Origin: Nitrospirota bacterium
Lineage (GTDB): Bacteria; Nitrospirota; Leptospirillia; Leptospirillales; Leptospirillaceae
Assembly (NCBI GenBank): GCA_021840555.1
Contig: JAKBXW010000003.1
Location: 1-64,000, forward strand
Direction of reading: 5' to 3'
DNA length: 64,000 nt
This document shows, in pieces, positions 1-64,000 of the stretch. The position numbers were made by a program, and so were the translations under genes. Positions within the stretch are counted from its first letter, which is position 1; every line of letters begins with the position of its first letter. Below the pieces are notes generated by a model. It saw nothing but the letters and a program-made list of their open reading frames with translations, was not told the DNA's origin and searched no databases.

Positions 1-635
1 GATCTGGAATGGGGATCCAGGCTGGAACGCCTCCCAAATCCTCCTACGAACTCATCACAGGCAAAAACACCTTCCAGGAGCTGGTCAGAACGACCGCGCT
101 TCCCTTTCTCAGCGCAATCCCGTGTTCGGTCGCCATGGCGGGGTTTGAGCCGGAGGCGGCCACGATCGAGGCAGGGGTACGGCACCGGATTTTAAAGGAT
201 GCATTGCCTGATCCGGCCATCGCGGACTTCGAATACATCCTTCTCGACTGCCCACCCTCCCTCGGATTCATCACCCTGAACGCCCTCGTCGCGGCCCATT
301 CCGTCCTCATACCCGTTCAGTGCGAGTATTTCGCCCTGGAAGGGCTGGGCCAGTTGATGAAAACAATGGAGCGGGTCAGAAACCGCTGGAATCCGACCCT
401 GTCCATCGAGGGAATATTGCCGACGATGTTCGACAAACGGAACAGGCTCAGCACCTCGGTCCTCGATGAGCTCAAGAAACATTTTCCGAAAGATGTCTTT
501 TCGAGCACAATTCCCAGAAACGTGACGCTGGGGGAGGCACCCAGCCACGGGATGCCGGCCATTCTCTACGATGTGATGTCGAAGGGAGCCCAGTCCTACA
601 TGAGCCTTGCGAAGGAGATCATGGCATATGGCTAA
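1..635 (+). CDS. parA: ParA/Soj-family chromosome partitioning ATPase, 5'-truncated by window edge
   Basis: Protein contains DFEYILLDCPPSLGFITLNAL and VLIPVQCEYFALEGLGQL, typical of ParA/Soj C-terminal half; directly followed by parB; frame open to the window edge. Confidence 0.92.
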   Translation, partial: SGMGIQAGTPPKSSYELITGKNTFQELVRTTALPFLSAIPCSVAMAGFEPEAATIEAGVRHRILKDALPDPAIADFEYILLDCPPSLGFITLNALVAAHSVLIPVQCEYFALEGLGQLMKTMERVRNRWNPTLSIEGILPTMFDKRNRLSTSVLDELKKHFPKDVFSSTIPRNVTLGEAPSHGMPAILYDVMSKGAQSYMSLAKEIMAYG

Positions 636-1494
636 AATAAGTCTGGGCCGTGGAATCGATTCGCTTTACGGGGAAGAGACGGGAGGAGAACCCTCGTTGT
701 CGATACCGGTCGAGGCCGTCCGCCCCAACCCGTTCCAGCCCCGTAAGTCCTTTTCGAGCGAGGCGCTCGAAGAGCTCGCATCCTCCATGAAGCGCCACGG
801 CCTGCTGCACCCGATCATTGTGGTAAAGCGGGACGGGGGGTACACACTCGTCTCCGGAGAAAGGCGCCTCAGGGCCGCCGAGTCCCTGGGTTGGACAGAG
901 ATACCGGCCCTGATCAAGAGCATGACGGACCAGGACCTCCTTGAAATAGCCCTCGTCGAGAACCTCAAGAGAAGCGATCTCAACCCCGTCGAAATCGCAT
1001 CAGGTCTTAGGAGGCTCTCAGACGAGTTCCACTGGACACAGGAGAACCTCTCGGAATACATCGGCTTCAAAAGATCGACGGTCGCGAACTACCTGAGGAT
1101 CCTGGACCTCCATCAGGAGGTCGTCGAGGCGGTATCAGATGGAAAGGTGACCTTTGGACATGCCAAGGTCCTCTCCCCCCTCACCCCCGAGGAACAGGTT
1201 CGCTGGATGAAAGAAATCGTCGGGAAGGATTTGTCGATAAGAGCCCTGGAAGACCGCCTCGCCCGGAGCAGGAAAAGTCGCCCGGAACCAGCGGACGAGT
1301 CGATGAAGGTCTGGATCATGGAAAACAGGCAAACACTGGAGCGGTCCCTCCCTTGCCGGGCCCGCATCCTGAAGCAAAAAAAAGGATGGAAGGTCGAGCT
1401 CAATTTTACTAGAATGGAAGGACTCGAAGCCATGATTACCCGCCTCGCGGACAATGTGGACGAAAAATCGGAAGGATCGATGGATGAGAAATAG
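628..1494 (+). CDS. parB: ParB/Spo0J-family chromosome partitioning protein
   Basis: MAKISLGRGIDSLYG...VRPNPFQPRKSF...LVSGERRLRAAESLGW...ALVENLKRSDLNPVEIA motifs; overlaps parA end. Confidence 0.93.
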   Translation: MAKISLGRGIDSLYGEETGGEPSLSIPVEAVRPNPFQPRKSFSSEALEELASSMKRHGLLHPIIVVKRDGGYTLVSGERRLRAAESLGWTEIPALIKSMTDQDLLEIALVENLKRSDLNPVEIASGLRRLSDEFHWTQENLSEYIGFKRSTVANYLRILDLHQEVVEAVSDGKVTFGHAKVLSPLTPEEQVRWMKEIVGKDLSIRALEDRLARSRKSRPEPADESMKVWIMENRQTLERSLPCRARILKQKKGWKVELNFTRMEGLEAMITRLADNVDEKSEGSMDEK

Positions 1495-1870
1495 CGGTCA
1501 GGATGGTTCCAAGGGAAACATCATCGCCTTTCTTGGGAAGGAAACCCTTTTTCGGGGGTACCTCCAGTTCGAAGGAACGGTACGGATAGATGGAGTTCTG
1601 GAGGGAGAGATCCATTCCAAAAACACGTTGATCATCGGGGACGGAGCGACTATCTCCGGGACAATCAATGTCGGAAAGGTGGTCTGTGGAGGAACGGTCA
1701 CCGGAAAGGTCTATGCAACCGAATCGATCCAGTTCGTGAAGCCGTCGAACATTCGGGGAGAGATAAAAACTCCCGCGCTGGTCATCGAGGAGGGGGTGAT
1801 TTTTAACGGACAGTGCGAGATGGACACAGGAGTGCGGAAGGAACCGGAGGTTGCAGGAAAAGGTGGATAA
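1484..1870 (+). CDS. Bactofilin (polymer-forming cytoskeletal protein)
   Basis: IIAFLGKETLFRGYLQFEGTVRIDGVLEGEI...GDGATISGTINVGKVVCGGTVTGKVYATESI, typical beta-helix bactofilin; start overlaps parB stop. Confidence 0.88.
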   Translation: MRNSGQDGSKGNIIAFLGKETLFRGYLQFEGTVRIDGVLEGEIHSKNTLIIGDGATISGTINVGKVVCGGTVTGKVYATESIQFVKPSNIRGEIKTPALVIEEGVIFNGQCEMDTGVRKEPEVAGKGG

Positions 1871-2945
1871 AGGCAAGGTCCTGGTCGGGCTGAGCGGGGG
1901 TGTCGACTCGGCCGTCTCGGCCTGGCTGCTCAAACAGGAAGGTTACGATGTACTGGGGGTCGTTCTTAAGCTCTGGGAGGAAGAGGGACAGACCGACAAG
2001 CCGTGGACTGAAAGAACCTGCTGTCACGTCCCCATGGTCCGGTATCTGTGCGAACGGATTCTCGGAGTACCTCTGGAAATATACGAATCGGCCCTTGCGT
2101 TCCAGGAAAAGGTCGTGAACCCCTTCAAAAATGCCTACGCCGCCGGAGCCACCCCAAACCCGTGCACCTCCTGCAATGCCGAAATCAAGATCAGGACACT
2201 CCTCGATATTGCACAGGAAAAAGGAATCCCGACAATTGCCACAGGCCACTATGCCTCGTGGGGGTATTCGGAGGATTACAGACGACCCGGCCTCAAAATG
2301 AGCCCCGATAGAACGAAGGACCAGTCCTATTTTCTGTCGAGAACGACAGGAATCAGTCCGCATAATTTCCGGCTTCCCCTTGGAGAGAAAACGAAGGCTG
2401 AAGTAAGGAAACTGGCAGAACGGGCGGGATTCCCGGTCTCCGGAATGCTTGAGAACCAGGAAGCATGTTTCGTGTCTGAAAAAAGGGTCACAGAATATCT
2501 CGATCCCAGAAACCCATCCGATCCGGGGTCAGGGACCTGGAAGGCCATGACGACATCAGGAAAATTCCTTGGATCCCTGAGAACGGGGATCGGCCTCACA
2601 CGGGGACAGCGACGGGGTCACGGAATCGCAGGGGGAGAACGGCTTTACATCCTGTCGGTGAATCCCGTCAAAAAAGAGGTCCTGATGGGATCCAAGGGCG
2701 AGCTGATGTCCCGGACATTCATGATCGAAGACCCTCAGGGAGTGATCTCTTCCGAACCCGAGGAAACAGCCCTTCCCCTTTTCGTGCGATTTCGGTCGAC
2801 GATGGCGCCTGTCCCCTGCCGCCGCGATCCCGGGAACCCGGCAAAACTAATCCTCGAAAATCCCCATGACGGAATCGTATCGGGCCAGATCGCCGCTTTT
2901 TATGACAGAAACGAGATTCTGGTCGGATCGGCCCGTCTTGTCTGA
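1851..2945 (+). CDS. mnmA: tRNA-specific 2-thiouridylase MnmA
   Basis: GLSGGVDSAVSAWLLKQEGYDVLGV, TPNPCTSCNAEIK, ATGHYA, KDQSYFLSR motifs. Confidence 0.93.
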   Translation: MQEKVDKGKVLVGLSGGVDSAVSAWLLKQEGYDVLGVVLKLWEEEGQTDKPWTERTCCHVPMVRYLCERILGVPLEIYESALAFQEKVVNPFKNAYAAGATPNPCTSCNAEIKIRTLLDIAQEKGIPTIATGHYASWGYSEDYRRPGLKMSPDRTKDQSYFLSRTTGISPHNFRLPLGEKTKAEVRKLAERAGFPVSGMLENQEACFVSEKRVTEYLDPRNPSDPGSGTWKAMTTSGKFLGSLRTGIGLTRGQRRGHGIAGGERLYILSVNPVKKEVLMGSKGELMSRTFMIEDPQGVISSEPEETALPLFVRFRSTMAPVPCRRDPGNPAKLILENPHDGIVSGQIAAFYDRNEILVGSARLV

Positions 2946-2973
2946 TCCAGAACCGGTTCTCTCCGGAAATCCG

Positions 2974-3765
2974 ATGGATGAGGCCTTCCAGAATCTTCTC
3001 TTCCTCGACGTGGAAACGACTGGACTTCTCATGCAGCCGTCGGCCCGGATCGTCGAAATCAGCATATCAGCCTGGTCCCCGGACGGCCCCACCCAGCGTC
3101 ATACAACCCTGATCAATCCCATGGAACCGATACCGACGCTTTATACAGCCATCCACGGGATCGATGACGCAATGGTGCGCGGAGCCCCGACCTTCTCCGA
3201 GTACTGGGATGAAATGAAGGAGATATTCCGGGAAAAGACCGTGGTCGCCCATAATCTTTCTTTTGACATGGGAATGATGAACCGGGAACTCCTGAGACTC
3301 GACCAATCCCCCCTGGGAAATCCGGGAATCGATACCGTCCCGGTCCTGAAAAAGCTCCTGCCCGAGATGAAGAATCACAAGCTTCGCAACCTTGCGTCAG
3401 CTCTTGGAGTCAGCCATCAAAATGTTCACAGGGCGGAGGACGACGTCAGGGCCCTCGAAGAGGTTCTTGCCATAGCCATGCAAGAACCGATCGAAATTCT
3501 CACAGGAAGGATTGGAATCGACCTCTCTCTCTGGGGGGGACTGGCCTCCCACCGCTATTTCAGGGACTGCTTCTGGTGGGCCCAGCAGGCAGGTTCCGGC
3601 CTGACCGTCGTCCTTCTTCGCCCTTCCCCCGAATCGGGAGGGGAGAGGCGGATGGAAGAGATTCGCCTCACCAATCCCGGGTTCTCCTCAAAGAGATTGG
3701 GCGAATACAGGGAAAAAGGGCGATATACCTTCTCCTGGTCGGAGGTCTACCGCATAATTCAGTGA
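2974..3765 (+). CDS. DnaQ-like 3'-5' exonuclease (DEDD family)
   Basis: LFLDVETTGLL (ExoI), VVAHNLSFDMGMMNREL (ExoII), NVHRAEDDVRALEEVL (ExoIII). Confidence 0.85.
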   Translation: MDEAFQNLLFLDVETTGLLMQPSARIVEISISAWSPDGPTQRHTTLINPMEPIPTLYTAIHGIDDAMVRGAPTFSEYWDEMKEIFREKTVVAHNLSFDMGMMNRELLRLDQSPLGNPGIDTVPVLKKLLPEMKNHKLRNLASALGVSHQNVHRAEDDVRALEEVLAIAMQEPIEILTGRIGIDLSLWGGLASHRYFRDCFWWAQQAGSGLTVVLLRPSPESGGERRMEEIRLTNPGFSSKRLGEYREKGRYTFSWSEVYRIIQ

Positions 3766-3824
3766 AAATACGAGCATGAGATTCGCTTTTGTGCTAAGAT
3801 GGCAGGATACGTGCCGGAAGAAGA

Positions 3825-3878
3825 ATATGGTGGGCGATACAGGTTTCGAACCTGTGACCCCTGCCGTGTGAAGGCAGT
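3825..3878. repeat. Left attachment direct repeat (copy of the 3' part of tRNA-Val)
   Basis: atatggtgggcgatacaggtttcgaacctgtgacccctgccgtgtgaaggcagt identical to 27630-27683. Confidence 0.95.
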
Positions 3879-3982
3879 AAGTATCATTTTCTCCATAACT
3901 AGATAGTCGATATATCATCATGTTCATCAGTATTTATTGATAACGATACATCATATCATATCATCATATTTTTCCTCCTCAT

Positions 3983-4000
3983 TGTGGCAAAATTGTGGCA
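3983..4000. promoter_or_regulatory. Putative integrase arm-type site near left end
   Basis: tgtggcaaaattgtggca, an internally repeated TGTGGCA, identical to 27568-27585. Confidence 0.6.
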
Positions 4001-4008
4001 GACCACAG

Positions 4009-4704
4009 CTATGACAGTCCATATTTTTGGGCCACTTCTTCCGGTATGATTCCTTTCTCTTCCAGAGCAGCACTCAATCTTTCCCATGTCCACCCTGAAT
4101 TTCCATTGACACCAAGAAGAAGATCCAATTCCGCCACTGTCAGGGCTTCATCTTCAATCAGTCTTTGGAAGACTGCTTCGGTGGGATAGATCCAGGTATC
4201 CTTTGATCCAGTTAAATCATTTCTGGAGGTCCATCCAGTTTCTGGATTAGGCCACAAAAATTTTCCTTCCATCAAGGCACATTCTATTAGCACCCGGGCG
4301 GACGGCTGTACTGACGGAACAACCACTTTCAAACCTCGTGTAGGATAGGGATCATCACCCCGGCGGCCCTCATCCCCGACGACAAAGAGATATTTCGGTC
4401 CTTTACCAAATAAAACTCGAAAAACTTCATCCCAATTTTTAAAATCCTCCAGAGTTAAAGAATCAGTCCAACATTCAAGACCCTTCCACCGATGAATACC
4501 AGGAAGAAGTTTCCCGGTCTTGTAGTCAACACCAAGGAATTTCGAAATCTTCTCGATTTTTTCTTCCCCAAGATACCCTCTATTTTTTCCCCCAAGGAAT
4601 CGGCTCAATTGCGCTTGGGAAATATCATTAGCTGTTGCCATTTTTAAAATAGATATCTTCTTGAACTTACTTAAATACAATAACATTCTTCTATCGATAG
4701 CCAT
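4009..4704 (-). CDS. XRE/HTH-type repressor-like protein with C-terminal domain of unknown function
   Basis: N-terminal MATANDISQAQLSRFLGGKNRGYLGEEKIEKISKFLGVD resembles an HTH; divergent to the element operon. Confidence 0.55.
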   Translation of the reverse strand: MAIDRRMLLYLSKFKKISILKMATANDISQAQLSRFLGGKNRGYLGEEKIEKISKFLGVDYKTGKLLPGIHRWKGLECWTDSLTLEDFKNWDEVFRVLFGKGPKYLFVVGDEGRRGDDPYPTRGLKVVVPSVQPSARVLIECALMEGKFLWPNPETGWTSRNDLTGSKDTWIYPTEAVFQRLIEDEALTVAELDLLLGVNGNSGWTWERLSAALEEKGIIPEEVAQKYGLS

Positions 4705-4715
4705 TTAAAACCCCC

Positions 4716-4776
4716 TTGACAAGTCCATCAAGAATGATCATATTAATATTAATAAGCTCGTATTGATCTTAATATG
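4716..4776 (+). promoter_or_regulatory. Promoter and inverted-repeat operator between repressor and element operon
   Basis: TTGACA (4716-4721), 17 bp, CATATT (4739-4744); inverted repeat CATATTAA (4739-4746) / TTAATATG (4769-4776). Confidence 0.5.
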
Positions 4777-4820
4777 AACATACATTTTTCAAGATTCTAA
4801 TTATACAGGGGGTCCCATCA

Positions 4821-5111
4821 ATGGGCAAAAAACTTCTGACGCTTGAAGAGTTTGCAACCGAACTGGCCATGACGCCTGGGTCTCTCCGGAATCTGCTATC
4901 CCGACCCAATGACCGTCTCGATCTCCCTCCGTCTTTTAGGATCGGAAAGAGGAGATTCTTTTCTGCGGAGGCGGTCGAAATCTGGATCGAAAAAAAAATT
5001 ATTGCTGCTCAAGGGAAGATGGCAGAAAACAAAGTATCAACTCCTCCCCGAGGTCCAGGTCGGCCGACAAAACGTCAGGCTCTAGCTAAGGCCCAGCAGG
5101 GGAACACATGA
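4821..5111 (+). CDS. AlpA/excisionase-like HTH DNA-binding protein
   Basis: KKLLTLEEFATELAMTPGSLRNLLSRPNDRLDLPPSFRIGKRRFFSAEAVEIWIEKK, typical AlpA/MerR-like HTH layout. Confidence 0.7.
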   Translation: MGKKLLTLEEFATELAMTPGSLRNLLSRPNDRLDLPPSFRIGKRRFFSAEAVEIWIEKKIIAAQGKMAENKVSTPPRGPGRPTKRQALAKAQQGNT

Positions 5112-5284
5112 GACTCCAGATCGACAATAAGAGCTATCAAGCCGGATACGGGGAGGGAAGATCGGGGGAATCCTCAAAATCGCACGAGGAACTGGTCCGG
5201 GCAGGGCTGGATGATTTGAGCTATTTGTCCGGGTTTATCGAAGGCGAGGCAAAAAGGATTACCGGATCCGAGCCAGAAAAATAA
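5108..5284 (+). CDS. Small hypothetical protein (58 aa), ATGA-overlapped with upstream gene
   Basis: Read by hand: MRLQIDNKSYQAGYGEGRSGESSKSHEELVRAGLDDLSYLSGFIEGEAKRITGSEPEK*; start overlaps previous stop. Confidence 0.6.
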   Translation: MRLQIDNKSYQAGYGEGRSGESSKSHEELVRAGLDDLSYLSGFIEGEAKRITGSEPEK

Positions 5285-5323
5285 AAAGGCCCCTTTTGGG
5301 GAGGGGCCAGAGAGGATCTTGCA

Positions 5324-5434
5324 ATGCACAAGGAAAAAGATACCACAAGAGTATCCCGCAATCAACGGTTTCGGAAAGATCATCCTTGTCCGATTTGCGG
5401 AGGACATGATCAGGCCGGAAAAGGCTCCCGATGA
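5324..5434 (+). CDS. Primase-type zinc-ribbon mini-protein (36 aa)
   Basis: Read by hand: MHKEKDTTRVSRNQRFRKDHPCPICGGHDQAGKGSR*; CPICGGHD matches the N-terminal zinc ribbon of primases; ATGA overlap with the next gene. Confidence 0.55.
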   Translation: MHKEKDTTRVSRNQRFRKDHPCPICGGHDQAGKGSR

Positions 5435-7656
5435 TCGATCATAGCCGCGATCTCGATGCCCTGGATCCTCCGGTCGGACCGGACGGAGGGAGACTTCGGG
5501 AGACGATATTGAGGCTGAGACCGGAAGATCTGGACAGGATCGTTGATTCTTTCCCCCGGGCGCTTGACTCTGATCATGCCAAGATGCTGGCGGGATCTGG
5601 GATCTCTCCGGAGGTGATTGTCGAACGGGGCTATCGGACGATAACCGACAAATCCGTCCTGGAGAGTTTGGGCTTTGAGGCGTGGCAGGCCCGTGTTCCG
5701 GCCCTTCTGGTCCCGATCCGGGATCGGGAGGGGCATGTCGTATCTGTCCAGATCCGGCCCGACCGGCCGCGGCTGAACAAGTCCGGTAAGCCCATCAAGT
5801 ACGATTCCGTTTCCGGGGCGGGGCATCGAATCGATTTCCCCTCCGGGGTGCCCCTTCCGGGTCCGGAACAAGAAATCTGGATTACCGAAGGGGTAAAAAA
5901 GGCTGACTCCCTCGCTAGCCGAGGGATCTATTGTTTGGCTTTGCCTGGCGTCGATACCTGGTCCGGACCGGACGCAATCCAAGACCTCAAGACCACAGTC
6001 GAATGGAAGGGGCGGACAGTTATTATCGCGTTCGATTCTGACTTTTTGACCAACCCACGAGTTGCCAACGCCCGCGAGGCCCTAACCAGATTTTTGGGGG
6101 ACCGGAAGGCAACCGTCCGATATTTGAACCTCCCCAATCTTGCCAGCGGAAAAAAACAAGGTGTGGATGACTTCTTTGCGGAAGGGCAAACACTGGAGGA
6201 TGTTCTCCGACTTGTTAGCGATTGTGCTCCCACAGCGACTCCAGATCCCGTCTCCCAAACATGGACAGGACAACTCGACCGGACCCCCACCGGACGCCTA
6301 ATCGCAAATTCCAGGACTTTGGGATTAATCCTCCGCAATGCTCCAGACATCGGATCCTTGAATTACAACGAGTTCTCGGGGCTGGTCCAGATCGGGAACA
6401 CGGCGGTCGATGATCCGGTTTTGTTTCGTCTTGCCGAGCAGATAGAAAGGATCTACGGAGAGGGGTGTACCATCCCCCTGGCTCGCCTCCGGGAGGCGGT
6501 GGAAGCCGTAGCCCACGAACACCCCGCCCATCCGGTCCGTGATTGGCTCGACTCGCTCGCCTGGGACGGTCTCTCTCGGATTGAGGCGTTGTTCCCGGTC
6601 TACTATGGGACCAAGGACGATGAGTACACGCGAGCAGTTGGCCGGAACTTCCTTATCGGAGCCGTCTCCAGAATTATTAGCCCCGGCTCCCAGGTCGACG
6701 CCATGCCGATTTTGGAGGGTCCCCAAGGGATCCTGAAATCGAGTTCGATCCAGGTCCTTTTTGGTAGGGAATGGACGGCCGAGCTGAAAGCTGATCCGAA
6801 TCACAAAGATTTCGAAGCCTCGCTATTGGGAATATGGGTGCTGGAATTCGCCGAACTTGAATCTCTCGATCGGGCGGGAGTGGGACGGATCAAACTGCAA
6901 TTATCAGTCCGGTCGGACTGGGTGCGGTTGTCGTATCGACGTGACAATCAGCGGTATCCGCGCCAGTGCGTATTTTTTGGGACGACGAATGACCGCGAAT
7001 ATCTCAAGGATGCGACAGGATCCCGCAGGTTCTGGCCGATTCGGTGTGGGCAGATAGACATAGCGGCATTGGCCCGTGATCGGGACCAGCTTTTGGCCGA
7101 AGCTGTGACTCGATTCAAGGCCGGGGAATCGTGGTGGAAAGTTCCTGAGCAAGCGGCCGATGAGCAGGAGGCCCGTTATCGGGCGGATAGCTGGGAAGAG
7201 GTCATTCGACCATTTTTGTCATCGCGATCAGAGACCACGACGACAGAAATCCTTGAGCAATGCTTGGAGATCCAACGGAGCCAGCACTTTCTTGCATCGC
7301 AGATCCGCGTCGGAAATGCTCTGAAACGATGTGGGTGGGAGAGGGTAAAAATCAGGCTCGGGAAGGATCTAGCATGGGTTTATCGCCCTCCTGAGCCTGT
7401 TCCCAAGTCGAAGTTGGGAACAACCGGGAACAACTCGGGAACATCCAGCACTGACGCCATTGTTCCCGGTTGTTCCCGAGGCAATGAGGCCCCACCATCT
7501 CCCACACTTACCAATAACTCTAAAAAACACCTTGGGAACATGGGAACAACTGGGAACAACCCAGTACTGGAGCCATGTTCCCAAGGTGTTCCCAACCCGG
7601 ATATTTCCGGAAGTTCGGACAGGTTAGGAACAGACGATTGGCAGGAGGTGGAGTGA
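5431..7656 (+). CDS. TOPRIM (DUF3854-like) primase fused to VapE/VirE-type helicase (P-loop)
   Basis: EIWITEGVKKADSLASRGIYCLALPGVDTW and VIIAFDSD (TOPRIM-like); EGPQGILKSSSIQVLFG (Walker A), LEFAELESLDR, FFGTTNDREYLKDATGSRRFWPI (VapE family). Confidence 0.85.
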   Translation: MIDHSRDLDALDPPVGPDGGRLRETILRLRPEDLDRIVDSFPRALDSDHAKMLAGSGISPEVIVERGYRTITDKSVLESLGFEAWQARVPALLVPIRDREGHVVSVQIRPDRPRLNKSGKPIKYDSVSGAGHRIDFPSGVPLPGPEQEIWITEGVKKADSLASRGIYCLALPGVDTWSGPDAIQDLKTTVEWKGRTVIIAFDSDFLTNPRVANAREALTRFLGDRKATVRYLNLPNLASGKKQGVDDFFAEGQTLEDVLRLVSDCAPTATPDPVSQTWTGQLDRTPTGRLIANSRTLGLILRNAPDIGSLNYNEFSGLVQIGNTAVDDPVLFRLAEQIERIYGEGCTIPLARLREAVEAVAHEHPAHPVRDWLDSLAWDGLSRIEALFPVYYGTKDDEYTRAVGRNFLIGAVSRIISPGSQVDAMPILEGPQGILKSSSIQVLFGREWTAELKADPNHKDFEASLLGIWVLEFAELESLDRAGVGRIKLQLSVRSDWVRLSYRRDNQRYPRQCVFFGTTNDREYLKDATGSRRFWPIRCGQIDIAALARDRDQLLAEAVTRFKAGESWWKVPEQAADEQEARYRADSWEEVIRPFLSSRSETTTTEILEQCLEIQRSQHFLASQIRVGNALKRCGWERVKIRLGKDLAWVYRPPEPVPKSKLGTTGNNSGTSSTDAIVPGCSRGNEAPPSPTLTNNSKKHLGNMGTTGNNPVLEPCSQGVPNPDISGSSDRLGTDDWQEVE
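7398..7594. repeat. Iteron-like array: 11 copies of GGGAACA/TGTTCCC in two inverted modules
   Basis: GGGAAC cores (+) at 7416, 7426, 7437, 7534, 7542, 7552; GTTCCC cores (-) at 7399, 7462, 7472, 7577, 7588; within the 3' end of the primase CDS. Confidence 0.85.
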
Positions 7657-8105
7657 TGGAGGTCATTGCGCTTGTCCAACTCCGTGTAAAAAGCACCGGG
7701 GCCGAATATCTCCCGGGAGAACGAGTGGACGCCGCCCCGGAAAAACTCAGGGAGTGGGCGGAAAGAGGTCTGGTCCGGGTTGTGAAGCAGGAAGCTCCCC
7801 TTCCCGTCGTCGTGGCCTCCGATGGTCGGGTGTTGGCCTGGACCAACGACCCTCCCCATATTCGGGTCTACGCCTGGGTGCTCCAGACCCTGAGATTTAT
7901 CCCGGTGGACGCTCAGACTTCTAAAATCCTCAAGATCCCTTCCGGAGAAATGGATGCGACCCGTCTCCGAAAACTGGCGAGGGACCTCCGGATGACTGAC
8001 CAGGAGCTCCAGGCAGCTTTGTCTCAACTTGTAAGAGAGAAGGATCTAGAATTCCGGACGGATCGAGGCCGGAGGATCTACTTTCTAGCTCCGTTGCGAT
8101 ATTAA
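7656..8105 (+). CDS. Hypothetical protein; C-terminal part winged-helix-like
   Basis: ORF abutting the primase stop; MEVIALVQLRVKSTGAEYLPG...; LRKLARDLRMTDQELQAALSQLVREKDLEFRTDRGRRIYFLAP resembles a small wHTH. Confidence 0.55.
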   Translation: MEVIALVQLRVKSTGAEYLPGERVDAAPEKLREWAERGLVRVVKQEAPLPVVVASDGRVLAWTNDPPHIRVYAWVLQTLRFIPVDAQTSKILKIPSGEMDATRLRKLARDLRMTDQELQAALSQLVREKDLEFRTDRGRRIYFLAPLRY

Positions 8106-8170
8106 TAACGGTAACACGTAATCACCATCGGGTTTTCCTGACCACTAACCGATCTGGACGTTAGAGGAGA

Positions 8171-8386
8171 TTGATTATAACTACGCTATCTCTTTCGGTT
8201 CGGGAACGTCTCGATCCGGAAGAAGAGATCTTCGGTCCAATGGGAGCGTTTCTCACCCAGGCGGATTGGCGAGCAGGAAAAAAATTCCCTCGTCTGGAGG
8301 AGAGAATCCGAAAGGCTCTCGAAGAAATCGAAAGGGATTACCTCCCGTTCCCGGAATATGCGATAGAGCCGGAACCGGAATTGTGA
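8171..8386 (+). CDS. Hypothetical short protein
   Basis: 71-aa ORF in the same orientation as neighbours; no recognised domain. Confidence 0.35.
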   Translation: MIITTLSLSVRERLDPEEEIFGPMGAFLTQADWRAGKKFPRLEERIRKALEEIERDYLPFPEYAIEPEPEL

Positions 8387-8397
8387 TTCCGAAATCG

Positions 8398-8525
8398 GGA
8401 GGGGTCCAAGGGGTAACCCCCTGGCAGGATGCGGACCGCGAGTAAGGCCGAAGGCCGTCGAGCGATTCCGTCGCACCACGGCGAAAGACAGCGAAGCTGT
8501 CGTAAGCGTGGTGCCGTCCTGTAGG
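8398..8525. other. Candidate oriT region with two strong hairpins
   Basis: CCAAGGGG-TAA-CCCCCTGG (8406-8424); nested hairpin CACCACG...GACAGC-GAA-GCTGTC...CGTGGTG (8474-8513); intergenic, directly upstream of the mobilization genes. Confidence 0.5.
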
Positions 8526-8586
8526 AAGGAGAGCAGACATAAGTAGACCATCAACGGACAGCAGGGAAGCACAGAAAGGACAGGCA

Positions 8587-9015
8587 ATGAAGACTCAACG
8601 GACATTCGATATCCAAGAAACAGCGGAGAAGGCAAGGAATGCACTGGACAAGTTACAGGCGCAACAAAAGCCCGGAGAACGGACCGGCAAAGGGAGCAAA
8701 ACAGACGTAATCAAGGCGGTTAAACAAGAGCTCAAGGACATGCTTCAAAAGGGATATACCAGCCAGCAAATCGCCGATGCTTTCCGGTCAGATGTTTTTC
8801 AGATTCTTCCGAAAACGATCACGGAGATTACCGGCCGCCCGAAAAGAACCAACCAAAAACCAAAAAGGGTACAGCCCCCTGAACCGGAAGGGCAGTCTGT
8901 TCATCCTGCCCCAACAAGCGCACCCCAGAACAAAGGGGCCGACAAAACAGGAAACGAGCAGAAAAACACGGCTTCAGGCTCGTTCAAAATCCAACCCGAC
9001 TCGGAGGACTTATGA
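8587..9015 (+). CDS. TraK-like relaxosome accessory protein
   Basis: KTDVIKAVKQELKDMLQKGYTSQQIADAFRSDVFQILPKTITEI resembles the DNA-binding pattern of mobilization accessory proteins; position precedes a TraL-like ATPase. Confidence 0.5.
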   Translation: MKTQRTFDIQETAEKARNALDKLQAQQKPGERTGKGSKTDVIKAVKQELKDMLQKGYTSQQIADAFRSDVFQILPKTITEITGRPKRTNQKPKRVQPPEPEGQSVHPAPTSAPQNKGADKTGNEQKNTASGSFKIQPDSEDL

Positions 9016-9731
9016 ACAAGATCATCATGATTGGCGGGGGAAAAGGCGGCGTAGGAAAATCGATGGTCACAATGGCCATGATCGACGCGCTACTGACGGA
9101 TGGTGAAAACATCATCGTCGTTGAATCCGACGACTCCAACCCCGACATATACAAGGCGGTCAACGAACTGGTCCCGTGTGAAATATGCAACCTCGACGAT
9201 CAGTCCGGATATATCACTCTCGGCGGAATAATCGAACAGGGCAAGAAAGCCTGCATCGTCGTGAACACAGCGGCCCGTGCGACTTCCGGGATCATCGAAC
9301 ACAGCGGGATCCTCTCCGATGTCGCCAAAGAACTTGGCCGGGAACTGATCATGCTCTGGCCAATCAACCGCCAACGGGACTCGCTCGAACTCCTCAAGAC
9401 ATTCCTGGACAAGGCTCAAGGCTATAGTCGGACCTACACGGTGATCAACACCTACTTCGGACCGGAAGAAAAGTTCGCCCGGTATTTCATCCCGCTCACC
9501 GACGCCGAACAGAAAGACGAAAACCGACAGCCAAAACTCCGGGAGCGGGTCACAGGAACGATCATTTTTCCGGAACTGAACGATCTGATCGCCGACAAGC
9601 TGATCGACAACAGGCTGGCGCTCTGGACAGCAGACAAAAGCGGAAAACTCACGCTCGCCGAACGGTCGGCACTACGGCAATTCCGGGAAGCGGCAAAAAA
9701 AGCATTGGAGACGATTTATGGCAAACGTTAA
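9012..9731 (+). CDS. TraL/StbB/MobD-like P-loop ATPase
   Basis: MIGGGKGGVGKSMVTMAMIDALLTDGENIIVVESDDSNPD deviant Walker A (ParA superfamily); sits within the mobilization cluster. Confidence 0.75.
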   Translation: MNKIIMIGGGKGGVGKSMVTMAMIDALLTDGENIIVVESDDSNPDIYKAVNELVPCEICNLDDQSGYITLGGIIEQGKKACIVVNTAARATSGIIEHSGILSDVAKELGRELIMLWPINRQRDSLELLKTFLDKAQGYSRTYTVINTYFGPEEKFARYFIPLTDAEQKDENRQPKLRERVTGTIIFPELNDLIADKLIDNRLALWTADKSGKLTLAERSALRQFREAAKKALETIYGKR

Positions 9732-10347
9732 AGAGGGGATGAAACTCATCGGCGGAATGGAGCCGACACCGGAACAGATCCATCGGATCCAGGCGATCGC
9801 CCATTCCTTCGACATCCCCCAGAATGATGCACTATTCCCGTTTATGGTCGCGTTGGAGACCTACCATGGCATATTCACCCGGCTCCCCAACGAAATCACA
9901 AAAAAGACCACAGCAGCGGCGGACAAAGCTGCTGAGAATGCAGCCTCCCTCGCCAAAAACAAAGTCGAAGTGGCCGTGGCCGAACTGGTTCCGTCGATTT
10001 CCGGTCCGTTGGCTGAGGCGGCAGGGAGGGCCGTGAGACAGGCACAGGTAGGCAAATCCATGTTGACCGTTTGGGGGGCGATGTTGATTATCGGCTTTGT
10101 GTTTACGGTCGGATGGTTTTTCGGTGCCCATGAGCTCACGGCGGCACAATCGGGCAAGTTTGCTTGGTCCCAATTTATGATCGATGCAGGCACAAGAATA
10201 GGGTTGGGGATCGCAAGCCCCTCTCTTATCATGCTGGGGGGTCTGGTCTTCGTTTCTCAAGAAGGAAAGCCCGATATTTGGGGGTGGGCCTCCTTCCTCT
10301 TGGGGTGTGCCTCTTTGTCTGTGTTGATCCTGCTGGCGTTTAAATGA
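9718..10347 (+). CDS. Membrane protein of mobilization cluster (TraM-like position)
   Basis: Two or three C-terminal hydrophobic segments (MLTVWGAMLIIGFVFTVGWFFGA; FLLGCASLSVLILLAF); overlaps the TraL-like gene. Confidence 0.55.
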   Translation: MANVKEGMKLIGGMEPTPEQIHRIQAIAHSFDIPQNDALFPFMVALETYHGIFTRLPNEITKKTTAAADKAAENAASLAKNKVEVAVAELVPSISGPLAEAAGRAVRQAQVGKSMLTVWGAMLIIGFVFTVGWFFGAHELTAAQSGKFAWSQFMIDAGTRIGLGIASPSLIMLGGLVFVSQEGKPDIWGWASFLLGCASLSVLILLAFK

Positions 10348-10359
10348 TGAGGAGGCCCT

Positions 10360-10650
10360 ATGCTTGTGCCCGTGACATTCCGCGTCTCCGAAAAAGACCG
10401 CAAAGATCTGGCAGAACAAGCCTCTGCGGCTGGCCTGTCGGTGTCGGAATACATCCGGCGCCGGGCTCTGGGGCATCCGGTCCTGGCCCGGGCGGATGCG
10501 GCCATGATCCGGGAGCTGAGGCGCCAGGGAGGGCTCATCAAGCATTACGCCCTCTCCGGATCCCTTGCCTCGAAAGAGGCTGTCGAAGCGCTCCGAAGCA
10601 TCATTAAACTCGTGAAGGAGTTTGGCGATGATCTACAAAAAAATCCCTAA
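10360..10650 (+). CDS. MobC/TraJ-like ribbon-helix-helix relaxosome protein
   Basis: VPVTFRVSEKDRKDLAEQASAAGLSVSEYIRRRALG, typical MobC/TraJ RHH start; overlaps relaxase gene. Confidence 0.75.
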   Translation: MLVPVTFRVSEKDRKDLAEQASAAGLSVSEYIRRRALGHPVLARADAAMIRELRRQGGLIKHYALSGSLASKEAVEALRSIIKLVKEFGDDLQKNP

Positions 10651-12370
10651 TCCGAATCAGACGGCCTCGAAGGCGATCCGGGTCGAAAAGCTCGCCAACT
10701 ATATCGTCAGACCGGAGAGAGACGGCGGAACGGAAAAATGCGTCTACTCGGGCACACGGGGATTTCTCACGGACGAGTTTTATTCCCAGAAAGCCGAAAT
10801 GATCGCCCTTTCAGAAGAGGCGATCCGCTCCAGCGATCCCATCGAGCATTACGTCCTCTCCTGGCGGGAGGGAGAACGGCCAACCCCTCAGCATATCGAG
10901 AAGGCCGTGGACATCCTGATGGGCGAGTTCGGGATGAGGGAGAGCGACAAGTTCGGGATGAACGAACACCAGGTCATCTATGGACTGCATCAGGATACAA
11001 ACAATTATCATCTCCATATCATGCTCAACCGGGCGGATCCCCTGACGGGCCGGTCCGTCCGGATCAACAACGGGTTCGACATCAAGGCGTTGCAAAAGAT
11101 CATAGCGCGGATCGAGCACGAGCAGGGTTGGACGCCAGAGGCGCACGCCCGATATTCCATCGTGGATGATAAACCGGTCCTCGTCACTGACAGGGGCAAG
11201 ACGGAAGAACACAAGCCCTCCCGGATCCGGGATGCCGAACGACGGACCGGAGAAAAGTCCGCCCTGGCGATCGCCAAGGAAAGGGTTCCGGCAATCTCCC
11301 GGGAGGCGACGGACTGGCAGAACTTTCACGGGAAACTCGCCGAACAGGGAATGGAATACCGGCTCCGGGGAGCCGGAGCGGTCCTTTGGAGCTTCGAGAC
11401 GCCGGTCAAGCCCTCCGACGTGGACCGGAAGCTCGGCCTGAAAGCTCTGGAAAAACGGTGGGGACCGTTCGAGGCCCCGGCCCCGGGGATCGAAAAGAAA
11501 GCGGCACCCTCTCCGGAACCGGTCAACGATACGGCCAAGGCGTTGGGATTTGGCGACTATGCCAAGGCCCGGCGGATCCACCTGGCCGCCCGCAAGGAGG
11601 CCAAGGCCGAACTGAACAAACGGATTGCGGCCGAAAGGATGGCCTTGTTCGAGCGTCAGAGGGAGGAGAGACAAAAGGCGTTCGCCGGAAGCTGGAAGGG
11701 AAAGGGGGCGGAGCTGAACGCCCTTCGCTCGGTACTCGCCGCTCAACAGGCCGGAGCCCGGGCCGAGATCCAGGACAAAATCACGGACCTCCGGAAAGGA
11801 TTCTCGACGGAATATCCTCCGGGCTTTTTCCCGGACTTCGAGGAGTGGGTCAGGAAAACCCGGGGAAAAGAGGCGGCCGAGCAATACCGATACTCGGGGA
11901 GGACAAGGGAGATCCTGATGGAGATCCGGCCGGCCGAACCGGTCCGGTCAAAGGATCCGGAGCCCCGGGACATCCGGGATTATCTTCCGGAGGTTTTCGG
12001 GCGGGAAGTGCGATACAGCAATACCCAGGGGAAAGCGGCGTTTGTCGATTCCGGCCCGAAGATCAGCGTTCTCGATCAGTCCGATGCCAGCGTCCTTGCC
12101 GCCCTTCAACTGGCCCGTCAGAAATACGGGAAAGACCTCGTTGTCACCGGTCCGGAAGAGTTCCGGTCAACAGTCGTTCGCCTGGCCATCCGGAACAATA
12201 TCGCGCTCGCCAACCCGGAGCTCCAGGAACAGATTCGGAGAGAGAAAGACCGGGTGGCCACAGAACGGGAGCAACAGCGGAAAAAGGACCAGGCCCTTCA
12301 AATCCCCCCCCGATCGGTGGCATCCCGTCCGGAGAAACAAAAGAAACGGGGAAAGGATCTGGGAATCTGA
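10628..12370 (+). CDS. MOBP-type relaxase (TraI/MobA-like) with LPD7-like C-terminal domain
   Basis: YGLHQDTNNYHLHIMLNR (H-x-D-T...H-x-H motif); C-terminal FVDSGPKISVLDQSDASVLAALQLARQKYGKDLVVTGPEEFRSTVVRLAIRNNIALANPELQ matches LPD7. Confidence 0.85.
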   Translation: MIYKKIPNPNQTASKAIRVEKLANYIVRPERDGGTEKCVYSGTRGFLTDEFYSQKAEMIALSEEAIRSSDPIEHYVLSWREGERPTPQHIEKAVDILMGEFGMRESDKFGMNEHQVIYGLHQDTNNYHLHIMLNRADPLTGRSVRINNGFDIKALQKIIARIEHEQGWTPEAHARYSIVDDKPVLVTDRGKTEEHKPSRIRDAERRTGEKSALAIAKERVPAISREATDWQNFHGKLAEQGMEYRLRGAGAVLWSFETPVKPSDVDRKLGLKALEKRWGPFEAPAPGIEKKAAPSPEPVNDTAKALGFGDYAKARRIHLAARKEAKAELNKRIAAERMALFERQREERQKAFAGSWKGKGAELNALRSVLAAQQAGARAEIQDKITDLRKGFSTEYPPGFFPDFEEWVRKTRGKEAAEQYRYSGRTREILMEIRPAEPVRSKDPEPRDIRDYLPEVFGREVRYSNTQGKAAFVDSGPKISVLDQSDASVLAALQLARQKYGKDLVVTGPEEFRSTVVRLAIRNNIALANPELQEQIRREKDRVATEREQQRKKDQALQIPPRSVASRPEKQKKRGKDLGI

Positions 12371-12426
12371 TCCGGAGCGCAGACGCGGGGGCCGGAGGCC
12401 CAGCGAAGCGCACGGGAACCCCTCAA

Positions 12427-12471
12427 GAGTCCCGGTGTCGCAAGCGGAAGGCGACAAGCGGAGCAGGACTC
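12427..12471. repeat. Structured hairpin repeat, copy A
   Basis: GAGTCC..TGTCGC..GCGACA..GGACTC nested pairing; interior nearly identical to 25843-25880. Confidence 0.55.
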
Positions 12472-12515
12472 ATGAAGCCCCGTCGCATGATTTGTCCCCC
12501 CTGAGTCGTTACTAG

Positions 12516-12875
12516 TTACAGGACGCCCGCCCTTCTTGCCAGGAGCATCACCAAGTCCTGGACCTCCTTGTCGTTCTCCTTCTGGACCTTCTGCATCCTC
12601 TCATCGAGCCTCCCGAAGACGCCCCAGAACCGGAGCGGGTTCCCTTCCTTGTCCCGGAAGCGTTTTTCGGCCCAATCCAGGCGATCCCGGATTGCGGCCA
12701 TCTTGTCCCGGGCCGCCACCGTCTCCGGAGGGATCCCGGTCGGGAGGATCCCCGTCTCCAGGTACTCCCGGATGATCCGGTCCTGGTCGTCCGTCGCGAA
12801 ATAGAGCCGGTCCTTTTGTCCCTTCGCCCTCTTCCTTTCCCGATACGCCTTCTGTCTCTCCGCTTGCGTCGCCAT
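12516..12875 (-). CDS. Hypothetical small basic protein, possible autoregulator
   Basis: MATQAERQKAYRERKRAKGQKDRLYF...; flanked upstream by palindromic ACTAGT-containing sites. Confidence 0.5.
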   Translation of the reverse strand: MATQAERQKAYRERKRAKGQKDRLYFATDDQDRIIREYLETGILPTGIPPETVAARDKMAAIRDRLDWAEKRFRDKEGNPLRFWGVFGRLDERMQKVQKENDKEVQDLVMLLARRAGVL

Positions 12876-12907
12876 GGAGTCTCCTTTGCGCTTTGAGGTT
12901 AGGCTTA

Positions 12908-12945
12908 ATAACTAGTTATGATAATATATCATGTCACTAGTTATG
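12908..12945. promoter_or_regulatory. Paired ACTAGT operator-like sites upstream of 12516-12875
   Basis: Perfect palindrome ATAACTAGTTAT (12908-12919) and a second ACTAGTTATG within 12931-12945; related TTACTAGTTAC just past the gene's 3' end. Confidence 0.4.
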
Positions 12946-13509
12946 TAAAAGGGCCTCAACCCGACGAAGCGCCGGGCCGCGAGGCCAGCGCCGCGCACGG
13001 AGACACCCTGTGAATGCAAGCATAACTTGGCCGCCTAGTCACTTTATGCCTGTTTTGTGCCTCGGAAATTTTATGCCTGTTTCTTTGGCCCGGCCCGTCC
13101 ATAGGATCTTGTTGACATAAGAGAAATTATTTGCGGGTCAGGAAAGTAGGGAAAAAAGACTGGAAAACAGATCGTAGAATGGTTACTTCGGGATGCGGAA
13201 TTTCCGCTTTCTACAAAATTGCCTCGATCGGAGCCACCCGATTTCCCGATTGGGATCCACTTCGGAACGTCAGTGACGAAATAGTTTTTTTTCGCTCCTC
13301 CTTTCGAAAAAAATTATCTGATCATTTTTCGTGAGACGAGATGAATCGGATTGTAGTTTTTCCTTTCTTCTTTCGCAAATTTCTTTTTCATTTTCTGATC
13401 GGACCTCCCGCTTTTTTCTGATAAAAATCTTCTCAAAGAGGAGTCAGAGGATTTGGATTCCCGAGAACCGGAGGAGGATTTTTCCGATTCCGGGTTTTGA
13501 TTGTGATCG

Positions 13510-14289
13510 TCATCCGGGCGTTGGGGCGGAAGGCGCCGTCTTTCCGTTTTTGTCCCTTTGCCGGGCCCGGATCTTCCGGTAGCTTTCTCCGGTGATCCTG
13601 ATCGTCAGGGCCGGACCCTCCAGACGATCCACGATGGCCTCCAGAAGAACGGGATCTCCAATGACCTCCGGCCAGTGGTCGTAGGGGAGCTGGGTGGTGA
13701 TCAGGACGGACTTTCCGCAGGAACGCTCCTCCAGAAGCTCCCGGAAGTCTTCGGCTTCTTCCGAGGTCCATTTTTTCATGCCAAAGTCATCCATTATTAA
13801 CAGTTGGGGACGGATCAGGGATTCCCGGAATTTGAGAAGCGATCCGGTGATCCGGGCCTGGTGGCGCTGTTCCATCCAGTGGGTCACCGAAAGATAGAGA
13901 ACGGTATAGCCATAGGCGCAGGCCTTGTTCCCGACCGCCTGCGCCAGGTAGGTCTTTCCGACGCCGGTCTGTCCGACCAGAACCAGGGGCCGGCCTTCGG
14001 AGAGCCACGCAAGACTCTGGATCTCGACGATCTCCGTTCGGGTCAGGGAGCGTGGCGCGCTTTTGTCGAGATCCTCGAAGGAGGACGGCTGTTTGATGCG
14101 GGAGCTCTTCATCCGCTTCTGGGTGGCCCGGAGGCGTCGATGGTCCTGTTCGGACTGGAGAAGGGCGTCCAGCACCTCTTCCGGGGTCCATTGCTGCGTT
14201 CGGGCATCCTCCAGGATCTGGTCCAGCCGGGCCAGACTTCCGGACAGCTTCAGTTCGGCCAACAGGGTGCGGGTCTGGGGAAGGCTCAT
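13510..14289 (-). CDS. istB: IstB-like ATP-binding transposition helper protein
   Basis: LVLVGQTGVGKTYLAQAVGNKACAYGYTVLYLSV, LLIMDDFGM; overlaps istA end. Confidence 0.95.
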   Translation of the reverse strand: MSLPQTRTLLAELKLSGSLARLDQILEDARTQQWTPEEVLDALLQSEQDHRRLRATQKRMKSSRIKQPSSFEDLDKSAPRSLTRTEIVEIQSLAWLSEGRPLVLVGQTGVGKTYLAQAVGNKACAYGYTVLYLSVTHWMEQRHQARITGSLLKFRESLIRPQLLIMDDFGMKKWTSEEAEDFRELLEERSCGKSVLITTQLPYDHWPEVIGDPVLLEAIVDRLEGPALTIRITGESYRKIRARQRDKNGKTAPSAPTPG

Positions 14290-15818
14290 CGGATCTCCTG
14301 AAGTTGAAGGGGTGGGAGTGAGTCGTTCGTCTCGGTCTTTCTCAGCATGGGATTGCCCGGTTTCCGGACCACGTCCCGGTCGGGAGACCCAGAGACCTGC
14401 AGGCGCAATTGGTCGAGAAATCGTGTGAAGGCGGCGACGCGGATCGTCTGGAAGCGCCGCATGTGGTCGATCGCCTGGGCGATGTGGGGAACGGCGACCG
14501 CCGCTCCCGTCCGGACGACTTCCTGCCGGGCCGTCCGGATGAGTCCCTGGGCCCGCCGCAGGTGTCCCAGCGCGTCCTCCTGAAACAGATCGTCCAGCAG
14601 GGAGTGAAGCTCCGGAGAGAGGGACTTCGCCTGGGACAGGACGTATTGCGGGATGTTTTCCCGGTAGGCCCGGGAGTTTGGGGGCAGGTGCGCGTTCTCG
14701 AGAATCCGGTGGCCGCCCCGGCTGACATCCCGGGCGTGCAGGGCGACCCGCTCATCGCCTTCGAAGATCTCGACCTGACGGAGCGTGACCTTGACCCGGA
14801 CCTCCTTCTCCCGAAGCCGGAACGGCACGGAGTAGTACGTTTTTTCCAGACAGACCGTGCAGTCCGGATGAACGCGGCACGTTTTCCAGTAGAGCTGTTC
14901 GAAGGGCGCCTCGGGAAGGGGCCGGAGCGCCCCTTTCTCGTCTTTTTCGAACCTCTCCTGCCGGGACACGCCAAAACGGCTGTGGGGGCGGGTATTGATC
15001 CGGTCCACCACACGCCTCAGGGCCTCGTTGATCTCGAGGAGACTTCGAAAGGTGTGCTTTCTGTAGAGAAAGAAGAAATATCGGCAGACAATTTTCACCG
15101 AACCTTCGATCAATGCTTTATCTTTTGGTTTTCGGACCCGGCCAGGGACAATCACCGTGCCGTAATGGAGGGCCAGTTCGAGGTAGCCCGGATTGATGTC
15201 CGGATCGTACAGGTGAGTCCGCTTGATGCCCGTTTTCAAGTTGTCGGGGACGGTCACCCGGGTCGACCCCGAAAAGGCGGCATACATTTTCTGGTGGGCG
15301 AGCCCCCAGTTCTCCTTCTTCTCGTTCCCGGAGGCCCAGGCAAAGATCTTCTGGCTATAGCAGAGAATGCCCAGAAAAAGATGGGCCCGATGCTTTTTTC
15401 CGGACTCGTCCACCCACCGGACCTTTTTTCCCGCCCAGTCGACCTCGGTGTGCCCTCCCGGAACGAAATCCCGAAGGGTGACGCTGCCCTTCAGCAGGGA
15501 GGGGTAGGTGCGGTTGAGGTACTTCCAGAAATTGACGTATCCCGTTTTTCCTTCGGCCTGCTCCTCCCAGATCCGCTTGATCTCGTAACCCTTCCGGATG
15601 TCCGAGAGGACGCTCTCCCAGTCGATTCCCTGCGCCCAGTCCGGAGGCAGTTCGGGAGAACTGACACAGAGCGTCGGAGCCTGATCCCCCTGCTTCCGGA
15701 TCTCGCTCACCCGTGTGCGGCGAAGAGAAAGGGCCTTGGCAATGATCCTGTCCGAAAGTCCTTGTTCGATGAGACGTTGCACTTCCCTGATGCGTTCCAC
15801 AGTCAGACCTCGCTTCAT
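14286..15818 (-). CDS. istA: IstA-like DDE transposase
   Basis: HTH at N-terminus; DFVPGGHTEVDWAGKKVRWVDESG (DDE catalytic core), IS21-type C-terminus. Confidence 0.95.
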   Translation of the reverse strand: MKRGLTVERIREVQRLIEQGLSDRIIAKALSLRRTRVSEIRKQGDQAPTLCVSSPELPPDWAQGIDWESVLSDIRKGYEIKRIWEEQAEGKTGYVNFWKYLNRTYPSLLKGSVTLRDFVPGGHTEVDWAGKKVRWVDESGKKHRAHLFLGILCYSQKIFAWASGNEKKENWGLAHQKMYAAFSGSTRVTVPDNLKTGIKRTHLYDPDINPGYLELALHYGTVIVPGRVRKPKDKALIEGSVKIVCRYFFFLYRKHTFRSLLEINEALRRVVDRINTRPHSRFGVSRQERFEKDEKGALRPLPEAPFEQLYWKTCRVHPDCTVCLEKTYYSVPFRLREKEVRVKVTLRQVEIFEGDERVALHARDVSRGGHRILENAHLPPNSRAYRENIPQYVLSQAKSLSPELHSLLDDLFQEDALGHLRRAQGLIRTARQEVVRTGAAVAVPHIAQAIDHMRRFQTIRVAAFTRFLDQLRLQVSGSPDRDVVRKPGNPMLRKTETNDSLPPLQLQEIR

Positions 15819-15900
15819 GATGGTCCCTCCCAAAGGGTTGAGTTCGTTGAGAGGGACTACTGTAAATGAGCGACGCTCCGAAGTGGATCCCGATCAGGAA

Positions 15901-16035
15901 ATCGGGTGGCTCCCGTTCAAGAAATCGGGTGGCTCCCGTTCAGGAAATCGGGTGGCTCCCGTCCAGGAAATCGGGTGGCTCCCGTCCAGGAAATCGGGTG
16001 GCTCCCGTCCAGGAAATCGGGTGGCTCCCGTTCGA
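15901..16035. repeat. Six tandem 23-bp repeats at IS21 right end (putative transposase-binding sites)
   Basis: atcgggtggctcccg starts at 15901, 15924, 15947, 15970, 15993 and 16016, exact 23-bp period. Confidence 0.93.
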
Positions 16036-16099
16036 GTAAATTTTGCACGCTTTCAGCAGAGGCTCAAGCTATAAAAGTCGCCGATGGACTTTCCCGTCC

Positions 16100-17026
16100 T
16101 CATTTTCTGAGCAGAACTTCCTTCCCAAAAAAAATCCAGAATCCGGCCAAGGTCAGCAATCCTCCTGTCACCTGAACCCAGGAAAGAAAGTGGCCCAAAA
16201 AGAGGAACGCGCCCGCCGCCGTAACGAGAGGCTGGCCGCTGGTCCAAAGGCTGGCCCGGGTGGGTCCGATGGAGGAAATGGCAAAATTCCAGAGGAAATA
16301 AGCCAGAAAAAGAGCCAAGAAAACCGAATACAGGAGGGAAAAAATGATGATTGGTGTCCGGTCGGCCGTTGGAAGCACTATCCAGCCCGGATGGAGGCAA
16401 AGAAGGATAATTCCTCCCAGAAGAATGGGGAGGAACGTGACCTGAACCGTGGAAACCCTTGTGAGAAGAAAGCGGGAAAGTACCGTCGAAATTGTTAAAA
16501 GGATCAATGATAGAAATGCCAGAAAGAGACCCGTTGACCTCTTTTGGGTTGCCAAGTGAACCATCGTATGAGGAATTCCTCCATCAACGACCAAGAAAAT
16601 GCCGATACAAACCAGACCCATCGCCCCCCACTGGAAGAGGGAAAAGGATTCGTGCCCTTTCAAATGGCTATATAGAGCAACGGTGATCGGTCTTAGAGAA
16701 AGAATCAGAACGAGGGGAACGGGGTCAAGAATGGAAGCGGCCAGAAGAAAGGTCCAATTGTAGCCAACGATTTCGACAAAAGACAGAAGGAGCAGTCCCC
16801 CCCAATCCATCCGAGAAATCCCTCGCCAGAAGGGAAAGAAAAGACACATCAGAAAAACCACCCCCGAAGCCCACCCGAAACGGACAAGGAGGTAGCGTTC
16901 GGGGTTGATCAGTCTGAGCGGTTGATAGAGAACAACATAGTGAAAGCCCCAAAAGAGTACAACCAACCAAACGGCTAGGGTTCCCTGGCGAATTTTTGTT
17001 GTCCCCGTAGCGTACAGCCACGGCAT
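16100..17026 (-). CDS. DMT superfamily (EamA-type) transporter
   Basis: About 10 hydrophobic segments; LWTSGQPLVTAAGAFLFLGHFLSWVQVTGGLLTLAGFWIFF typical EamA C-terminus. Confidence 0.85.
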   Translation of the reverse strand: MPWLYATGTTKIRQGTLAVWLVVLFWGFHYVVLYQPLRLINPERYLLVRFGWASGVVFLMCLFFPFWRGISRMDWGGLLLLSFVEIVGYNWTFLLAASILDPVPLVLILSLRPITVALYSHLKGHESFSLFQWGAMGLVCIGIFLVVDGGIPHTMVHLATQKRSTGLFLAFLSLILLTISTVLSRFLLTRVSTVQVTFLPILLGGIILLCLHPGWIVLPTADRTPIIIFSLLYSVFLALFLAYFLWNFAISSIGPTRASLWTSGQPLVTAAGAFLFLGHFLSWVQVTGGLLTLAGFWIFFGKEVLLRK

Positions 17027-17089
17027 ATTTCAGCTCCCATTCATACCAGTTTGAACTTTAACAATCGTGGCGTCTTACTGACCAGATCG

Positions 17090-17581
17090 CTAGTTTGAGT
17101 TCCTGCCGAGTCTGTTTTCTTGAGACTTGATCTGCCAGTCTACGATGACCTGTACCTCGACCCCGCGCTTTACGGAAGAAGTCACTGTGCAATAGTTCTC
17201 GAATACCTCTTCACACCTCTTCATTCTGGGATGACTTTCTGCGAGGAGTGGAGAGATAGTGACTTCCACTCGGTCGATACGCGGGAGTCCCTCGGTATTT
17301 GGCTTGACAACAACAACCGCTTCGGTCTCGCATCCCAGAACATCGATGTGGGAATGCTTTAGTGCCTCCAAGAGTGATGCCGAGAGGCAGTGACCCAGTG
17401 CGGAGCCAAGAAGCGCAGGCGTTGGAGGTCCCGCATTATCACCCACCGGGTCGGGCTCATCCGACAGATAAGGCTTGCCGTGCATTTGACCGTCCTCACT
17501 TGCCTGGGACAAGAACTGATAATTCTTCTGATGTGTCATTTTGACTTTGAAGCGTCGTTCGTCTTGACCGCGCATGTTCAT
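17090..17581 (-). CDS. OsmC/Ohr-family protein
   Basis: TPALLGSALGHCLSASLLEALKHSHIDVLGCETEAVVVV...RMKRCEEVFENYCTVTSSVKRGVEVQVIVD. Confidence 0.8.
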   Translation of the reverse strand: MNMRGQDERRFKVKMTHQKNYQFLSQASEDGQMHGKPYLSDEPDPVGDNAGPPTPALLGSALGHCLSASLLEALKHSHIDVLGCETEAVVVVKPNTEGLPRIDRVEVTISPLLAESHPRMKRCEEVFENYCTVTSSVKRGVEVQVIVDWQIKSQENRLGRNSN

Positions 17582-17649
17582 GACCTGTCCTCCTTCGATT
17601 TAATCCTTTGATCAGTTATTACTGAATCTTCCAGATTTTTCTTTAAAAC

Positions 17650-17840
17650 TCAGGAAAAGCCTATTTAATAGGAGGAGCATCGGCAGTTCCACCACAAGCC
17701 CAAAGATATGACTAAAATATACCAGCGGTTATCCTGGAAGTACCGCTACGGCAACTCCTACCACCGCCGCTTCGGAATTTCTCGCGGGTGGTGGTAAACC
17801 CTCGTGGCCGTGTCTTCATAGCCGAGTTTAGCAGTGAAGA
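17650..17840 (-). pseudogene. Decayed arsenite/bile-acid:sodium-symporter-type permease (ACR3-related) C-terminal remnant
   Basis: Hand-translated across a frameshift and a stop: LGYEDTAT... / PARNSEAAVVGVAVAVLPG*PLVYFSHIFGLVVELPMLLLLNRLFL, matching the C-terminus of arsenic-resistance BASS/ACR3 permeases. Confidence 0.6.
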
Positions 17841-17903
17841 AAGCCGAGACAATCGGAGCAACACATCGATCCATTTTTGAATGGAATTATTGGTGCCTCT
17901 TCT

Positions 17904-19034
17904 TCACCGCTGAAGGATGCCGCTCCCGAAGTAATACCAGAGAGAAAAGTTCGGAGTCGTAGCCAGATATTCGTTGTTTCCCCATGCGGGAAGAAGAACA
18001 CCCACCGAAAGGGCAAGTTTTGGTGTGATGTTTACCTCGAAAGTTGGCTGCACCGCAATCAGGTTGAAACTTCTGGGGGTGGTATTGACCGGCAGTCCAT
18101 CGGCCGAAAACGGAAGCTCCGAAAGGCCCACCATTTCCAGGATGAATCCCAGACCGTGCTTTTCGTTGACCACATCTTCAACGGCCATCTTATATTGGAC
18201 CAGATCCCCAAACTGGGCAAAGATTTTGGGATCGGCCGCAGTGAGCGATTCCATGCCGGGAAATCCGTAGGTGTAATAAAGCCCGCCGTAGAAACGGAGC
18301 GGACGAATGTTCTTTCGAAGAAGAAATGTCGTGGTAATGGATGGGCTTCCAAAATGGGTGGCGGGGAGAACCGAAATGGGAGGAAGCCCTCCCTTTGGAA
18401 CGGGCGTCCCAAGCCAGGAAGTGGTCGGGAGCGTCAAAAAGAGAAACGTCGCGAAGGACGGACGGGCCGAGTTCGGGTCCTGGATAATCCACCGGTGCTT
18501 GATTCCAAGAGTGAAATCGTTCAGTCCCCATCCGTTTATCGATGATCCTCCGATCGATGAATCCGTTCCGATGAGAGAAGGGAGAATCGCAAGTTCCGTA
18601 TTGGATCCGAGGCCAAAATACATGGCTTCCAGGGCGAGCATCTGGGTTTCATAGAATCCCGGCGGAAGTCCCGTGATTCCTCCGCTGTTGTTGTATTGGG
18701 CCTGGGTGAATCGGCTGTAAAAAAAGAACCGGGCATTGAAAACGCCCTCGGGAAGAGTATCCGCATAGGAGACCATGTTCGGTCCCGCCGTCAGGGGATT
18801 CCAGGAGTGTTTGTAGGCGGAGAGGGCGTCGGGACCGTTTAATGAAAGCGGGGTCGTGTCAGTAGAATCTGATATTTGGGAAGAGACGGGAGGGGGAGAG
18901 GAAGGGCTTTTGGGGAGAGGAATCGCTGGCTGAGTGGGTGTTCCCGGCGGGTCGGCCCAAGCGTCTGTGAACAGGAAGAAAACGGTCAGGATTGGGAGAA
19001 AAAAAGCGATTTTAACCACAATAGTTCCTTTCAT
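17904..19034 (-). CDS. Outer-membrane/porin-like exported protein
   Basis: Signal peptide MKGTIVVKIAFFLPILTVFFLFTDAWA; glycine/aromatic-rich beta-type repeats; C-terminal aromatic-rich strand. Confidence 0.55.
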   Translation of the reverse strand: MKGTIVVKIAFFLPILTVFFLFTDAWADPPGTPTQPAIPLPKSPSSPPPVSSQISDSTDTTPLSLNGPDALSAYKHSWNPLTAGPNMVSYADTLPEGVFNARFFFYSRFTQAQYNNSGGITGLPPGFYETQMLALEAMYFGLGSNTELAILPSLIGTDSSIGGSSINGWGLNDFTLGIKHRWIIQDPNSARPSFATFLFLTLPTTSWLGTPVPKGGLPPISVLPATHFGSPSITTTFLLRKNIRPLRFYGGLYYTYGFPGMESLTAADPKIFAQFGDLVQYKMAVEDVVNEKHGLGFILEMVGLSELPFSADGLPVNTTPRSFNLIAVQPTFEVNITPKLALSVGVLLPAWGNNEYLATTPNFSLWYYFGSGILQR

Positions 19035-19445
19035 TCGGGTAGTGTCCGGATTTTTCCCGGGATGGGTTTCCTCGGTGCCCAGAGCGACCCATAGTCCGGA
19101 GAGGATCAAGAGGACAGTGGTCACCCAAAAGATCACCGTCAACTTTCTGTTTTCACACCGGAAAAGGACGCCCAAAAGGCCCTCGAGAGAATACCCCGTG
19201 TTCCGCCAGTATTCAGTAGGCGCTCTGTGTCTTTCCGCATCATGCCGGGGGGAGATATCCGCGACGGCGGGCAAGAAGATCGGATGATAAGGGGGGAGAC
19301 CTCATGTCCGGTTCGTCGGGATTTTAGGCCTGCAAAGAACAAAAGCCTCTCTTCAAACTTGGGTGGCGATTTCGAGGAGACGAACTCGATAACGGGCACT
19401 GCCGACCCACTCAACTAATGCCGCCGACAATTCCGGGCTTAGCGA

Positions 19446-20528
19446 CTATCCTCCAGTCTCGATTTTGAAAGTGTTTCCGGGAAGGAGCCGGTTCAAAATC
19501 TTATTGAGACGCGGCTTCAAAGGGGCGAATGGAAGCGGAGCAAAGCCGGTCTTCACTGTGTACTGGGGATACTGGCCCTTGGTGAGCGCCCAGATGATCA
19601 TATTCTTGACTTCCATCATGGTCGAATGGGGGAGGTCGGTGCTCACCATCCAGAACTCGAAGTTGGCATCGGGATAAACATCCTTTCCATGAAGGTTCCA
19701 GACAATGGTGCGGTTGAAGTCGTCCGGAAAGGAGGGGTCGTGAAGGGCCGCCACGCCAGCATTATTGATCGTCTTGACTGAGCCGACCACATAGTAGCCG
19801 TCGCGGTTTTTTAAGGCCATGGAACTCAGATGATATTCGTTGATCCAGCCAAGCCCCGCATACCCGATGGCGCCGGGAGTCGTCAGGACGGCAGCGACGA
19901 CGGCATCGGATCCGTTGTAGCCAGAACCGACCGGCCAGGAGGGGGAAAGATCACGACTGATGTTCTCGTACCATTCCTTCGATGTCTGGGATAGATAGTC
20001 GGTAAAGACGAAGGTGGTTCCCGAGGCGTCGGCACGGTGAATGACTTCGATCCTCTGGTGGGGGAACTTGACGCCCGGATTGATCGCCCGGATGGCCTTG
20101 TCATTCCAGAACCGGATCTTGCCCATGAAGATGCGGGCCAAGGTCGGACCGTCCATTTTGATAATCTGGGACTTTTTGATCCCGGGGATGTTGTAGATCA
20201 CCTGGCTGTCGTCGAAGGCTACCGGGATCGAGACGAGGTTCCCATAACGCTTCCCGAGCCCCTTGGTCAGATAGGAGTCGGAAGCCCCGATGGTGATGTT
20301 GCCGTTGGCGGCATTGGAGATTCCAAATCCCGATCCGGTCGACGCCACGGAGACATGCACCCCCGGATGGCTCTTCATGTAGGCGTCGGCCCACACCTGT
20401 TCGAGGGGAAAGAGCATGGTGGAACCGGAGATGGCGAGATCGGTGGCCAGGGCCTTTCCGACTCCCGAAAGAACGGAGACGACCGCCAGGACCGCTACCA
20501 GTCCTGCAGAGCGTTTGAAGAATTTCAT
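19446..20528 (-). CDS. pstS: PstS-like phosphate-binding periplasmic protein
   Basis: LAISGSTMLFPLEQVWADAYMKSHPGVHVSVASTGSGFGISNAANG..., HRADASGTTFVFTDYLS; signal peptide. Confidence 0.88.
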   Translation of the reverse strand: MKFFKRSAGLVAVLAVVSVLSGVGKALATDLAISGSTMLFPLEQVWADAYMKSHPGVHVSVASTGSGFGISNAANGNITIGASDSYLTKGLGKRYGNLVSIPVAFDDSQVIYNIPGIKKSQIIKMDGPTLARIFMGKIRFWNDKAIRAINPGVKFPHQRIEVIHRADASGTTFVFTDYLSQTSKEWYENISRDLSPSWPVGSGYNGSDAVVAAVLTTPGAIGYAGLGWINEYHLSSMALKNRDGYYVVGSVKTINNAGVAALHDPSFPDDFNRTIVWNLHGKDVYPDANFEFWMVSTDLPHSTMMEVKNMIIWALTKGQYPQYTVKTGFAPLPFAPLKPRLNKILNRLLPGNTFKIETGG

Positions 20529-20562
20529 GATTTTCTCCTTGTAAAGTAGATTGACCCTATCA

Positions 20563-21849
20563 TCATGCGAGACTCAGTCGCAGTGCCAGGGCAGCTAGTG
20601 TCACAGCCAGTACAGGGACAGTCAGCACAACGCCCACCTTGAAGTAATAGCCCCAGGTAATCGTCATGTCCTTGCGTGCCAGCACATGCAGCCAAAGCAG
20701 CGTTGCCAGCGAGCCGATGGGTGTGATCTTTGGCCCGAGGTCGCTGCCGATCACATTGGCATAGATCATCGCATTTTTCACCACACCACTTGCGCTTGTG
20801 GCATCAATGGAAAGTGCTCCCACCAGTACCGTAGGCATGTTATTCATGGCCGAAGATAGCAGTGCGGTGAGAAATCCAGTCCCCAAAGCAGCTCCCCATA
20901 CGCCGCCTTGCGCGAAGTAATCGAGCAGACGGGCGATATGTCCGGCAAGTCCCTGATTACGAAGACCATAGACCACGAGATACATTCCCAGTGAAAAAAC
21001 GACGATTTGCCAAGGCGCTTCACGGAGTACCTTGCGGGTGCTGATGACATGCCCGCGCGCAGCCACGGCAAGCAGTAGCAGCGCGCCTGCGGCAGCAACG
21101 GCGCTAACTGGCACCCCGAGAGGTTCGAGGCCGAAGAATCCGACCAGCAAAAGGACCAGCACAATCCAGCCGATACGGAACGTGGCCACATCGCGAATGG
21201 CCTCATTCGGCTGTTTCAACTGATTCACGTCGTAGTGCCATGGGATACTGCGGCGAAAATAGAACGACAGCACGGTTAGGGAAGCAATAATGGCAACTAT
21301 ATCCACCGGAATCATCACCGCAGCATAGTCATTGAACCCGATCTTGAAAAAATCTGCGGAGACGATGTTGACAAGGTTCGAAACAACGAGTGGCAGGCTG
21401 GCCGTATCAGCGATAAAACCCGCCGCCATGACGAACGCGAGCGTGGCCGATGGACTGAACCCCAGTGCCAACAACATGGCCATGACGATCGGAGTGAGAA
21501 TCAGGGCTGCACCGTCGTTGGCAAAAAGCGCGGCTACCGATGCGCCGAGAAGGACGATCAGCACAAACAGCAGGTGGCCCTTCCCCTTCCCCCGCCGCGC
21601 AACGTGCAAGGCTGCCCATTCGAAAAAGCCGGCTTCATCCAGCAACAGGCTGATGATGATGATGGCAATGAATGTGGCTGTGGCGTTCCAGACGATCTGC
21701 CAGACGACAGGGATATCGCCGATGTGAACGACACCGGACAGTAGCGCCGCGACAGCGCCAAGCGTCGCGCTCCAGCCAATGCCCAGCCCGCGCGGCTGCC
21801 AGATCACCAACACGATGGTGGCAAGAAAAATCAGTAGGGCAAGAAGCAT
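20563..21849 (-). CDS. arsB: ArsB arsenical pump membrane protein
   Basis: 12-TM anion permease; [70 protein letters not shown]. Confidence 0.93.
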
Positions 21850-21850
21850 G

Positions 21851-22324
21851 TCAGTCCTCTCTTAGCAGCGGGTTTTCCATTTCTTTCAGATGGCTCAGGA
21901 GGTCGGTCCGGGAAATGACGCCGACCACTTTTTCCGCTTCCAGCACGGGGAGAGACGTCAAGCGATGATCTATCATCAGCCGTGCGGCCACGGAGAGATG
22001 CATGTCCGGTTCGACGCTGTGCACTTCCTTGGTCATCACCTCTGCGGCCGTCCGCCCCTCGGCCTTGCCCCGATGGGAACCCTGGGGACCGAGGAAGGAA
22101 ACCCAGAAATTCTCCTTCCAGACCGATTCGCGGGGTTCAAGCCGTTCGTCCGCTCCGCGGTGGATCAAGTCTTCCGCCGTCACAACGCCGAGCAACCGGT
22201 TCTCGCCGTCAACCACCGGAACGCCGTTGATGTGATGACTCAGCAGAAGGCTCGCGATGTCCTCAACCGGTGTTTCAGGTTGAACGGTCACCGGATCGGG
22301 AGTCATAAAATTTCGAATTAACAT
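21851..22324 (-). CDS. CBS-domain pair protein
   Basis: [53 protein letters not shown] and second CBS repeat. Confidence 0.9.
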
Positions 22325-22334
22325 GGTCGATCTC

Positions 22335-24098
22335 CTATGTTTGGGGATGGATGAGCGCGCGCAGGCGTTCTGCACCAATCGGTTCTTCTTTCAGAAGCGG
22401 GACAACTGCGTAACGGTCCGCGTGATGATTGGCCACGGCGTTAATTTCGCGTAGCTCATTGGCCGCACGCTGACGCAGTAATGGCGACTTGGCCGAAGCC
22501 GCCGCCACGCTGGTATTGATGATCCAGGCCCATGGCTCGATCCCGGCACGGCGCAAATCAGCTTGCAGTTTGGCGGCCTCCAGTACCGGCGTCGTCTCCG
22601 CCAGCGTAACGACGAGTACCTTCGTTTGATTCGGATCCCGCAACTGCATCATCGGCGTGGTAAAGTGCGTGCCCTTGTTCCCCATTTGCCGTCTCACTTC
22701 GCGGTGATAGGCACCCGTCGCATCGAGCAGGAGCAATGTGTGCCCTGTCGGGGCCGTGTCCATGACGACGAACTTTTTACCGGCTTCGCGAATGATGCGG
22801 GAGAACGCCTGGAAGACTGCAATTTCTTCCGTGCAGGGAGAATGCAGATCCTCTTCCAACAGCGCACGGCCTTCGGCGTCGAGTTGAGCGCCCTTGGTTT
22901 CCAGCACGTGCTGGCGATAGCGCTCGGTCTCGGCGTGCGGATCGATCCGGCTCACGGTCAGATTGTCGAGCGATGCTTCCAGGGTATCGGTCAAATGGGC
23001 AGCAGGATCGGAGGTCGTCAGATGCACCGGCAAGCCGCGATGTGCCAGTTCGACCGCGATGGCGGCCGCCAGGGTCGTCTTGCCCACACCGCCTTTGCCC
23101 ATCAACATGACCAGCCCGTGTCCATCCGCCTCGATGCCATCGACGAGGTCGCCCATGCCGGGCTCATCCAGTTCAATGGGGGCATCGGCAGCGACATGCG
23201 CTTGTAGCGGCAGGTCGGTCAGCAACTGCCGCAGGGCATCGAGGCCGACAAGATTGAAAGGCTTGAGCTGCACAAGGTCACGTGGGAGCGAGGTCAACGT
23301 GGCGGGGATGTTCTTGAGCGCCGTTTGCTCGCGTTCGTGGATGGCTGCGGCAAGGGGATCATTTGCCGCTTCAGCGCTGGGCAGGATTCCGTTGATGACG
23401 AGATGCTGCTGTTTGATGCCTATGGTAGCCAACTCCTCATGGGTGCGCGCCACCTCGCGCAGTGTCGCCTGCTGGGCGCGAGCGACCAGCACGAGTCGGG
23501 TTTGCAACGGATCGGCCAAGGCTTCAACAGCCGCCTTGTATTGGGTACGCTGCTTTTCCAGACCGGCCAATGGGCCGAGGCACGAGGCATCGCCCTTGCC
23601 GGCTTCCAGGAAGCCGCTCCACGCGCCGGGCAGTTGCAGCAAGCGGATGGTGTGGCCGGTGGGCGCCGTGTCAAAAATGATGTGTTGGTAATCGGCCGTA
23701 AGTACCGCGTTCGTCAGCAGTGCGGTGAACTCGTCAAATGCGGCGATTTCGGTGGTACACGCGCCGGACAACGATTCTTCGATGCCCTTCACCACATCAT
23801 CAGGAAGCACGCCGCGCACCGGGCCGACTAAGCGTTCCCGATAGGCACTGGCCGCTGCCTCGGGATCGATCTCCAAGGCAGAAAGATGTGGAACCGCCGG
23901 AATCGGTGTGACGCGATTACCGATATCAACGCCAAATACCTGCCCGACGTTGGATGCCGGGTCGGTACTGACCAGGAGGACACGCTTTCCGGCATTGGCC
24001 AATTGAATGGACGTGGCACAGGCAATCGAGGTTTTACCGACGCCGCCCTTGCCCGTGAAAAACATAAAGCGGGGAGGAAGTTGCAGAAATTTCATCAT
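22335..24098 (-). CDS. arsA: ArsA arsenite-transporting ATPase (two fused halves)
   Basis: Two P-loops FFTGKGGVGKTSIACATSIQLA and LMGKGGVGKTTLAAAIAVELA; DTAPTGHTIRLLQLPGA and DTAPTGHTLLLLDATGA. Confidence 0.95.
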   Translation of the reverse strand: MMKFLQLPPRFMFFTGKGGVGKTSIACATSIQLANAGKRVLLVSTDPASNVGQVFGVDIGNRVTPIPAVPHLSALEIDPEAAASAYRERLVGPVRGVLPDDVVKGIEESLSGACTTEIAAFDEFTALLTNAVLTADYQHIIFDTAPTGHTIRLLQLPGAWSGFLEAGKGDASCLGPLAGLEKQRTQYKAAVEALADPLQTRLVLVARAQQATLREVARTHEELATIGIKQQHLVINGILPSAEAANDPLAAAIHEREQTALKNIPATLTSLPRDLVQLKPFNLVGLDALRQLLTDLPLQAHVAADAPIELDEPGMGDLVDGIEADGHGLVMLMGKGGVGKTTLAAAIAVELAHRGLPVHLTTSDPAAHLTDTLEASLDNLTVSRIDPHAETERYRQHVLETKGAQLDAEGRALLEEDLHSPCTEEIAVFQAFSRIIREAGKKFVVMDTAPTGHTLLLLDATGAYHREVRRQMGNKGTHFTTPMMQLRDPNQTKVLVVTLAETTPVLEAAKLQADLRRAGIEPWAWIINTSVAAASAKSPLLRQRAANELREINAVANHHADRYAVVPLLKEEPIGAERLRALIHPQT

Positions 24099-24148
24099 GA
24101 TTTTCTCCTGACCATATTCATGGATTCCATCGGGAAGCCAAAGACATC

Positions 24149-24520
24149 TCAACAGCAGCCACTGTCATCGCAGCAACCTTTGGAAGCAACCTTTGGACTC
24201 TCAGTAGCTGAAGGCTCAGACAATCCGGCAAACAAATACAGCTCGGATCGGGTGGGATATCTCCCGGCAAGGGCGATCTCACCTTCAACGAGAATGACCG
24301 GAAGGGCGCTTTGTCCGGAACGGGCGAGGAGACCCTTGACCAGAGGGTTTTCGGCAAAAGCCAATGGATCCTGACCGAGATTCAGACGGACGATATTGCC
24401 ACCACTGCGCTTCAGGCTATCGACATCCGCAGCGAATCCGACAAGGGCCGTATCAACCTCAGGACCGCAGACACCGGTGGAACAACAGAGGGCGGGATCA
24501 AAAACTTCAATCTTTTTCAT
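24149..24520 (-). CDS. arsD: ArsD arsenic metallochaperone/repressor
   Basis: MKKIEVFDPALCCSTGVCGPEVD; C-terminal KGCCDDSGCC cysteine pairs. Confidence 0.95.
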   Translation of the reverse strand: MKKIEVFDPALCCSTGVCGPEVDTALVGFAADVDSLKRSGGNIVRLNLGQDPLAFAENPLVKGLLARSGQSALPVILVEGEIALAGRYPTRSELYLFAGLSEPSATESPKVASKGCCDDSGCC

Positions 24521-24595
24521 TTCAATTCTCCAATTATTATTGAATCATTAAACACGAGGAAAACACCAGTCTTCCCCAGTTAAGGACCCCTGGAA

Positions 24596-25075
24596 TCAGG
24601 GCGTCAGGGTCCCGATACGATCCAGTTCTTTTTTTAAAAGCGTTGGCGAACCCATCTGTCCCGAATGAAAAAAGGCAAGCAGAGCCTCGATCCGGAAACG
24701 GAGGATTCGGTAAGCCCTTTCAAATGCGGCTTCCACAAATTTCTCATCACCCACTGCCTTTGCAGGATCAAAAACACCCCAATGGGATCTGAGGGCTTTG
24801 TTCAGGTAAAGAGGACAGGCCTCTCCCGAAGCGTCATCACACACAGAGATCACAACATCGGGAACCTCGTCCAGTTCTTCCCAGGATTTGCTGTATAGAC
24901 CATCGACAGGGATCGACTCCCTTTTCAACAAGGCAATGCTTTTGGGGTGGACGTAACCAGCCGGACGGCTTCCGGCGCTCATTGCCCGGATCGTCCCGGG
25001 AAAAAGAGCGTTGAACGTCGCTTCCGCCAGAATCGAACGGCAGGAGTTCCCCGTGCAGAGAAAGAGGATCTTCAC
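24596..25075 (-). CDS. arsC: Arsenate reductase, low-MW phosphatase (thioredoxin/arsenate reductase) family
   Basis: MKILFLCTGNSCRSILAEATFN P-loop; VISVCDDASGEACP. Confidence 0.92.
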   Translation of the reverse strand: MKILFLCTGNSCRSILAEATFNALFPGTIRAMSAGSRPAGYVHPKSIALLKRESIPVDGLYSKSWEELDEVPDVVISVCDDASGEACPLYLNKALRSHWGVFDPAKAVGDEKFVEAAFERAYRILRFRIEALLAFFHSGQMGSPTLLKKELDRIGTLTP

Positions 25076-25455
25076 GAAAAACTCCCTTTAGATGGGCTTT
25101 CAGTCGGGAGAGGAGGAAGACAGGAGAGATTGCCATTGGCCTCTTCCCGGAAGGCGGCACACTCATCGGGATTTCCCGAACAACATTCTTCCGTCAGATA
25201 AGAGATCAGATCCAGCATCACCGGGATATTCGCCCGATAACGCTGAAAACGGCCCTCCTGAACAACCGTCAATAGTCCTGCCTGCGTCATGGCCTTCAAA
25301 TGAAAAGAGACATTGTTGGCAGGAAGGTCAAGGAGCTGGGCAATCTGGCCGGAGACAATCCCGACCGATCCTTCCTTGACCAGAAGACGATAGATATCCA
25401 GACGTATGCCGGAAGAAAGGGATTCAAAAATATGGGTAGCCAGTCTTTTGTCCAT
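25072..25455 (-). CDS. arsR: ArsR-family arsenic-responsive repressor with C-terminal CC...C site
   Basis: wHTH GQIAQLLDLPANNVSFHLKAMTQAGLLTVVQEGRFQRYRAN; C-terminal EECCSGNPDEC; overlaps arsC start. Confidence 0.9.
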   Translation of the reverse strand: MDKRLATHIFESLSSGIRLDIYRLLVKEGSVGIVSGQIAQLLDLPANNVSFHLKAMTQAGLLTVVQEGRFQRYRANIPVMLDLISYLTEECCSGNPDECAAFREEANGNLSCLPPLPTESPSKGSFS

Positions 25456-25461
25456 GGCTTT

Positions 25462-25508
25462 AGAATACAACACTATTAGAATTATTGCAACGACTATCAC
25501 TTTGATAG
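25462..25508 (-). promoter_or_regulatory. ars promoter and inverted-repeat operator
   Basis: On minus strand TTGCAA (25485-25490), 17 bp, TATTCT (25462-25467); inverted repeat CTATCA-CTT-TGATAG (25494-25508). Confidence 0.55.
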
Positions 25509-25642
25509 ACAAATTTGTGTGTCATTTTGAAGTATACCCCAATTTGACGTCAACCAGAGGGCTAGAATTGCGTCAGATTAGGGTCCTTTTTCTCATTGAT
25601 TGACACTCCCCTGCTCGGGTCTTAGGCTCCAACCTGACACTT

Positions 25643-25835
25643 TTAGGTCGGATCTTTCTTGTCCTTCTCCTCTCCCCAGAAATGCCGGGTCGGACGAAAG
25701 ACCACCACCCGATGTTCCTTGATAAGAAGAGACTCGCCAGTCTTGGGGTTGCGCCCCAGACGATCCGCGAGGACGGCCGGATCCGGCGTCTCCCCCTTCC
25801 CTTCGCATTCCTTCACATAGGCGGCCCGGGACTCG
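25643..25835 (-). pseudogene. 5'-truncated fragment, possibly HU/IHF-like DNA-binding protein
   Basis: Hand translation ...VLADRLGRNPKTGESLLIKEHRVVVFRPTRHFWGEEKDKKDPT*; GRNPKTGE is the HU/IHF signature; no N-terminus found. Confidence 0.4.
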
Positions 25836-25837
25836 TG

Positions 25838-25887
25838 GGATCCCGGTGTCGCAAGCGGAAGGAGGCAAGCGGAGAAGGGCGGGATCC
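25838..25887. repeat. Structured hairpin repeat, copy B
   Basis: GGATCCC...GGGATCC flanking cggtgtcgcaagcggaaggaggcaagcggag, nearly identical to 12431-12467. Confidence 0.5.
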
Positions 25888-25930
25888 GGGGTGGGCTAGA
25901 TCGGACATGTCGAATTCCAATGACAAGAAA

Positions 25931-25951
25931 AAAGCCCGACCGAAGCCGGGC
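25931..25951 (-). terminator. Rho-independent terminator (minus strand)
   Basis: Minus strand AGCCCG-gcttcggt-CGGGCT followed by TTTTTTC. Confidence 0.65.
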
Positions 25952-26041
25952 TCATCAGACACCACACTGGATTGCAATCTCCGTTGTGTGGCGACCCCTT
26001 CAGGGAACTTGAAGCCCGATGCCGAAGCAGAGCGGGAACAC

Positions 26042-26146
26042 TCAGCGAGGGTGGTGCTTTTTCTGAAAATATCCATAAACGGCAAACCCAGCGAAAAACA
26101 AGCCCGCCGTCACAATCCACAAAAGAAGATTTTCATTTGGGGTCAT
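26042..26146 (-). CDS. 34-aa single-TM small membrane protein
   Basis: Hand translation MTPNENLLLWIVTAGLFFAGFAVYGYFQKKHHPR*; overlaps the end of upstream ORF; followed by terminator. Confidence 0.5.
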   Translation of the reverse strand: MTPNENLLLWIVTAGLFFAGFAVYGYFQKKHHPR

Positions 26147-26363
26147 CGTTTTTCCCTCCTATATTGAGAAGAATAACACCCAAAACACCGAAAAGCAAAA
26201 ATCCTGGAAGAGCGTATTTCCAAATGGAAGGAGCAATCTTTTCGACGGATCCATTCCCTGTTCCAAGCGCCGACAGATAGGGTTGGGCTATCCCAACAAG
26301 AAAGAGCCCGACGGCTATATTTAGACAGGCTTTTCCAAGTTCCGAGTATGCAACGGGTCTCAC
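26133..26363 (-). CDS. Small two-TM membrane protein (GTG start)
   Basis: VRPVAYSELGKACLNIAVGLFLVGIAQPYLSALG...YALPGFLLFGVLGVILLNIGGKNDDPK. Confidence 0.5.
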   Translation of the reverse strand: MRPVAYSELGKACLNIAVGLFLVGIAQPYLSALGTGNGSVEKIAPSIWKYALPGFLLFGVLGVILLNIGGKNDDPK

Positions 26364-26365
26364 TT

Positions 26366-26520
26366 CATGCTCTCTTTCAGATCCTCCGCCCTCAGATGTG
26401 TAACCTCGCCAGCATTTGAAGCGTCTTGTGGTCAGTAATGGTTCTGACCTCCATCGTATCAAAACCCTTCTCGAAAAGCTTGCTGCTGGTGGTCTCATGT
26501 CGGAGATCGTGATCCGGGCC
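26366..26520 (-). pseudogene. Degenerate 3' end of a second tyrosine recombinase gene
   Basis: Hand translation DHDLRHETTSSKLFEKGFDTMEVRTITDHKTLQMLAR[frameshift]THLRAEDLKESMK*, paralogous to the C-terminus of the adjacent intact integrase. Confidence 0.8.
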
Positions 26521-26531
26521 GACGCTGTTGT

Positions 26532-27509
26532 TCACTTCAACATCTCCGCCAGGTCCTCGGCTTTCAGGTGAGTATAGCGTTTCAGCATCTGCAATGTCTT
26601 GTGGCCGGTGATGGCCGCCACCTGCATGGGATTCAGGCCCTTCTCGAAAAAACGGCTGGTTGCCTCATGCCTCAGATCGTGGAAGGTTAGATCTGAGATT
26701 TTCGCCCGTTTGCAAGCCCTCTCGAATGCCCGAGTCATCGTGTGGGGGTCGGTCATGCCCCATATGGATCCATCCAATCGTCGAGGAAGATCGTTGAGAA
26801 TCCGCAATGCCTCTGTCGTGAGCGGTACCGTCCGGGACTTTCCTGTCTTTGTTTCCGGGATCCGGAGCGTTCTCTTCTTTGCATCCACATGCTCCCATTG
26901 CATCGCCACAATCTCTCCCCGTCTCATGCCCGTTTCCAATGCAAACCGGACGACAGGTCCAAGCATTGGGGAGTCCGTATGTTCCAGAATTTTTTCCAGT
27001 TCCCCTAATTGCAGGCGGCGTTCCCTGGATTCGGGATTCCGGGGTCTCCGGATCTGTGAAACCGGATTGACAAGAGACGCCATCCCCCATTCCTTGATGC
27101 AAATCGTAAACACGTGGGAAATCAGGTTCATTTCCCTGTTCACCGTAGAGGGGGAAACTTCATTCAGACGGCCATCTCTCCATAGGGATAAGTCGGAGGA
27201 ACGGACTCCGGCGAGAGGACGGGCCGAGAGAGGATGGTTTTTCCAGTAACGGATCCGTATGGTCTCGACAGCCGCTCCTTTCTTCAGCGAAGAAATTTCA
27301 CGTTCATAACGATCCAAGGCTTCGGACAACGTGGTATTTTCCGCCTCCGTTCGAGAAACGAAGACACCCCGGGCCATTTCCGACTCGATGACCGCCGCCC
27401 AAGAGTCGGCCTCGGCTTTTACGCTGAAAGTCCTAGACTGAGGCGGGAATCCTTTCCGCCGGATCTGGACTTCCCACTGAAGATCGCCACGCTTTCTGAT
27501 CGTCGCCAT
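26532..27509 (-). CDS. int: Tyrosine recombinase (phage-type integrase) of the element
   Basis: ALETGMRRGEIVAMQWEHVD, LTFHDLRHEATSRFFEKG, MQVAAITGHKTLQMLKRYTHL (R..HxxR..H/Y motifs); adjacent to tRNA att site. Confidence 0.95.
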   Translation of the reverse strand: MATIRKRGDLQWEVQIRRKGFPPQSRTFSVKAEADSWAAVIESEMARGVFVSRTEAENTTLSEALDRYEREISSLKKGAAVETIRIRYWKNHPLSARPLAGVRSSDLSLWRDGRLNEVSPSTVNREMNLISHVFTICIKEWGMASLVNPVSQIRRPRNPESRERRLQLGELEKILEHTDSPMLGPVVRFALETGMRRGEIVAMQWEHVDAKKRTLRIPETKTGKSRTVPLTTEALRILNDLPRRLDGSIWGMTDPHTMTRAFERACKRAKISDLTFHDLRHEATSRFFEKGLNPMQVAAITGHKTLQMLKRYTHLKAEDLAEMLK

Positions 27510-27567
27510 TCTCTTATTTCCCCAAGATTAAAAATAGGCTAGAATGAGAGGGTCTTTTGATAATGAG

Positions 27568-27585
27568 TGTGGCAAAATTGTGGCA
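27568..27585. promoter_or_regulatory. Putative integrase arm-type site near right end
   Basis: tgtggcaaaattgtggca identical to 3983-4000; lies between int and the att repeat. Confidence 0.6.
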
Positions 27586-27629
27586 AAAAATCAATTTTCG
27601 GAGAAGGTAGTTTTCAAGGATGGCTTGGG

Positions 27630-27683
27630 ATATGGTGGGCGATACAGGTTTCGAACCTGTGACCCCTGCCGTGTGAAGGCAGT
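27630..27683. repeat. Right attachment direct repeat (3' part of intact tRNA-Val)
   Basis: 54-bp identity with 3825-3878; lies inside the intact tRNA gene. Confidence 0.95.
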
Positions 27684-27707
27684 GCTCTACCGCTGAGCTA
27701 ATCGCCC
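27633..27707 (-). tRNA. tRNA-Val (anticodon CAC), intact copy
   Basis: GGGCGATTAGCTCAGCGGTAGAGCACTGCCTTCACACGGCAGGGGTCACAGGTTCGAAACCTGTATCGCCCACCA; cloverleaf and CCA present. Confidence 0.95.
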
Positions 27708-27786
27708 TCCGGGGAAGACATGATTCTAGAGTAAATCCGGTTGATTATCAAGAGATTCCCATCCCCTCCCCGAACAAGGAGCCTTT

Positions 27787-30642
27787 GTGGACTTCAAGAA
27801 TACCCTGAACCTTCCGAAAACCGACTTCCCCATGAAGGCCGACCTTCCGACGAAAGAACCGGAATACCTCGCCGTATGGTCCACTGAAGACCTGTACGCA
27901 AAAGTGGCGGAATCGACAAAAAACAGGCCGCTCTTTCTCCTCCACGATGGCCCCCCCTATGCCAATGGCCATCTCCATATGGGCCATGCCATGAACAAGA
28001 TTCTGAAGGATATCATCAACCGGGCCGCCCTCAAAAAAGGCCTCCGCATTTCCTATGTTCCGGGTTGGGATTGCCATGGCCTTCCCATCGAGCACAAGGT
28101 TCTCAAGGATTTAGGGAAAAAAAGGAGTGATCTTTCGGCCATCGAAATCCGGAAAAAATGCCGGGAGTCGGCCACCCTCTATTCGGAAATCCAAAAAAAA
28201 GAATTCATGCGGATGGGCATCCTCGGGGACTTCCGCCACCCGTACCTGACGATGGATTTTGCCTACGAGGCGGAAATTCTGAGATCACTCGGTCGAATGA
28301 ACGATCAGGGACGAATATATAAAGGAGAGAAACCGGTCCTCTGGTGCGGAACCTGCGAAACCGCCCTTGCGGACGCGGAGGTTGAGTATGGCCCCCACAA
28401 ATCCCCCTCCGTCACCGTCCTGTTCGCAAGGGAGGTCGAGGGAGACAGGATCTTCTACCCGATATGGACGACCACTCCATGGACCCTGCCGGCCAACCAG
28501 GCCGTGGCGGTCAACCCGGACATCCGGTACGCGATCCTCAGGCTCAACCATGACGCGCTGAATCTCGAAAAAGGGGCCCGGCTCGTCGTCGCGGAAGATA
28601 TACTCCGCCGACTGGAAAAGGAGAACACCTCCCCCTGGCGGGAGATCCTGGGAATTTCCAGTCTGGTCGCCTCGAAGAGCGGGGCCGAACTCCTCGCCGA
28701 ACATCCGCGCCTGGTTCATCCGTTCATCCCGGGGAAGACCGTTCCGCTTGTGGCCGGAAACTTTGTCCAGACTGACCAGGGAACGGGTCTCGTCCATATC
28801 GCCCCGGGTCATGGTGAAGAAGACTTCGAGGTGGGGCGGGCGAACAATCTTCCCAGCGACACTCCGGTGACAGGAAAAGGCCGATTTGGAAACGCCATCG
28901 CCCTCATCGACCCCGAGTGGGAGGGCCTCCGCATTCTAGACGCCGCTCCCCATGTAATCGCTCTCCTCGAAAGAACCCGGACCCTTCTCCACCAGGGTAT
29001 GCTTGACCATTCCTACCCCCATTGCTGGCGATGCAAGAATCCCGTCTTCTATCGCGCAACATCCCAGTGGTTTCTATCGCTCGAGACAGGCGACCTCAGG
29101 GAAAAAACACTCGAAGCCATCGGCAAGGTTCGGTGGATTCCGGCAAAAGGGGAAAACAGGATCCGGGGAATGATCGAAACACGCCCGGACTGGTGTCTTT
29201 CGAGACAGCGAGCCTGGGGTGTTCCCATCCCGGCATTCTCCTGCAACAAGTGCGGGAAAAGCACCCTTGATGGCGCCTTCATCCGCAAGATCGCCGACCG
29301 GACGGAAAGGGAGGGGGTCGACTTCTGGTTTGACCCTGAAAACGTCCATTCCCTTCTCGAAAATATTCGTTGTCCGGCATGCGGGGGAACGGATCTGACC
29401 CTCGAGGAGGACATCCTCGATGTCTGGTTCGACTCGGGAATCAGCCATGAAGCGGTGCTCAGAAAAAGGGCGGACTTAGCCTGGCCCGCCGACCTCTATC
29501 TCGAAGGATCCGATCAGCACCGGGGGTGGTTCCACTCGTCCCTGCTGGCTTCCATGGCGCTCGAGGGATCCCCTCCCTACCGGTCAGTTTTGACCCACGG
29601 TTTCGTGGTGGACGGACAGGGAAAGAAAATGGCGAAGACATTGGGCAATGTCATCGCGCCGGCAGAAATTATCGACAAATACGGCGCCGATGTCCTGAGG
29701 CTCTGGGTTGCCGCATCGGACTATCAGGAAGACACGCGCCTTTCCATCGAAATCATGAACAACCTTGTCGACGGTTACCGGAAAATCAGAAACACGTTCC
29801 GCTACATGTTGAGCAACCTCTCGGATTTCCCGCTGGACTCCCCCTGTGCTGAATCGACGGACATCCTGGACCGATGGATTCTCTCGGTCTGGGAGCGGAC
29901 GAAGGATGCCGTCCTGGAGGCCTATGACAGCTACAGGTTTTCCCAGATCGTCCAGATTCTCAATCATTTCTGCTCGATTTCCCTCTCGGCCCAGTACTTC
30001 GACATGATCAAGGACCGTTTGTACGCGGAAAGCCCGAAGGGGTCGCTCAGACGAAACACCCAGGGAACCATCGCGATAATCCTGGATGAGCTGTCGGCCA
30101 TCCTCCATCCACTCCTTCCCTTTACCACCACTGAAATCATCCATCATGCGTCTCAGAATCCAGCAAGGACCCTTCTTGAGTCCACGATGACAATCCTCGA
30201 AAAGCCTTTCCCTGCGCGAATTCCGAAAAGGATCGATCAGTCTCTTGAGGAAATGATCGACAGGCTCCTCGGATTGCGTGCCGTTCTCGGAAAACTCGCA
30301 GACGACCTCAAGAAGGAAAAACGCGTGGGAAGCACTCTGGAGCTTCATTTGAGAGTCGCGGGGGATCCTGCCCGTTACAATCCCGCACACTGGACCGAAG
30401 ATTTCTTTGAAACCTTTTTCATTGTTTCGAAATTTACATGGGCCGCTGCCCATGAGCCTCGAAGCAGCGAAGCTGTGCTTGCCCGCGCCGATGGGCCGGA
30501 CCCGGGATCTGTGCTCGAACTTCTTCCGGCCCCCGGATTGAAGTGTGAACGGTGCTGGCTCAGAAAAACGACCACAGGAAAAAATTCTGAAAATCTCCCG
30601 ATTTGCGATCGATGCCACCGAGTTCTCAAGGGGATTTCCTGA
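27787..30642 (+). CDS. ileS: Isoleucyl-tRNA synthetase
   Basis: DGPPYANGHLHMGHAMNKILKDI (HIGH), GKKMAKTLGNVI (KMSKS-like), C-terminal zinc ribbon CERCWL...CDRC. Confidence 0.96.
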   Translation: MDFKNTLNLPKTDFPMKADLPTKEPEYLAVWSTEDLYAKVAESTKNRPLFLLHDGPPYANGHLHMGHAMNKILKDIINRAALKKGLRISYVPGWDCHGLPIEHKVLKDLGKKRSDLSAIEIRKKCRESATLYSEIQKKEFMRMGILGDFRHPYLTMDFAYEAEILRSLGRMNDQGRIYKGEKPVLWCGTCETALADAEVEYGPHKSPSVTVLFAREVEGDRIFYPIWTTTPWTLPANQAVAVNPDIRYAILRLNHDALNLEKGARLVVAEDILRRLEKENTSPWREILGISSLVASKSGAELLAEHPRLVHPFIPGKTVPLVAGNFVQTDQGTGLVHIAPGHGEEDFEVGRANNLPSDTPVTGKGRFGNAIALIDPEWEGLRILDAAPHVIALLERTRTLLHQGMLDHSYPHCWRCKNPVFYRATSQWFLSLETGDLREKTLEAIGKVRWIPAKGENRIRGMIETRPDWCLSRQRAWGVPIPAFSCNKCGKSTLDGAFIRKIADRTEREGVDFWFDPENVHSLLENIRCPACGGTDLTLEEDILDVWFDSGISHEAVLRKRADLAWPADLYLEGSDQHRGWFHSSLLASMALEGSPPYRSVLTHGFVVDGQGKKMAKTLGNVIAPAEIIDKYGADVLRLWVAASDYQEDTRLSIEIMNNLVDGYRKIRNTFRYMLSNLSDFPLDSPCAESTDILDRWILSVWERTKDAVLEAYDSYRFSQIVQILNHFCSISLSAQYFDMIKDRLYAESPKGSLRRNTQGTIAIILDELSAILHPLLPFTTTEIIHHASQNPARTLLESTMTILEKPFPARIPKRIDQSLEEMIDRLLGLRAVLGKLADDLKKEKRVGSTLELHLRVAGDPARYNPAHWTEDFFETFFIVSKFTWAAAHEPRSSEAVLARADGPDPGSVLELLPAPGLKCERCWLRKTTTGKNSENLPICDRCHRVLKGIS

Positions 30643-30742
30643 AACCCCGATCATGGAAAACTCATTTATGGTATAATTCTTGCCAAAGGGCAGGTGTTGC
30701 GCGGATCGTCGCCCGGCTCTTTGTCTCCATTCGATAAGGGGA

Positions 30743-31252
30743 TTGCCGATCAAAAATTCATGGCTCTATTACGGATTGACGGGAGCGGGATTATTTGCTC
30801 TCGACCAGGCGACCAAATATCTTGTCCTTTCAAAAATTCCGATCGGAACCGATACCGACGTCATTCCCCATTTTTTCAGGATCGTGTCCGTGAGGAATAC
30901 AGGAATTGTGTTCGGGCTCTTTTCCCAGAGCCAAAACGCATCCCATCAGGGAGGGTTCATCCTTTTTACCGCACTTGCTCTGTTTGGGATTCTTTTCTAC
31001 AGCCATAAAAAAAAACGGGCAGGCTCGCCCGAATTCTATCCCCTGGCCCTCATTCTCGGGGGAGCGACAGGTAATCTGCTCGACAGAATTCAACACGGGC
31101 GTGTCATCGATTTTCTGGATTTTTATGTCGGGGACTATCATTGGCCCGCATTCAATATCGCCGACTCCGGCATCGTCGTGGGAGTCGGCCTCCTGCTCTT
31201 CCTCCAATGGGAAGAGGAGCGAAAACAAAGAAGGGCAACAGTTGAACGCTGA
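30743..31252 (+). CDS. lspA: Lipoprotein signal peptidase (prolipoprotein signal peptidase II)
   Basis: FALDQATKYLV, VRNTGIVFGLF, GGATGNLLDRIQHGRVIDFLDFYVGDYHWPAFNIADSGI. Confidence 0.93.
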   Translation: MPIKNSWLYYGLTGAGLFALDQATKYLVLSKIPIGTDTDVIPHFFRIVSVRNTGIVFGLFSQSQNASHQGGFILFTALALFGILFYSHKKKRAGSPEFYPLALILGGATGNLLDRIQHGRVIDFLDFYVGDYHWPAFNIADSGIVVGVGLLLFLQWEEERKQRRATVER

Positions 31253-31298
31253 CGTTTCATCGATCCCCATGATCAAAAGAGCTTAGGAGGAGATCGGC

Positions 31299-32204
31299 AT
31301 GGAATCAACTTCAAAAAGCCGTATCACCCGCATTCAGTTGGCTCTCGAAAACAGTGAATGGCTCAAGGCATTCCATCTATCTGAGGCGGCTATGCGAGAC
31401 GAGCCGGAGGTTCTCCCCTTCCGCTATCTCATGATCGACGCCCTGATCCAGGGAGGTCGCCTCGACGAATCCCTCAGACGAGTCACTGAGTGGCGCAAGA
31501 CCAACCCTGCCGACAGGAAGCTGGGAATTTACGCCCTGCATCTTCTCATTTACTTCAAGAAATTCGAGGAGGCCGAGTCGCTGGGCAATACCCTGATCGA
31601 TGGATGCCAGAACATCATCGAAAAAAGGGATATCCTCCTCCACCTGGCCTTCGCGGCCCACGGCCAGTCAGACCCGAAAAAAGCCGTGCTCATCCTCAAT
31701 GACCTGATCCAGGAGGATCCACTCAACACCGACGCCTATGAGACGATCGGAAAAATCTATTTCGAGCATGCCCGATTCGAGGAAGCCGAGCGCTACTTCC
31801 TCGCTCTGACCGATATAGACCCGCTCCACCCGCGTGTCCACCAGCTCCTGGGACTGCTCTATTCGGAGCAGGGAAAATGGGACGAGGCCATCATGGAACT
31901 CGAGGAGGCCATCGAAATCGAACCCAGCGACGAAACCATGCGGGAACTTGGCTGGACTCTCAACATGGTCGGAGACAGGGATGGGGCGATCAGCGTCCTT
32001 GAGGAAGCCCTGGATATGAATCCCCTGAATCTCCAAGCCCGGATCGACCTTGGAACAATCTACATGGACCAGGAGGATTACGACCGAGCCATCAATGAAT
32101 GGAAGATCGCCCAGAAGCAGGATCCCGGGAACACAACGATCAAATCATTCCTTGAAAAAGCCCGGGAGAAAGTTGAAAAAGATCGATCCGTCAGTCGGCA
32201 TTGA
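31299..32204 (+). CDS. TPR-repeat protein
   Basis: Multiple 34-residue TPR units, e.g. AYETIGKIYFEHARFEEAERYFLALTDIDPLHP. Confidence 0.85.
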   Translation: MESTSKSRITRIQLALENSEWLKAFHLSEAAMRDEPEVLPFRYLMIDALIQGGRLDESLRRVTEWRKTNPADRKLGIYALHLLIYFKKFEEAESLGNTLIDGCQNIIEKRDILLHLAFAAHGQSDPKKAVLILNDLIQEDPLNTDAYETIGKIYFEHARFEEAERYFLALTDIDPLHPRVHQLLGLLYSEQGKWDEAIMELEEAIEIEPSDETMRELGWTLNMVGDRDGAISVLEEALDMNPLNLQARIDLGTIYMDQEDYDRAINEWKIAQKQDPGNTTIKSFLEKAREKVEKDRSVSRH

Positions 32205-32280
32205 GATAATCCGGCAGAAATCTAATAAACAGGCAACCACGGGGGACGCTCGGCCTGAAAAGCTGAACTCCGACTGCCGG

Positions 32281-33246
32281 ATGTTCCAGGTCGACCCGGG
32301 AGAATCAAAAAAACGTCTCGACCATTATCTGGCCCAGAAATGTCTTCCCTTTTCACGTTCGCGGATCCAGAAGATCATCGACGAAGGCCTCGTTACGGTC
32401 AACGGGGCCGATGAGGCCGCCTCCTACAAGGTTCGGGGAGGAGACCTCATCACAGTGCGCATTCCGCCCCCCGCCCCAAGTGCCGACAACCCGGAAGAGA
32501 TGGACCTGGACATCGTTTACGAGGACGAGACGCTCCTTGTCATCAACAAACCACCCCAGCTCGTCGTCCATCCCGCCCCTGGCCATCGGTCGGGAACTCT
32601 TCTGAACGGCCTCCTCGGACATCTCATGAAGGACTCGGAACCGGAAAAAGAAGAGGGGCCCCCGAGGGCCGGCCTAGTGCACCGCCTCGATCAGGACACC
32701 TCCGGGTTGATGGTGGTGGGAAAGACACCCGAAGTTCTCGATCATCTCATGGGACAGTTCAAGGACAGGAAAGTGTCGAAAAGCTATGTGGCCCTAGTTC
32801 ACGGGATCCCCTCTGCGAAAAGGGGAACGATCGACGCCCCCATCGGGCGTTCAACAGGGGACAGGAAGAAATTCGCGGTCACAGCCACCGGAAAACCCTC
32901 TCTGACGCGATACCGTGTGGTGAAGAGCTATGTCGAGGGATTCTCACTCGTGGACATCACTTTATTGACAGGGCGAACCCACCAGATCCGGGTCCATTTT
33001 CAGCACCTGGGATTTCCCCTGGCGGGGGACCCGGTCTACCGGAAAAAAGGGATGAGGGAGGATTCGCGATTTCCCCGGGTCATGCTGCATGCCGCGCGCC
33101 TGGGATTCACCCATCCGGTCACGGGAGCAGAGATGATATTCTCAGCCCCGATACCGGTGGACATGCAGGGGGCTCTCGATATCCTGACCGAATTGCCCCC
33201 TGTCCAGCCCCTCTCCCCTACAAAGTCGCCATTACCATCCCGGTAA
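32281..33246 (+). CDS. RluD-type 23S rRNA pseudouridine synthase with S4 domain
   Basis: GLVHRLDQDTSGLMVVGKT; LLTGRTHQIRVHFQHLGFPLAGD; N-terminal S4 domain. Confidence 0.92.
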   Translation: MFQVDPGESKKRLDHYLAQKCLPFSRSRIQKIIDEGLVTVNGADEAASYKVRGGDLITVRIPPPAPSADNPEEMDLDIVYEDETLLVINKPPQLVVHPAPGHRSGTLLNGLLGHLMKDSEPEKEEGPPRAGLVHRLDQDTSGLMVVGKTPEVLDHLMGQFKDRKVSKSYVALVHGIPSAKRGTIDAPIGRSTGDRKKFAVTATGKPSLTRYRVVKSYVEGFSLVDITLLTGRTHQIRVHFQHLGFPLAGDPVYRKKGMREDSRFPRVMLHAARLGFTHPVTGAEMIFSAPIPVDMQGALDILTELPPVQPLSPTKSPLPSR

Positions 33247-34501
33247 GGGGTTTTGGATAAAAATAGGTGGATTTCTGGGGCATAAGCTCTCCCCGAAGCG
33301 AAACCTCCTCGATCACCTTGGCCGGAACCGGCCGAATAAAGAATCCGAGCGCGTATTCACGGGCGGTAAAGACCTTTTCCAGGACCGAGGAGGCAGACTT
33401 GTCGTACCGAAGAAGATCCTCGGTCCGGATCCTCTCCGGGGTTACCCCGAGAAGAGGCGAGAGAACGGCCTCCTGCAGCCAGTAGGTATCGAGTCCTTTT
33501 ACCCCCTCTCCCCTTTCCACCTTGAGACGGGAGACGAGAAGCTCCCGGGTATCACGCACGGCGACACCGATGACAGTCTCTGCCGGGGAGGATTTCCGTA
33601 GTTCGTCAAGGAAACGGTCCGAATCGGCCGCGGAGAATCGGGTGATCGACGATCGTGCTCCCAGCGCCGAAAGAAAAGACGAAAGGTCCCCGGAAGAAAG
33701 ATTTCGAACGAGTCGGTGGGTGGGCAGAACAGACAGGTTCTCGTCCTCGAGGGCTGCGAGAAAGACGGTCACGAATTCGTAGGGGGCATTCGGATTCGGA
33801 GAAGACTCAAGGGATCGGCGATAGTTCCTGTAGGCGAGATAGGTCTCGTACCGGTGATGGCCGTCGGCAATGAAGAGGGATTTCTTGCTGAAGGAATCGA
33901 CAACGGCGGAAATCGTGCCCTTGTCCGTGACTGCGGAAAGAGTATGCACAACCCCGTCTCCGTCCGTGGCACGGAACCGTTCATGAGCCTGTTTTTCGAG
34001 AGCCCCCATGATTTCCCGCCGGGCGTCGGGATAGAGAAGATAAATCTGGCTGAAGGAACATGCCGTCGCCTTGAAGAGGGCCATCCGGTCCTCCTTGGGT
34101 CCCTGAAGGGTCCGCTCGTGCGGGTAGACGATCTTCTTTTCCCACTCCTCAAGCCTGATTCTGCCGACGAACCCGCGAATGGTCCGCCCGTTTCCCGTGA
34201 GTGGATCACGAAAGGTCATCGAATAGGGATAAAGGGCCGGCTGTTCGTCGATCCTGAGGACCCCGGAGCTGATCATCCTGTCAAGTTCTTTCCGGGCCCG
34301 AAGGTAGCGATTGTCGTCCGGAGTCTCCGGATTTGGGGGAATCGGAAGCTCGAGCCGGATGACGTTGTCCGGATGCTTGTCGTAGAAGGCCTTTTGCGCC
34401 TCCTTCGAAATGATGTCGTAGGGGGGTGTGGTCAAAAGGTCCATGGACGATTTGAGAGAGTCCGCGTAAACCAGTCCTTTGAAAGGAATCAGATCAGCCA
34501 A
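33218..34501 (-). CDS. DUF1015 family protein
   Basis: IPFKGLVYADSL...TTPPYDIISKEAQKAFY, LFIADGHHRYETYLAYRN. Confidence 0.88.
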   Translation of the reverse strand: MADLIPFKGLVYADSLKSSMDLLTTPPYDIISKEAQKAFYDKHPDNVIRLELPIPPNPETPDDNRYLRARKELDRMISSGVLRIDEQPALYPYSMTFRDPLTGNGRTIRGFVGRIRLEEWEKKIVYPHERTLQGPKEDRMALFKATACSFSQIYLLYPDARREIMGALEKQAHERFRATDGDGVVHTLSAVTDKGTISAVVDSFSKKSLFIADGHHRYETYLAYRNYRRSLESSPNPNAPYEFVTVFLAALEDENLSVLPTHRLVRNLSSGDLSSFLSALGARSSITRFSAADSDRFLDELRKSSPAETVIGVAVRDTRELLVSRLKVERGEGVKGLDTYWLQEAVLSPLLGVTPERIRTEDLLRYDKSASSVLEKVFTAREYALGFFIRPVPAKVIEEVSLRGELMPQKSTYFYPKPLTGMVMATL

Positions 34502-34540
34502 GAATGCCTCCGTATTGAAGGGAAGATTAGATCCGGGGTG

Positions 34541-35569
34541 TCATATGTCCCGGGAGATGACGAAGTCAGAGAGGGCGAGAAGATGCTGACGGGCCGGAGA
34601 ATCAGCAAAGGCGGACAGATTGTCCTGGGCCAACCGGGTAAACTCCCTGGCCCTGGAAAGGGAGTATTCGATCGACCCTGTTTGGCGCATCAGGGAAAGA
34701 ACCTCCTCCAGATCCTCGTTCCTTGATTCCCCCGAACCGATCTTGGACTGAAGAAGGGGGCGAGCGGATGAAGGGACGCTCGCAAGGCAGTGTATCAGGG
34801 GGAGGGTCATCTTGCCTTCGGCGAGATCACGGCCGAGGGTTTTTCCGAGACGATCGACGCTGGCCATGTAGTCGAGGGCATCATCGGCGACCTGAAAGGC
34901 CATCCCGACAAAATAGCCGAACTGCTCAAGGGCATTTTTTTCAGTTTCGGAAACCCCCGCGAGAATTCCTCCGAGACGACACGTGCTTGCCGTGAGGGTC
35001 GCCGTCTTGCAGGCGGCCACATTGTAGTAGTCTTCCTCGGTGGCCGAAAGGTTACGGTCAAGGAAGAGCTCGAGGATTTCTCCCTCCGACATTTTTTTGC
35101 AGGCGAGGGTCAGGGAGTCGTTGACCTCGTCGTTGTGAAGTCCCATGGCGAGCCAGAGGGAATTGGCATAGAGGAAATCGCCGACGAGGATGGCGGGCTG
35201 ATTGCCCCACCGTTGATGGGCGGCGGGCTTTCCGCGCCGAAGATCGGCGCTGTCCACGACATCGTCGTGGAGAAGGGTGGCGGTATGGATCATCTCTACG
35301 ACGGCCGCGAGCAGAATGGAGGCGTCACCCTCGGAATGGCAGAGACGTGAAGAGATGATCATCAAAAGAGGGCGAAGACGCTTTCCTCCTCCGCTCACGA
35401 TATAGGATGTCATTTCGCTGGCCAGGGGAAGAACGTCCTTCAGGATGAGGCGGAGCCGTTCCTCCACCGCCTCCATCTGAGACTGATAGGCGGACCAAAT
35501 CGAATTGACGCCGGTTGTCATAAGTGGATTCATGCTCATAAGATATGCTTCACCCGAGATGATTGTCAA
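34541..35569 (-). CDS. Polyprenyl (octaprenyl-type) diphosphate synthase
   Basis: GGKRLRPLLMI, LLHDDVVDSADLRRGKPAAHQ (FARM/DDxxD), FQVADDALDYM. Confidence 0.92.
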   Translation of the reverse strand: MTIISGEAYLMSMNPLMTTGVNSIWSAYQSQMEAVEERLRLILKDVLPLASEMTSYIVSGGGKRLRPLLMIISSRLCHSEGDASILLAAVVEMIHTATLLHDDVVDSADLRRGKPAAHQRWGNQPAILVGDFLYANSLWLAMGLHNDEVNDSLTLACKKMSEGEILELFLDRNLSATEEDYYNVAACKTATLTASTCRLGGILAGVSETEKNALEQFGYFVGMAFQVADDALDYMASVDRLGKTLGRDLAEGKMTLPLIHCLASVPSSARPLLQSKIGSGESRNEDLEEVLSLMRQTGSIEYSLSRAREFTRLAQDNLSAFADSPARQHLLALSDFVISRDI

Positions 35570-35583
35570 GGAAAACGGGGGCT

Positions 35584-35967
35584 TCAGGGCTCCATTCCGG
35601 GATTGTAGACGGTGAGCTCGATCCAGTGTCCGTCAGGATCCTGAAAATAAAGGGAACGGGACACACCATGGTCATCGAGGCTGAAGGGGATGGCAGACGC
35701 CGTAAGTTCAGCCAGGGCACGGCCGAAGGCCTCTTCGTCTGTCCGGAAGCAGAAATGCCGGACCGTAGGAGGACGGGTTTCAGGGAGATCCCGACCGTTT
35801 GACAGAAGCGCGATGCAGGTCCCTCCGGCGCAGAGAAAGGCCGGCTCGTTCCCCCACTCCTTCTCGAACCGCCGCTCGAGACCGAACATGGTCCGGTACC
35901 ACCGGATCGACCGTTCCACATCGGAAACCGGTATGGCCACATGGTCAAGTCCCGAGATTCGAATCAT
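35584..35967 (-). CDS. VOC/glyoxalase-family protein
   Basis: ISGLDHVAIPVSDVERSIRWYRTMFGLE...YFQDPDGHWIELTVY. Confidence 0.9.
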   Translation of the reverse strand: MIRISGLDHVAIPVSDVERSIRWYRTMFGLERRFEKEWGNEPAFLCAGGTCIALLSNGRDLPETRPPTVRHFCFRTDEEAFGRALAELTASAIPFSLDDHGVSRSLYFQDPDGHWIELTVYNPGMEP

Positions 35968-35975
35968 CGTTCAAC

Positions 35976-36809
35976 TCAGAAAAGGGTGATATACCCGATC
36001 TTGACGGGAACGAGGGCCATGGAGGAAGACGAGAGCCCTGCCCCGGAAAAAGGTCCCGACTGGTTTTCGTAGTCGATCTCGAAAAAAACACCCTGATGCT
36101 TGACGGTTCCGAAGGGAATCATGATTCCGGGTCCCACCCGGAAGGCAAAGCCCGTCGTGCCGACCCCCACCCCGTTGCTGGCTGTCGAAGAGTTGAAGGC
36201 CGGCCCGAAGGCGAATTCCAGGTAGGGAACGATCGTGATCGGATTGTTGGCCACTGTCATCGGAAATCCGCCGCCATTGGCAAAAAAGTACTGGGCACCG
36301 ATCAATACCGGGACGTTGGTGTCGTTTCCAAAGGCATGAACCGCGATGCTGGCGGTCAGGGCGAGGTTTTTGTAGATCGTGTACCCGCCCTCGATTCCCA
36401 CCAGAAACCCTGTTCCGAGCCCTTCGTTTCCGATCGCCCCGGTGACCGTCGGACCGCTCGCCGGAACGAAGCCGATGTCGGCCTGAAAGAGAATCTGGCC
36501 CGGAGCTCCGAGCGGGTTGACCGACTCCGATGTCGAGACGTCCGACTGCCCGGAAAAATCAGGGAGACCGTCCTGATTGTCGATATCGACCGCCCATGCG
36601 GAACCCGATACAGAAAAGACGAAAAGGACCAACATCAGGAAAAGGGGAACCAGTCTCCAGACAAGACGTGAAGAAGGGAAGGAGAACGGAACCTCACCAG
36701 CCCACCCTTGCGCCTGTCTCAACATTTCCTGCAAAGAAATCCTCCCCTTTTCGCGATACGCGGCGACTTCGCGACCCTCCCGTCGATGGCCATGGTATAA
36801 TCGCCCCAT
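35976..36809 (-). CDS. Exported outer-membrane-type protein
   Basis: Signal-like segment LFLMLVLFVFSVSGSAWA; beta-barrel-like C-terminus ending KIGYITLF. Confidence 0.5.
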   Translation of the reverse strand: MGRLYHGHRREGREVAAYREKGRISLQEMLRQAQGWAGEVPFSFPSSRLVWRLVPLFLMLVLFVFSVSGSAWAVDIDNQDGLPDFSGQSDVSTSESVNPLGAPGQILFQADIGFVPASGPTVTGAIGNEGLGTGFLVGIEGGYTIYKNLALTASIAVHAFGNDTNVPVLIGAQYFFANGGGFPMTVANNPITIVPYLEFAFGPAFNSSTASNGVGVGTTGFAFRVGPGIMIPFGTVKHQGVFFEIDYENQSGPFSGAGLSSSSMALVPVKIGYITLF

Positions 36810-36815
36810 GCTAGC

Positions 36816-37685
36816 ATGAGTCAGTCAAAACGACAATCATCCGCGGGGTCTGGCAGAATGCAGGATCAGAAAAAAAAGATGACGGTTGCAATCGTCCAGA
36901 ATCAGCCGGAATTCGGCTATCCGGAAAAAAACAGGGATTCGGTCGCGCAGATGGTCCTGGAACGTCCCGACCCCTCCGCAGATCTCCTTGTCCTCCCGGA
37001 GCTCTTCGCCTCGGGCTACCAGTTCGACTCTCGCGCCGAAGTCGAAGAGCTCGCGGAACCGGAAAAGGGCCCGACCTACCGATTCCTGTCGGAGCTTTCT
37101 TCCGAGACCGGTGCCGTAGTGGTGGCGGGACTTCCCGTAAAGCGCGACGGAGGAATCGCGAACAGCGCCCTCGCCGTCTACGGAAAGACCATCCTGGCTT
37201 CCTACGACAAGATCCATCTGTTCGACGAGGAGCGGGATTTCTTCATCGAAGGGGCCCGCCCCCTCCCGGTCGTGCAGACACCGTTCGGCCCACTCGGACT
37301 CATGATCTGCTTCGACTGGCTCTTCCCGGAGGCCTTGCGCTCCCTGGCCCTTTCGGGGGCGCTCGTCGTCGCCCACCCTTCCAACTGGGTCCTCCCGTTC
37401 GGTCCCCAGGGCATGATTCTTCGTTCCGTGGAAAACCGTGTCTTCACCGTAACGGCAAACAGGACGGGCCGCGAAGAGAGAGGGGGGCGCCCGCCGCTCA
37501 CCTTCATCGGACAGAGCCAGATCGTGGGTCCCCGGGGCGACATCATCGCCCGGGCCCCCGCCGACACATCCGTCCTTCTGACAGGAGAAATCGAGCCAGC
37601 CGAGGCCCTGTCCAAAAAAGTCGCGTCCAGAAGCGATTTCTTCGAGCAGAGACGCCCGGAGCTTTATTCCCCTCTCACTGGCTAA
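36816..37685 (+). CDS. Nitrilase/omega-amidase family hydrolase
   Basis: VLPELFASGYQF, YDKIHLFDEERDFF, GLMICFDWLFPEALRSLA (Glu-Lys-Cys triad context). Confidence 0.88.
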   Translation: MSQSKRQSSAGSGRMQDQKKKMTVAIVQNQPEFGYPEKNRDSVAQMVLERPDPSADLLVLPELFASGYQFDSRAEVEELAEPEKGPTYRFLSELSSETGAVVVAGLPVKRDGGIANSALAVYGKTILASYDKIHLFDEERDFFIEGARPLPVVQTPFGPLGLMICFDWLFPEALRSLALSGALVVAHPSNWVLPFGPQGMILRSVENRVFTVTANRTGREERGGRPPLTFIGQSQIVGPRGDIIARAPADTSVLLTGEIEPAEALSKKVASRSDFFEQRRPELYSPLTG

Positions 37686-38509
37686 AAGGGAGCTTCCCAA
37701 GGTATGTAGGGACGAGGCTCGGACACAAAGCGGCAGGTCGTGACGAACCCCGTGTGGCCGATGATCCGGTGGGCGGGGCGAACGCTCTGAGGGCCGAACT
37801 CCCAGTCCCGGACGATCGACTCGACAGTCCGGATGAGATGGAAATGTCGCGTCTCCTGGAGGGCGAGAGAGAGCGTGTGGACCTGGAGGGGTGTCGGAAC
37901 GTAGGTCAGAAGGATCCCTCCCGGACGAAGGACTTTTCGGACGTTGTCGATGGCCTTCCACGGCTCGGGCAGATCCAGGATCACCCGGTCGAAAAGAATC
38001 TCGTCGCCGGAGAAAAGCTCCGGATCATACATGTCCCCGATCCGGAGTTCGTGGTCCGAAGAACCTGCAGGGTCGAGAATGTCGATGTTGCGGACCGCCT
38101 CCTCGGCATGCTCCGCTCTCCGCTCCACCGACAGGACACGCCCGCCGGGACGCACCATCCGAAGAAGGGAGACGGTCAGTGCGCCGCTTCCGATCCCTGA
38201 CTCGAGAACCCTGTGACCGGGGCGGACATCGGCCCAGAGGAGGATAAGCCCCTGATCCTTGGGATAGATGATCTGCGTCCGCCTCTTTAAATTCGACAAA
38301 GATTCGGCGTGAGTGGGGCGAAACGGAAGAACCCACCCTCCCTTTTCCAGAACGAGCGGAACCCCTTCCCTGCCTTCCTCCATCAGATAGGAGTGGGTAA
38401 CGGGATACCCGTCCACGTGGGTTTTTGAGCCCGTTCGAAGTGATGGAATCGAAACGGCCCGTCCGTTGGGCATATAGAGGATGAGGGGCTCCCCCGGCAA
38501 AAAAGACAT
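37682..38509 (-). CDS. trmI: tRNA (adenine-58-N1)-methyltransferase
   Basis: IYPKDQGLILLWADVRPGHRVLESGIGSGALTVSLLRMVRPGGRVLSVE; typical TrmI/GCD14 layout. Confidence 0.85.
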   Translation of the reverse strand: MSFLPGEPLILYMPNGRAVSIPSLRTGSKTHVDGYPVTHSYLMEEGREGVPLVLEKGGWVLPFRPTHAESLSNLKRRTQIIYPKDQGLILLWADVRPGHRVLESGIGSGALTVSLLRMVRPGGRVLSVERRAEHAEEAVRNIDILDPAGSSDHELRIGDMYDPELFSGDEILFDRVILDLPEPWKAIDNVRKVLRPGGILLTYVPTPLQVHTLSLALQETRHFHLIRTVESIVRDWEFGPQSVRPAHRIIGHTGFVTTCRFVSEPRPYIPWEAPF

Positions 38510-38603
38510 GGGCGGATCTTACTAAAGTCCGGGGAAAAGGGCAATCGCAAGCAACCTCCTCTGAACACCGACTCCGACCGGTCCCGAAGATTCGCCCGGT
38601 TCT

Positions 38604-38633
38604 CTTGACAAGTCAAGAATGCAATGATTTAAT
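38604..38633 (+). promoter_or_regulatory. Promoter with palindrome over -35, upstream of cytochrome c gene
   Basis: CTTGAC-AA-GTCAAG (38604-38617) overlaps TTGACA (38605-38610); 17 bp to TTTAAT (38628-38633). Confidence 0.45.
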
Positions 38634-38827
38634 GGGCTTGCTACTCAAACAGATCATTGCAGGACGGGAAGACTCAGGCAACGTCGGTCTCCAAGGCAGG
38701 TCGGAAATCCTTACTTTCGGAGAGTTATTATCCTTAAAAACATTCTCCGGGACCGGTCTTTTTGCGTTCTTCCTAACCCGCGATGCAAGCCAATTTATTT
38801 GGTTAATTCTTACGGAGGGTCGGTCTT

Positions 38828-39382
38828 ATGAAAACATGGAAATTGGCAGTCTTGGGCGTGGCCGCCATCGGATTTTCTGCAGTATCCGCCAATGCCGGCG
38901 AGCTCGACATTCTCAAACCCCGGGTCCCAGCCGACCAGATCGCGGCGGCCAAGGCCATGAAGCCTCCCTTTGCCGTCACCCAGGACATGATCGCCAAGGG
39001 CAAGGAAGTCTTCAACGGCGCCGGAACCTGCTACACATGCCATGGAGCCGCCGGCGACGGTAACGGCCCCGGAGCTGCCGGAATGGATCCCGCCCCCCGC
39101 AATTTCACCAACGCCAAGTTCGAGCAGGTCCGCACCGCCGGAGAAATGTACTGGGTGGTGGCCAACGGCTCCCCTCTCCAGCCCGCCATGGTCGGATTCG
39201 TGACCGCCGGCCAGATCACCGAGAAGCAGGCATGGGAAGCCGTGATCTATGAAAGGAGCCTCGGCTGCGGCGGCGACATGTCCTGCGTCGAAGGATCGGC
39301 GGACTGGGTTTCCAAGCAGCCCGTCCACGAGGAAGCGGCCGGAAACCTGAAGCCCGAGTTCCTGAACACGGCGGCGAAGTAA
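38828..39382 (+). CDS. Periplasmic class I cytochrome c
   Basis: Signal peptide; GTCYTCHGAAGDGNGPGAAGMDPAPRNFTNA (CxxCH). Confidence 0.92.
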   Translation: MKTWKLAVLGVAAIGFSAVSANAGELDILKPRVPADQIAAAKAMKPPFAVTQDMIAKGKEVFNGAGTCYTCHGAAGDGNGPGAAGMDPAPRNFTNAKFEQVRTAGEMYWVVANGSPLQPAMVGFVTAGQITEKQAWEAVIYERSLGCGGDMSCVEGSADWVSKQPVHEEAAGNLKPEFLNTAAK

Positions 39383-39402
39383 GACCCGATCGCCAGACGA
39401 CG

Positions 39403-39430
39403 GCCGGGAAAGGCGCACGCCTTTCCCGGC
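39403..39430 (+). terminator. Terminator hairpin after cytochrome c gene
   Basis: GCCGGGAAAGGCG-CA-CGCCTTTCCCGGC then TTTC. Confidence 0.7.
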
Positions 39431-39921
39431 TTTCAATATGAAGCCACTTGACAAAAAAACAATTCTGGGTTCTAATCGGCAGAAAGATTCGGGAAAACGG
39501 TCATCCTCTCGTTTCCCCCATGTGAACATCTATTCCAAAACGCCTGATTTTCTGTTCCTGAATAGCGGGTTTCCGGAACGGTTCCTGTCCCGGTCGCCCA
39601 CTCCAAGAGACAACCCCATCGGCCAACCCAACCGGCTCCACCCTCCTGGACAAGAATTTGAAAAAAGCTGAAGGACACTGACAGAATCAATACCGCCGTG
39701 GCAACAGCGCCCGCGATCTCTGGACTCCACCGGAGGACAACGATCCCCCATGAGATCACCGTCCTTGTTGCCCCGACGCAATACGGCAGGGATTCCTGCC
39801 CCGAATGCGACCCTCGGGAAAAGGATTGGCGCGATCGAGGCATCCTCCCGCCAACTCAGGAACTGAAAACACGTTCGGGTCCGGAACAAGAGCGAAACGA
39901 AAACGGAGGACTTTCAAAAAA

Positions 39922-41193
<1,272 letters not shown>

Positions 41194-41227
41194 AGGAGGG
41201 ATCCTTCCCCGAATTCAGGAGAGCGAC

Positions 41228-41443
41228 ATGAAAAAGGGAATTCATCCGGATTACGCTCCGGCAATGGTTATCTGTGCCTGCGGCAACACCTTCGAAACAC
41301 GGACCACCGTCGGGGACTTGCATCTCGACATCTGCAACATGTGCCATCCCTTCTTCACCGGCACGCAGAAGATCATCGACACGGAAGGCCGCGTGGAGCG
41401 TTTCATGAAGAAGTACCGGAAAGAGGACGGGAAAAAGGCCTGA
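41228..41443 (+). CDS. rpmE: 50S ribosomal protein L31
   Basis: [59 protein letters not shown]. Confidence 0.96.
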
Positions 41444-41447
41444 CACC

Positions 41448-42545
41448 ATGGCCTCCATGGACGTCACTCCCGAAATTCTCGAGAAGATCCTTCCCAGGCT
41501 CCAGACCATGCGGGATCGCTACGACGAACTGTCGGGAAAGATGGCGAGCCCGGAAATAGCCTCCCATCCGGACCAGTACAGAAAACTGGCCCAGGACCAG
41601 GCGGAGCTCGGCCAGGTCGTCGAACTCTTCGATCACTGGAAAAAGCTCCGCAAGGAACAGGAGGACCTGGGGGAAATCAGGGGAGATCCCTCCATGGCCG
41701 ATCTCGTTTCGGGAGAGGAACGCCGGTTGCGGGAGGAGTTGTCCTCCCTTGAAGGGCGCCTCGTCGACTCAATCCTCCCCAAAGACCAGCGCGACGACCG
41801 GAATCTCTTCATCGAGATCCGGGCCGGCGCCGGAGGAGAGGAGGCGGCGCTGTTCGCCGCCGAACTCGGCAGGATGTATCTGCGTTTCGTCGAGCGCATG
41901 GGATACAGGGCGGAGGTCATGGAATCGACCGAGACCGATATCGGAGGCGCCCGGGAGTTCATCCTCTACGTCCAGGGGAAGAACGCCTACAGCCGTCTCA
42001 AATATGAAAGCGGGGTCCACCGCGTCCAGAGGGTTCCCGTCACGGAGGCCGGAGGCAGGATCCATACATCGACCGTCACCGTGGCCATTCTGGCGGAAGC
42101 CCTGGAAGTCGAGGTCGCGATCGACGCGAAGGACCTGCGGATCGATACCTTTTGCTCCTCCGGGGCCGGAGGACAGAGCGTCAACACGACCTATTCGGCG
42201 GTCCGCATCACCCACATCCCGACCGGAATCGTGGTCAGCTGTCAGGACGAACGCTCCCAGCTCAAGAACAGGGCCAAGGCCATGGCCGTCCTGCGATCGC
42301 GCATCCATGAACAGGAAGTGACCCGGCAAAACCAGGAAATCGCCTCCCACCGGAAGAGCCTAGTCGGTTCGGGGGACCGATCCGAACGCATCCGGACCTA
42401 CAACTTTCCCCAGAACCGCGTGACGGACCACCGGATCGGTCTCACGCTCTACCAGCTCGACCGCGTCATGGAAGGGGAGCTCGAACCTCTGGTGGACGCC
42501 CTCCGGGCGCACGACAGGGCCGAGGAAATCAAGAACTTCGCCTGA
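41448..42545 (+). CDS. prfA: Peptide chain release factor 1
   Basis: RAGAGGEEAALFAAEL; SSGAGGQSVNTTYSAVRITHIPTGIVVSCQDERSQ (GGQ). Confidence 0.96.
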   Translation: MASMDVTPEILEKILPRLQTMRDRYDELSGKMASPEIASHPDQYRKLAQDQAELGQVVELFDHWKKLRKEQEDLGEIRGDPSMADLVSGEERRLREELSSLEGRLVDSILPKDQRDDRNLFIEIRAGAGGEEAALFAAELGRMYLRFVERMGYRAEVMESTETDIGGAREFILYVQGKNAYSRLKYESGVHRVQRVPVTEAGGRIHTSTVTVAILAEALEVEVAIDAKDLRIDTFCSSGAGGQSVNTTYSAVRITHIPTGIVVSCQDERSQLKNRAKAMAVLRSRIHEQEVTRQNQEIASHRKSLVGSGDRSERIRTYNFPQNRVTDHRIGLTLYQLDRVMEGELEPLVDALRAHDRAEEIKNFA

Positions 42546-43438
42546 TGGATCCGAGCCACTCCGTCCCGGGCCGCGTGTCCGAATGGCTTCTCTGGGGGCA
42601 GGGTCGGCTGGCCGACCTGGAAAATCCGTCCATGGAGTCGCGAGCCCTCATGGGCGCCCTTCTGGGTTCGCCAACGGCGCCCTGGACCCGGTGGTCGGAG
42701 CAACTGCCGGAAACCCTGTCCGAGACCTTTCGGGAATGGGTCGAACGGCGGGCGAAACGGGAGCCGTTTCAATACATCGTGGGGACCGTCCCTTTTTTCG
42801 GGAGGATCTTTCGCGTCGGACCGGGAGTGCTTGTCCCCCGTCCCGAAACGGAGCACCTCGTCGCCCTGGCGCTGGACCATTTGAGAGAGCGGCGCCGGAA
42901 AGAACCACCCCGGATCCTCGACCTGGGAGCCGGATCGGGCGCCATCATCATGAGCCTTCTGCTCGAATGGCCCGATGCCGTCGGAGTGGCGGTCGAACGC
43001 GAGGCCGACGCCATCCGGACTCTCGCCGAAAACAGGGATGGCTTCGGTCTCGAAGGACGTCTTTCGATTCTTCGGGGAAGCTGGGGAGAGATGCTGTCGA
43101 AGACCCCCTCCTTCGACCTGATTCTCTCCAACCCTCCCTACATTCCGAGCGGGGTGATCGGGACACTCGACCCCGAGGTCCGGGACCATGAGCCACGACC
43201 GGCCCTCGACGGAGGGCCGGACGGCCTCTCCTGCTATCGGGAGATTCTGGCATTCGCCCCAGCCATTTTGAATGAGGGCGGCCTCCTTGCCTTCGAGATC
43301 GGGGCAGACCAGGCCTGGGCCTTCCAGCCCGGCGGAGCGGCCCTTGACGGACTGCCTTCCGGATTTGACGGTTCGTTCACCGTATTGAAGGACATTGCGG
43401 GACGGGACAGGATCGTCACCCTGACCGGGAATAAATGA
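42545..43438 (+). CDS. prmC: Release factor glutamine methyltransferase
   Basis: VLVPRPETEHLV, LDLGAGSGAI, LILSNPPYI (NPPY); ATGA overlap with prfA. Confidence 0.95.
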   Translation: MDPSHSVPGRVSEWLLWGQGRLADLENPSMESRALMGALLGSPTAPWTRWSEQLPETLSETFREWVERRAKREPFQYIVGTVPFFGRIFRVGPGVLVPRPETEHLVALALDHLRERRRKEPPRILDLGAGSGAIIMSLLLEWPDAVGVAVEREADAIRTLAENRDGFGLEGRLSILRGSWGEMLSKTPSFDLILSNPPYIPSGVIGTLDPEVRDHEPRPALDGGPDGLSCYREILAFAPAILNEGGLLAFEIGADQAWAFQPGGAALDGLPSGFDGSFTVLKDIAGRDRIVTLTGNK

Positions 43439-43448
43439 GGACTACTGC

Positions 43449-44756
43449 TTGGATGCATTCAGAATAGTTGGCGGCCATCCCCTGAGGGGGACGGTCAGGA
43501 TCTCCGGCTCCAAGAACGCCGCGCTTCCGATCCTGTTTTCATCCCTGCTCGGAGGAGAATTCACGCTCGCGAATGTTCCCTGCCTCCGGGACATACGGAC
43601 CACCCTGTCCCTGCTCCGCCAACTCGGGATTCATACGGAAAGACACGACCCCCAGGACGGGAGCTCCCACACCCCCGCCACTCCGGAGGACTGGAACGGG
43701 ATCTTCACCCTTTCGGACCGGGACACGCCCGACTACGAAGCCCCCTACGACCTCGTCCGGACGATGCGGGCCTCCGTCCTCTGCCTGGGACCCCTTTTGG
43801 CGCGGAAACGCCGGGCCAGAGTCTCCCTCCCCGGAGGGTGCCTGATCGGAGCCCGACCCATCGACATGCATCTTCGGGCCTTCGAAAAGATGGGCGCCCG
43901 GATCACCATTCACCACGGATATATCGATGCCGAAACCGACGGTCTCAGGGGGACCGAGATCGCGCTCCCCTACCCCACGGTCACAGGCACGGAAAACATT
44001 CTGATGGCGGCCGTCCTGGCCAGGGGGACAACGACGATTTCCAATGCGGCCGAAGAACCGGAGGTCACGGATCTGGCCCGCTTTCTGACAGCCCGGGGCG
44101 CGAGGATCGAGGGGGCGGGAACCTCGACCATCCGCATCGAAGGGGTCGCCGAACTCCACACCGCCGACTATGCCACCATGTTTGACCGGATCGAGGCAGG
44201 AACATTCCTCGTGGCCGCCGCCCTTCTGGGGGACAGGGTCACCATCGAGGGGATCGATCCCACGCCCCTTCGCCCGATTCTCGACGTCCTTCGCGCCATG
44301 GGAGCCGAGCCTCACATCGAGGATTCATCCATGACGATGGGCGTGATCCCGCATCCTGTCGGAACGACAGTCCGGACGCTCCCCCATCCGGGGTTCCCGA
44401 CAGACATGCAGGCCCAGATTCTCCCCCTCATGGCCATCGCCCACGGCTCATCCTCCGTCATCGAAACGGTCTTCGAAAACCGGTTCACCCATGTGATGGA
44501 GATGAACCGCATGGGAGCGGCGATCGAAATCCATGGATCCCAGGCCATGGTCCGGGGAGAAAGCCGTCTGGAAGGGGCGACCGTGATGGCCTCCGACCTC
44601 AGGGCTTCCGCAGGACTCGTCCTTGCCGGACTCGTCGCCGAAGGGGAGACGGAGATCAAGAGGGTGTACCATATCGACAGGGGTTACGAGGCGATCGAAA
44701 AAAAGCTGGAATCCCTCGGAGCCCGGATCAAGCGCGTACAGGAGGATCAGCCATAA
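43449..44756 (+). CDS. murA: UDP-N-acetylglucosamine 1-carboxyvinyltransferase
   Basis: GGHPLRGTVRISGSKNAALPILFSSLL; SLPGGCLIGARPIDMHL; PHPGFPTDMQAQ. Confidence 0.95.
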   Translation: MDAFRIVGGHPLRGTVRISGSKNAALPILFSSLLGGEFTLANVPCLRDIRTTLSLLRQLGIHTERHDPQDGSSHTPATPEDWNGIFTLSDRDTPDYEAPYDLVRTMRASVLCLGPLLARKRRARVSLPGGCLIGARPIDMHLRAFEKMGARITIHHGYIDAETDGLRGTEIALPYPTVTGTENILMAAVLARGTTTISNAAEEPEVTDLARFLTARGARIEGAGTSTIRIEGVAELHTADYATMFDRIEAGTFLVAAALLGDRVTIEGIDPTPLRPILDVLRAMGAEPHIEDSSMTMGVIPHPVGTTVRTLPHPGFPTDMQAQILPLMAIAHGSSSVIETVFENRFTHVMEMNRMGAAIEIHGSQAMVRGESRLEGATVMASDLRASAGLVLAGLVAEGETEIKRVYHIDRGYEAIEKKLESLGARIKRVQEDQP

Positions 44757-45412
44757 ACCCCCCCCCTCTCGTTCTCGCCCTGCCCAAAGGGAAAATGTTC
44801 GACGATCTGCTGATCCTTTTCGAAAAGGGGGGATGGGGGTTCGCCGAATACCGGGAAAATCCGCGGGCCCTGACCTGTCTCTCCGACGATGGTTCCCTGC
44901 GTCTTCTCCTCGTTCGCTCAAGCGACGTGATCGCCTATGTGGACAACGGGGGAGCCGATGCGGGAATCGTCGGCCGGGACCAGATCGAAGAGCAGAACCG
45001 GGAGATGATCGAGCCGCTCGACCTCAATGTCGGGTACTGCCGTCTGGTGGTCGCCCGACCCGAAGGATCCTCCCTGGACGAATCCGGCAAACGGACCCTC
45101 CGGATTGCCACCAAGTATCCCCGGCTGGCCGAAATGCATTTTATGGCGCGGGGGGTGCCCGTCTCGATCCTGAAACTCTACGGCTCCCTCGAACTGGCAC
45201 CCCAGACGGGGCTCGCGGACCAGATCGTCGACCTCGTCGCCACCGGACGAACACTCCGGGAGAACCGGCTCGAAATCGTCGAGGAGATTCTCCCCTCGAC
45301 GGCCCGCCTGATCGTCAACCGCGCCTCCTGGTCCCTCAGAAACAAGGCGGTCATGAGTCTAGTCGGACGGCTGAAACCGCACATTCCCCGGCAACCGGTC
45401 ATCTCGGGATGA
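44753..45412 (+). CDS. hisG: ATP phosphoribosyltransferase, short (HisG_S) form; probable ATA start
   Basis: In-frame extension upstream of first ATG restores the conserved N-terminus (M)NPPPLVLALPKGKMFDDLL; SD AGGAGG at 44740-44745, 7 nt before ATA. Confidence 0.85.
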   Translation: MNPPPLVLALPKGKMFDDLLILFEKGGWGFAEYRENPRALTCLSDDGSLRLLLVRSSDVIAYVDNGGADAGIVGRDQIEEQNREMIEPLDLNVGYCRLVVARPEGSSLDESGKRTLRIATKYPRLAEMHFMARGVPVSILKLYGSLELAPQTGLADQIVDLVATGRTLRENRLEIVEEILPSTARLIVNRASWSLRNKAVMSLVGRLKPHIPRQPVISG

Positions 45413-45440
45413 CCCGAACCGGGGAGGGAGAACTCTTCCA

Positions 45441-46748
45441 TTGAAGAATCTGATATCACGGGTCGGCACGGTCGGGGAGGGGAGAAAGGCCCTGGTCCGG
45501 GTCCTCTCCCGGGGACGGGACCAGGAGGCGGGGAAGGTCCGGGAAAGAGTCTCCGAAATCATCGCCTCGGTCCGCGAGGGAGGAGACAGGGCCCTCCTCT
45601 CCTGGGCCCGGACGCTCGACGGCTTTTCCGGAGAAGCCGGCGACATCGAAGTCAACCGCTCACGGGCGGAAAATGCCTGGAAGAAACTCGACCATCCTGT
45701 CCGGGAGGCTCTCCTTTTTGCCCGGGACCGGGTCACGTCCTATCATCAGAGGATCCGGGAAGCGCTCCGGGACCTTCCCCCTTCCCCCGAAATGGCGGGC
45801 CTCCGCTGGACTCCCATCGACCGGGTGGCCGTCTATGTCCCGGGAGGAACCGCCCTTTATCCCTCCACCGTCCTGATGACCGTCCCCGTCGCACGGGTGG
45901 CTGGGGTCCGGGAGATCGTCGTCATCACCCCGGGGGGACCCGACGGGATCGCCCCCGTCGTCCTCGCCGCCTGCCATGTGACGGGAGTGGACCGGATCTA
46001 CCAGGTCGGGGGCGTCCACGCGATCGCCGCACTCGCCTTCGCCACCGAAACCCTCCCATCCGTCGACCAGATCGTGGGCCCCGGGAACCGCTATGTGGCC
46101 GAAGCGAAGCGCCAGCTCTTCGGAACCATCGCCATCGACATGATCGCAGGTCCCACCGAAGTCCTGATTGTCGCGGACGCCTCCGCCGATCCGGTCTTTG
46201 TGGCGGCCGATCTCCTCGCCCAGGCCGAGCACGATCTCCAGGCCTCGGCCGTTCTCCTGACCGACTCTGAAAAAATCGCCCGGGAGGTCGCAACCGAGCT
46301 CGAAACCCAGCTTGCGACCCTCCCCCGGGGAGAGATCGCCCGAAAGTCCCTCGACTCCTTCGGGGCGATCCTTCTTCTCCCCTCCCTGGATCTCGCTCCG
46401 GCAATCGTCGATCTTCTGGCGCCCGAACATCTCGAACTGGCGGTCGTAAACCCCGGCGACTTCGCCGCACGGATCCGGCACGCCGGCGCCATTTTTCTGG
46501 GATCCGGCATTCCGGAAGCCGCCGGAGATTACTGCTTCGGTCCCAGCCACGTTCTCCCGACGAACGGGACGGCCCGTTTCGCCTCCCCCGTCTCGGTCGA
46601 GACCTTCATGAAACGGACCAGCCTGATCGGGGGAGAGTCGTTCGAGAATCGGGACAGGATCCTCGAGGTCTCCGAAATCCTGGCCCGGGCCGAGGGACTC
46701 GAGGGACACGCACGTTCGGCCGCCCTCAGGCGAAGACCCGTCCCATGA
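45441..46748 (+). CDS. hisD: Histidinol dehydrogenase
   Basis: VAVYVPGGTALYPSTVLMTVPVARVAGV, IDMIAGPTEVLIVAD, PSHVLPTNGTARF. Confidence 0.96.
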   Translation: MKNLISRVGTVGEGRKALVRVLSRGRDQEAGKVRERVSEIIASVREGGDRALLSWARTLDGFSGEAGDIEVNRSRAENAWKKLDHPVREALLFARDRVTSYHQRIREALRDLPPSPEMAGLRWTPIDRVAVYVPGGTALYPSTVLMTVPVARVAGVREIVVITPGGPDGIAPVVLAACHVTGVDRIYQVGGVHAIAALAFATETLPSVDQIVGPGNRYVAEAKRQLFGTIAIDMIAGPTEVLIVADASADPVFVAADLLAQAEHDLQASAVLLTDSEKIAREVATELETQLATLPRGEIARKSLDSFGAILLLPSLDLAPAIVDLLAPEHLELAVVNPGDFAARIRHAGAIFLGSGIPEAAGDYCFGPSHVLPTNGTARFASPVSVETFMKRTSLIGGESFENRDRILEVSEILARAEGLEGHARSAALRRRPVP

Positions 46749-47830
46749 CGACCGACGCCCCGACAGGCTGGATCCGACAGGACATCCTGGCCACCTCCGC
46801 CTATCCCGTCGAAAAAGTCCCCGGGGGGACCCTCCGTCTCGATGCCATGGAGAGCCCCTTCGACCTTCCGGAGGCGTTCCACAGGCGTCTGGGTGAGGAA
46901 ATGGCCGGGATCTCCCTGAACCGCTATCCCGACGGATCTGCATCCGAACTCAAGGAGATCCTTGGAAAAAGCCTGTTGGGCCTCTCTCCGGACCACCTCT
47001 TTTTGGGGAACGGGTCGGACGAGATCCTCCAGACTCTCTTCCTGGCCACGACCGGCCCCCTCCTTCTGGCCGAACCCACCTTCTCGATGTATCGCATCCT
47101 CGCGGAGATGACGGGAAGGACGGTCGTGACCGCAACCCTCTCCGAAGACCTTGATCTCGATGTGGAGGCGCTTCTCGCTGCGGCCCGGAAACATCACCCT
47201 TCCCTGATCGTTCTCTCCAGCCCCAACAACCCGACGGGCCGCGATGTGAGCGAGGAGACTGTGGACCGGATCTGCCGGGAATTTTCCGGAGGAGTGCTGG
47301 TCGACGAGGCCTACTTTCCCTTTTCCGGCTGGACGGCTCTTTCGCTTCAAAGGGCCCATCCCCGCCTGATGGTTCTCCGCACCCTGTCCAAGATGGGCCT
47401 CGCGGCCCTCCGGCTCGGCATCCTCGCTGCCGACCCGAAGATCGTGGCGGAGCTCGACAAGGTCCGGCTCCCCTACAACCTGAATCTCCTGACCCAGAGG
47501 GCGGCCATTCTCGTCTGCCGGGAATTTCTTCCGGACCTGGAAAGCCAGGTCCGCTCCATCATCCATTTGAGGGAAGACCTTCTCCGCTCCCTTTCCGCCA
47601 TTCCGGGGGTCTGTCCCCTGCCATCTTCCGCGAACTTCCTCCTGATCCGGATCGGCGGGAAGGATCCCTCCGTGGTCGCCCGCGCCCTGGCGGACCGGGG
47701 AATCCTTATCCGGGACGTGAGCCGGCATCATCCCCTCCTGGCCGGCTGCCTGCGGGTCACGATCGGGACAGCCACGGAGAACGAACGCTTCGCCGCGACC
47801 CTCGCCCTCATCCTGAAAGGAACCCCATGA
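46745..47830 (+). CDS. hisC: Histidinol-phosphate aminotransferase
   Basis: FLGNGSDEILQTL, LSSPNNPTGRDVS, RTLSKMGLAALRLGI. Confidence 0.95.
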   Translation: MTTDAPTGWIRQDILATSAYPVEKVPGGTLRLDAMESPFDLPEAFHRRLGEEMAGISLNRYPDGSASELKEILGKSLLGLSPDHLFLGNGSDEILQTLFLATTGPLLLAEPTFSMYRILAEMTGRTVVTATLSEDLDLDVEALLAAARKHHPSLIVLSSPNNPTGRDVSEETVDRICREFSGGVLVDEAYFPFSGWTALSLQRAHPRLMVLRTLSKMGLAALRLGILAADPKIVAELDKVRLPYNLNLLTQRAAILVCREFLPDLESQVRSIIHLREDLLRSLSAIPGVCPLPSSANFLLIRIGGKDPSVVARALADRGILIRDVSRHHPLLAGCLRVTIGTATENERFAATLALILKGTP

Positions 47831-48453
47831 CCGAGACGCATTCCCCGGAATCCCGGGACCCGATTCTCCGCAAGGCCTCCCTCTCCCGCCACACCAGGGA
47901 GACGAAGATCGACGGAACCCTTCTCCTGGAAGGGACGGGAAAGGCCGAGATCTCGACCGGGATGCCCTTCTTCGACCATCTCCTCGACCAGCTCTGCCGC
48001 CACGGCCTTCTCGACCTCTCCCTCCGCGCCGAAGGCGATCTGGAGGTGGACTGGCATCACACCGTCGAGGATACCGGACTTCTTCTGGGGAGCCTTCTAG
48101 ACGCCGCCCTGGGAGACCGGGCCGGAATCAACCGATACGGCTTCTTCTACGCTCCTCTCGACGAGGCGCTGGCCCGGGTCGTGATCGACCTCTCCGGCCG
48201 CCCCTTCCTGGTCTACGACCTTCCCGCCGAGCGGGGAGAACGGGTCCGGGACTTCGACCTCGACCTCCTGGAGGACTTCTTCCAGGCGCTGACCCAGAAG
48301 GGCCGCTTCACGATGCATCTCCACCTACTCTCGGGCCGGAACAGCCATCACAAGGCCGAGGCGGCCTTCAAGGCCTTCGCCCGGGCGCTTCGCGTGGCCG
48401 TCGCCCGGGATCCGCGCCAGCCGGGGATCCCCTCGACCAAGGGAACCCTCTGA
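47827..48453 (+). CDS. hisB: Imidazoleglycerol-phosphate dehydratase
   Basis: GTGKAEISTGMPFFDHLLDQLCRHG, DWHHTVEDTG, GRNSHHKAEAAFKAFARALR. Confidence 0.96.
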   Translation: MTETHSPESRDPILRKASLSRHTRETKIDGTLLLEGTGKAEISTGMPFFDHLLDQLCRHGLLDLSLRAEGDLEVDWHHTVEDTGLLLGSLLDAALGDRAGINRYGFFYAPLDEALARVVIDLSGRPFLVYDLPAERGERVRDFDLDLLEDFFQALTQKGRFTMHLHLLSGRNSHHKAEAAFKAFARALRVAVARDPRQPGIPSTKGTL

Positions 48454-49079
48454 TGGGCGCTTCCCCCCGCACGGCGGTGATCGACTACGGGATGGGCAAC
48501 ATCCATTCCGTCTCCAAGGCCCTGGAGGCAACCGGCCACCAGGTGCGGATCCTCCGCCACCCGGACGACGCCTTCGGGGAGTTCGCCCCCACCCACCTCG
48601 TCCTTCCGGGGGTCGGAGCCTTCGGGGAGGGGATCGACCGCCTCGAGAAGGCAGGGTGGATCCCCGTCCTTCGCCGCTGGATCGCCGATGACCGTCCGTT
48701 CCTCGGAATCTGCCTCGGCATGCAGCTCCTCTTCGGGGAGAGCCACGAGTTCGGGACACACCGGGGTCTCGAAATATTTCCGGGATCGGTGGTCTCCTTC
48801 GACCCCGGACGGGGAAAGGTCCCGCAGATCGGATGGAACGAAGTCCGGAGAGCGAACGATCATCCCCTCTGGAGGGGACTTCCTTCCGAGCCGGACTTCT
48901 ATTTTGTCCATTCCTTCCATGTCCGGACCCCGGACCACGCGATTGTCCTCGGGGAAACCCATTACCAGGAGACATACCCGTCCTTCGTGGGACGCTCCCG
49001 GGTCGCAGCCGTCCAGTTCCATCCCGAAAAAAGCCAGCGCACCGGGCTGGCCCTTCTCAAAAATTTTGGAGCCCTATGA
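48453..49079 (+). CDS. hisH: Imidazole glycerol phosphate synthase, glutamine amidotransferase subunit
   Basis: VIDYGMGNIHSVSKALE, FLGICLGMQLLF, AVQFHPEKSQ. Confidence 0.96.
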   Translation: MGASPRTAVIDYGMGNIHSVSKALEATGHQVRILRHPDDAFGEFAPTHLVLPGVGAFGEGIDRLEKAGWIPVLRRWIADDRPFLGICLGMQLLFGESHEFGTHRGLEIFPGSVVSFDPGRGKVPQIGWNEVRRANDHPLWRGLPSEPDFYFVHSFHVRTPDHAIVLGETHYQETYPSFVGRSRVAAVQFHPEKSQRTGLALLKNFGAL

Positions 49080-49819
49080 TGGAGATCTATCCCGCAATCG
49101 ACCTCCGGGAGGGGCTGGTTGTCCGGCTCACCCAGGGGGATTTCGAACGCTCCACCGTCTACGGAACCGATCCGGCGGCCGTCGCCGCCTCCTTCGCGCG
49201 CCAGGGGGCGCGGTGGCTCCATGTGGTGGACCTCGACGGAGCCAAGACAGGCGTCGTGTCGAATCTTCCGGCCATCGAGCGGATCGTCGGCGCCTTCCCC
49301 GGCAAGGTCCAGCTGGGAGGGGGAATCCGGAGCCCCGAAACCGCCGCCCTCTTCCTCGACCGGGGCGTGGAACGCCTCGTCCTGGGAACCGGCGCCCTGA
49401 CCGATCCTCCCTTTCTCGAGGCCATGCTCAACCACCATCCCGGCCGATTTTACGTGGGGCTCGACGTCAGGGAAAACCGGATCGCGGTCTCGGGATGGCT
49501 GGGGGAGACCGACGGAGATCCGCGGGAAACCATGACCTCCCTGGCCTCCATGGGCGTGGCCGGATTCGTCTACACCGACATCATGAAGGACGGGATGCTC
49601 TCGGGACCCAATCTTCCCGTCTACCGGGAACTCGTCCGCACGCTCCCCGTTCCGGTCGTGGCGAGCGGAGGAATCGGAAGCCTCTCCGATCTCCGGGATC
49701 TCAGGGATGCGGGCGTCGCGGGGGCGATCGTCGGCCGGGCCCTTTACACCGGAGCGATCGACCTTTCCCGGGCGCTGTCCCTGGCGGAGACTCCCGTTTC
49801 CGGAGATGCCCCATGCTGA
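49076..49819 (+). CDS. hisA: Phosphoribosylformimino-5-aminoimidazole carboxamide ribotide isomerase
   Basis: MMEIYPAIDLREGLVVRLTQGDFERSTVY; ASGGIGSLSDLRDL. Confidence 0.95.
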   Translation: MMEIYPAIDLREGLVVRLTQGDFERSTVYGTDPAAVAASFARQGARWLHVVDLDGAKTGVVSNLPAIERIVGAFPGKVQLGGGIRSPETAALFLDRGVERLVLGTGALTDPPFLEAMLNHHPGRFYVGLDVRENRIAVSGWLGETDGDPRETMTSLASMGVAGFVYTDIMKDGMLSGPNLPVYRELVRTLPVPVVASGGIGSLSDLRDLRDAGVAGAIVGRALYTGAIDLSRALSLAETPVSGDAPC

Positions 49820-50595
49820 AAAAGAGGATCATCCCCTGCCTCGACATGAAGGGGGGACGGGTGGTGAAGGGCGTCTGCTTCGAGGCGCTCCGGGACGCGG
49901 GGGATCCGGTCGAGACGGCCGCACTCTACGACAGGCTGGGCGCCGACGAGCTCTGCTTTCTCGACATTGGAGCCTCGGTCGAGAACCGGGGAACCCTTTT
50001 CGAGATTGTGGAAAGAACCGCCAGCCGCGTCTTCCTTCCCCTGACCGTCGGCGGGGGAATCCGCTCGGTGGAGGAAATCCGGCGCGCCTTAAACAGCGGG
50101 GCCGACAAGGTCTCACTCAATTCGGCGGCTCTGGCCAACCCGTCCCTCCTGACGGAGGGGGCCCTCCGCTTCGGCTCCCAGTGCATCGTCCTGGCGGTCG
50201 ACGTGAAGCGCGAGGGAGGATCCTGGCGCGTCTACTCCCACGGCGGCACCCGCCCCACCAGCCGGGATGCCATCGAATGGATCGTGGAGGGGGTCCGGGC
50301 CGGTGCCGGAGAGATCCTGCTCACATCCATGGACCGGGACGGGACGGGAGAGGGCTACGACCTGGCCCTCATCGAGGCGGTAAGCCGGGCGGCGGAGGTC
50401 CCCCTGATCGCTTCCGGAGGGGCGGGAACGATGGACGATTTCCGGAAGGCCTTCGAAGCCGGGGCCGATGCGGCCCTTGCGGCGAGCCTCTTCCATTTCG
50501 GGACCGTCGATCTCCGGGATCTCCGCCGGACCCTTTACAACGCGGGAGCGCCGGTGAGGCCCCCCCTCCCCGACCTCCCGGAGGACCACCCATGA
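49813..50595 (+). CDS. hisF: Imidazole glycerol phosphate synthase, cyclase subunit
   Basis: MLKKRIIPCLDMKGGRVVKGVCFEALRDAGDPVE; LTSMDRDGTGEGYD. Confidence 0.96.
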   Translation: MLKKRIIPCLDMKGGRVVKGVCFEALRDAGDPVETAALYDRLGADELCFLDIGASVENRGTLFEIVERTASRVFLPLTVGGGIRSVEEIRRALNSGADKVSLNSAALANPSLLTEGALRFGSQCIVLAVDVKREGGSWRVYSHGGTRPTSRDAIEWIVEGVRAGAGEILLTSMDRDGTGEGYDLALIEAVSRAAEVPLIASGGAGTMDDFRKAFEAGADAALAASLFHFGTVDLRDLRRTLYNAGAPVRPPLPDLPEDHP

Positions 50596-51287
50596 GCGCC
50601 GATACTCCGATACCGGATCTGTTTCCCGACGACCGGACACTCGTCCCGGCCGTCGTCCAGAACGCCTCCACCGGCAAGGTCCTCATGCTCGGTTACATGA
50701 ATCGCGAGGCTCTCGGTCAGACGCTCCGCACGGGACGCGTCACATTTTTCAGCCGATCGAAGGGTCGGCTCTGGACGAAGGGAGAAAGTTCCGGACACTT
50801 TCTCGAGCTCCGGGAGCTCCGCTGGGACTGCGACGCCGATGCGCTCCTGGTCCTGGCCCGTCCGGAGGGACCGACCTGCCACACCGGTACCGAGAGCTGC
50901 TTCGACGGGCGGGTCCTCTTTCGCCGGGAGGGACCGGGTCCCTCCTTCGAAACCCTCGACCGACTCGCGGCCGTCATCCGGGCGCGGCGCACGGAAAGTC
51001 CGGATACCTCCTATGTCGCCCGCCTTCTCTCCGGCCCCAGAAGCGCCCTTCTCAAGAAGCTGGTCGAGGAATCGGGGGAAATTCTCGCGGCCGTCTACGA
51101 GGAAAACCCCCCGGCCATCCGCTCCGAAATGGCCGACCTCCTCTTCCACCTCCTGGTCACCATGGAGCGAACCGGAACCGGCTGGGACGCCGTCATGGAA
51201 GAGCTGGAAAACCGGACCGGAAAGGGGGGGCTCGCCGAGAAGCGGGACCGCGCGAAAAAAAACCAGAACACGAAGGAGTCCCCATGA
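50592..51287 (+). CDS. hisIE: Bifunctional phosphoribosyl-AMP cyclohydrolase / phosphoribosyl-ATP pyrophosphatase
   Basis: VQNASTGKVLMLGYMNREAL, FFSRSKGRLWTKGESSGHFL; C-terminal HisE KLVEESGEILAAVYEEN. Confidence 0.93.
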   Translation: MSADTPIPDLFPDDRTLVPAVVQNASTGKVLMLGYMNREALGQTLRTGRVTFFSRSKGRLWTKGESSGHFLELRELRWDCDADALLVLARPEGPTCHTGTESCFDGRVLFRREGPGPSFETLDRLAAVIRARRTESPDTSYVARLLSGPRSALLKKLVEESGEILAAVYEENPPAIRSEMADLLFHLLVTMERTGTGWDAVMEELENRTGKGGLAEKRDRAKKNQNTKESP

Positions 51288-51646
51288 GCAAGGCCCATCC
51301 CGGATGTCTCTTCTGCCGCATTCTCCGCGGCGAAATCCCCGCGACCGTCCTCGGCCGCTCCGAACGATCCCTGATCATCGCCGACATCGCGCCCCAGGCC
51401 CCCCTCCACGCGCTCGTCATTCCTGCCCGTCACGCCGCCGACATCGGGGAGTTCATGGCGGAATCCGACGCGGATGCGGAGCTCGCCGACCTCTTCGCCC
51501 TTGCGCTGGCCTTCGCGAAAGAGAAGAATATCGACCGGACAGGCCACCGTCTGGTGATCAACACGGGCTCCGACGGCGGCCAGACGGTCGGACACCTCCA
51601 TCTGCATCTTTTGGCGGGCCGTCCCATGGGCTGGCCGCCCGGGTAG
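51284..51646 (+). CDS. HIT-family protein
   Basis: CLFCRILRGEIPATVLGRSER...LVINTGSDGGQTVGHLHLHLLAGRPMGWPPG (HxHxH). Confidence 0.93.
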   Translation: MSKAHPGCLFCRILRGEIPATVLGRSERSLIIADIAPQAPLHALVIPARHAADIGEFMAESDADAELADLFALALAFAKEKNIDRTGHRLVINTGSDGGQTVGHLHLHLLAGRPMGWPPG

Positions 51647-51723
51647 AATTCTTTGACAAAATGGCCGATTCAGGATACAATGAACAGTCTTGGTTTATCA
51701 AAACAAACAGAGGAGCTTGATTT

Positions 51724-51921
51724 ATGACAGGTGTACGGGTCAAGGAAAACGAATCCTTTGAGAGCGCCCTCAAGCGCTTCAAGAAGCAGTGCGAAAAAGC
51801 GGGCATCCTCTCGGACGTCAAGAAAAGGGAGCATTACGAAAAGCCCTCCGTCCGCCGAAAGAAGAAGGCTCTGGCCGCACGGAAGAAAGCCCTGAAGAGG
51901 GCCCGTCTGGCCGTTCGCTAA
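51724..51921 (+). CDS. rpsU: 30S ribosomal protein S21
   Basis: [46 protein letters not shown]. Confidence 0.95.
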
Positions 51922-51962
51922 GCGGCGGCCGTCAGGATTCACGCAGGGAAAGGCCATACGCC

Positions 51963-52415
51963 GTGGGACTTCGCGAACAGATTCTCGAACACCAGAAAGA
52001 GAGTATGCGCGCCCGGGACTCCGCCCGCCTTTCCGTTCTCCGCCTCCTTATGGCGCAGGTCAAGAACCGGGAGATCGAGAAGGGAAAGGGATCCGTCCTG
52101 ACCGACGAGGAAATTGTCGAGACCATCGCCTCCATGATCCGGAAGATGGAGGAATCCATCGAGGGATTCGAAAAGGGCGGCCGGCCGGATCTCGCGGAGA
52201 AGGAACGGGCCGAAAAGACCATTCTCTCCTCCTATCTTCCCGAACCGCTCTCCGACTCCGACATCGACCGGCTCGTTTCAGAGGCCGTGAGAGAGACCGG
52301 TGCCTCCGGTCCCAGGGGAATGGGGGCGGTCATGCAATGGCTCACTCCCCGGACGAAGGGCCGGGCTGACAACCGGGTCGTCAGCCAGAAGGTCAAGGCG
52401 GCGCTGGGATCCTGA
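51963..52415 (+). CDS. GatB/YqeY domain protein
   Basis: GLREQILEHQKESMRARDSARLSVLRLLMAQVKNREIEKG...LPEPLSDSDIDRLV. Confidence 0.9.
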   Translation: MGLREQILEHQKESMRARDSARLSVLRLLMAQVKNREIEKGKGSVLTDEEIVETIASMIRKMEESIEGFEKGGRPDLAEKERAEKTILSSYLPEPLSDSDIDRLVSEAVRETGASGPRGMGAVMQWLTPRTKGRADNRVVSQKVKAALGS

Positions 52416-52487
52416 AAATGATCTCCCCCGGTGGGCCGGACAGAACGGGATCTCTCGTACGCCGGCCCCAATCGATCGGATCGCACA

Positions 52488-54221
52488 ATGGCGGATGAGT
52501 GGGTTGAATCGGTCCGGCGAGCAACCGATCTGGCAGAGATTGCTTCGCGCTACGTCAACCTCAGGAAACGCGGACAAAAATGGGTGGGCCTGTGCCCGTT
52601 CCACGACGAAAAATCTCCCTCATTTCAAATCGATCCAGACAAACAGCTCTATTACTGCTTCGGGTGCCACGCCGGAGGAGATGTCTTTCGCCTGGTCGAA
52701 AAACTTGAGCACAAGTCATTCGGCGAGGCGGTACGGCTTCTCTCGGCCGAGGCCGGCATTCCTGTTCCCGAAAGGGGGACCGCGGAGGAGAGGGACCGCC
52801 GCGAACGTTTCCGGCAGGCGATGCTTCTGGCCGAGCGAATCTACCGACGGGAACTGGTTTCTCCCGGCGGCCAGGAGGCGCGTCGCTACCTTTCGGAGGA
52901 CCGGGGTCTGACCGAAGAGACCATTGACCGCTTCGGACTCGGGTGGGCCGGAACCGGCTCGGTTCTTTCCGCCGCTTGCTCCGGAGGCGGAAAGGCGCTT
53001 CCCATGGCGCCGGAGGAGCTGTCCTCCGTTTTCGAACAGGCCGGAATGGTCCGGAAGGGCGCCTCCGGCATGGGGGATCTCTTTCGGAACCGGGTCATGA
53101 TCCCGATCCGGGAGCGCACCGGAGCAGCGCCGACGGGCTTCGGAGGCCGCCTGATCGAGGACGGTTCGCGTTTTCCGAAGTACATGAACTCGTCCGAATC
53201 GGCCTTCTTCCGGAAACGGGAAATCCTCTTCGGCCTCGACCAGGCCGCGGAGAGCCTCGGACGGGAGGGACGGGCCCTGGTCGTCGAAGGATACTTCGAC
53301 GTGATGCGCCTCTCCCAGGAGGGAATCGGCGGGGTCGTGGCTCCTCTCGGAACCGCCCTCGGTCCGGCCCATGTCTCGACCCTCAAGAAGCACGTCCGGG
53401 AGGTCGTCCTTCTCTTCGACGGAGACCGGGCGGGGCGGGATGCCGCGGTGCGGATCATCGGGCGCTTCCTCTGGGATCCCGACCTCCAGTTTCGGGCCGT
53501 CTGGCTGCCCGATGGCATGGATCCGGACCAGTGGGTCGCCCGGGAGGGAGGCTCCGGCATCCGGAGGGTCCTCGATGGCGCCCTTCCCATGGGGGACTTC
53601 GTCCTCGACTGGCTCGCCGCCTCCCTCGACCGCATCCGGAAAGCCCCGGGAGGCGAGGGGAAGGCCGCCCTGGTCGCCGACTTTCTCTCCATGGTGCGGG
53701 CCTTCCCGGACCTCGAGGTCCAGGAACAGCTCCTTGAACGCGGGGCCATTCTCCTCGAAACCATGAAGGACCTCCTGGCGATGCAGCTTCTCACGGGAGA
53801 TTCCGAACCCGGCCGGGGAAAGGGCAAGCCGGACGAGGTCGCTCCGGGGGGACTGAACAACCGGGGTCTGGCCTGGCGAAACATAATCGTCGAGCTCGCC
53901 CGGCTCTGGGTGGACGGGGGAGCCCCCCATCCGAAGGACCTCTGGAGACGCGAGGACTTTTCCTTCATCGGCGATCCCTCACTCGCGGAGCTTCTCGATG
54001 GCCTCTGGGCTCTGGAAAAATCGCCCTCCGACGGTCTCCACGATCTTCTGAGGAAGGATTCTTTTCTCTGGAGCCAATGGTATGACCTGCCTTCGGACCC
54101 GGGATCCAGGCAGGTGCGCCTCGACGACATCACCGCGGCAGTTCGCCGCCTGTCCCGAAAAAATGCCCGCCGCGCGCCGCTTTGGCCAAAAGACAAGAGC
54201 GCGGACATGCAAAACGCGTAA
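52488..54221 (+). CDS. dnaG: DNA primase DnaG
   Basis: YVNLRKRGQKWVGLCPFHDEKSPSFQIDPDKQLYYCFGCHAGGDVF zinc finger; TOPRIM VVEGYFDVM, LLFDGDRAGRDA. Confidence 0.96.
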   Translation: MADEWVESVRRATDLAEIASRYVNLRKRGQKWVGLCPFHDEKSPSFQIDPDKQLYYCFGCHAGGDVFRLVEKLEHKSFGEAVRLLSAEAGIPVPERGTAEERDRRERFRQAMLLAERIYRRELVSPGGQEARRYLSEDRGLTEETIDRFGLGWAGTGSVLSAACSGGGKALPMAPEELSSVFEQAGMVRKGASGMGDLFRNRVMIPIRERTGAAPTGFGGRLIEDGSRFPKYMNSSESAFFRKREILFGLDQAAESLGREGRALVVEGYFDVMRLSQEGIGGVVAPLGTALGPAHVSTLKKHVREVVLLFDGDRAGRDAAVRIIGRFLWDPDLQFRAVWLPDGMDPDQWVAREGGSGIRRVLDGALPMGDFVLDWLAASLDRIRKAPGGEGKAALVADFLSMVRAFPDLEVQEQLLERGAILLETMKDLLAMQLLTGDSEPGRGKGKPDEVAPGGLNNRGLAWRNIIVELARLWVDGGAPHPKDLWRREDFSFIGDPSLAELLDGLWALEKSPSDGLHDLLRKDSFLWSQWYDLPSDPGSRQVRLDDITAAVRRLSRKNARRAPLWPKDKSADMQNA

Positions 54222-54234
54222 TAAGGGAGACTGA

Positions 54235-56007
<1,773 letters not shown>

Positions 56008-56029
56008 GAGGGGGAACGACTCACAACAG

Positions 56030-56104
56030 GGGCCTATAGCTCAACGGCAGAGCTGCCGGCTCATAACCGGTTGGTTCCAGGTTCGAATCCTGGTGGGCCC
56101 ACCA
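56030..56104 (+). tRNA. tRNA with anticodon CAT (elongator Met or Ile2)
   Basis: GGGCCTATAGCTCAACGGCAGAGCTGCCGGCTCATAACCGGTTGGTTCCAGGTTCGAATCCTGGTGGGCCCACCA folds as a cloverleaf. Confidence 0.92.
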
Positions 56105-56119
56105 TAATAACAAAACGAG

Positions 56120-56878
56120 ATGGAAAGGATAGGTCACTTGGACGTGGGACCTTCGGTCCAGGATACGCTGGCCCTGGTTTATCGGTTGCAGACGATCGAC
56201 AGCGAAATGGCCCACATCAACCAGGAAATAGAGGCAAGCCGGGAAGCCCTCCGCGAAAAGGAAGAAGCTCTCGAAAACCTCGCCCAGACCATGGAGTCCG
56301 AGAAGAACGAGATCCTCCGCCTGGGGCGGGATCGCCGGGACCGGGAGGAGGAACTCCGGACCAACGAGCATATCATCTCCGAGAACAAGAAGAAGAACAA
56401 GGAACTCAAGCATTCCCGCGAGATCCAGGCCTATCTGGCCGAGATGGAGTTCAGAAGGGACGAGGTCGAACGGCTTCAGGAGGAGATCCTCCGGATCATG
56501 GAGACCCAGGAGAATCTCGAGAAGGCCCTGAAGGAGCGCGAAGCCGAATTCGTAGGCCGGCGTGAGGAGATGGAGGCCTTCCGGACCGCTTCCGCTGAGG
56601 AAAACAGCGACAGGGCGGAACGCATTCGCGGTCTGGAAGTGGAAAAGGCCGCCCTCACGGAACAATTCCCCGCCCCCCTTTTCCAGCAGTACACCCGCCT
56701 TCGCCAGTCCCACAGAAACGGTCTGGTCATCTCCCGCATCACGAACGGGACCTGCGAGGTCTGCCGCATGACGCTCCCCCCCCGGACCCTGACCGAGGTA
56801 AAAAAACGGCAGAAAATCGTTCCCTGCCTCCATTGCCAGCGATGGCTCTTCATGGAGGAACTCCCGGCCGGAAACTAG
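56120..56878 (+). CDS. Coiled-coil C4-type zinc-ribbon protein
   Basis: Long coiled coil followed by TCEVCRMTLPPRTLTEVKKRQKIVPCLHCQRWLF. Confidence 0.85.
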   Translation: MERIGHLDVGPSVQDTLALVYRLQTIDSEMAHINQEIEASREALREKEEALENLAQTMESEKNEILRLGRDRRDREEELRTNEHIISENKKKNKELKHSREIQAYLAEMEFRRDEVERLQEEILRIMETQENLEKALKEREAEFVGRREEMEAFRTASAEENSDRAERIRGLEVEKAALTEQFPAPLFQQYTRLRQSHRNGLVISRITNGTCEVCRMTLPPRTLTEVKKRQKIVPCLHCQRWLFMEELPAGN

Positions 56879-56907
56879 GCCGGACCGGCACGGCGTCCTC
56901 CGGAATT

Positions 56908-57288
56908 CGGATCCGGACCAAAGACGGGCAGGTGGCCGCCCGGAATCCTTCGGGAATCCGGGAGGAAAGTCCGAGCACCACAGGGCAGGGCGCTGGGTAA
57001 CACCCAGTCCTGGCGACAGGAAGGAAAGTGCCACAGAAAACAAACCGCCGGACCTTTGTCCGGTAAGGGTGAAAAGGCGAGGTAAGAGCTCACCGCGTCT
57101 CCGGCGACGGAGACGGCATGGTAAACCCCGCCCGGTGCAAGACCAAATAGGGAGGCTCGCAGCAATGCGGAAGGCCGGCCCGGCCCACGCCTCCGGGTAA
57201 GGTCGCTAGAGTCCAGGGGCAACCCTGGTCCCAGAGTAATGGCCACCCTCGACAGAACTCGGCTTATGACCGTGCTTTGCCGGATCCG
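56908..57288 (+). ncRNA. rnpB: RNase P RNA (bacterial type A)
   Basis: Conserved GAGGAAAGTCCGAGCACCACAGGGCAGG, GAAAGTGCCACAGAAAACAAACCGCC, GGTAAGGGTGAAAAGGCGAGGTAAGAGCTCACCG, GTAAACCCCGCCCGGTGCAAGACCAAATAGG; P1 pairing CGGATCCGG-CAAAG / CTTTG-CCGGATCCG. Confidence 0.93.
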
Positions 57289-57312
57289 AAATCCGAAGGA
57301 CAGATCTCTCCG

Positions 57313-58692
57313 ATGCCCGACTCCCCCGAATCCCTGCCTTACGACGGGATCTCCCTGGTCTCAGATCCCGTCCACGGCTATCTCTCCTTCGTGGACACCC
57401 CGGCCCATCCCTCGGGGTACACCGAACGGGACCTGATCGATCATCCCTGGGTCCAGCGCCTCCGGTCGATCTATCAGCTCCAGAGCGCCCGATTCGTCTT
57501 TCCCTCCGCCGAGCACACGCGGTTCGCCCATTCCCTGGGGGCGATGCACGTGGCCGGCCGATTCGCCCGGCAGCTTTATCCGGCCCTTTCCGACCGCTTC
57601 TCGCTCCCCTTCTTCGAAACCCTTCTCCGGGTCGCCGCCCTCCTTCACGATACCGGACACGGCCCCTTCTGCCACTTTTTCGACGAAAACGTCTCCCTCC
57701 CCCGATTCGGACGCACCCACGAACAGATGAGCCAGATTCTGATCCGTGGCCCCCTCCGGCCGGTGATCGAGCGCATCGACCGGGGTCTTTCCGGGCCCTT
57801 CGCCCCGGGGGAGCGCCTCTCGGCGGACTGGATCGCCTACCTCGTCGGAAAGGGGAAGGGTCCGAATCCGGTCCCGGCGGATCTCCCGATCCTCGAATCC
57901 CTGAAACCCCTCTACTCGGGAATCTTCACGGTCGACAATCTCGACTATGTCCTGCGTGACAGCTACATGTGCGGCGTCTCCGCCGGCCACGTTGACCTCG
58001 AACGCCTCCTCTACTACACCCATTACCAGAAGGGCCGTCTGGTCCTCCACCGGGCGGGGCTTGGAGTCTTCGAACAGTTCATCCAGATCCGCCGATACAT
58101 GTACGCGCAGATCTACTTCCACCGGACCACCCGGGCCTTCGACCTGGCCCTCCGGGAACTCCTGGGAGAAACGCTCCGGGAGCTTCTGCCCACCGACCCC
58201 GCCTCCGATCTCGATCGCTACCGGCTCCTCACCGACCACTTCCTCCTCGAGCACGTGAAGGGGTGGGCCACCGCGCAAAGCCCCCTTCTCCGGCGCCTGG
58301 GAGAGGGATGGCGGCGTTTCCTTTCCCGGGAAAAGGCCTGGGAACTGGTCTACGAACGGGTCCGGACAGGCTCCGGAGGGTGTCGGGGACGCATACCCGA
58401 CCCCGACACCCTCCGGAAGGAGGCGGAAAGGAACGGACTCCGGCTGGGGGAGGCATCGCTCGCCGTCGACGTGGCGAGCCGGGACGCCCGGCCCGAGAAT
58501 CCCCGCTCGACGGGACCCGCCCCCATTGCGGTCTACGACCCCCTGTCCGGCCATGTGGGGACCGGACTTCTCGAAGAAATGCTCGAGGGAATCCCCGTCC
58601 GCCAGGAAATCGTCCGGGTCTTCGGCAAGGGACTCCCCGATCTGCCGGAGGCCTCCCGCATCTTCGCCCGGATTTTCGACCCGGAGCGCTGA
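57313..58692 (+). CDS. HD-domain phosphohydrolase (dGTPase/SpoT-like)
   Basis: DPVHGYLSF...DHPWVQRLRSIYQLQSARFVFPSAEHTRFAHSLGAMHVAGRFA; LLHDTGHGPFCHFFD; YVLRDSYMCGV. Start moved to 57313 because the longer ORF start lies in rnpB. Confidence 0.9.
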   Translation: MPDSPESLPYDGISLVSDPVHGYLSFVDTPAHPSGYTERDLIDHPWVQRLRSIYQLQSARFVFPSAEHTRFAHSLGAMHVAGRFARQLYPALSDRFSLPFFETLLRVAALLHDTGHGPFCHFFDENVSLPRFGRTHEQMSQILIRGPLRPVIERIDRGLSGPFAPGERLSADWIAYLVGKGKGPNPVPADLPILESLKPLYSGIFTVDNLDYVLRDSYMCGVSAGHVDLERLLYYTHYQKGRLVLHRAGLGVFEQFIQIRRYMYAQIYFHRTTRAFDLALRELLGETLRELLPTDPASDLDRYRLLTDHFLLEHVKGWATAQSPLLRRLGEGWRRFLSREKAWELVYERVRTGSGGCRGRIPDPDTLRKEAERNGLRLGEASLAVDVASRDARPENPRSTGPAPIAVYDPLSGHVGTGLLEEMLEGIPVRQEIVRVFGKGLPDLPEASRIFARIFDPER

Positions 58693-58712
58693 ACCGGCCT
58701 GTCCCGGGCGCT

Positions 58713-59633
58713 TTAAGGGGGACGGATACGGAAAAGGGGCAGGACCAGGTCGTGGGGACGCTGGCGCTTGGCCCGCTCCACCCCCGCGACTCCGCTCGCG
58801 CCCATGAGGTTCACGTACCGGACACCCGCCCCCGCCGTCCGGACCACTTCCCGCGTCATGAGGCTTCCCGGATTGGAGACCCCTTCCCCCCGGGCCTCGA
58901 GAAAGCAGACGAGTATCTTTCCGTCCGGGGATCGGCCGTACCACTGGAGGCCAAGGATCCGTCCCGGCTCTTCGAGAACCCACCCCTCGAGAAACCCCTC
59001 CTTCCCAAGGGCGATCGCCCGCTCGAAGCTCCTTCCAAGATCCGCAGCCAGCAGGCCTTCGACTTCGGAGCGGGCCACTTCCTGTCTTCTGCGGACGAAG
59101 GCCTCAGAAAGCTCCCGGAGGCCGGGGAGATCTCCGGAGGTGACGGGTCGGGTCCGGGCCCCCGGATGATCCCGCCTGAATCGGTTTTCCTCCCAGCGAA
59201 GGGAGCGGCCTCCCCGGCCGGAAAGGTCGCCGAGAGAGGAAGCGACCACGAGATATTCGCGTTCGGAAGGCTCGATCCGGAAGGAACCGGAGGGAAGGGC
59301 CCCCAGGGGACAGTTTTCGAGAAAGGGAGGCACACGGCCTCCAGATTCTTCAGAAAGTCTGGAAAACAGGTTCTCGAGAAGGAGTCCCCGGGACCGGGCC
59401 GTGAGGTCGGAGCCAAAAAAGAAGGGCGGGGGCAGGGGAAGAAAGAGGGCTCCGTCGGACGTCTCGCCCAAAAGAAGTGCCCCGAAGGCCTCCGTCGTCC
59501 AGGAGCGGAGCGTAAGGCGTTCGGCAAAAAGAAGGTGGGCCGCCGGATGGAGCCAGGAGAAGGGAGCCGGGCCATAGGCCGAAAGGACGGCCCGGAGGCC
59601 GGAGGACGAAATCGCGGGGCGCGCCTCCGTCAT
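58713..59633 (-). CDS. DUF2156/GNAT-like protein
   Basis: ILGLQWYGRSPDGKILVCFLEARGEGVSNPGSLMTREVVRTAGAGVRYVNLMGASGVAGVERAKRQ, GNAT-like C-terminus. Confidence 0.5.
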   Translation of the reverse strand: MTEARPAISSSGLRAVLSAYGPAPFSWLHPAAHLLFAERLTLRSWTTEAFGALLLGETSDGALFLPLPPPFFFGSDLTARSRGLLLENLFSRLSEESGGRVPPFLENCPLGALPSGSFRIEPSEREYLVVASSLGDLSGRGGRSLRWEENRFRRDHPGARTRPVTSGDLPGLRELSEAFVRRRQEVARSEVEGLLAADLGRSFERAIALGKEGFLEGWVLEEPGRILGLQWYGRSPDGKILVCFLEARGEGVSNPGSLMTREVVRTAGAGVRYVNLMGASGVAGVERAKRQRPHDLVLPLFRIRPP

Positions 59634-60136
59634 GCAAGGCGGGAGCGTTCCGGCTCCGGAAGAGGGAGAATGGCCCGGTAGTGGGGGCGGTCCTCTCCCC
59701 GGGCGAGCGTGCGGATCCGGTCGGCCTCTTCCGGAGTGATCCGGGCCCATTCCTCCTCACGGAACCGTTCGGCAAAGTCCCGGAAGAAGGCGGGGGTCTC
59801 CCGAAGGGCGAAGGGACAGTCGGGATCGAGCGCCAGGAGAAAACCCCCGTCCCGGTGGACGAGGACCAGGGGATAGAGGCGGCAGTCGGCGGGATGCTCT
59901 CCCCAGACCCCGCACCGGTCTCTCTCCGGACGAAGGGCGTCGCAGACCAGGACCGGAAGGTCCATCCGGCCGAGACCCGGCCGGAGACCGATGGGGGAGG
60001 GGGGGCGGAAGGGGGCGGGAAGGGACTCCCCCTCTTCCGGACGGGCGGCCCACGGCGTCAGGACTCCGGGTTCGGTGAAGTGGCAGCAGAGCCGGCATTC
60101 CCGGCAGAGCGCTCCGGGAACGGGAAGGACGACCAT
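59630..60136 (-). CDS. YkgJ-type cysteine cluster (zinc/iron-chelating) protein
   Basis: ALCRECRLCCHFTEPGVLT...VCDALRPERDRCGVWGEHPADCRLYPLVL. Confidence 0.8.
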   Translation of the reverse strand: MVVLPVPGALCRECRLCCHFTEPGVLTPWAARPEEGESLPAPFRPPSPIGLRPGLGRMDLPVLVCDALRPERDRCGVWGEHPADCRLYPLVLVHRDGGFLLALDPDCPFALRETPAFFRDFAERFREEEWARITPEEADRIRTLARGEDRPHYRAILPLPEPERSRLA

Positions 60137-61803
60137 CAGTCGAAGCCTCCGGCCACCAGGGATTCGAGGGGCTTTTCGAAGAGGCGCGTCTCGAGGATCC
60201 GTTCGAGGGGACGGAGGCTCTCCGGATCGAGGGCCGAGACGAAGACCGCCCCCGGATAGCGCAGGGCCAGGAGCCTTCGGGTCTCCTCTCCGATGCGGTC
60301 GCACTTGTTGAAAAGGAGAAGCCTCGGGATCCGGTGGAGATCCATCTCCCGGAGGATCGTCTCCACCCTCTCGATCATGAGTTCGCACTGGGGATGGGAG
60401 GCGTCGGTCACATGGACGATGAGGTCGGCGTCACGGAGTTCGTCGAAGGTGGCCATGAAGGCGCGCCTGAGATCGGCGGGAAGGTCCCGGATGAACCCCA
60501 CCGTGTCGGTCAGGATGATCTCCCGCTCCCGGGGAAACCGGAGTCGCCGGGTGGTGGGGTCGAGGGTCGCGAACATCTTGTCCTCCACCAGAACCTGGCT
60601 GTGGGTGAGTCGGTTCAAAAGGGTGGACTTTCCGACGTTGGTGTAGCCCACGAGGGAGACCACGGGGAGGGCCGCCTCCCGGCGCCGGCTTTTTCGGCCC
60701 GAGCGCTCGACCTCGAGGTGGCGGAGACGGGCGGAGAGGGAGGCGATCCGGTCGCGGACCCTGCGCCGGTCCTCCTCGAGGCGGGTCTCGCCCGGTCCCC
60801 GGCCTCCGATCCCCCCTGTCAGGCGGGAAAGGGCGGTGGAGCGCTCGAAGAGGCGGGGGAGGAGGTACTTGAGCTGGGCCAGCTCCACCTGGAGCTTCCC
60901 GTCCCGGCTGTGGGCCCGCCGGGCGAAGATGTCGAGGATGAGCTGGGTCCGGTCAATCACCTTGAGTTCGGTCATCTCGGCGATTTTCCGGACCTGGTTG
61001 GGGGAGAGCTCCTGTTCGAAGATGATCAGGGTTGCGTGGACCTGCAGGGCGTGGATCAGGAGAGACTTGAGCCTGTCCGCGCTCATGAGGGTCGTGGGAT
61101 GGTAGCGGGCGATCCGCTGGCGGACCACACCCAGGACCTCGACGTCGGCGGAGCGCGCGAGTTCGGAGAGCTCGGCCAGGGCATCCTCCTGGTCGGAAAG
61201 GGCGTCGGGGGAGACGGAGACAAGGAGGGCCCTCTCCTGTCCGTGTGTCTTTTTCGTTGCCGCGGACAGGCTTCGGGAGAGCTCCTCCTCGAGCGCCTCG
61301 ACGCGCCCTCCGGACGAGAGGCTTTCCGGACCGAGAGGCCGCGGAGGATCGACGATCCATGGAGGATCCCCCTGGGGATCGGGGTTGATCGTGGCGACGC
61401 TCACCCGGTCGGGGAGCCCGGTGTCCCGATTCATCTGGAGGGCCACCATGGCGTCCAGCCGGAGAAGTGCCAGATCGTTCAGGTCGTCCTGGGAAAGGGC
61501 TTCGCCCTGGAGGTGGGTGTGAACCATCCGGATTCCCCGGAGCGAACGTCCCCCGGACCGGGAGGGCGGAAGCTCCGAGAGGAAGATTTCCCGGGCGGTG
61601 CCCACCACGACCTGGGCCACCGTTCCTTCCCTGGAGACGAGAAGGGCGATCTGCCGTCCGGTTTCATGGCTCAAAAGCGCCATCTGGCGGGCGATTTCAG
61701 GGGTTATCCAGAGGCCGGGGGGAATCCTGCGGCCTTCCAGACGTGTGACGGATTTGAGCTGGCTCGCCTTGAGCCCCGAGAGGTTGCCGGTCGGTCCGGA
61801 AAT
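60136..61803 (-). CDS. hflX: HflX GTPase; probable ATT start
   Basis: SLVGYTNVGKSTLLNRLT, LDPTTRRLRFP, TDTVGFIRDLP; upstream in-frame (M)SGPTGNLSGLKASQLKSVTRLEGRRIPPGLWITPEIARQ is typical HflX N-terminus; AAAGGA 9 nt upstream of ATT at 61803. Confidence 0.88.
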   Translation of the reverse strand: MSGPTGNLSGLKASQLKSVTRLEGRRIPPGLWITPEIARQMALLSHETGRQIALLVSREGTVAQVVVGTAREIFLSELPPSRSGGRSLRGIRMVHTHLQGEALSQDDLNDLALLRLDAMVALQMNRDTGLPDRVSVATINPDPQGDPPWIVDPPRPLGPESLSSGGRVEALEEELSRSLSAATKKTHGQERALLVSVSPDALSDQEDALAELSELARSADVEVLGVVRQRIARYHPTTLMSADRLKSLLIHALQVHATLIIFEQELSPNQVRKIAEMTELKVIDRTQLILDIFARRAHSRDGKLQVELAQLKYLLPRLFERSTALSRLTGGIGGRGPGETRLEEDRRRVRDRIASLSARLRHLEVERSGRKSRRREAALPVVSLVGYTNVGKSTLLNRLTHSQVLVEDKMFATLDPTTRRLRFPREREIILTDTVGFIRDLPADLRRAFMATFDELRDADLIVHVTDASHPQCELMIERVETILREMDLHRIPRLLLFNKCDRIGEETRRLLALRYPGAVFVSALDPESLRPLERILETRLFEKPLESLVAGGFD

Positions 61804-62162
61804 GGAGAGATCCTTTCGATGGGGTCCCGGAGTTGGGATCCAGGAGGATTTTCTTTCATTATATCACACCCCGTTTGCGACTTCGGAAGCCTCCCGAGGA
61901 TAGGAAGTCGAAGCGCGATTTTTGCGAGCCCTGTCACATTCCGCACGTTTTCATGAAGGCCGTGCGGATACTGTTGTCAGTTTTCGCACACAACGGGAAA
62001 AAGGTCCTGCATCAATTTAACTTTAGTCCATGAAAACAATGAGTTACAAATCTATAAAATCAGGCATTCAAATTGCTTGGAGAATCCGACGCCCTCCTTT
62101 CAATGAGGAAAGGATTGGGGCCATACCCGGAACGAAACGACGAATGGAGGTTTCAAACGATG

Positions 62163-63164
62163 GGCAAACATGTCATCACGATGCTTCCCGGAGAGGGAAC
62201 GGGACCGGAGATCTGCGAAGCGGTCCGGAGGATCATCGACCACACCGGCGTGGAGATCGTCTGGGAGTACGAGGAGATCGGCCTCGACTGCCTCGACAAG
62301 TACGGGACTCTTCTCCCCGAAAAGACGATCAAATCGATCGCGAAGAACAAGCTCGCCATCAAGGGACCCACGACCACACCGATCGGCACCGGCCACAAGA
62401 GCGCCAACGTGACGCTCCGCAAAATGTTCGACCTCTACGCGAACGTCCGCCCGGCCAAGCTGATCCCCGTGCTCAAGCGCCCCTGGGACAAGATCGACAT
62501 CCTCACCTTCCGGGAAAACACCGAGGACTCCTACGCCGCCATCGAGCACATGGTCTCGGACGAAGTCGCCCAGTGCCTCAAGGTGATCACCTGGCCCGGT
62601 TCCTACCGGATCGCCGACTTCGCCTTCAAGTGGGCCAAGGCCAACGGCCGCAAGAAGATCCAGTGCGTCCACAAGGCCAACATCATGAAGATGACCGACG
62701 GTCTCTTCCTCGAGGCCTTCCGTGAGGCGGCCAAGAAGTACCCCGAGATCGAATACGGGGACATCATCGTCGACAACTGCTCCATGCAGCTCGTGAGAAA
62801 TCCCGGACAGTTCGACTGCCTGGTCCTCCCGAATCTCTACGGGGACATCCTCTCCGACCTCTGCGCCGGACTGGTGGGCGGTCTCGGATTCGCACCGGGA
62901 GCCAACATCGGCGACAACTGCGCCATCTTCGAGGCGGTCCACGGATCGGCTCCGAAATACGCCGGCATGAAGAAGGTCAACCCATCGGCCGTGCTTCTGT
63001 CCGGCGTGATGATGCTTCGCTGGATTGGGGAGAATGCCGCGGCTGACAAGATCGAGAATGGGATGAACAAGGTTCTGGCGGAAGGGAAGACCCTGACCTA
63101 CGACGCCGGAGGCACCGCCTCGACCGACGAATACGCCGACGCCATCATCAAGGCCATGAACTAA
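62163..63164 (+). CDS. NAD-type isocitrate/isopropylmalate dehydrogenase family protein (catalytic part)
   Basis: ITMLPGEGTGPEICEAV, FRENTEDSYAAIEHMV, HKANIMKMTDGLFLEAFRE, NLYGDILSDLCAGLVGGLGFAPGANIGD. Confidence 0.92.
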   Translation, partial: GKHVITMLPGEGTGPEICEAVRRIIDHTGVEIVWEYEEIGLDCLDKYGTLLPEKTIKSIAKNKLAIKGPTTTPIGTGHKSANVTLRKMFDLYANVRPAKLIPVLKRPWDKIDILTFRENTEDSYAAIEHMVSDEVAQCLKVITWPGSYRIADFAFKWAKANGRKKIQCVHKANIMKMTDGLFLEAFREAAKKYPEIEYGDIIVDNCSMQLVRNPGQFDCLVLPNLYGDILSDLCAGLVGGLGFAPGANIGDNCAIFEAVHGSAPKYAGMKKVNPSAVLLSGVMMLRWIGENAAADKIENGMNKVLAEGKTLTYDAGGTASTDEYADAIIKAMN

Positions 63165-63194
63165 GTCCGACACCCAATCACAAGGAGCTGATCA

Positions 63195-63542
63195 ATGCTG
63201 ACGAAAGCGACGACCGGCCGGGCGAAGCGGCCCGCCAAACCCATCACCCTCGTGGGGGTGGATGTCTACATCATCACCGAGAACGGCATTCCCGCCTTCG
63301 ACGACTACGGGGCCTTCAAGATCGAGTTCGTCTCGAACCGGGGCACCAAGGTCTGGCCGGGATACGTGAGCGAGGATCTCATGCTGGTCAACTGGTACCG
63401 CTGCCGCTTCATGGCCACCAAGGCGGTGACCGATGCCGACGTGGACAGCTTCCTGACCCAGCTTTCGAAGAAGTGGAAGTGGTCGGCGGCCCAGAAGCTC
63501 TGGAACTACGGCGACGAAGCCGGCTTCAGCAAGGCCTACTGA
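63195..63542 (+). CDS. Stand-alone C-terminal domain of long-type isocitrate dehydrogenase
   Basis: GVDVYIIT...FKIEFVSNRGTKVWPGYVSEDLMLVNWYRCRFMAT...KKWKWSAAQKLWNYGDEAGFSKAY resembles the C-terminal extension of Thermus-type ICDH. Confidence 0.7.
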   Translation: MLTKATTGRAKRPAKPITLVGVDVYIITENGIPAFDDYGAFKIEFVSNRGTKVWPGYVSEDLMLVNWYRCRFMATKAVTDADVDSFLTQLSKKWKWSAAQKLWNYGDEAGFSKAY

Positions 63543-63571
63543 AACGCGTTTCACCGTCTCGAATCTTCGGA

Positions 63572-63598
63572 GGAGGGGAGCGATCCCCTCCTTTTTTT
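63572..63598 (+). terminator. Rho-independent terminator after the ICDH genes
   Basis: GGAGGGG-AGCGAT-CCCCTCC-TTTTTTT. Confidence 0.92.
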
Positions 63599-63679
63599 GC
63601 GCTCTCTCCGCCTCATGATCCGGAACGCTTTCTCCCCGCTCCTCCGACTCCTCTGCGCTGCCGTCTCCCCGACCCGGTG

Positions 63680-64000
63680 TCAGGGGAGGAGGGGTTTCTC
63701 TCCGAAAACGGTCCTGAGCCGGAGGACGAGGGCGTGGACCCGGTCCGGGAGACCGGGGACGGCGAGACGCTCCCGGTAACGCTCGAAGATTTTCGGTCCG
63801 TCGGGAGCCCCGTGGGCCAAAAGCTCCGGATCCCGGCCCATGGCCTCGGTCCGGGGAAACAGATGGTAGTGGAGATGGGGAACCGCTTCCCCGAAGCTCA
63901 GAACATAGACCTTCCGGACCTCCGGGAGCGTCAGGATTTCCCGGACGGCCCGGCTCTGGAGGAGCGCCATCTCCCCCTGCTCCTCCCGGTCGAGTCCCCC
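63680..64000 (-). CDS. HIT-family protein, 5' part beyond window edge
   Basis: VYVLSFGEAVPHLHYHLFPRTEAMGRD, HIT HxHxH motif; frame open to window end. Confidence 0.75.
   Translation of the reverse strand, partial: GGLDREEQGEMALLQSRAVREILTLPEVRKVYVLSFGEAVPHLHYHLFPRTEAMGRDPELLAHGAPDGPKIFERYRERLAVPGLPDRVHALVLRLRTVFGEKPLLP

Follow-up and report, generated by a model that had tools for sequence, protein, structure and literature searches.

The stretch of DNA analysed here, hereafter the window, comprises 64,000 nucleotides of a contig from a Nitrospirota bacterium of the family Leptospirillaceae, and contains an integrated element whose principal features are collected in Table 1. The element measures 23.8 kb between its two att copies, and the exonuclease and IleS genes that flank it lie 24.0 kb apart, as opposed to approximately 220-240 bp at the empty site in at least nine congeneric genomes. 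An integrase and att repeats are thus found at a specific site, a tRNA-Val gene. Both a NikA-like protein and a MobA/VirD2-type relaxase are encoded; the scanned ORFs include no type IV secretion gene, and no oriT was located. The scanned ORFs, some of which had no match, also contained no phage packaging genes (terS, capsid morphogenesis and the like), which not every PICI carries. With genes for a relaxase, a NikA-like accessory protein and a ParA-like ATPase but none found for packaging, the element is an integrative mobilizable element rather than a PICI, its mobility being predicted from these genes. Its cargo (16100-25512) includes ArsB, ArsA, ArsD, a probable ArsC with the low-molecular-weight-phosphatase fold and a probable ArsR of the HTH_20 type, together with a PstS-like binding protein, an EamA transporter, an OsmC-like protein and a CBS-domain protein. 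An IS21-type IstA/IstB pair (13510-16074) separates the mobilization genes from this cargo, and just past it (~15890-16060) are short tandem DNA repeats, translated as VQEIGWLP-like units, that are possibly IS-end repeats.

Table 1. Features of the integrated element and of the candidate origin (window coordinates; a minus sign after an iteron position marks the reverse strand).
Feature	Position	Strand	Basis or remark
att copy, 54-bp direct repeat	3825..3878	.	3' half of tRNA-Val
Cro/C1-type HTH repressor candidate	4009..4704	-	below curated cut-off
Excisionase-like HTH_17 protein	4821..5111	+	weak match
VapE-type primase-helicase, presumed origin-binding initiator, 741 aa	5431..7656	+	PF05272 (6e-69) and DUF3854
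TOPRIM/DUF3854 primase-like domain, residues ~149-260	5875..6210	+	Pfam DUF3854 147-251; weak profile matches to DnaG/T7 primase chains
VapE AAA+ helicase domain, residues ~345-540	6463..7050	+	
C-terminal winged-helix-like domain, residues 587-657, presumed iteron reader	7189..7401	+	AlphaFold; motif/C-terminal domain covariation
Candidate origin module 1, iterons -,+,+,+,-,-	7398..7477	.	7398-, 7416+, 7426+, 7437+, 7461-, 7471-
Predicted-disordered C-terminal tail, residues 658-741, origin-encoded	7402..7653	+	pLDDT ~30
Central gap, presumed melting region	7478..7533	.	function by analogy with PICI origins (PMC6092414)
Candidate origin module 2, iterons +,+,+,-,-	7534..7593	.	7534+, 7542+, 7552+, 7576-, 7587-
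Degenerate twelfth iteron AGGAACA	7626..7632	+	
AGGAGGT Shine-Dalgarno of next gene	7643..7649	+	
149-aa origin-adjacent gene	7656..8105	+	no Pfam or PHROG match
ParA/CbiA-type ATPase	9012..9731	+	
NikA-like mobilization protein	10360..10650	+	
MobA/VirD2-type relaxase	10622..12370	+	
Tyrosine integrase, adjoins intact tRNA	26532..27509	-	Pfam Phage_integrase 3e-29; PHROG integrase 4e-68
att copy	27630..27683	.	within intact tRNA-Val(CAC) 27633-27707 (-)

The gene at the centre of this analysis had been called a VapE-type primase from its letters, and its profile matches bear this out. By sequence, its only match in the PDB was 7pds, PriRep1 with dsDNA (phmmer 2e-40), which was also the best match to its predicted fold (Foldseek 1e-28, target TM 0.71). 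The cognate VapE/D5-type Rep helicase of an SaPI/PICI-type origin is therefore present (PF05272, 7pds). The AlphaFold model, built on an alignment of 29 sequences, gives a pLDDT near 90 as far as residue 657 and of about 30 for residues 658-741; the last folded part is a winged-helix-like domain of helices and a two-stranded wing (pLDDT ~90). Residue 657 corresponds to base 7401 and the repeat array described below begins at 7398. The stop codon overlaps the start of the next gene in the sequence TGATG (7654-7658), and the conserved protein end DDWQEVE is explained by the ribosome-binding site of that gene, which coincides with it. We also considered this acidic end as an SSB-type tip and rejected the idea, since the Shine-Dalgarno sequence accounts for it.

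At the 3' end of vapE, GGGAACA or its complement TGTTCCC occurs 11 times in 196 bp, in two inverted modules. All 11 copies are where the original prediction had placed them, its reverse positions being those of the GTTCCC cores, one base further on than the starts in Table 1. As the shuffled 64-kb window holds 12.0 copies of GGGAACA, about 0.04 would be expected in 196 bp, in agreement with the predicted figure of far below one. Across the whole 2.1-Mb assembly, five pairs of GGGAACA lie 2-6 bp apart, all of them in the array, and the reversed-pattern control gave none. The iterons run -,+++,--,gap,+++,--, so that the predicted order, (+++)(--) twice with two equal 25-bp steps (counted between cores) from the last forward to the first reverse site, is correct. 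The spacing, predicted to be mostly 10-11 bp, measures 10, 11, 10, 8, 10 and 11 bp between neighbouring sites on the same strand, as predicted. Only the A-rich middle was overstated: the gap between the modules exists, but its A+T content is 52% in the window, against 44% for the gene. In three of four relatives the gap reaches 63-71%, and over the GGGAAC copies, in which the two modules are present, it spans 50-71%. The array lies wholly within the coding sequence, from 258 to 63 bp ahead of its end; it is therefore not immediately 3' of the rep gene, but it is directly 3' of the part that encodes the folded protein.

Comparison with close relatives of the window VapE indicates that it is the DNA of this region that is under selection. 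A single-sequence search of genome contigs with the window VapE returned one relative (L006), and the same search of viral contigs returned none, so that a profile search was needed there. The array and its geometry are kept in relatives at 69, 65 and 54% identity, with the shared layout -18+10+11+24-10-[63-76]+8+10+24-11- (signs give the strand, numbers the steps in bp) and nearly constant spacing. Eight recognisable iteron sites remain in L010, and the twelfth, degenerate site of the window is a perfect GGGAACA in L006 and L009. The vapE gene of L009 (G014:C111:19334-21541) carries one in-frame stop codon, yet its origin array is intact. In codons that specify the same residue in the window and in each of three relatives, third bases within the iterons are identical in every case (23/23, 20/20 and 14/14), as opposed to 243/440, 218/418 and 111/262 elsewhere in the gene (55, 52 and 42%; p = 1.9e-6, 3.4e-6 and 1e-5). 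The prediction that DNA constraint dominates in the tail is thus strongly supported. It had also proposed aligning homologous VapE elements, and this shows repeats and geometry persisting while the protein of the tail drifts, the reverse of a conserved tail that has lost its repeats.

How far this arrangement extends was assessed with scans that use no knowledge of genes and take the best inverted heptamer array of each locus, in which degenerate iterons can be missed. Of 25 plasmid and phage loci, 19 had their best array no more than 600 bp from the VapE stop, where 4.0 would be expected for uniform position (P = 3e-11); this limit was fixed after the first plasmid loci had been seen, and was then applied unchanged to the later IMG/VR contigs. 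There, 17 of 22 non-redundant loci with an array of at least five copies had it within 600 bp (2.7 expected, P = 4e-12), and such an array was absent from nine further non-redundant viral loci. Among the phages alone, 8 of 12 loci had the array within the limit, and even a 3.1-kb plasmid with two annotated genes has an array beside vapE. Loci with no clear array near the VapE stop numbered 6 of 25 for plasmids and phages and 14 of 31 for non-redundant viral loci; in plasmid L030 and phage L059 the best array was more than 1 kb from the stop, and in L038, L056, L061 and L063 the gene-blind scan found no array clearly near it. The iteron words vary widely between loci. Among the papers searched, none was found that links VapE to iterons.

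The same slot can hold a different word or a different helicase. In L011, of the same genus and with a VapE 41-43% identical, CCGGAACA replaces GGGAACA in the same geometry (-18+11+10+24-9-[102]+8+24-10-11-18+). L021, also of the same genus, has a similar N-terminal primase-like domain and a DUF927 helicase instead of VapE; its array, of GGGACCA, occupies the same slot but falls within the 5' portion of the following gene. The C-terminal half encoded by that gene matches the window gene at 7656-8105. The DNA element thus holds its position, and it is the ORF running across it that differs. A third congener, L152, with a helicase of another type, has a short cluster of AATGTCGT over the helicase stop that is barely above chance and is not relied on as strong evidence. 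Further afield, five Nostoc plasmids carry arrays within the vapE coding sequence, in a layout near (++++)(--)[130-156](+)(---), with the word GTGGAAC in three, CTAGAACA in L166 and GTGTCAAC in L165; this is an independent repetition of the coding-embedded pattern. When viral contigs were searched for the GGGAACA layout regardless of genes, ten stretches came up; in four of them the array directly follows a primase-helicase gene (L154, L156, L158 and L163, of types Prim-Pol/AAA_25, Toprim/AAA_25, Toprim/DUF927 and VapE). The presence of GGGAACA arrays behind unrelated primase-helicases (AAA_25, DUF927, VapE) suggests either convergence or exchange of the DNA-reading domain.

The C-terminal domain is the presumed reader of the iterons. 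Over 39 loci, similarity of the motif correlates with similarity of the C-terminal domain when the helicase core is controlled for (partial r = 0.26, Mantel p = 0.0005), a modest correlation that rests on automatically chosen heptamers; the reverse partial correlation is 0.05. In SaPI Rep it is likewise the C-terminal domain that reads the downstream iterons (PMC7581432).

We propose, with a probability of about 0.86, that the array is the replication origin of the element and is used by its own VapE, as originally predicted; the comparative data strongly favour this, although the window copy has only a weakly AT-rich middle. The integrase would excise the element at tRNA-Val, after which episomal replication would begin. 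VapE, the product of the gene that holds the array, would recognise the heptamers with its C-terminal winged-helix domain, each inverted module probably taking up one oligomer. It would then open the DNA between the modules and load as a hexameric helicase, presumably as two hexamers, with priming by its own TOPRIM domain or by the host. The origin would fall within the final 84 codons of vapE since the reading frame continues across it as far as the overlapping start codon of the following gene, and the tail would be a disordered by-product of this read-through.

Four other readings of the array have to be weighed against this. It is improbable that the array is an operator or an RNA structure (an attenuator or stability element) regulating the transcript of vapE and the next gene, with VapE autoregulating by binding. 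Iteron initiators often do autoregulate, the two genes overlap, and the RNA of the array forms very stable hairpins (z -8.5, most modules -4.3 to -7.2). However, hairpins follow from the inversion of the sites; those of L010 are weak (z -2.0 and -3.2) though its array positions are kept, the helix register varies among relatives (9- versus 10-bp spacing), and the array lies a long way from where the operon begins and is found in different ORFs in different elements. An equally small chance attaches to a decayed origin, with the element persisting by integration and transfer only. One of the 12 sites is degenerate, the central A+T content is low and an IS21 copy is present downstream of the mobilization genes, but the vapE ORF and the integrase are intact, eleven copies are perfect and the third bases are under purifying constraint. 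It is more unlikely still that the array is a partition centromere (parS). The element does encode a ParA-type ATPase and centromeres typically contain inverted repeat arrays, yet L017, L018 and L020 retain the array with no match to the window ParA, NikA or relaxase in the DNA covered (L018 is cut by the end of its contig), VapE genes of phages and very small plasmids are followed by arrays, and the iteron type tracks the VapE C-terminal domain. As arrays occur without the window ParA and follow VapE, we consider parS unlikely. Finally, the tail is translated in all close relatives with similar last residues, but selection on it as a low-complexity protein feature has a negligible chance of explaining the repeats: the iterons lie on both strands and in different reading frames, giving a protein with no regular repeat, third bases are fixed in the iterons only, the tail is predicted to be disordered and is missing from most VapE relatives, and its conserved end is the ribosome-binding site of the next gene.

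The reading as a VapE-driven origin can be set against several characterised systems. PICI origins consist of two iteron sets around an AT-rich region (PMC6092414). Like the pri-rep-ori systems of SaPIs and PICIs (SaPIbov1, SaPI1, EcCICFT073; PMC6092414, PMC7581432), the window has a VapE-type Rep with a C-terminal DNA-binding domain (presumed here), short iterons at the 3' end of rep in two groups separated by a central gap, and a repressor divergent from xis-like and rep genes. It differs in that the putative origin falls within the coding region of rep and not 3' of it, the primase domain is a fused TOPRIM/DUF3854 domain, and the element carries relaxase, NikA, ParA and arsenic genes, with packaging genes not found in the ORFs scanned. 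The description "SaPI/PICI-like" is hence apt for the working of the origin and for its initiator, the top fold match of which is 7pds, but not for the element as a whole. In SCCmec the Cch2 helicase and its putative origin (PMC7581432) similarly combine an initiator helicase of a mobile element with a C-terminal domain that binds short iterons beside its own gene, as is presumed for the window; there the helicase is of another type and the iterons are three and intergenic. In ori-lambda the origin is embedded in the coding sequence of its own initiator, gene O (PMC6022878). Lambda O, however, is no helicase and depends on P and DnaB, whereas the window element has paired inverted modules and encodes its own helicase. 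SGI1 is, like the window element, integrated and mobilizable with its own replicon, putative in our case (PMC7433901, PMC7826253). Its replication differs in being triggered by an IncC helper plasmid. We know of no VapE or embedded origin in SGI1. That origins may lie within initiator genes was therefore already known from lambda O (PMC6022878); what appears to be new is a coding-embedded version for VapE replicons, its apparent use by a mobilizable element, and evidence, drawn from comparison of sequences, that the pairing of array and VapE is probably widespread with swapped words.

We consider the odds somewhat better than even that a portable origin module is shared by VapE-type and other primase-helicases of mobile elements. 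In this model the geometry is retained, heptamer and C-terminal domain are exchanged as a pair, and the array is read through by any ORF that happens to lie there (the initiator's tail, a linker within it or the head of the next gene); coding-embedded origins would have arisen at least twice, in the elements related to the window and in the Nostoc plasmids. If the module is indeed portable, a layout said to be confined to PICIs would be common among phages, plasmids and integrative elements, and sequence would suffice to predict it. A PICI-like layout is now seen in an element that is mobilizable and carries arsenic resistance, and also, with the word differing each time, next to the VapE genes of plasmids and phages. 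Its recurrence offers a means of predicting, from sequence alone, where many uncharacterised mobile elements have their origin and which iteron goes with it, and supplies data for working out how heptamers are selected by a small winged-helix domain. It also accounts for the low-complexity tails of such VapE proteins as origin read-through. In the window it points to a candidate native replicon for vectors in the host group, which to our knowledge has few genetic tools.

The gene that follows the array may encode a second origin-binding or copy-control protein. Its homologues come after the origin in related elements, whatever type of helicase precedes (L006, 5384-5810; L021, 7133-7882 on the reverse strand; and L152). 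Among the related elements, L017 has its integrase beside tRNA-Gly and a 58-bp repeat with copies 12.4 kb apart, and L020 has its integrase beside tRNA-Val(TAC) and a 39-bp repeat with copies 7.2 kb apart. The latter (4392-11596) is a minimal integrated element of 7.2 kb, comprising an integrase, the VapE-origin unit and few other long ORFs, and apparently lacks the mobilization and partition genes of the window.
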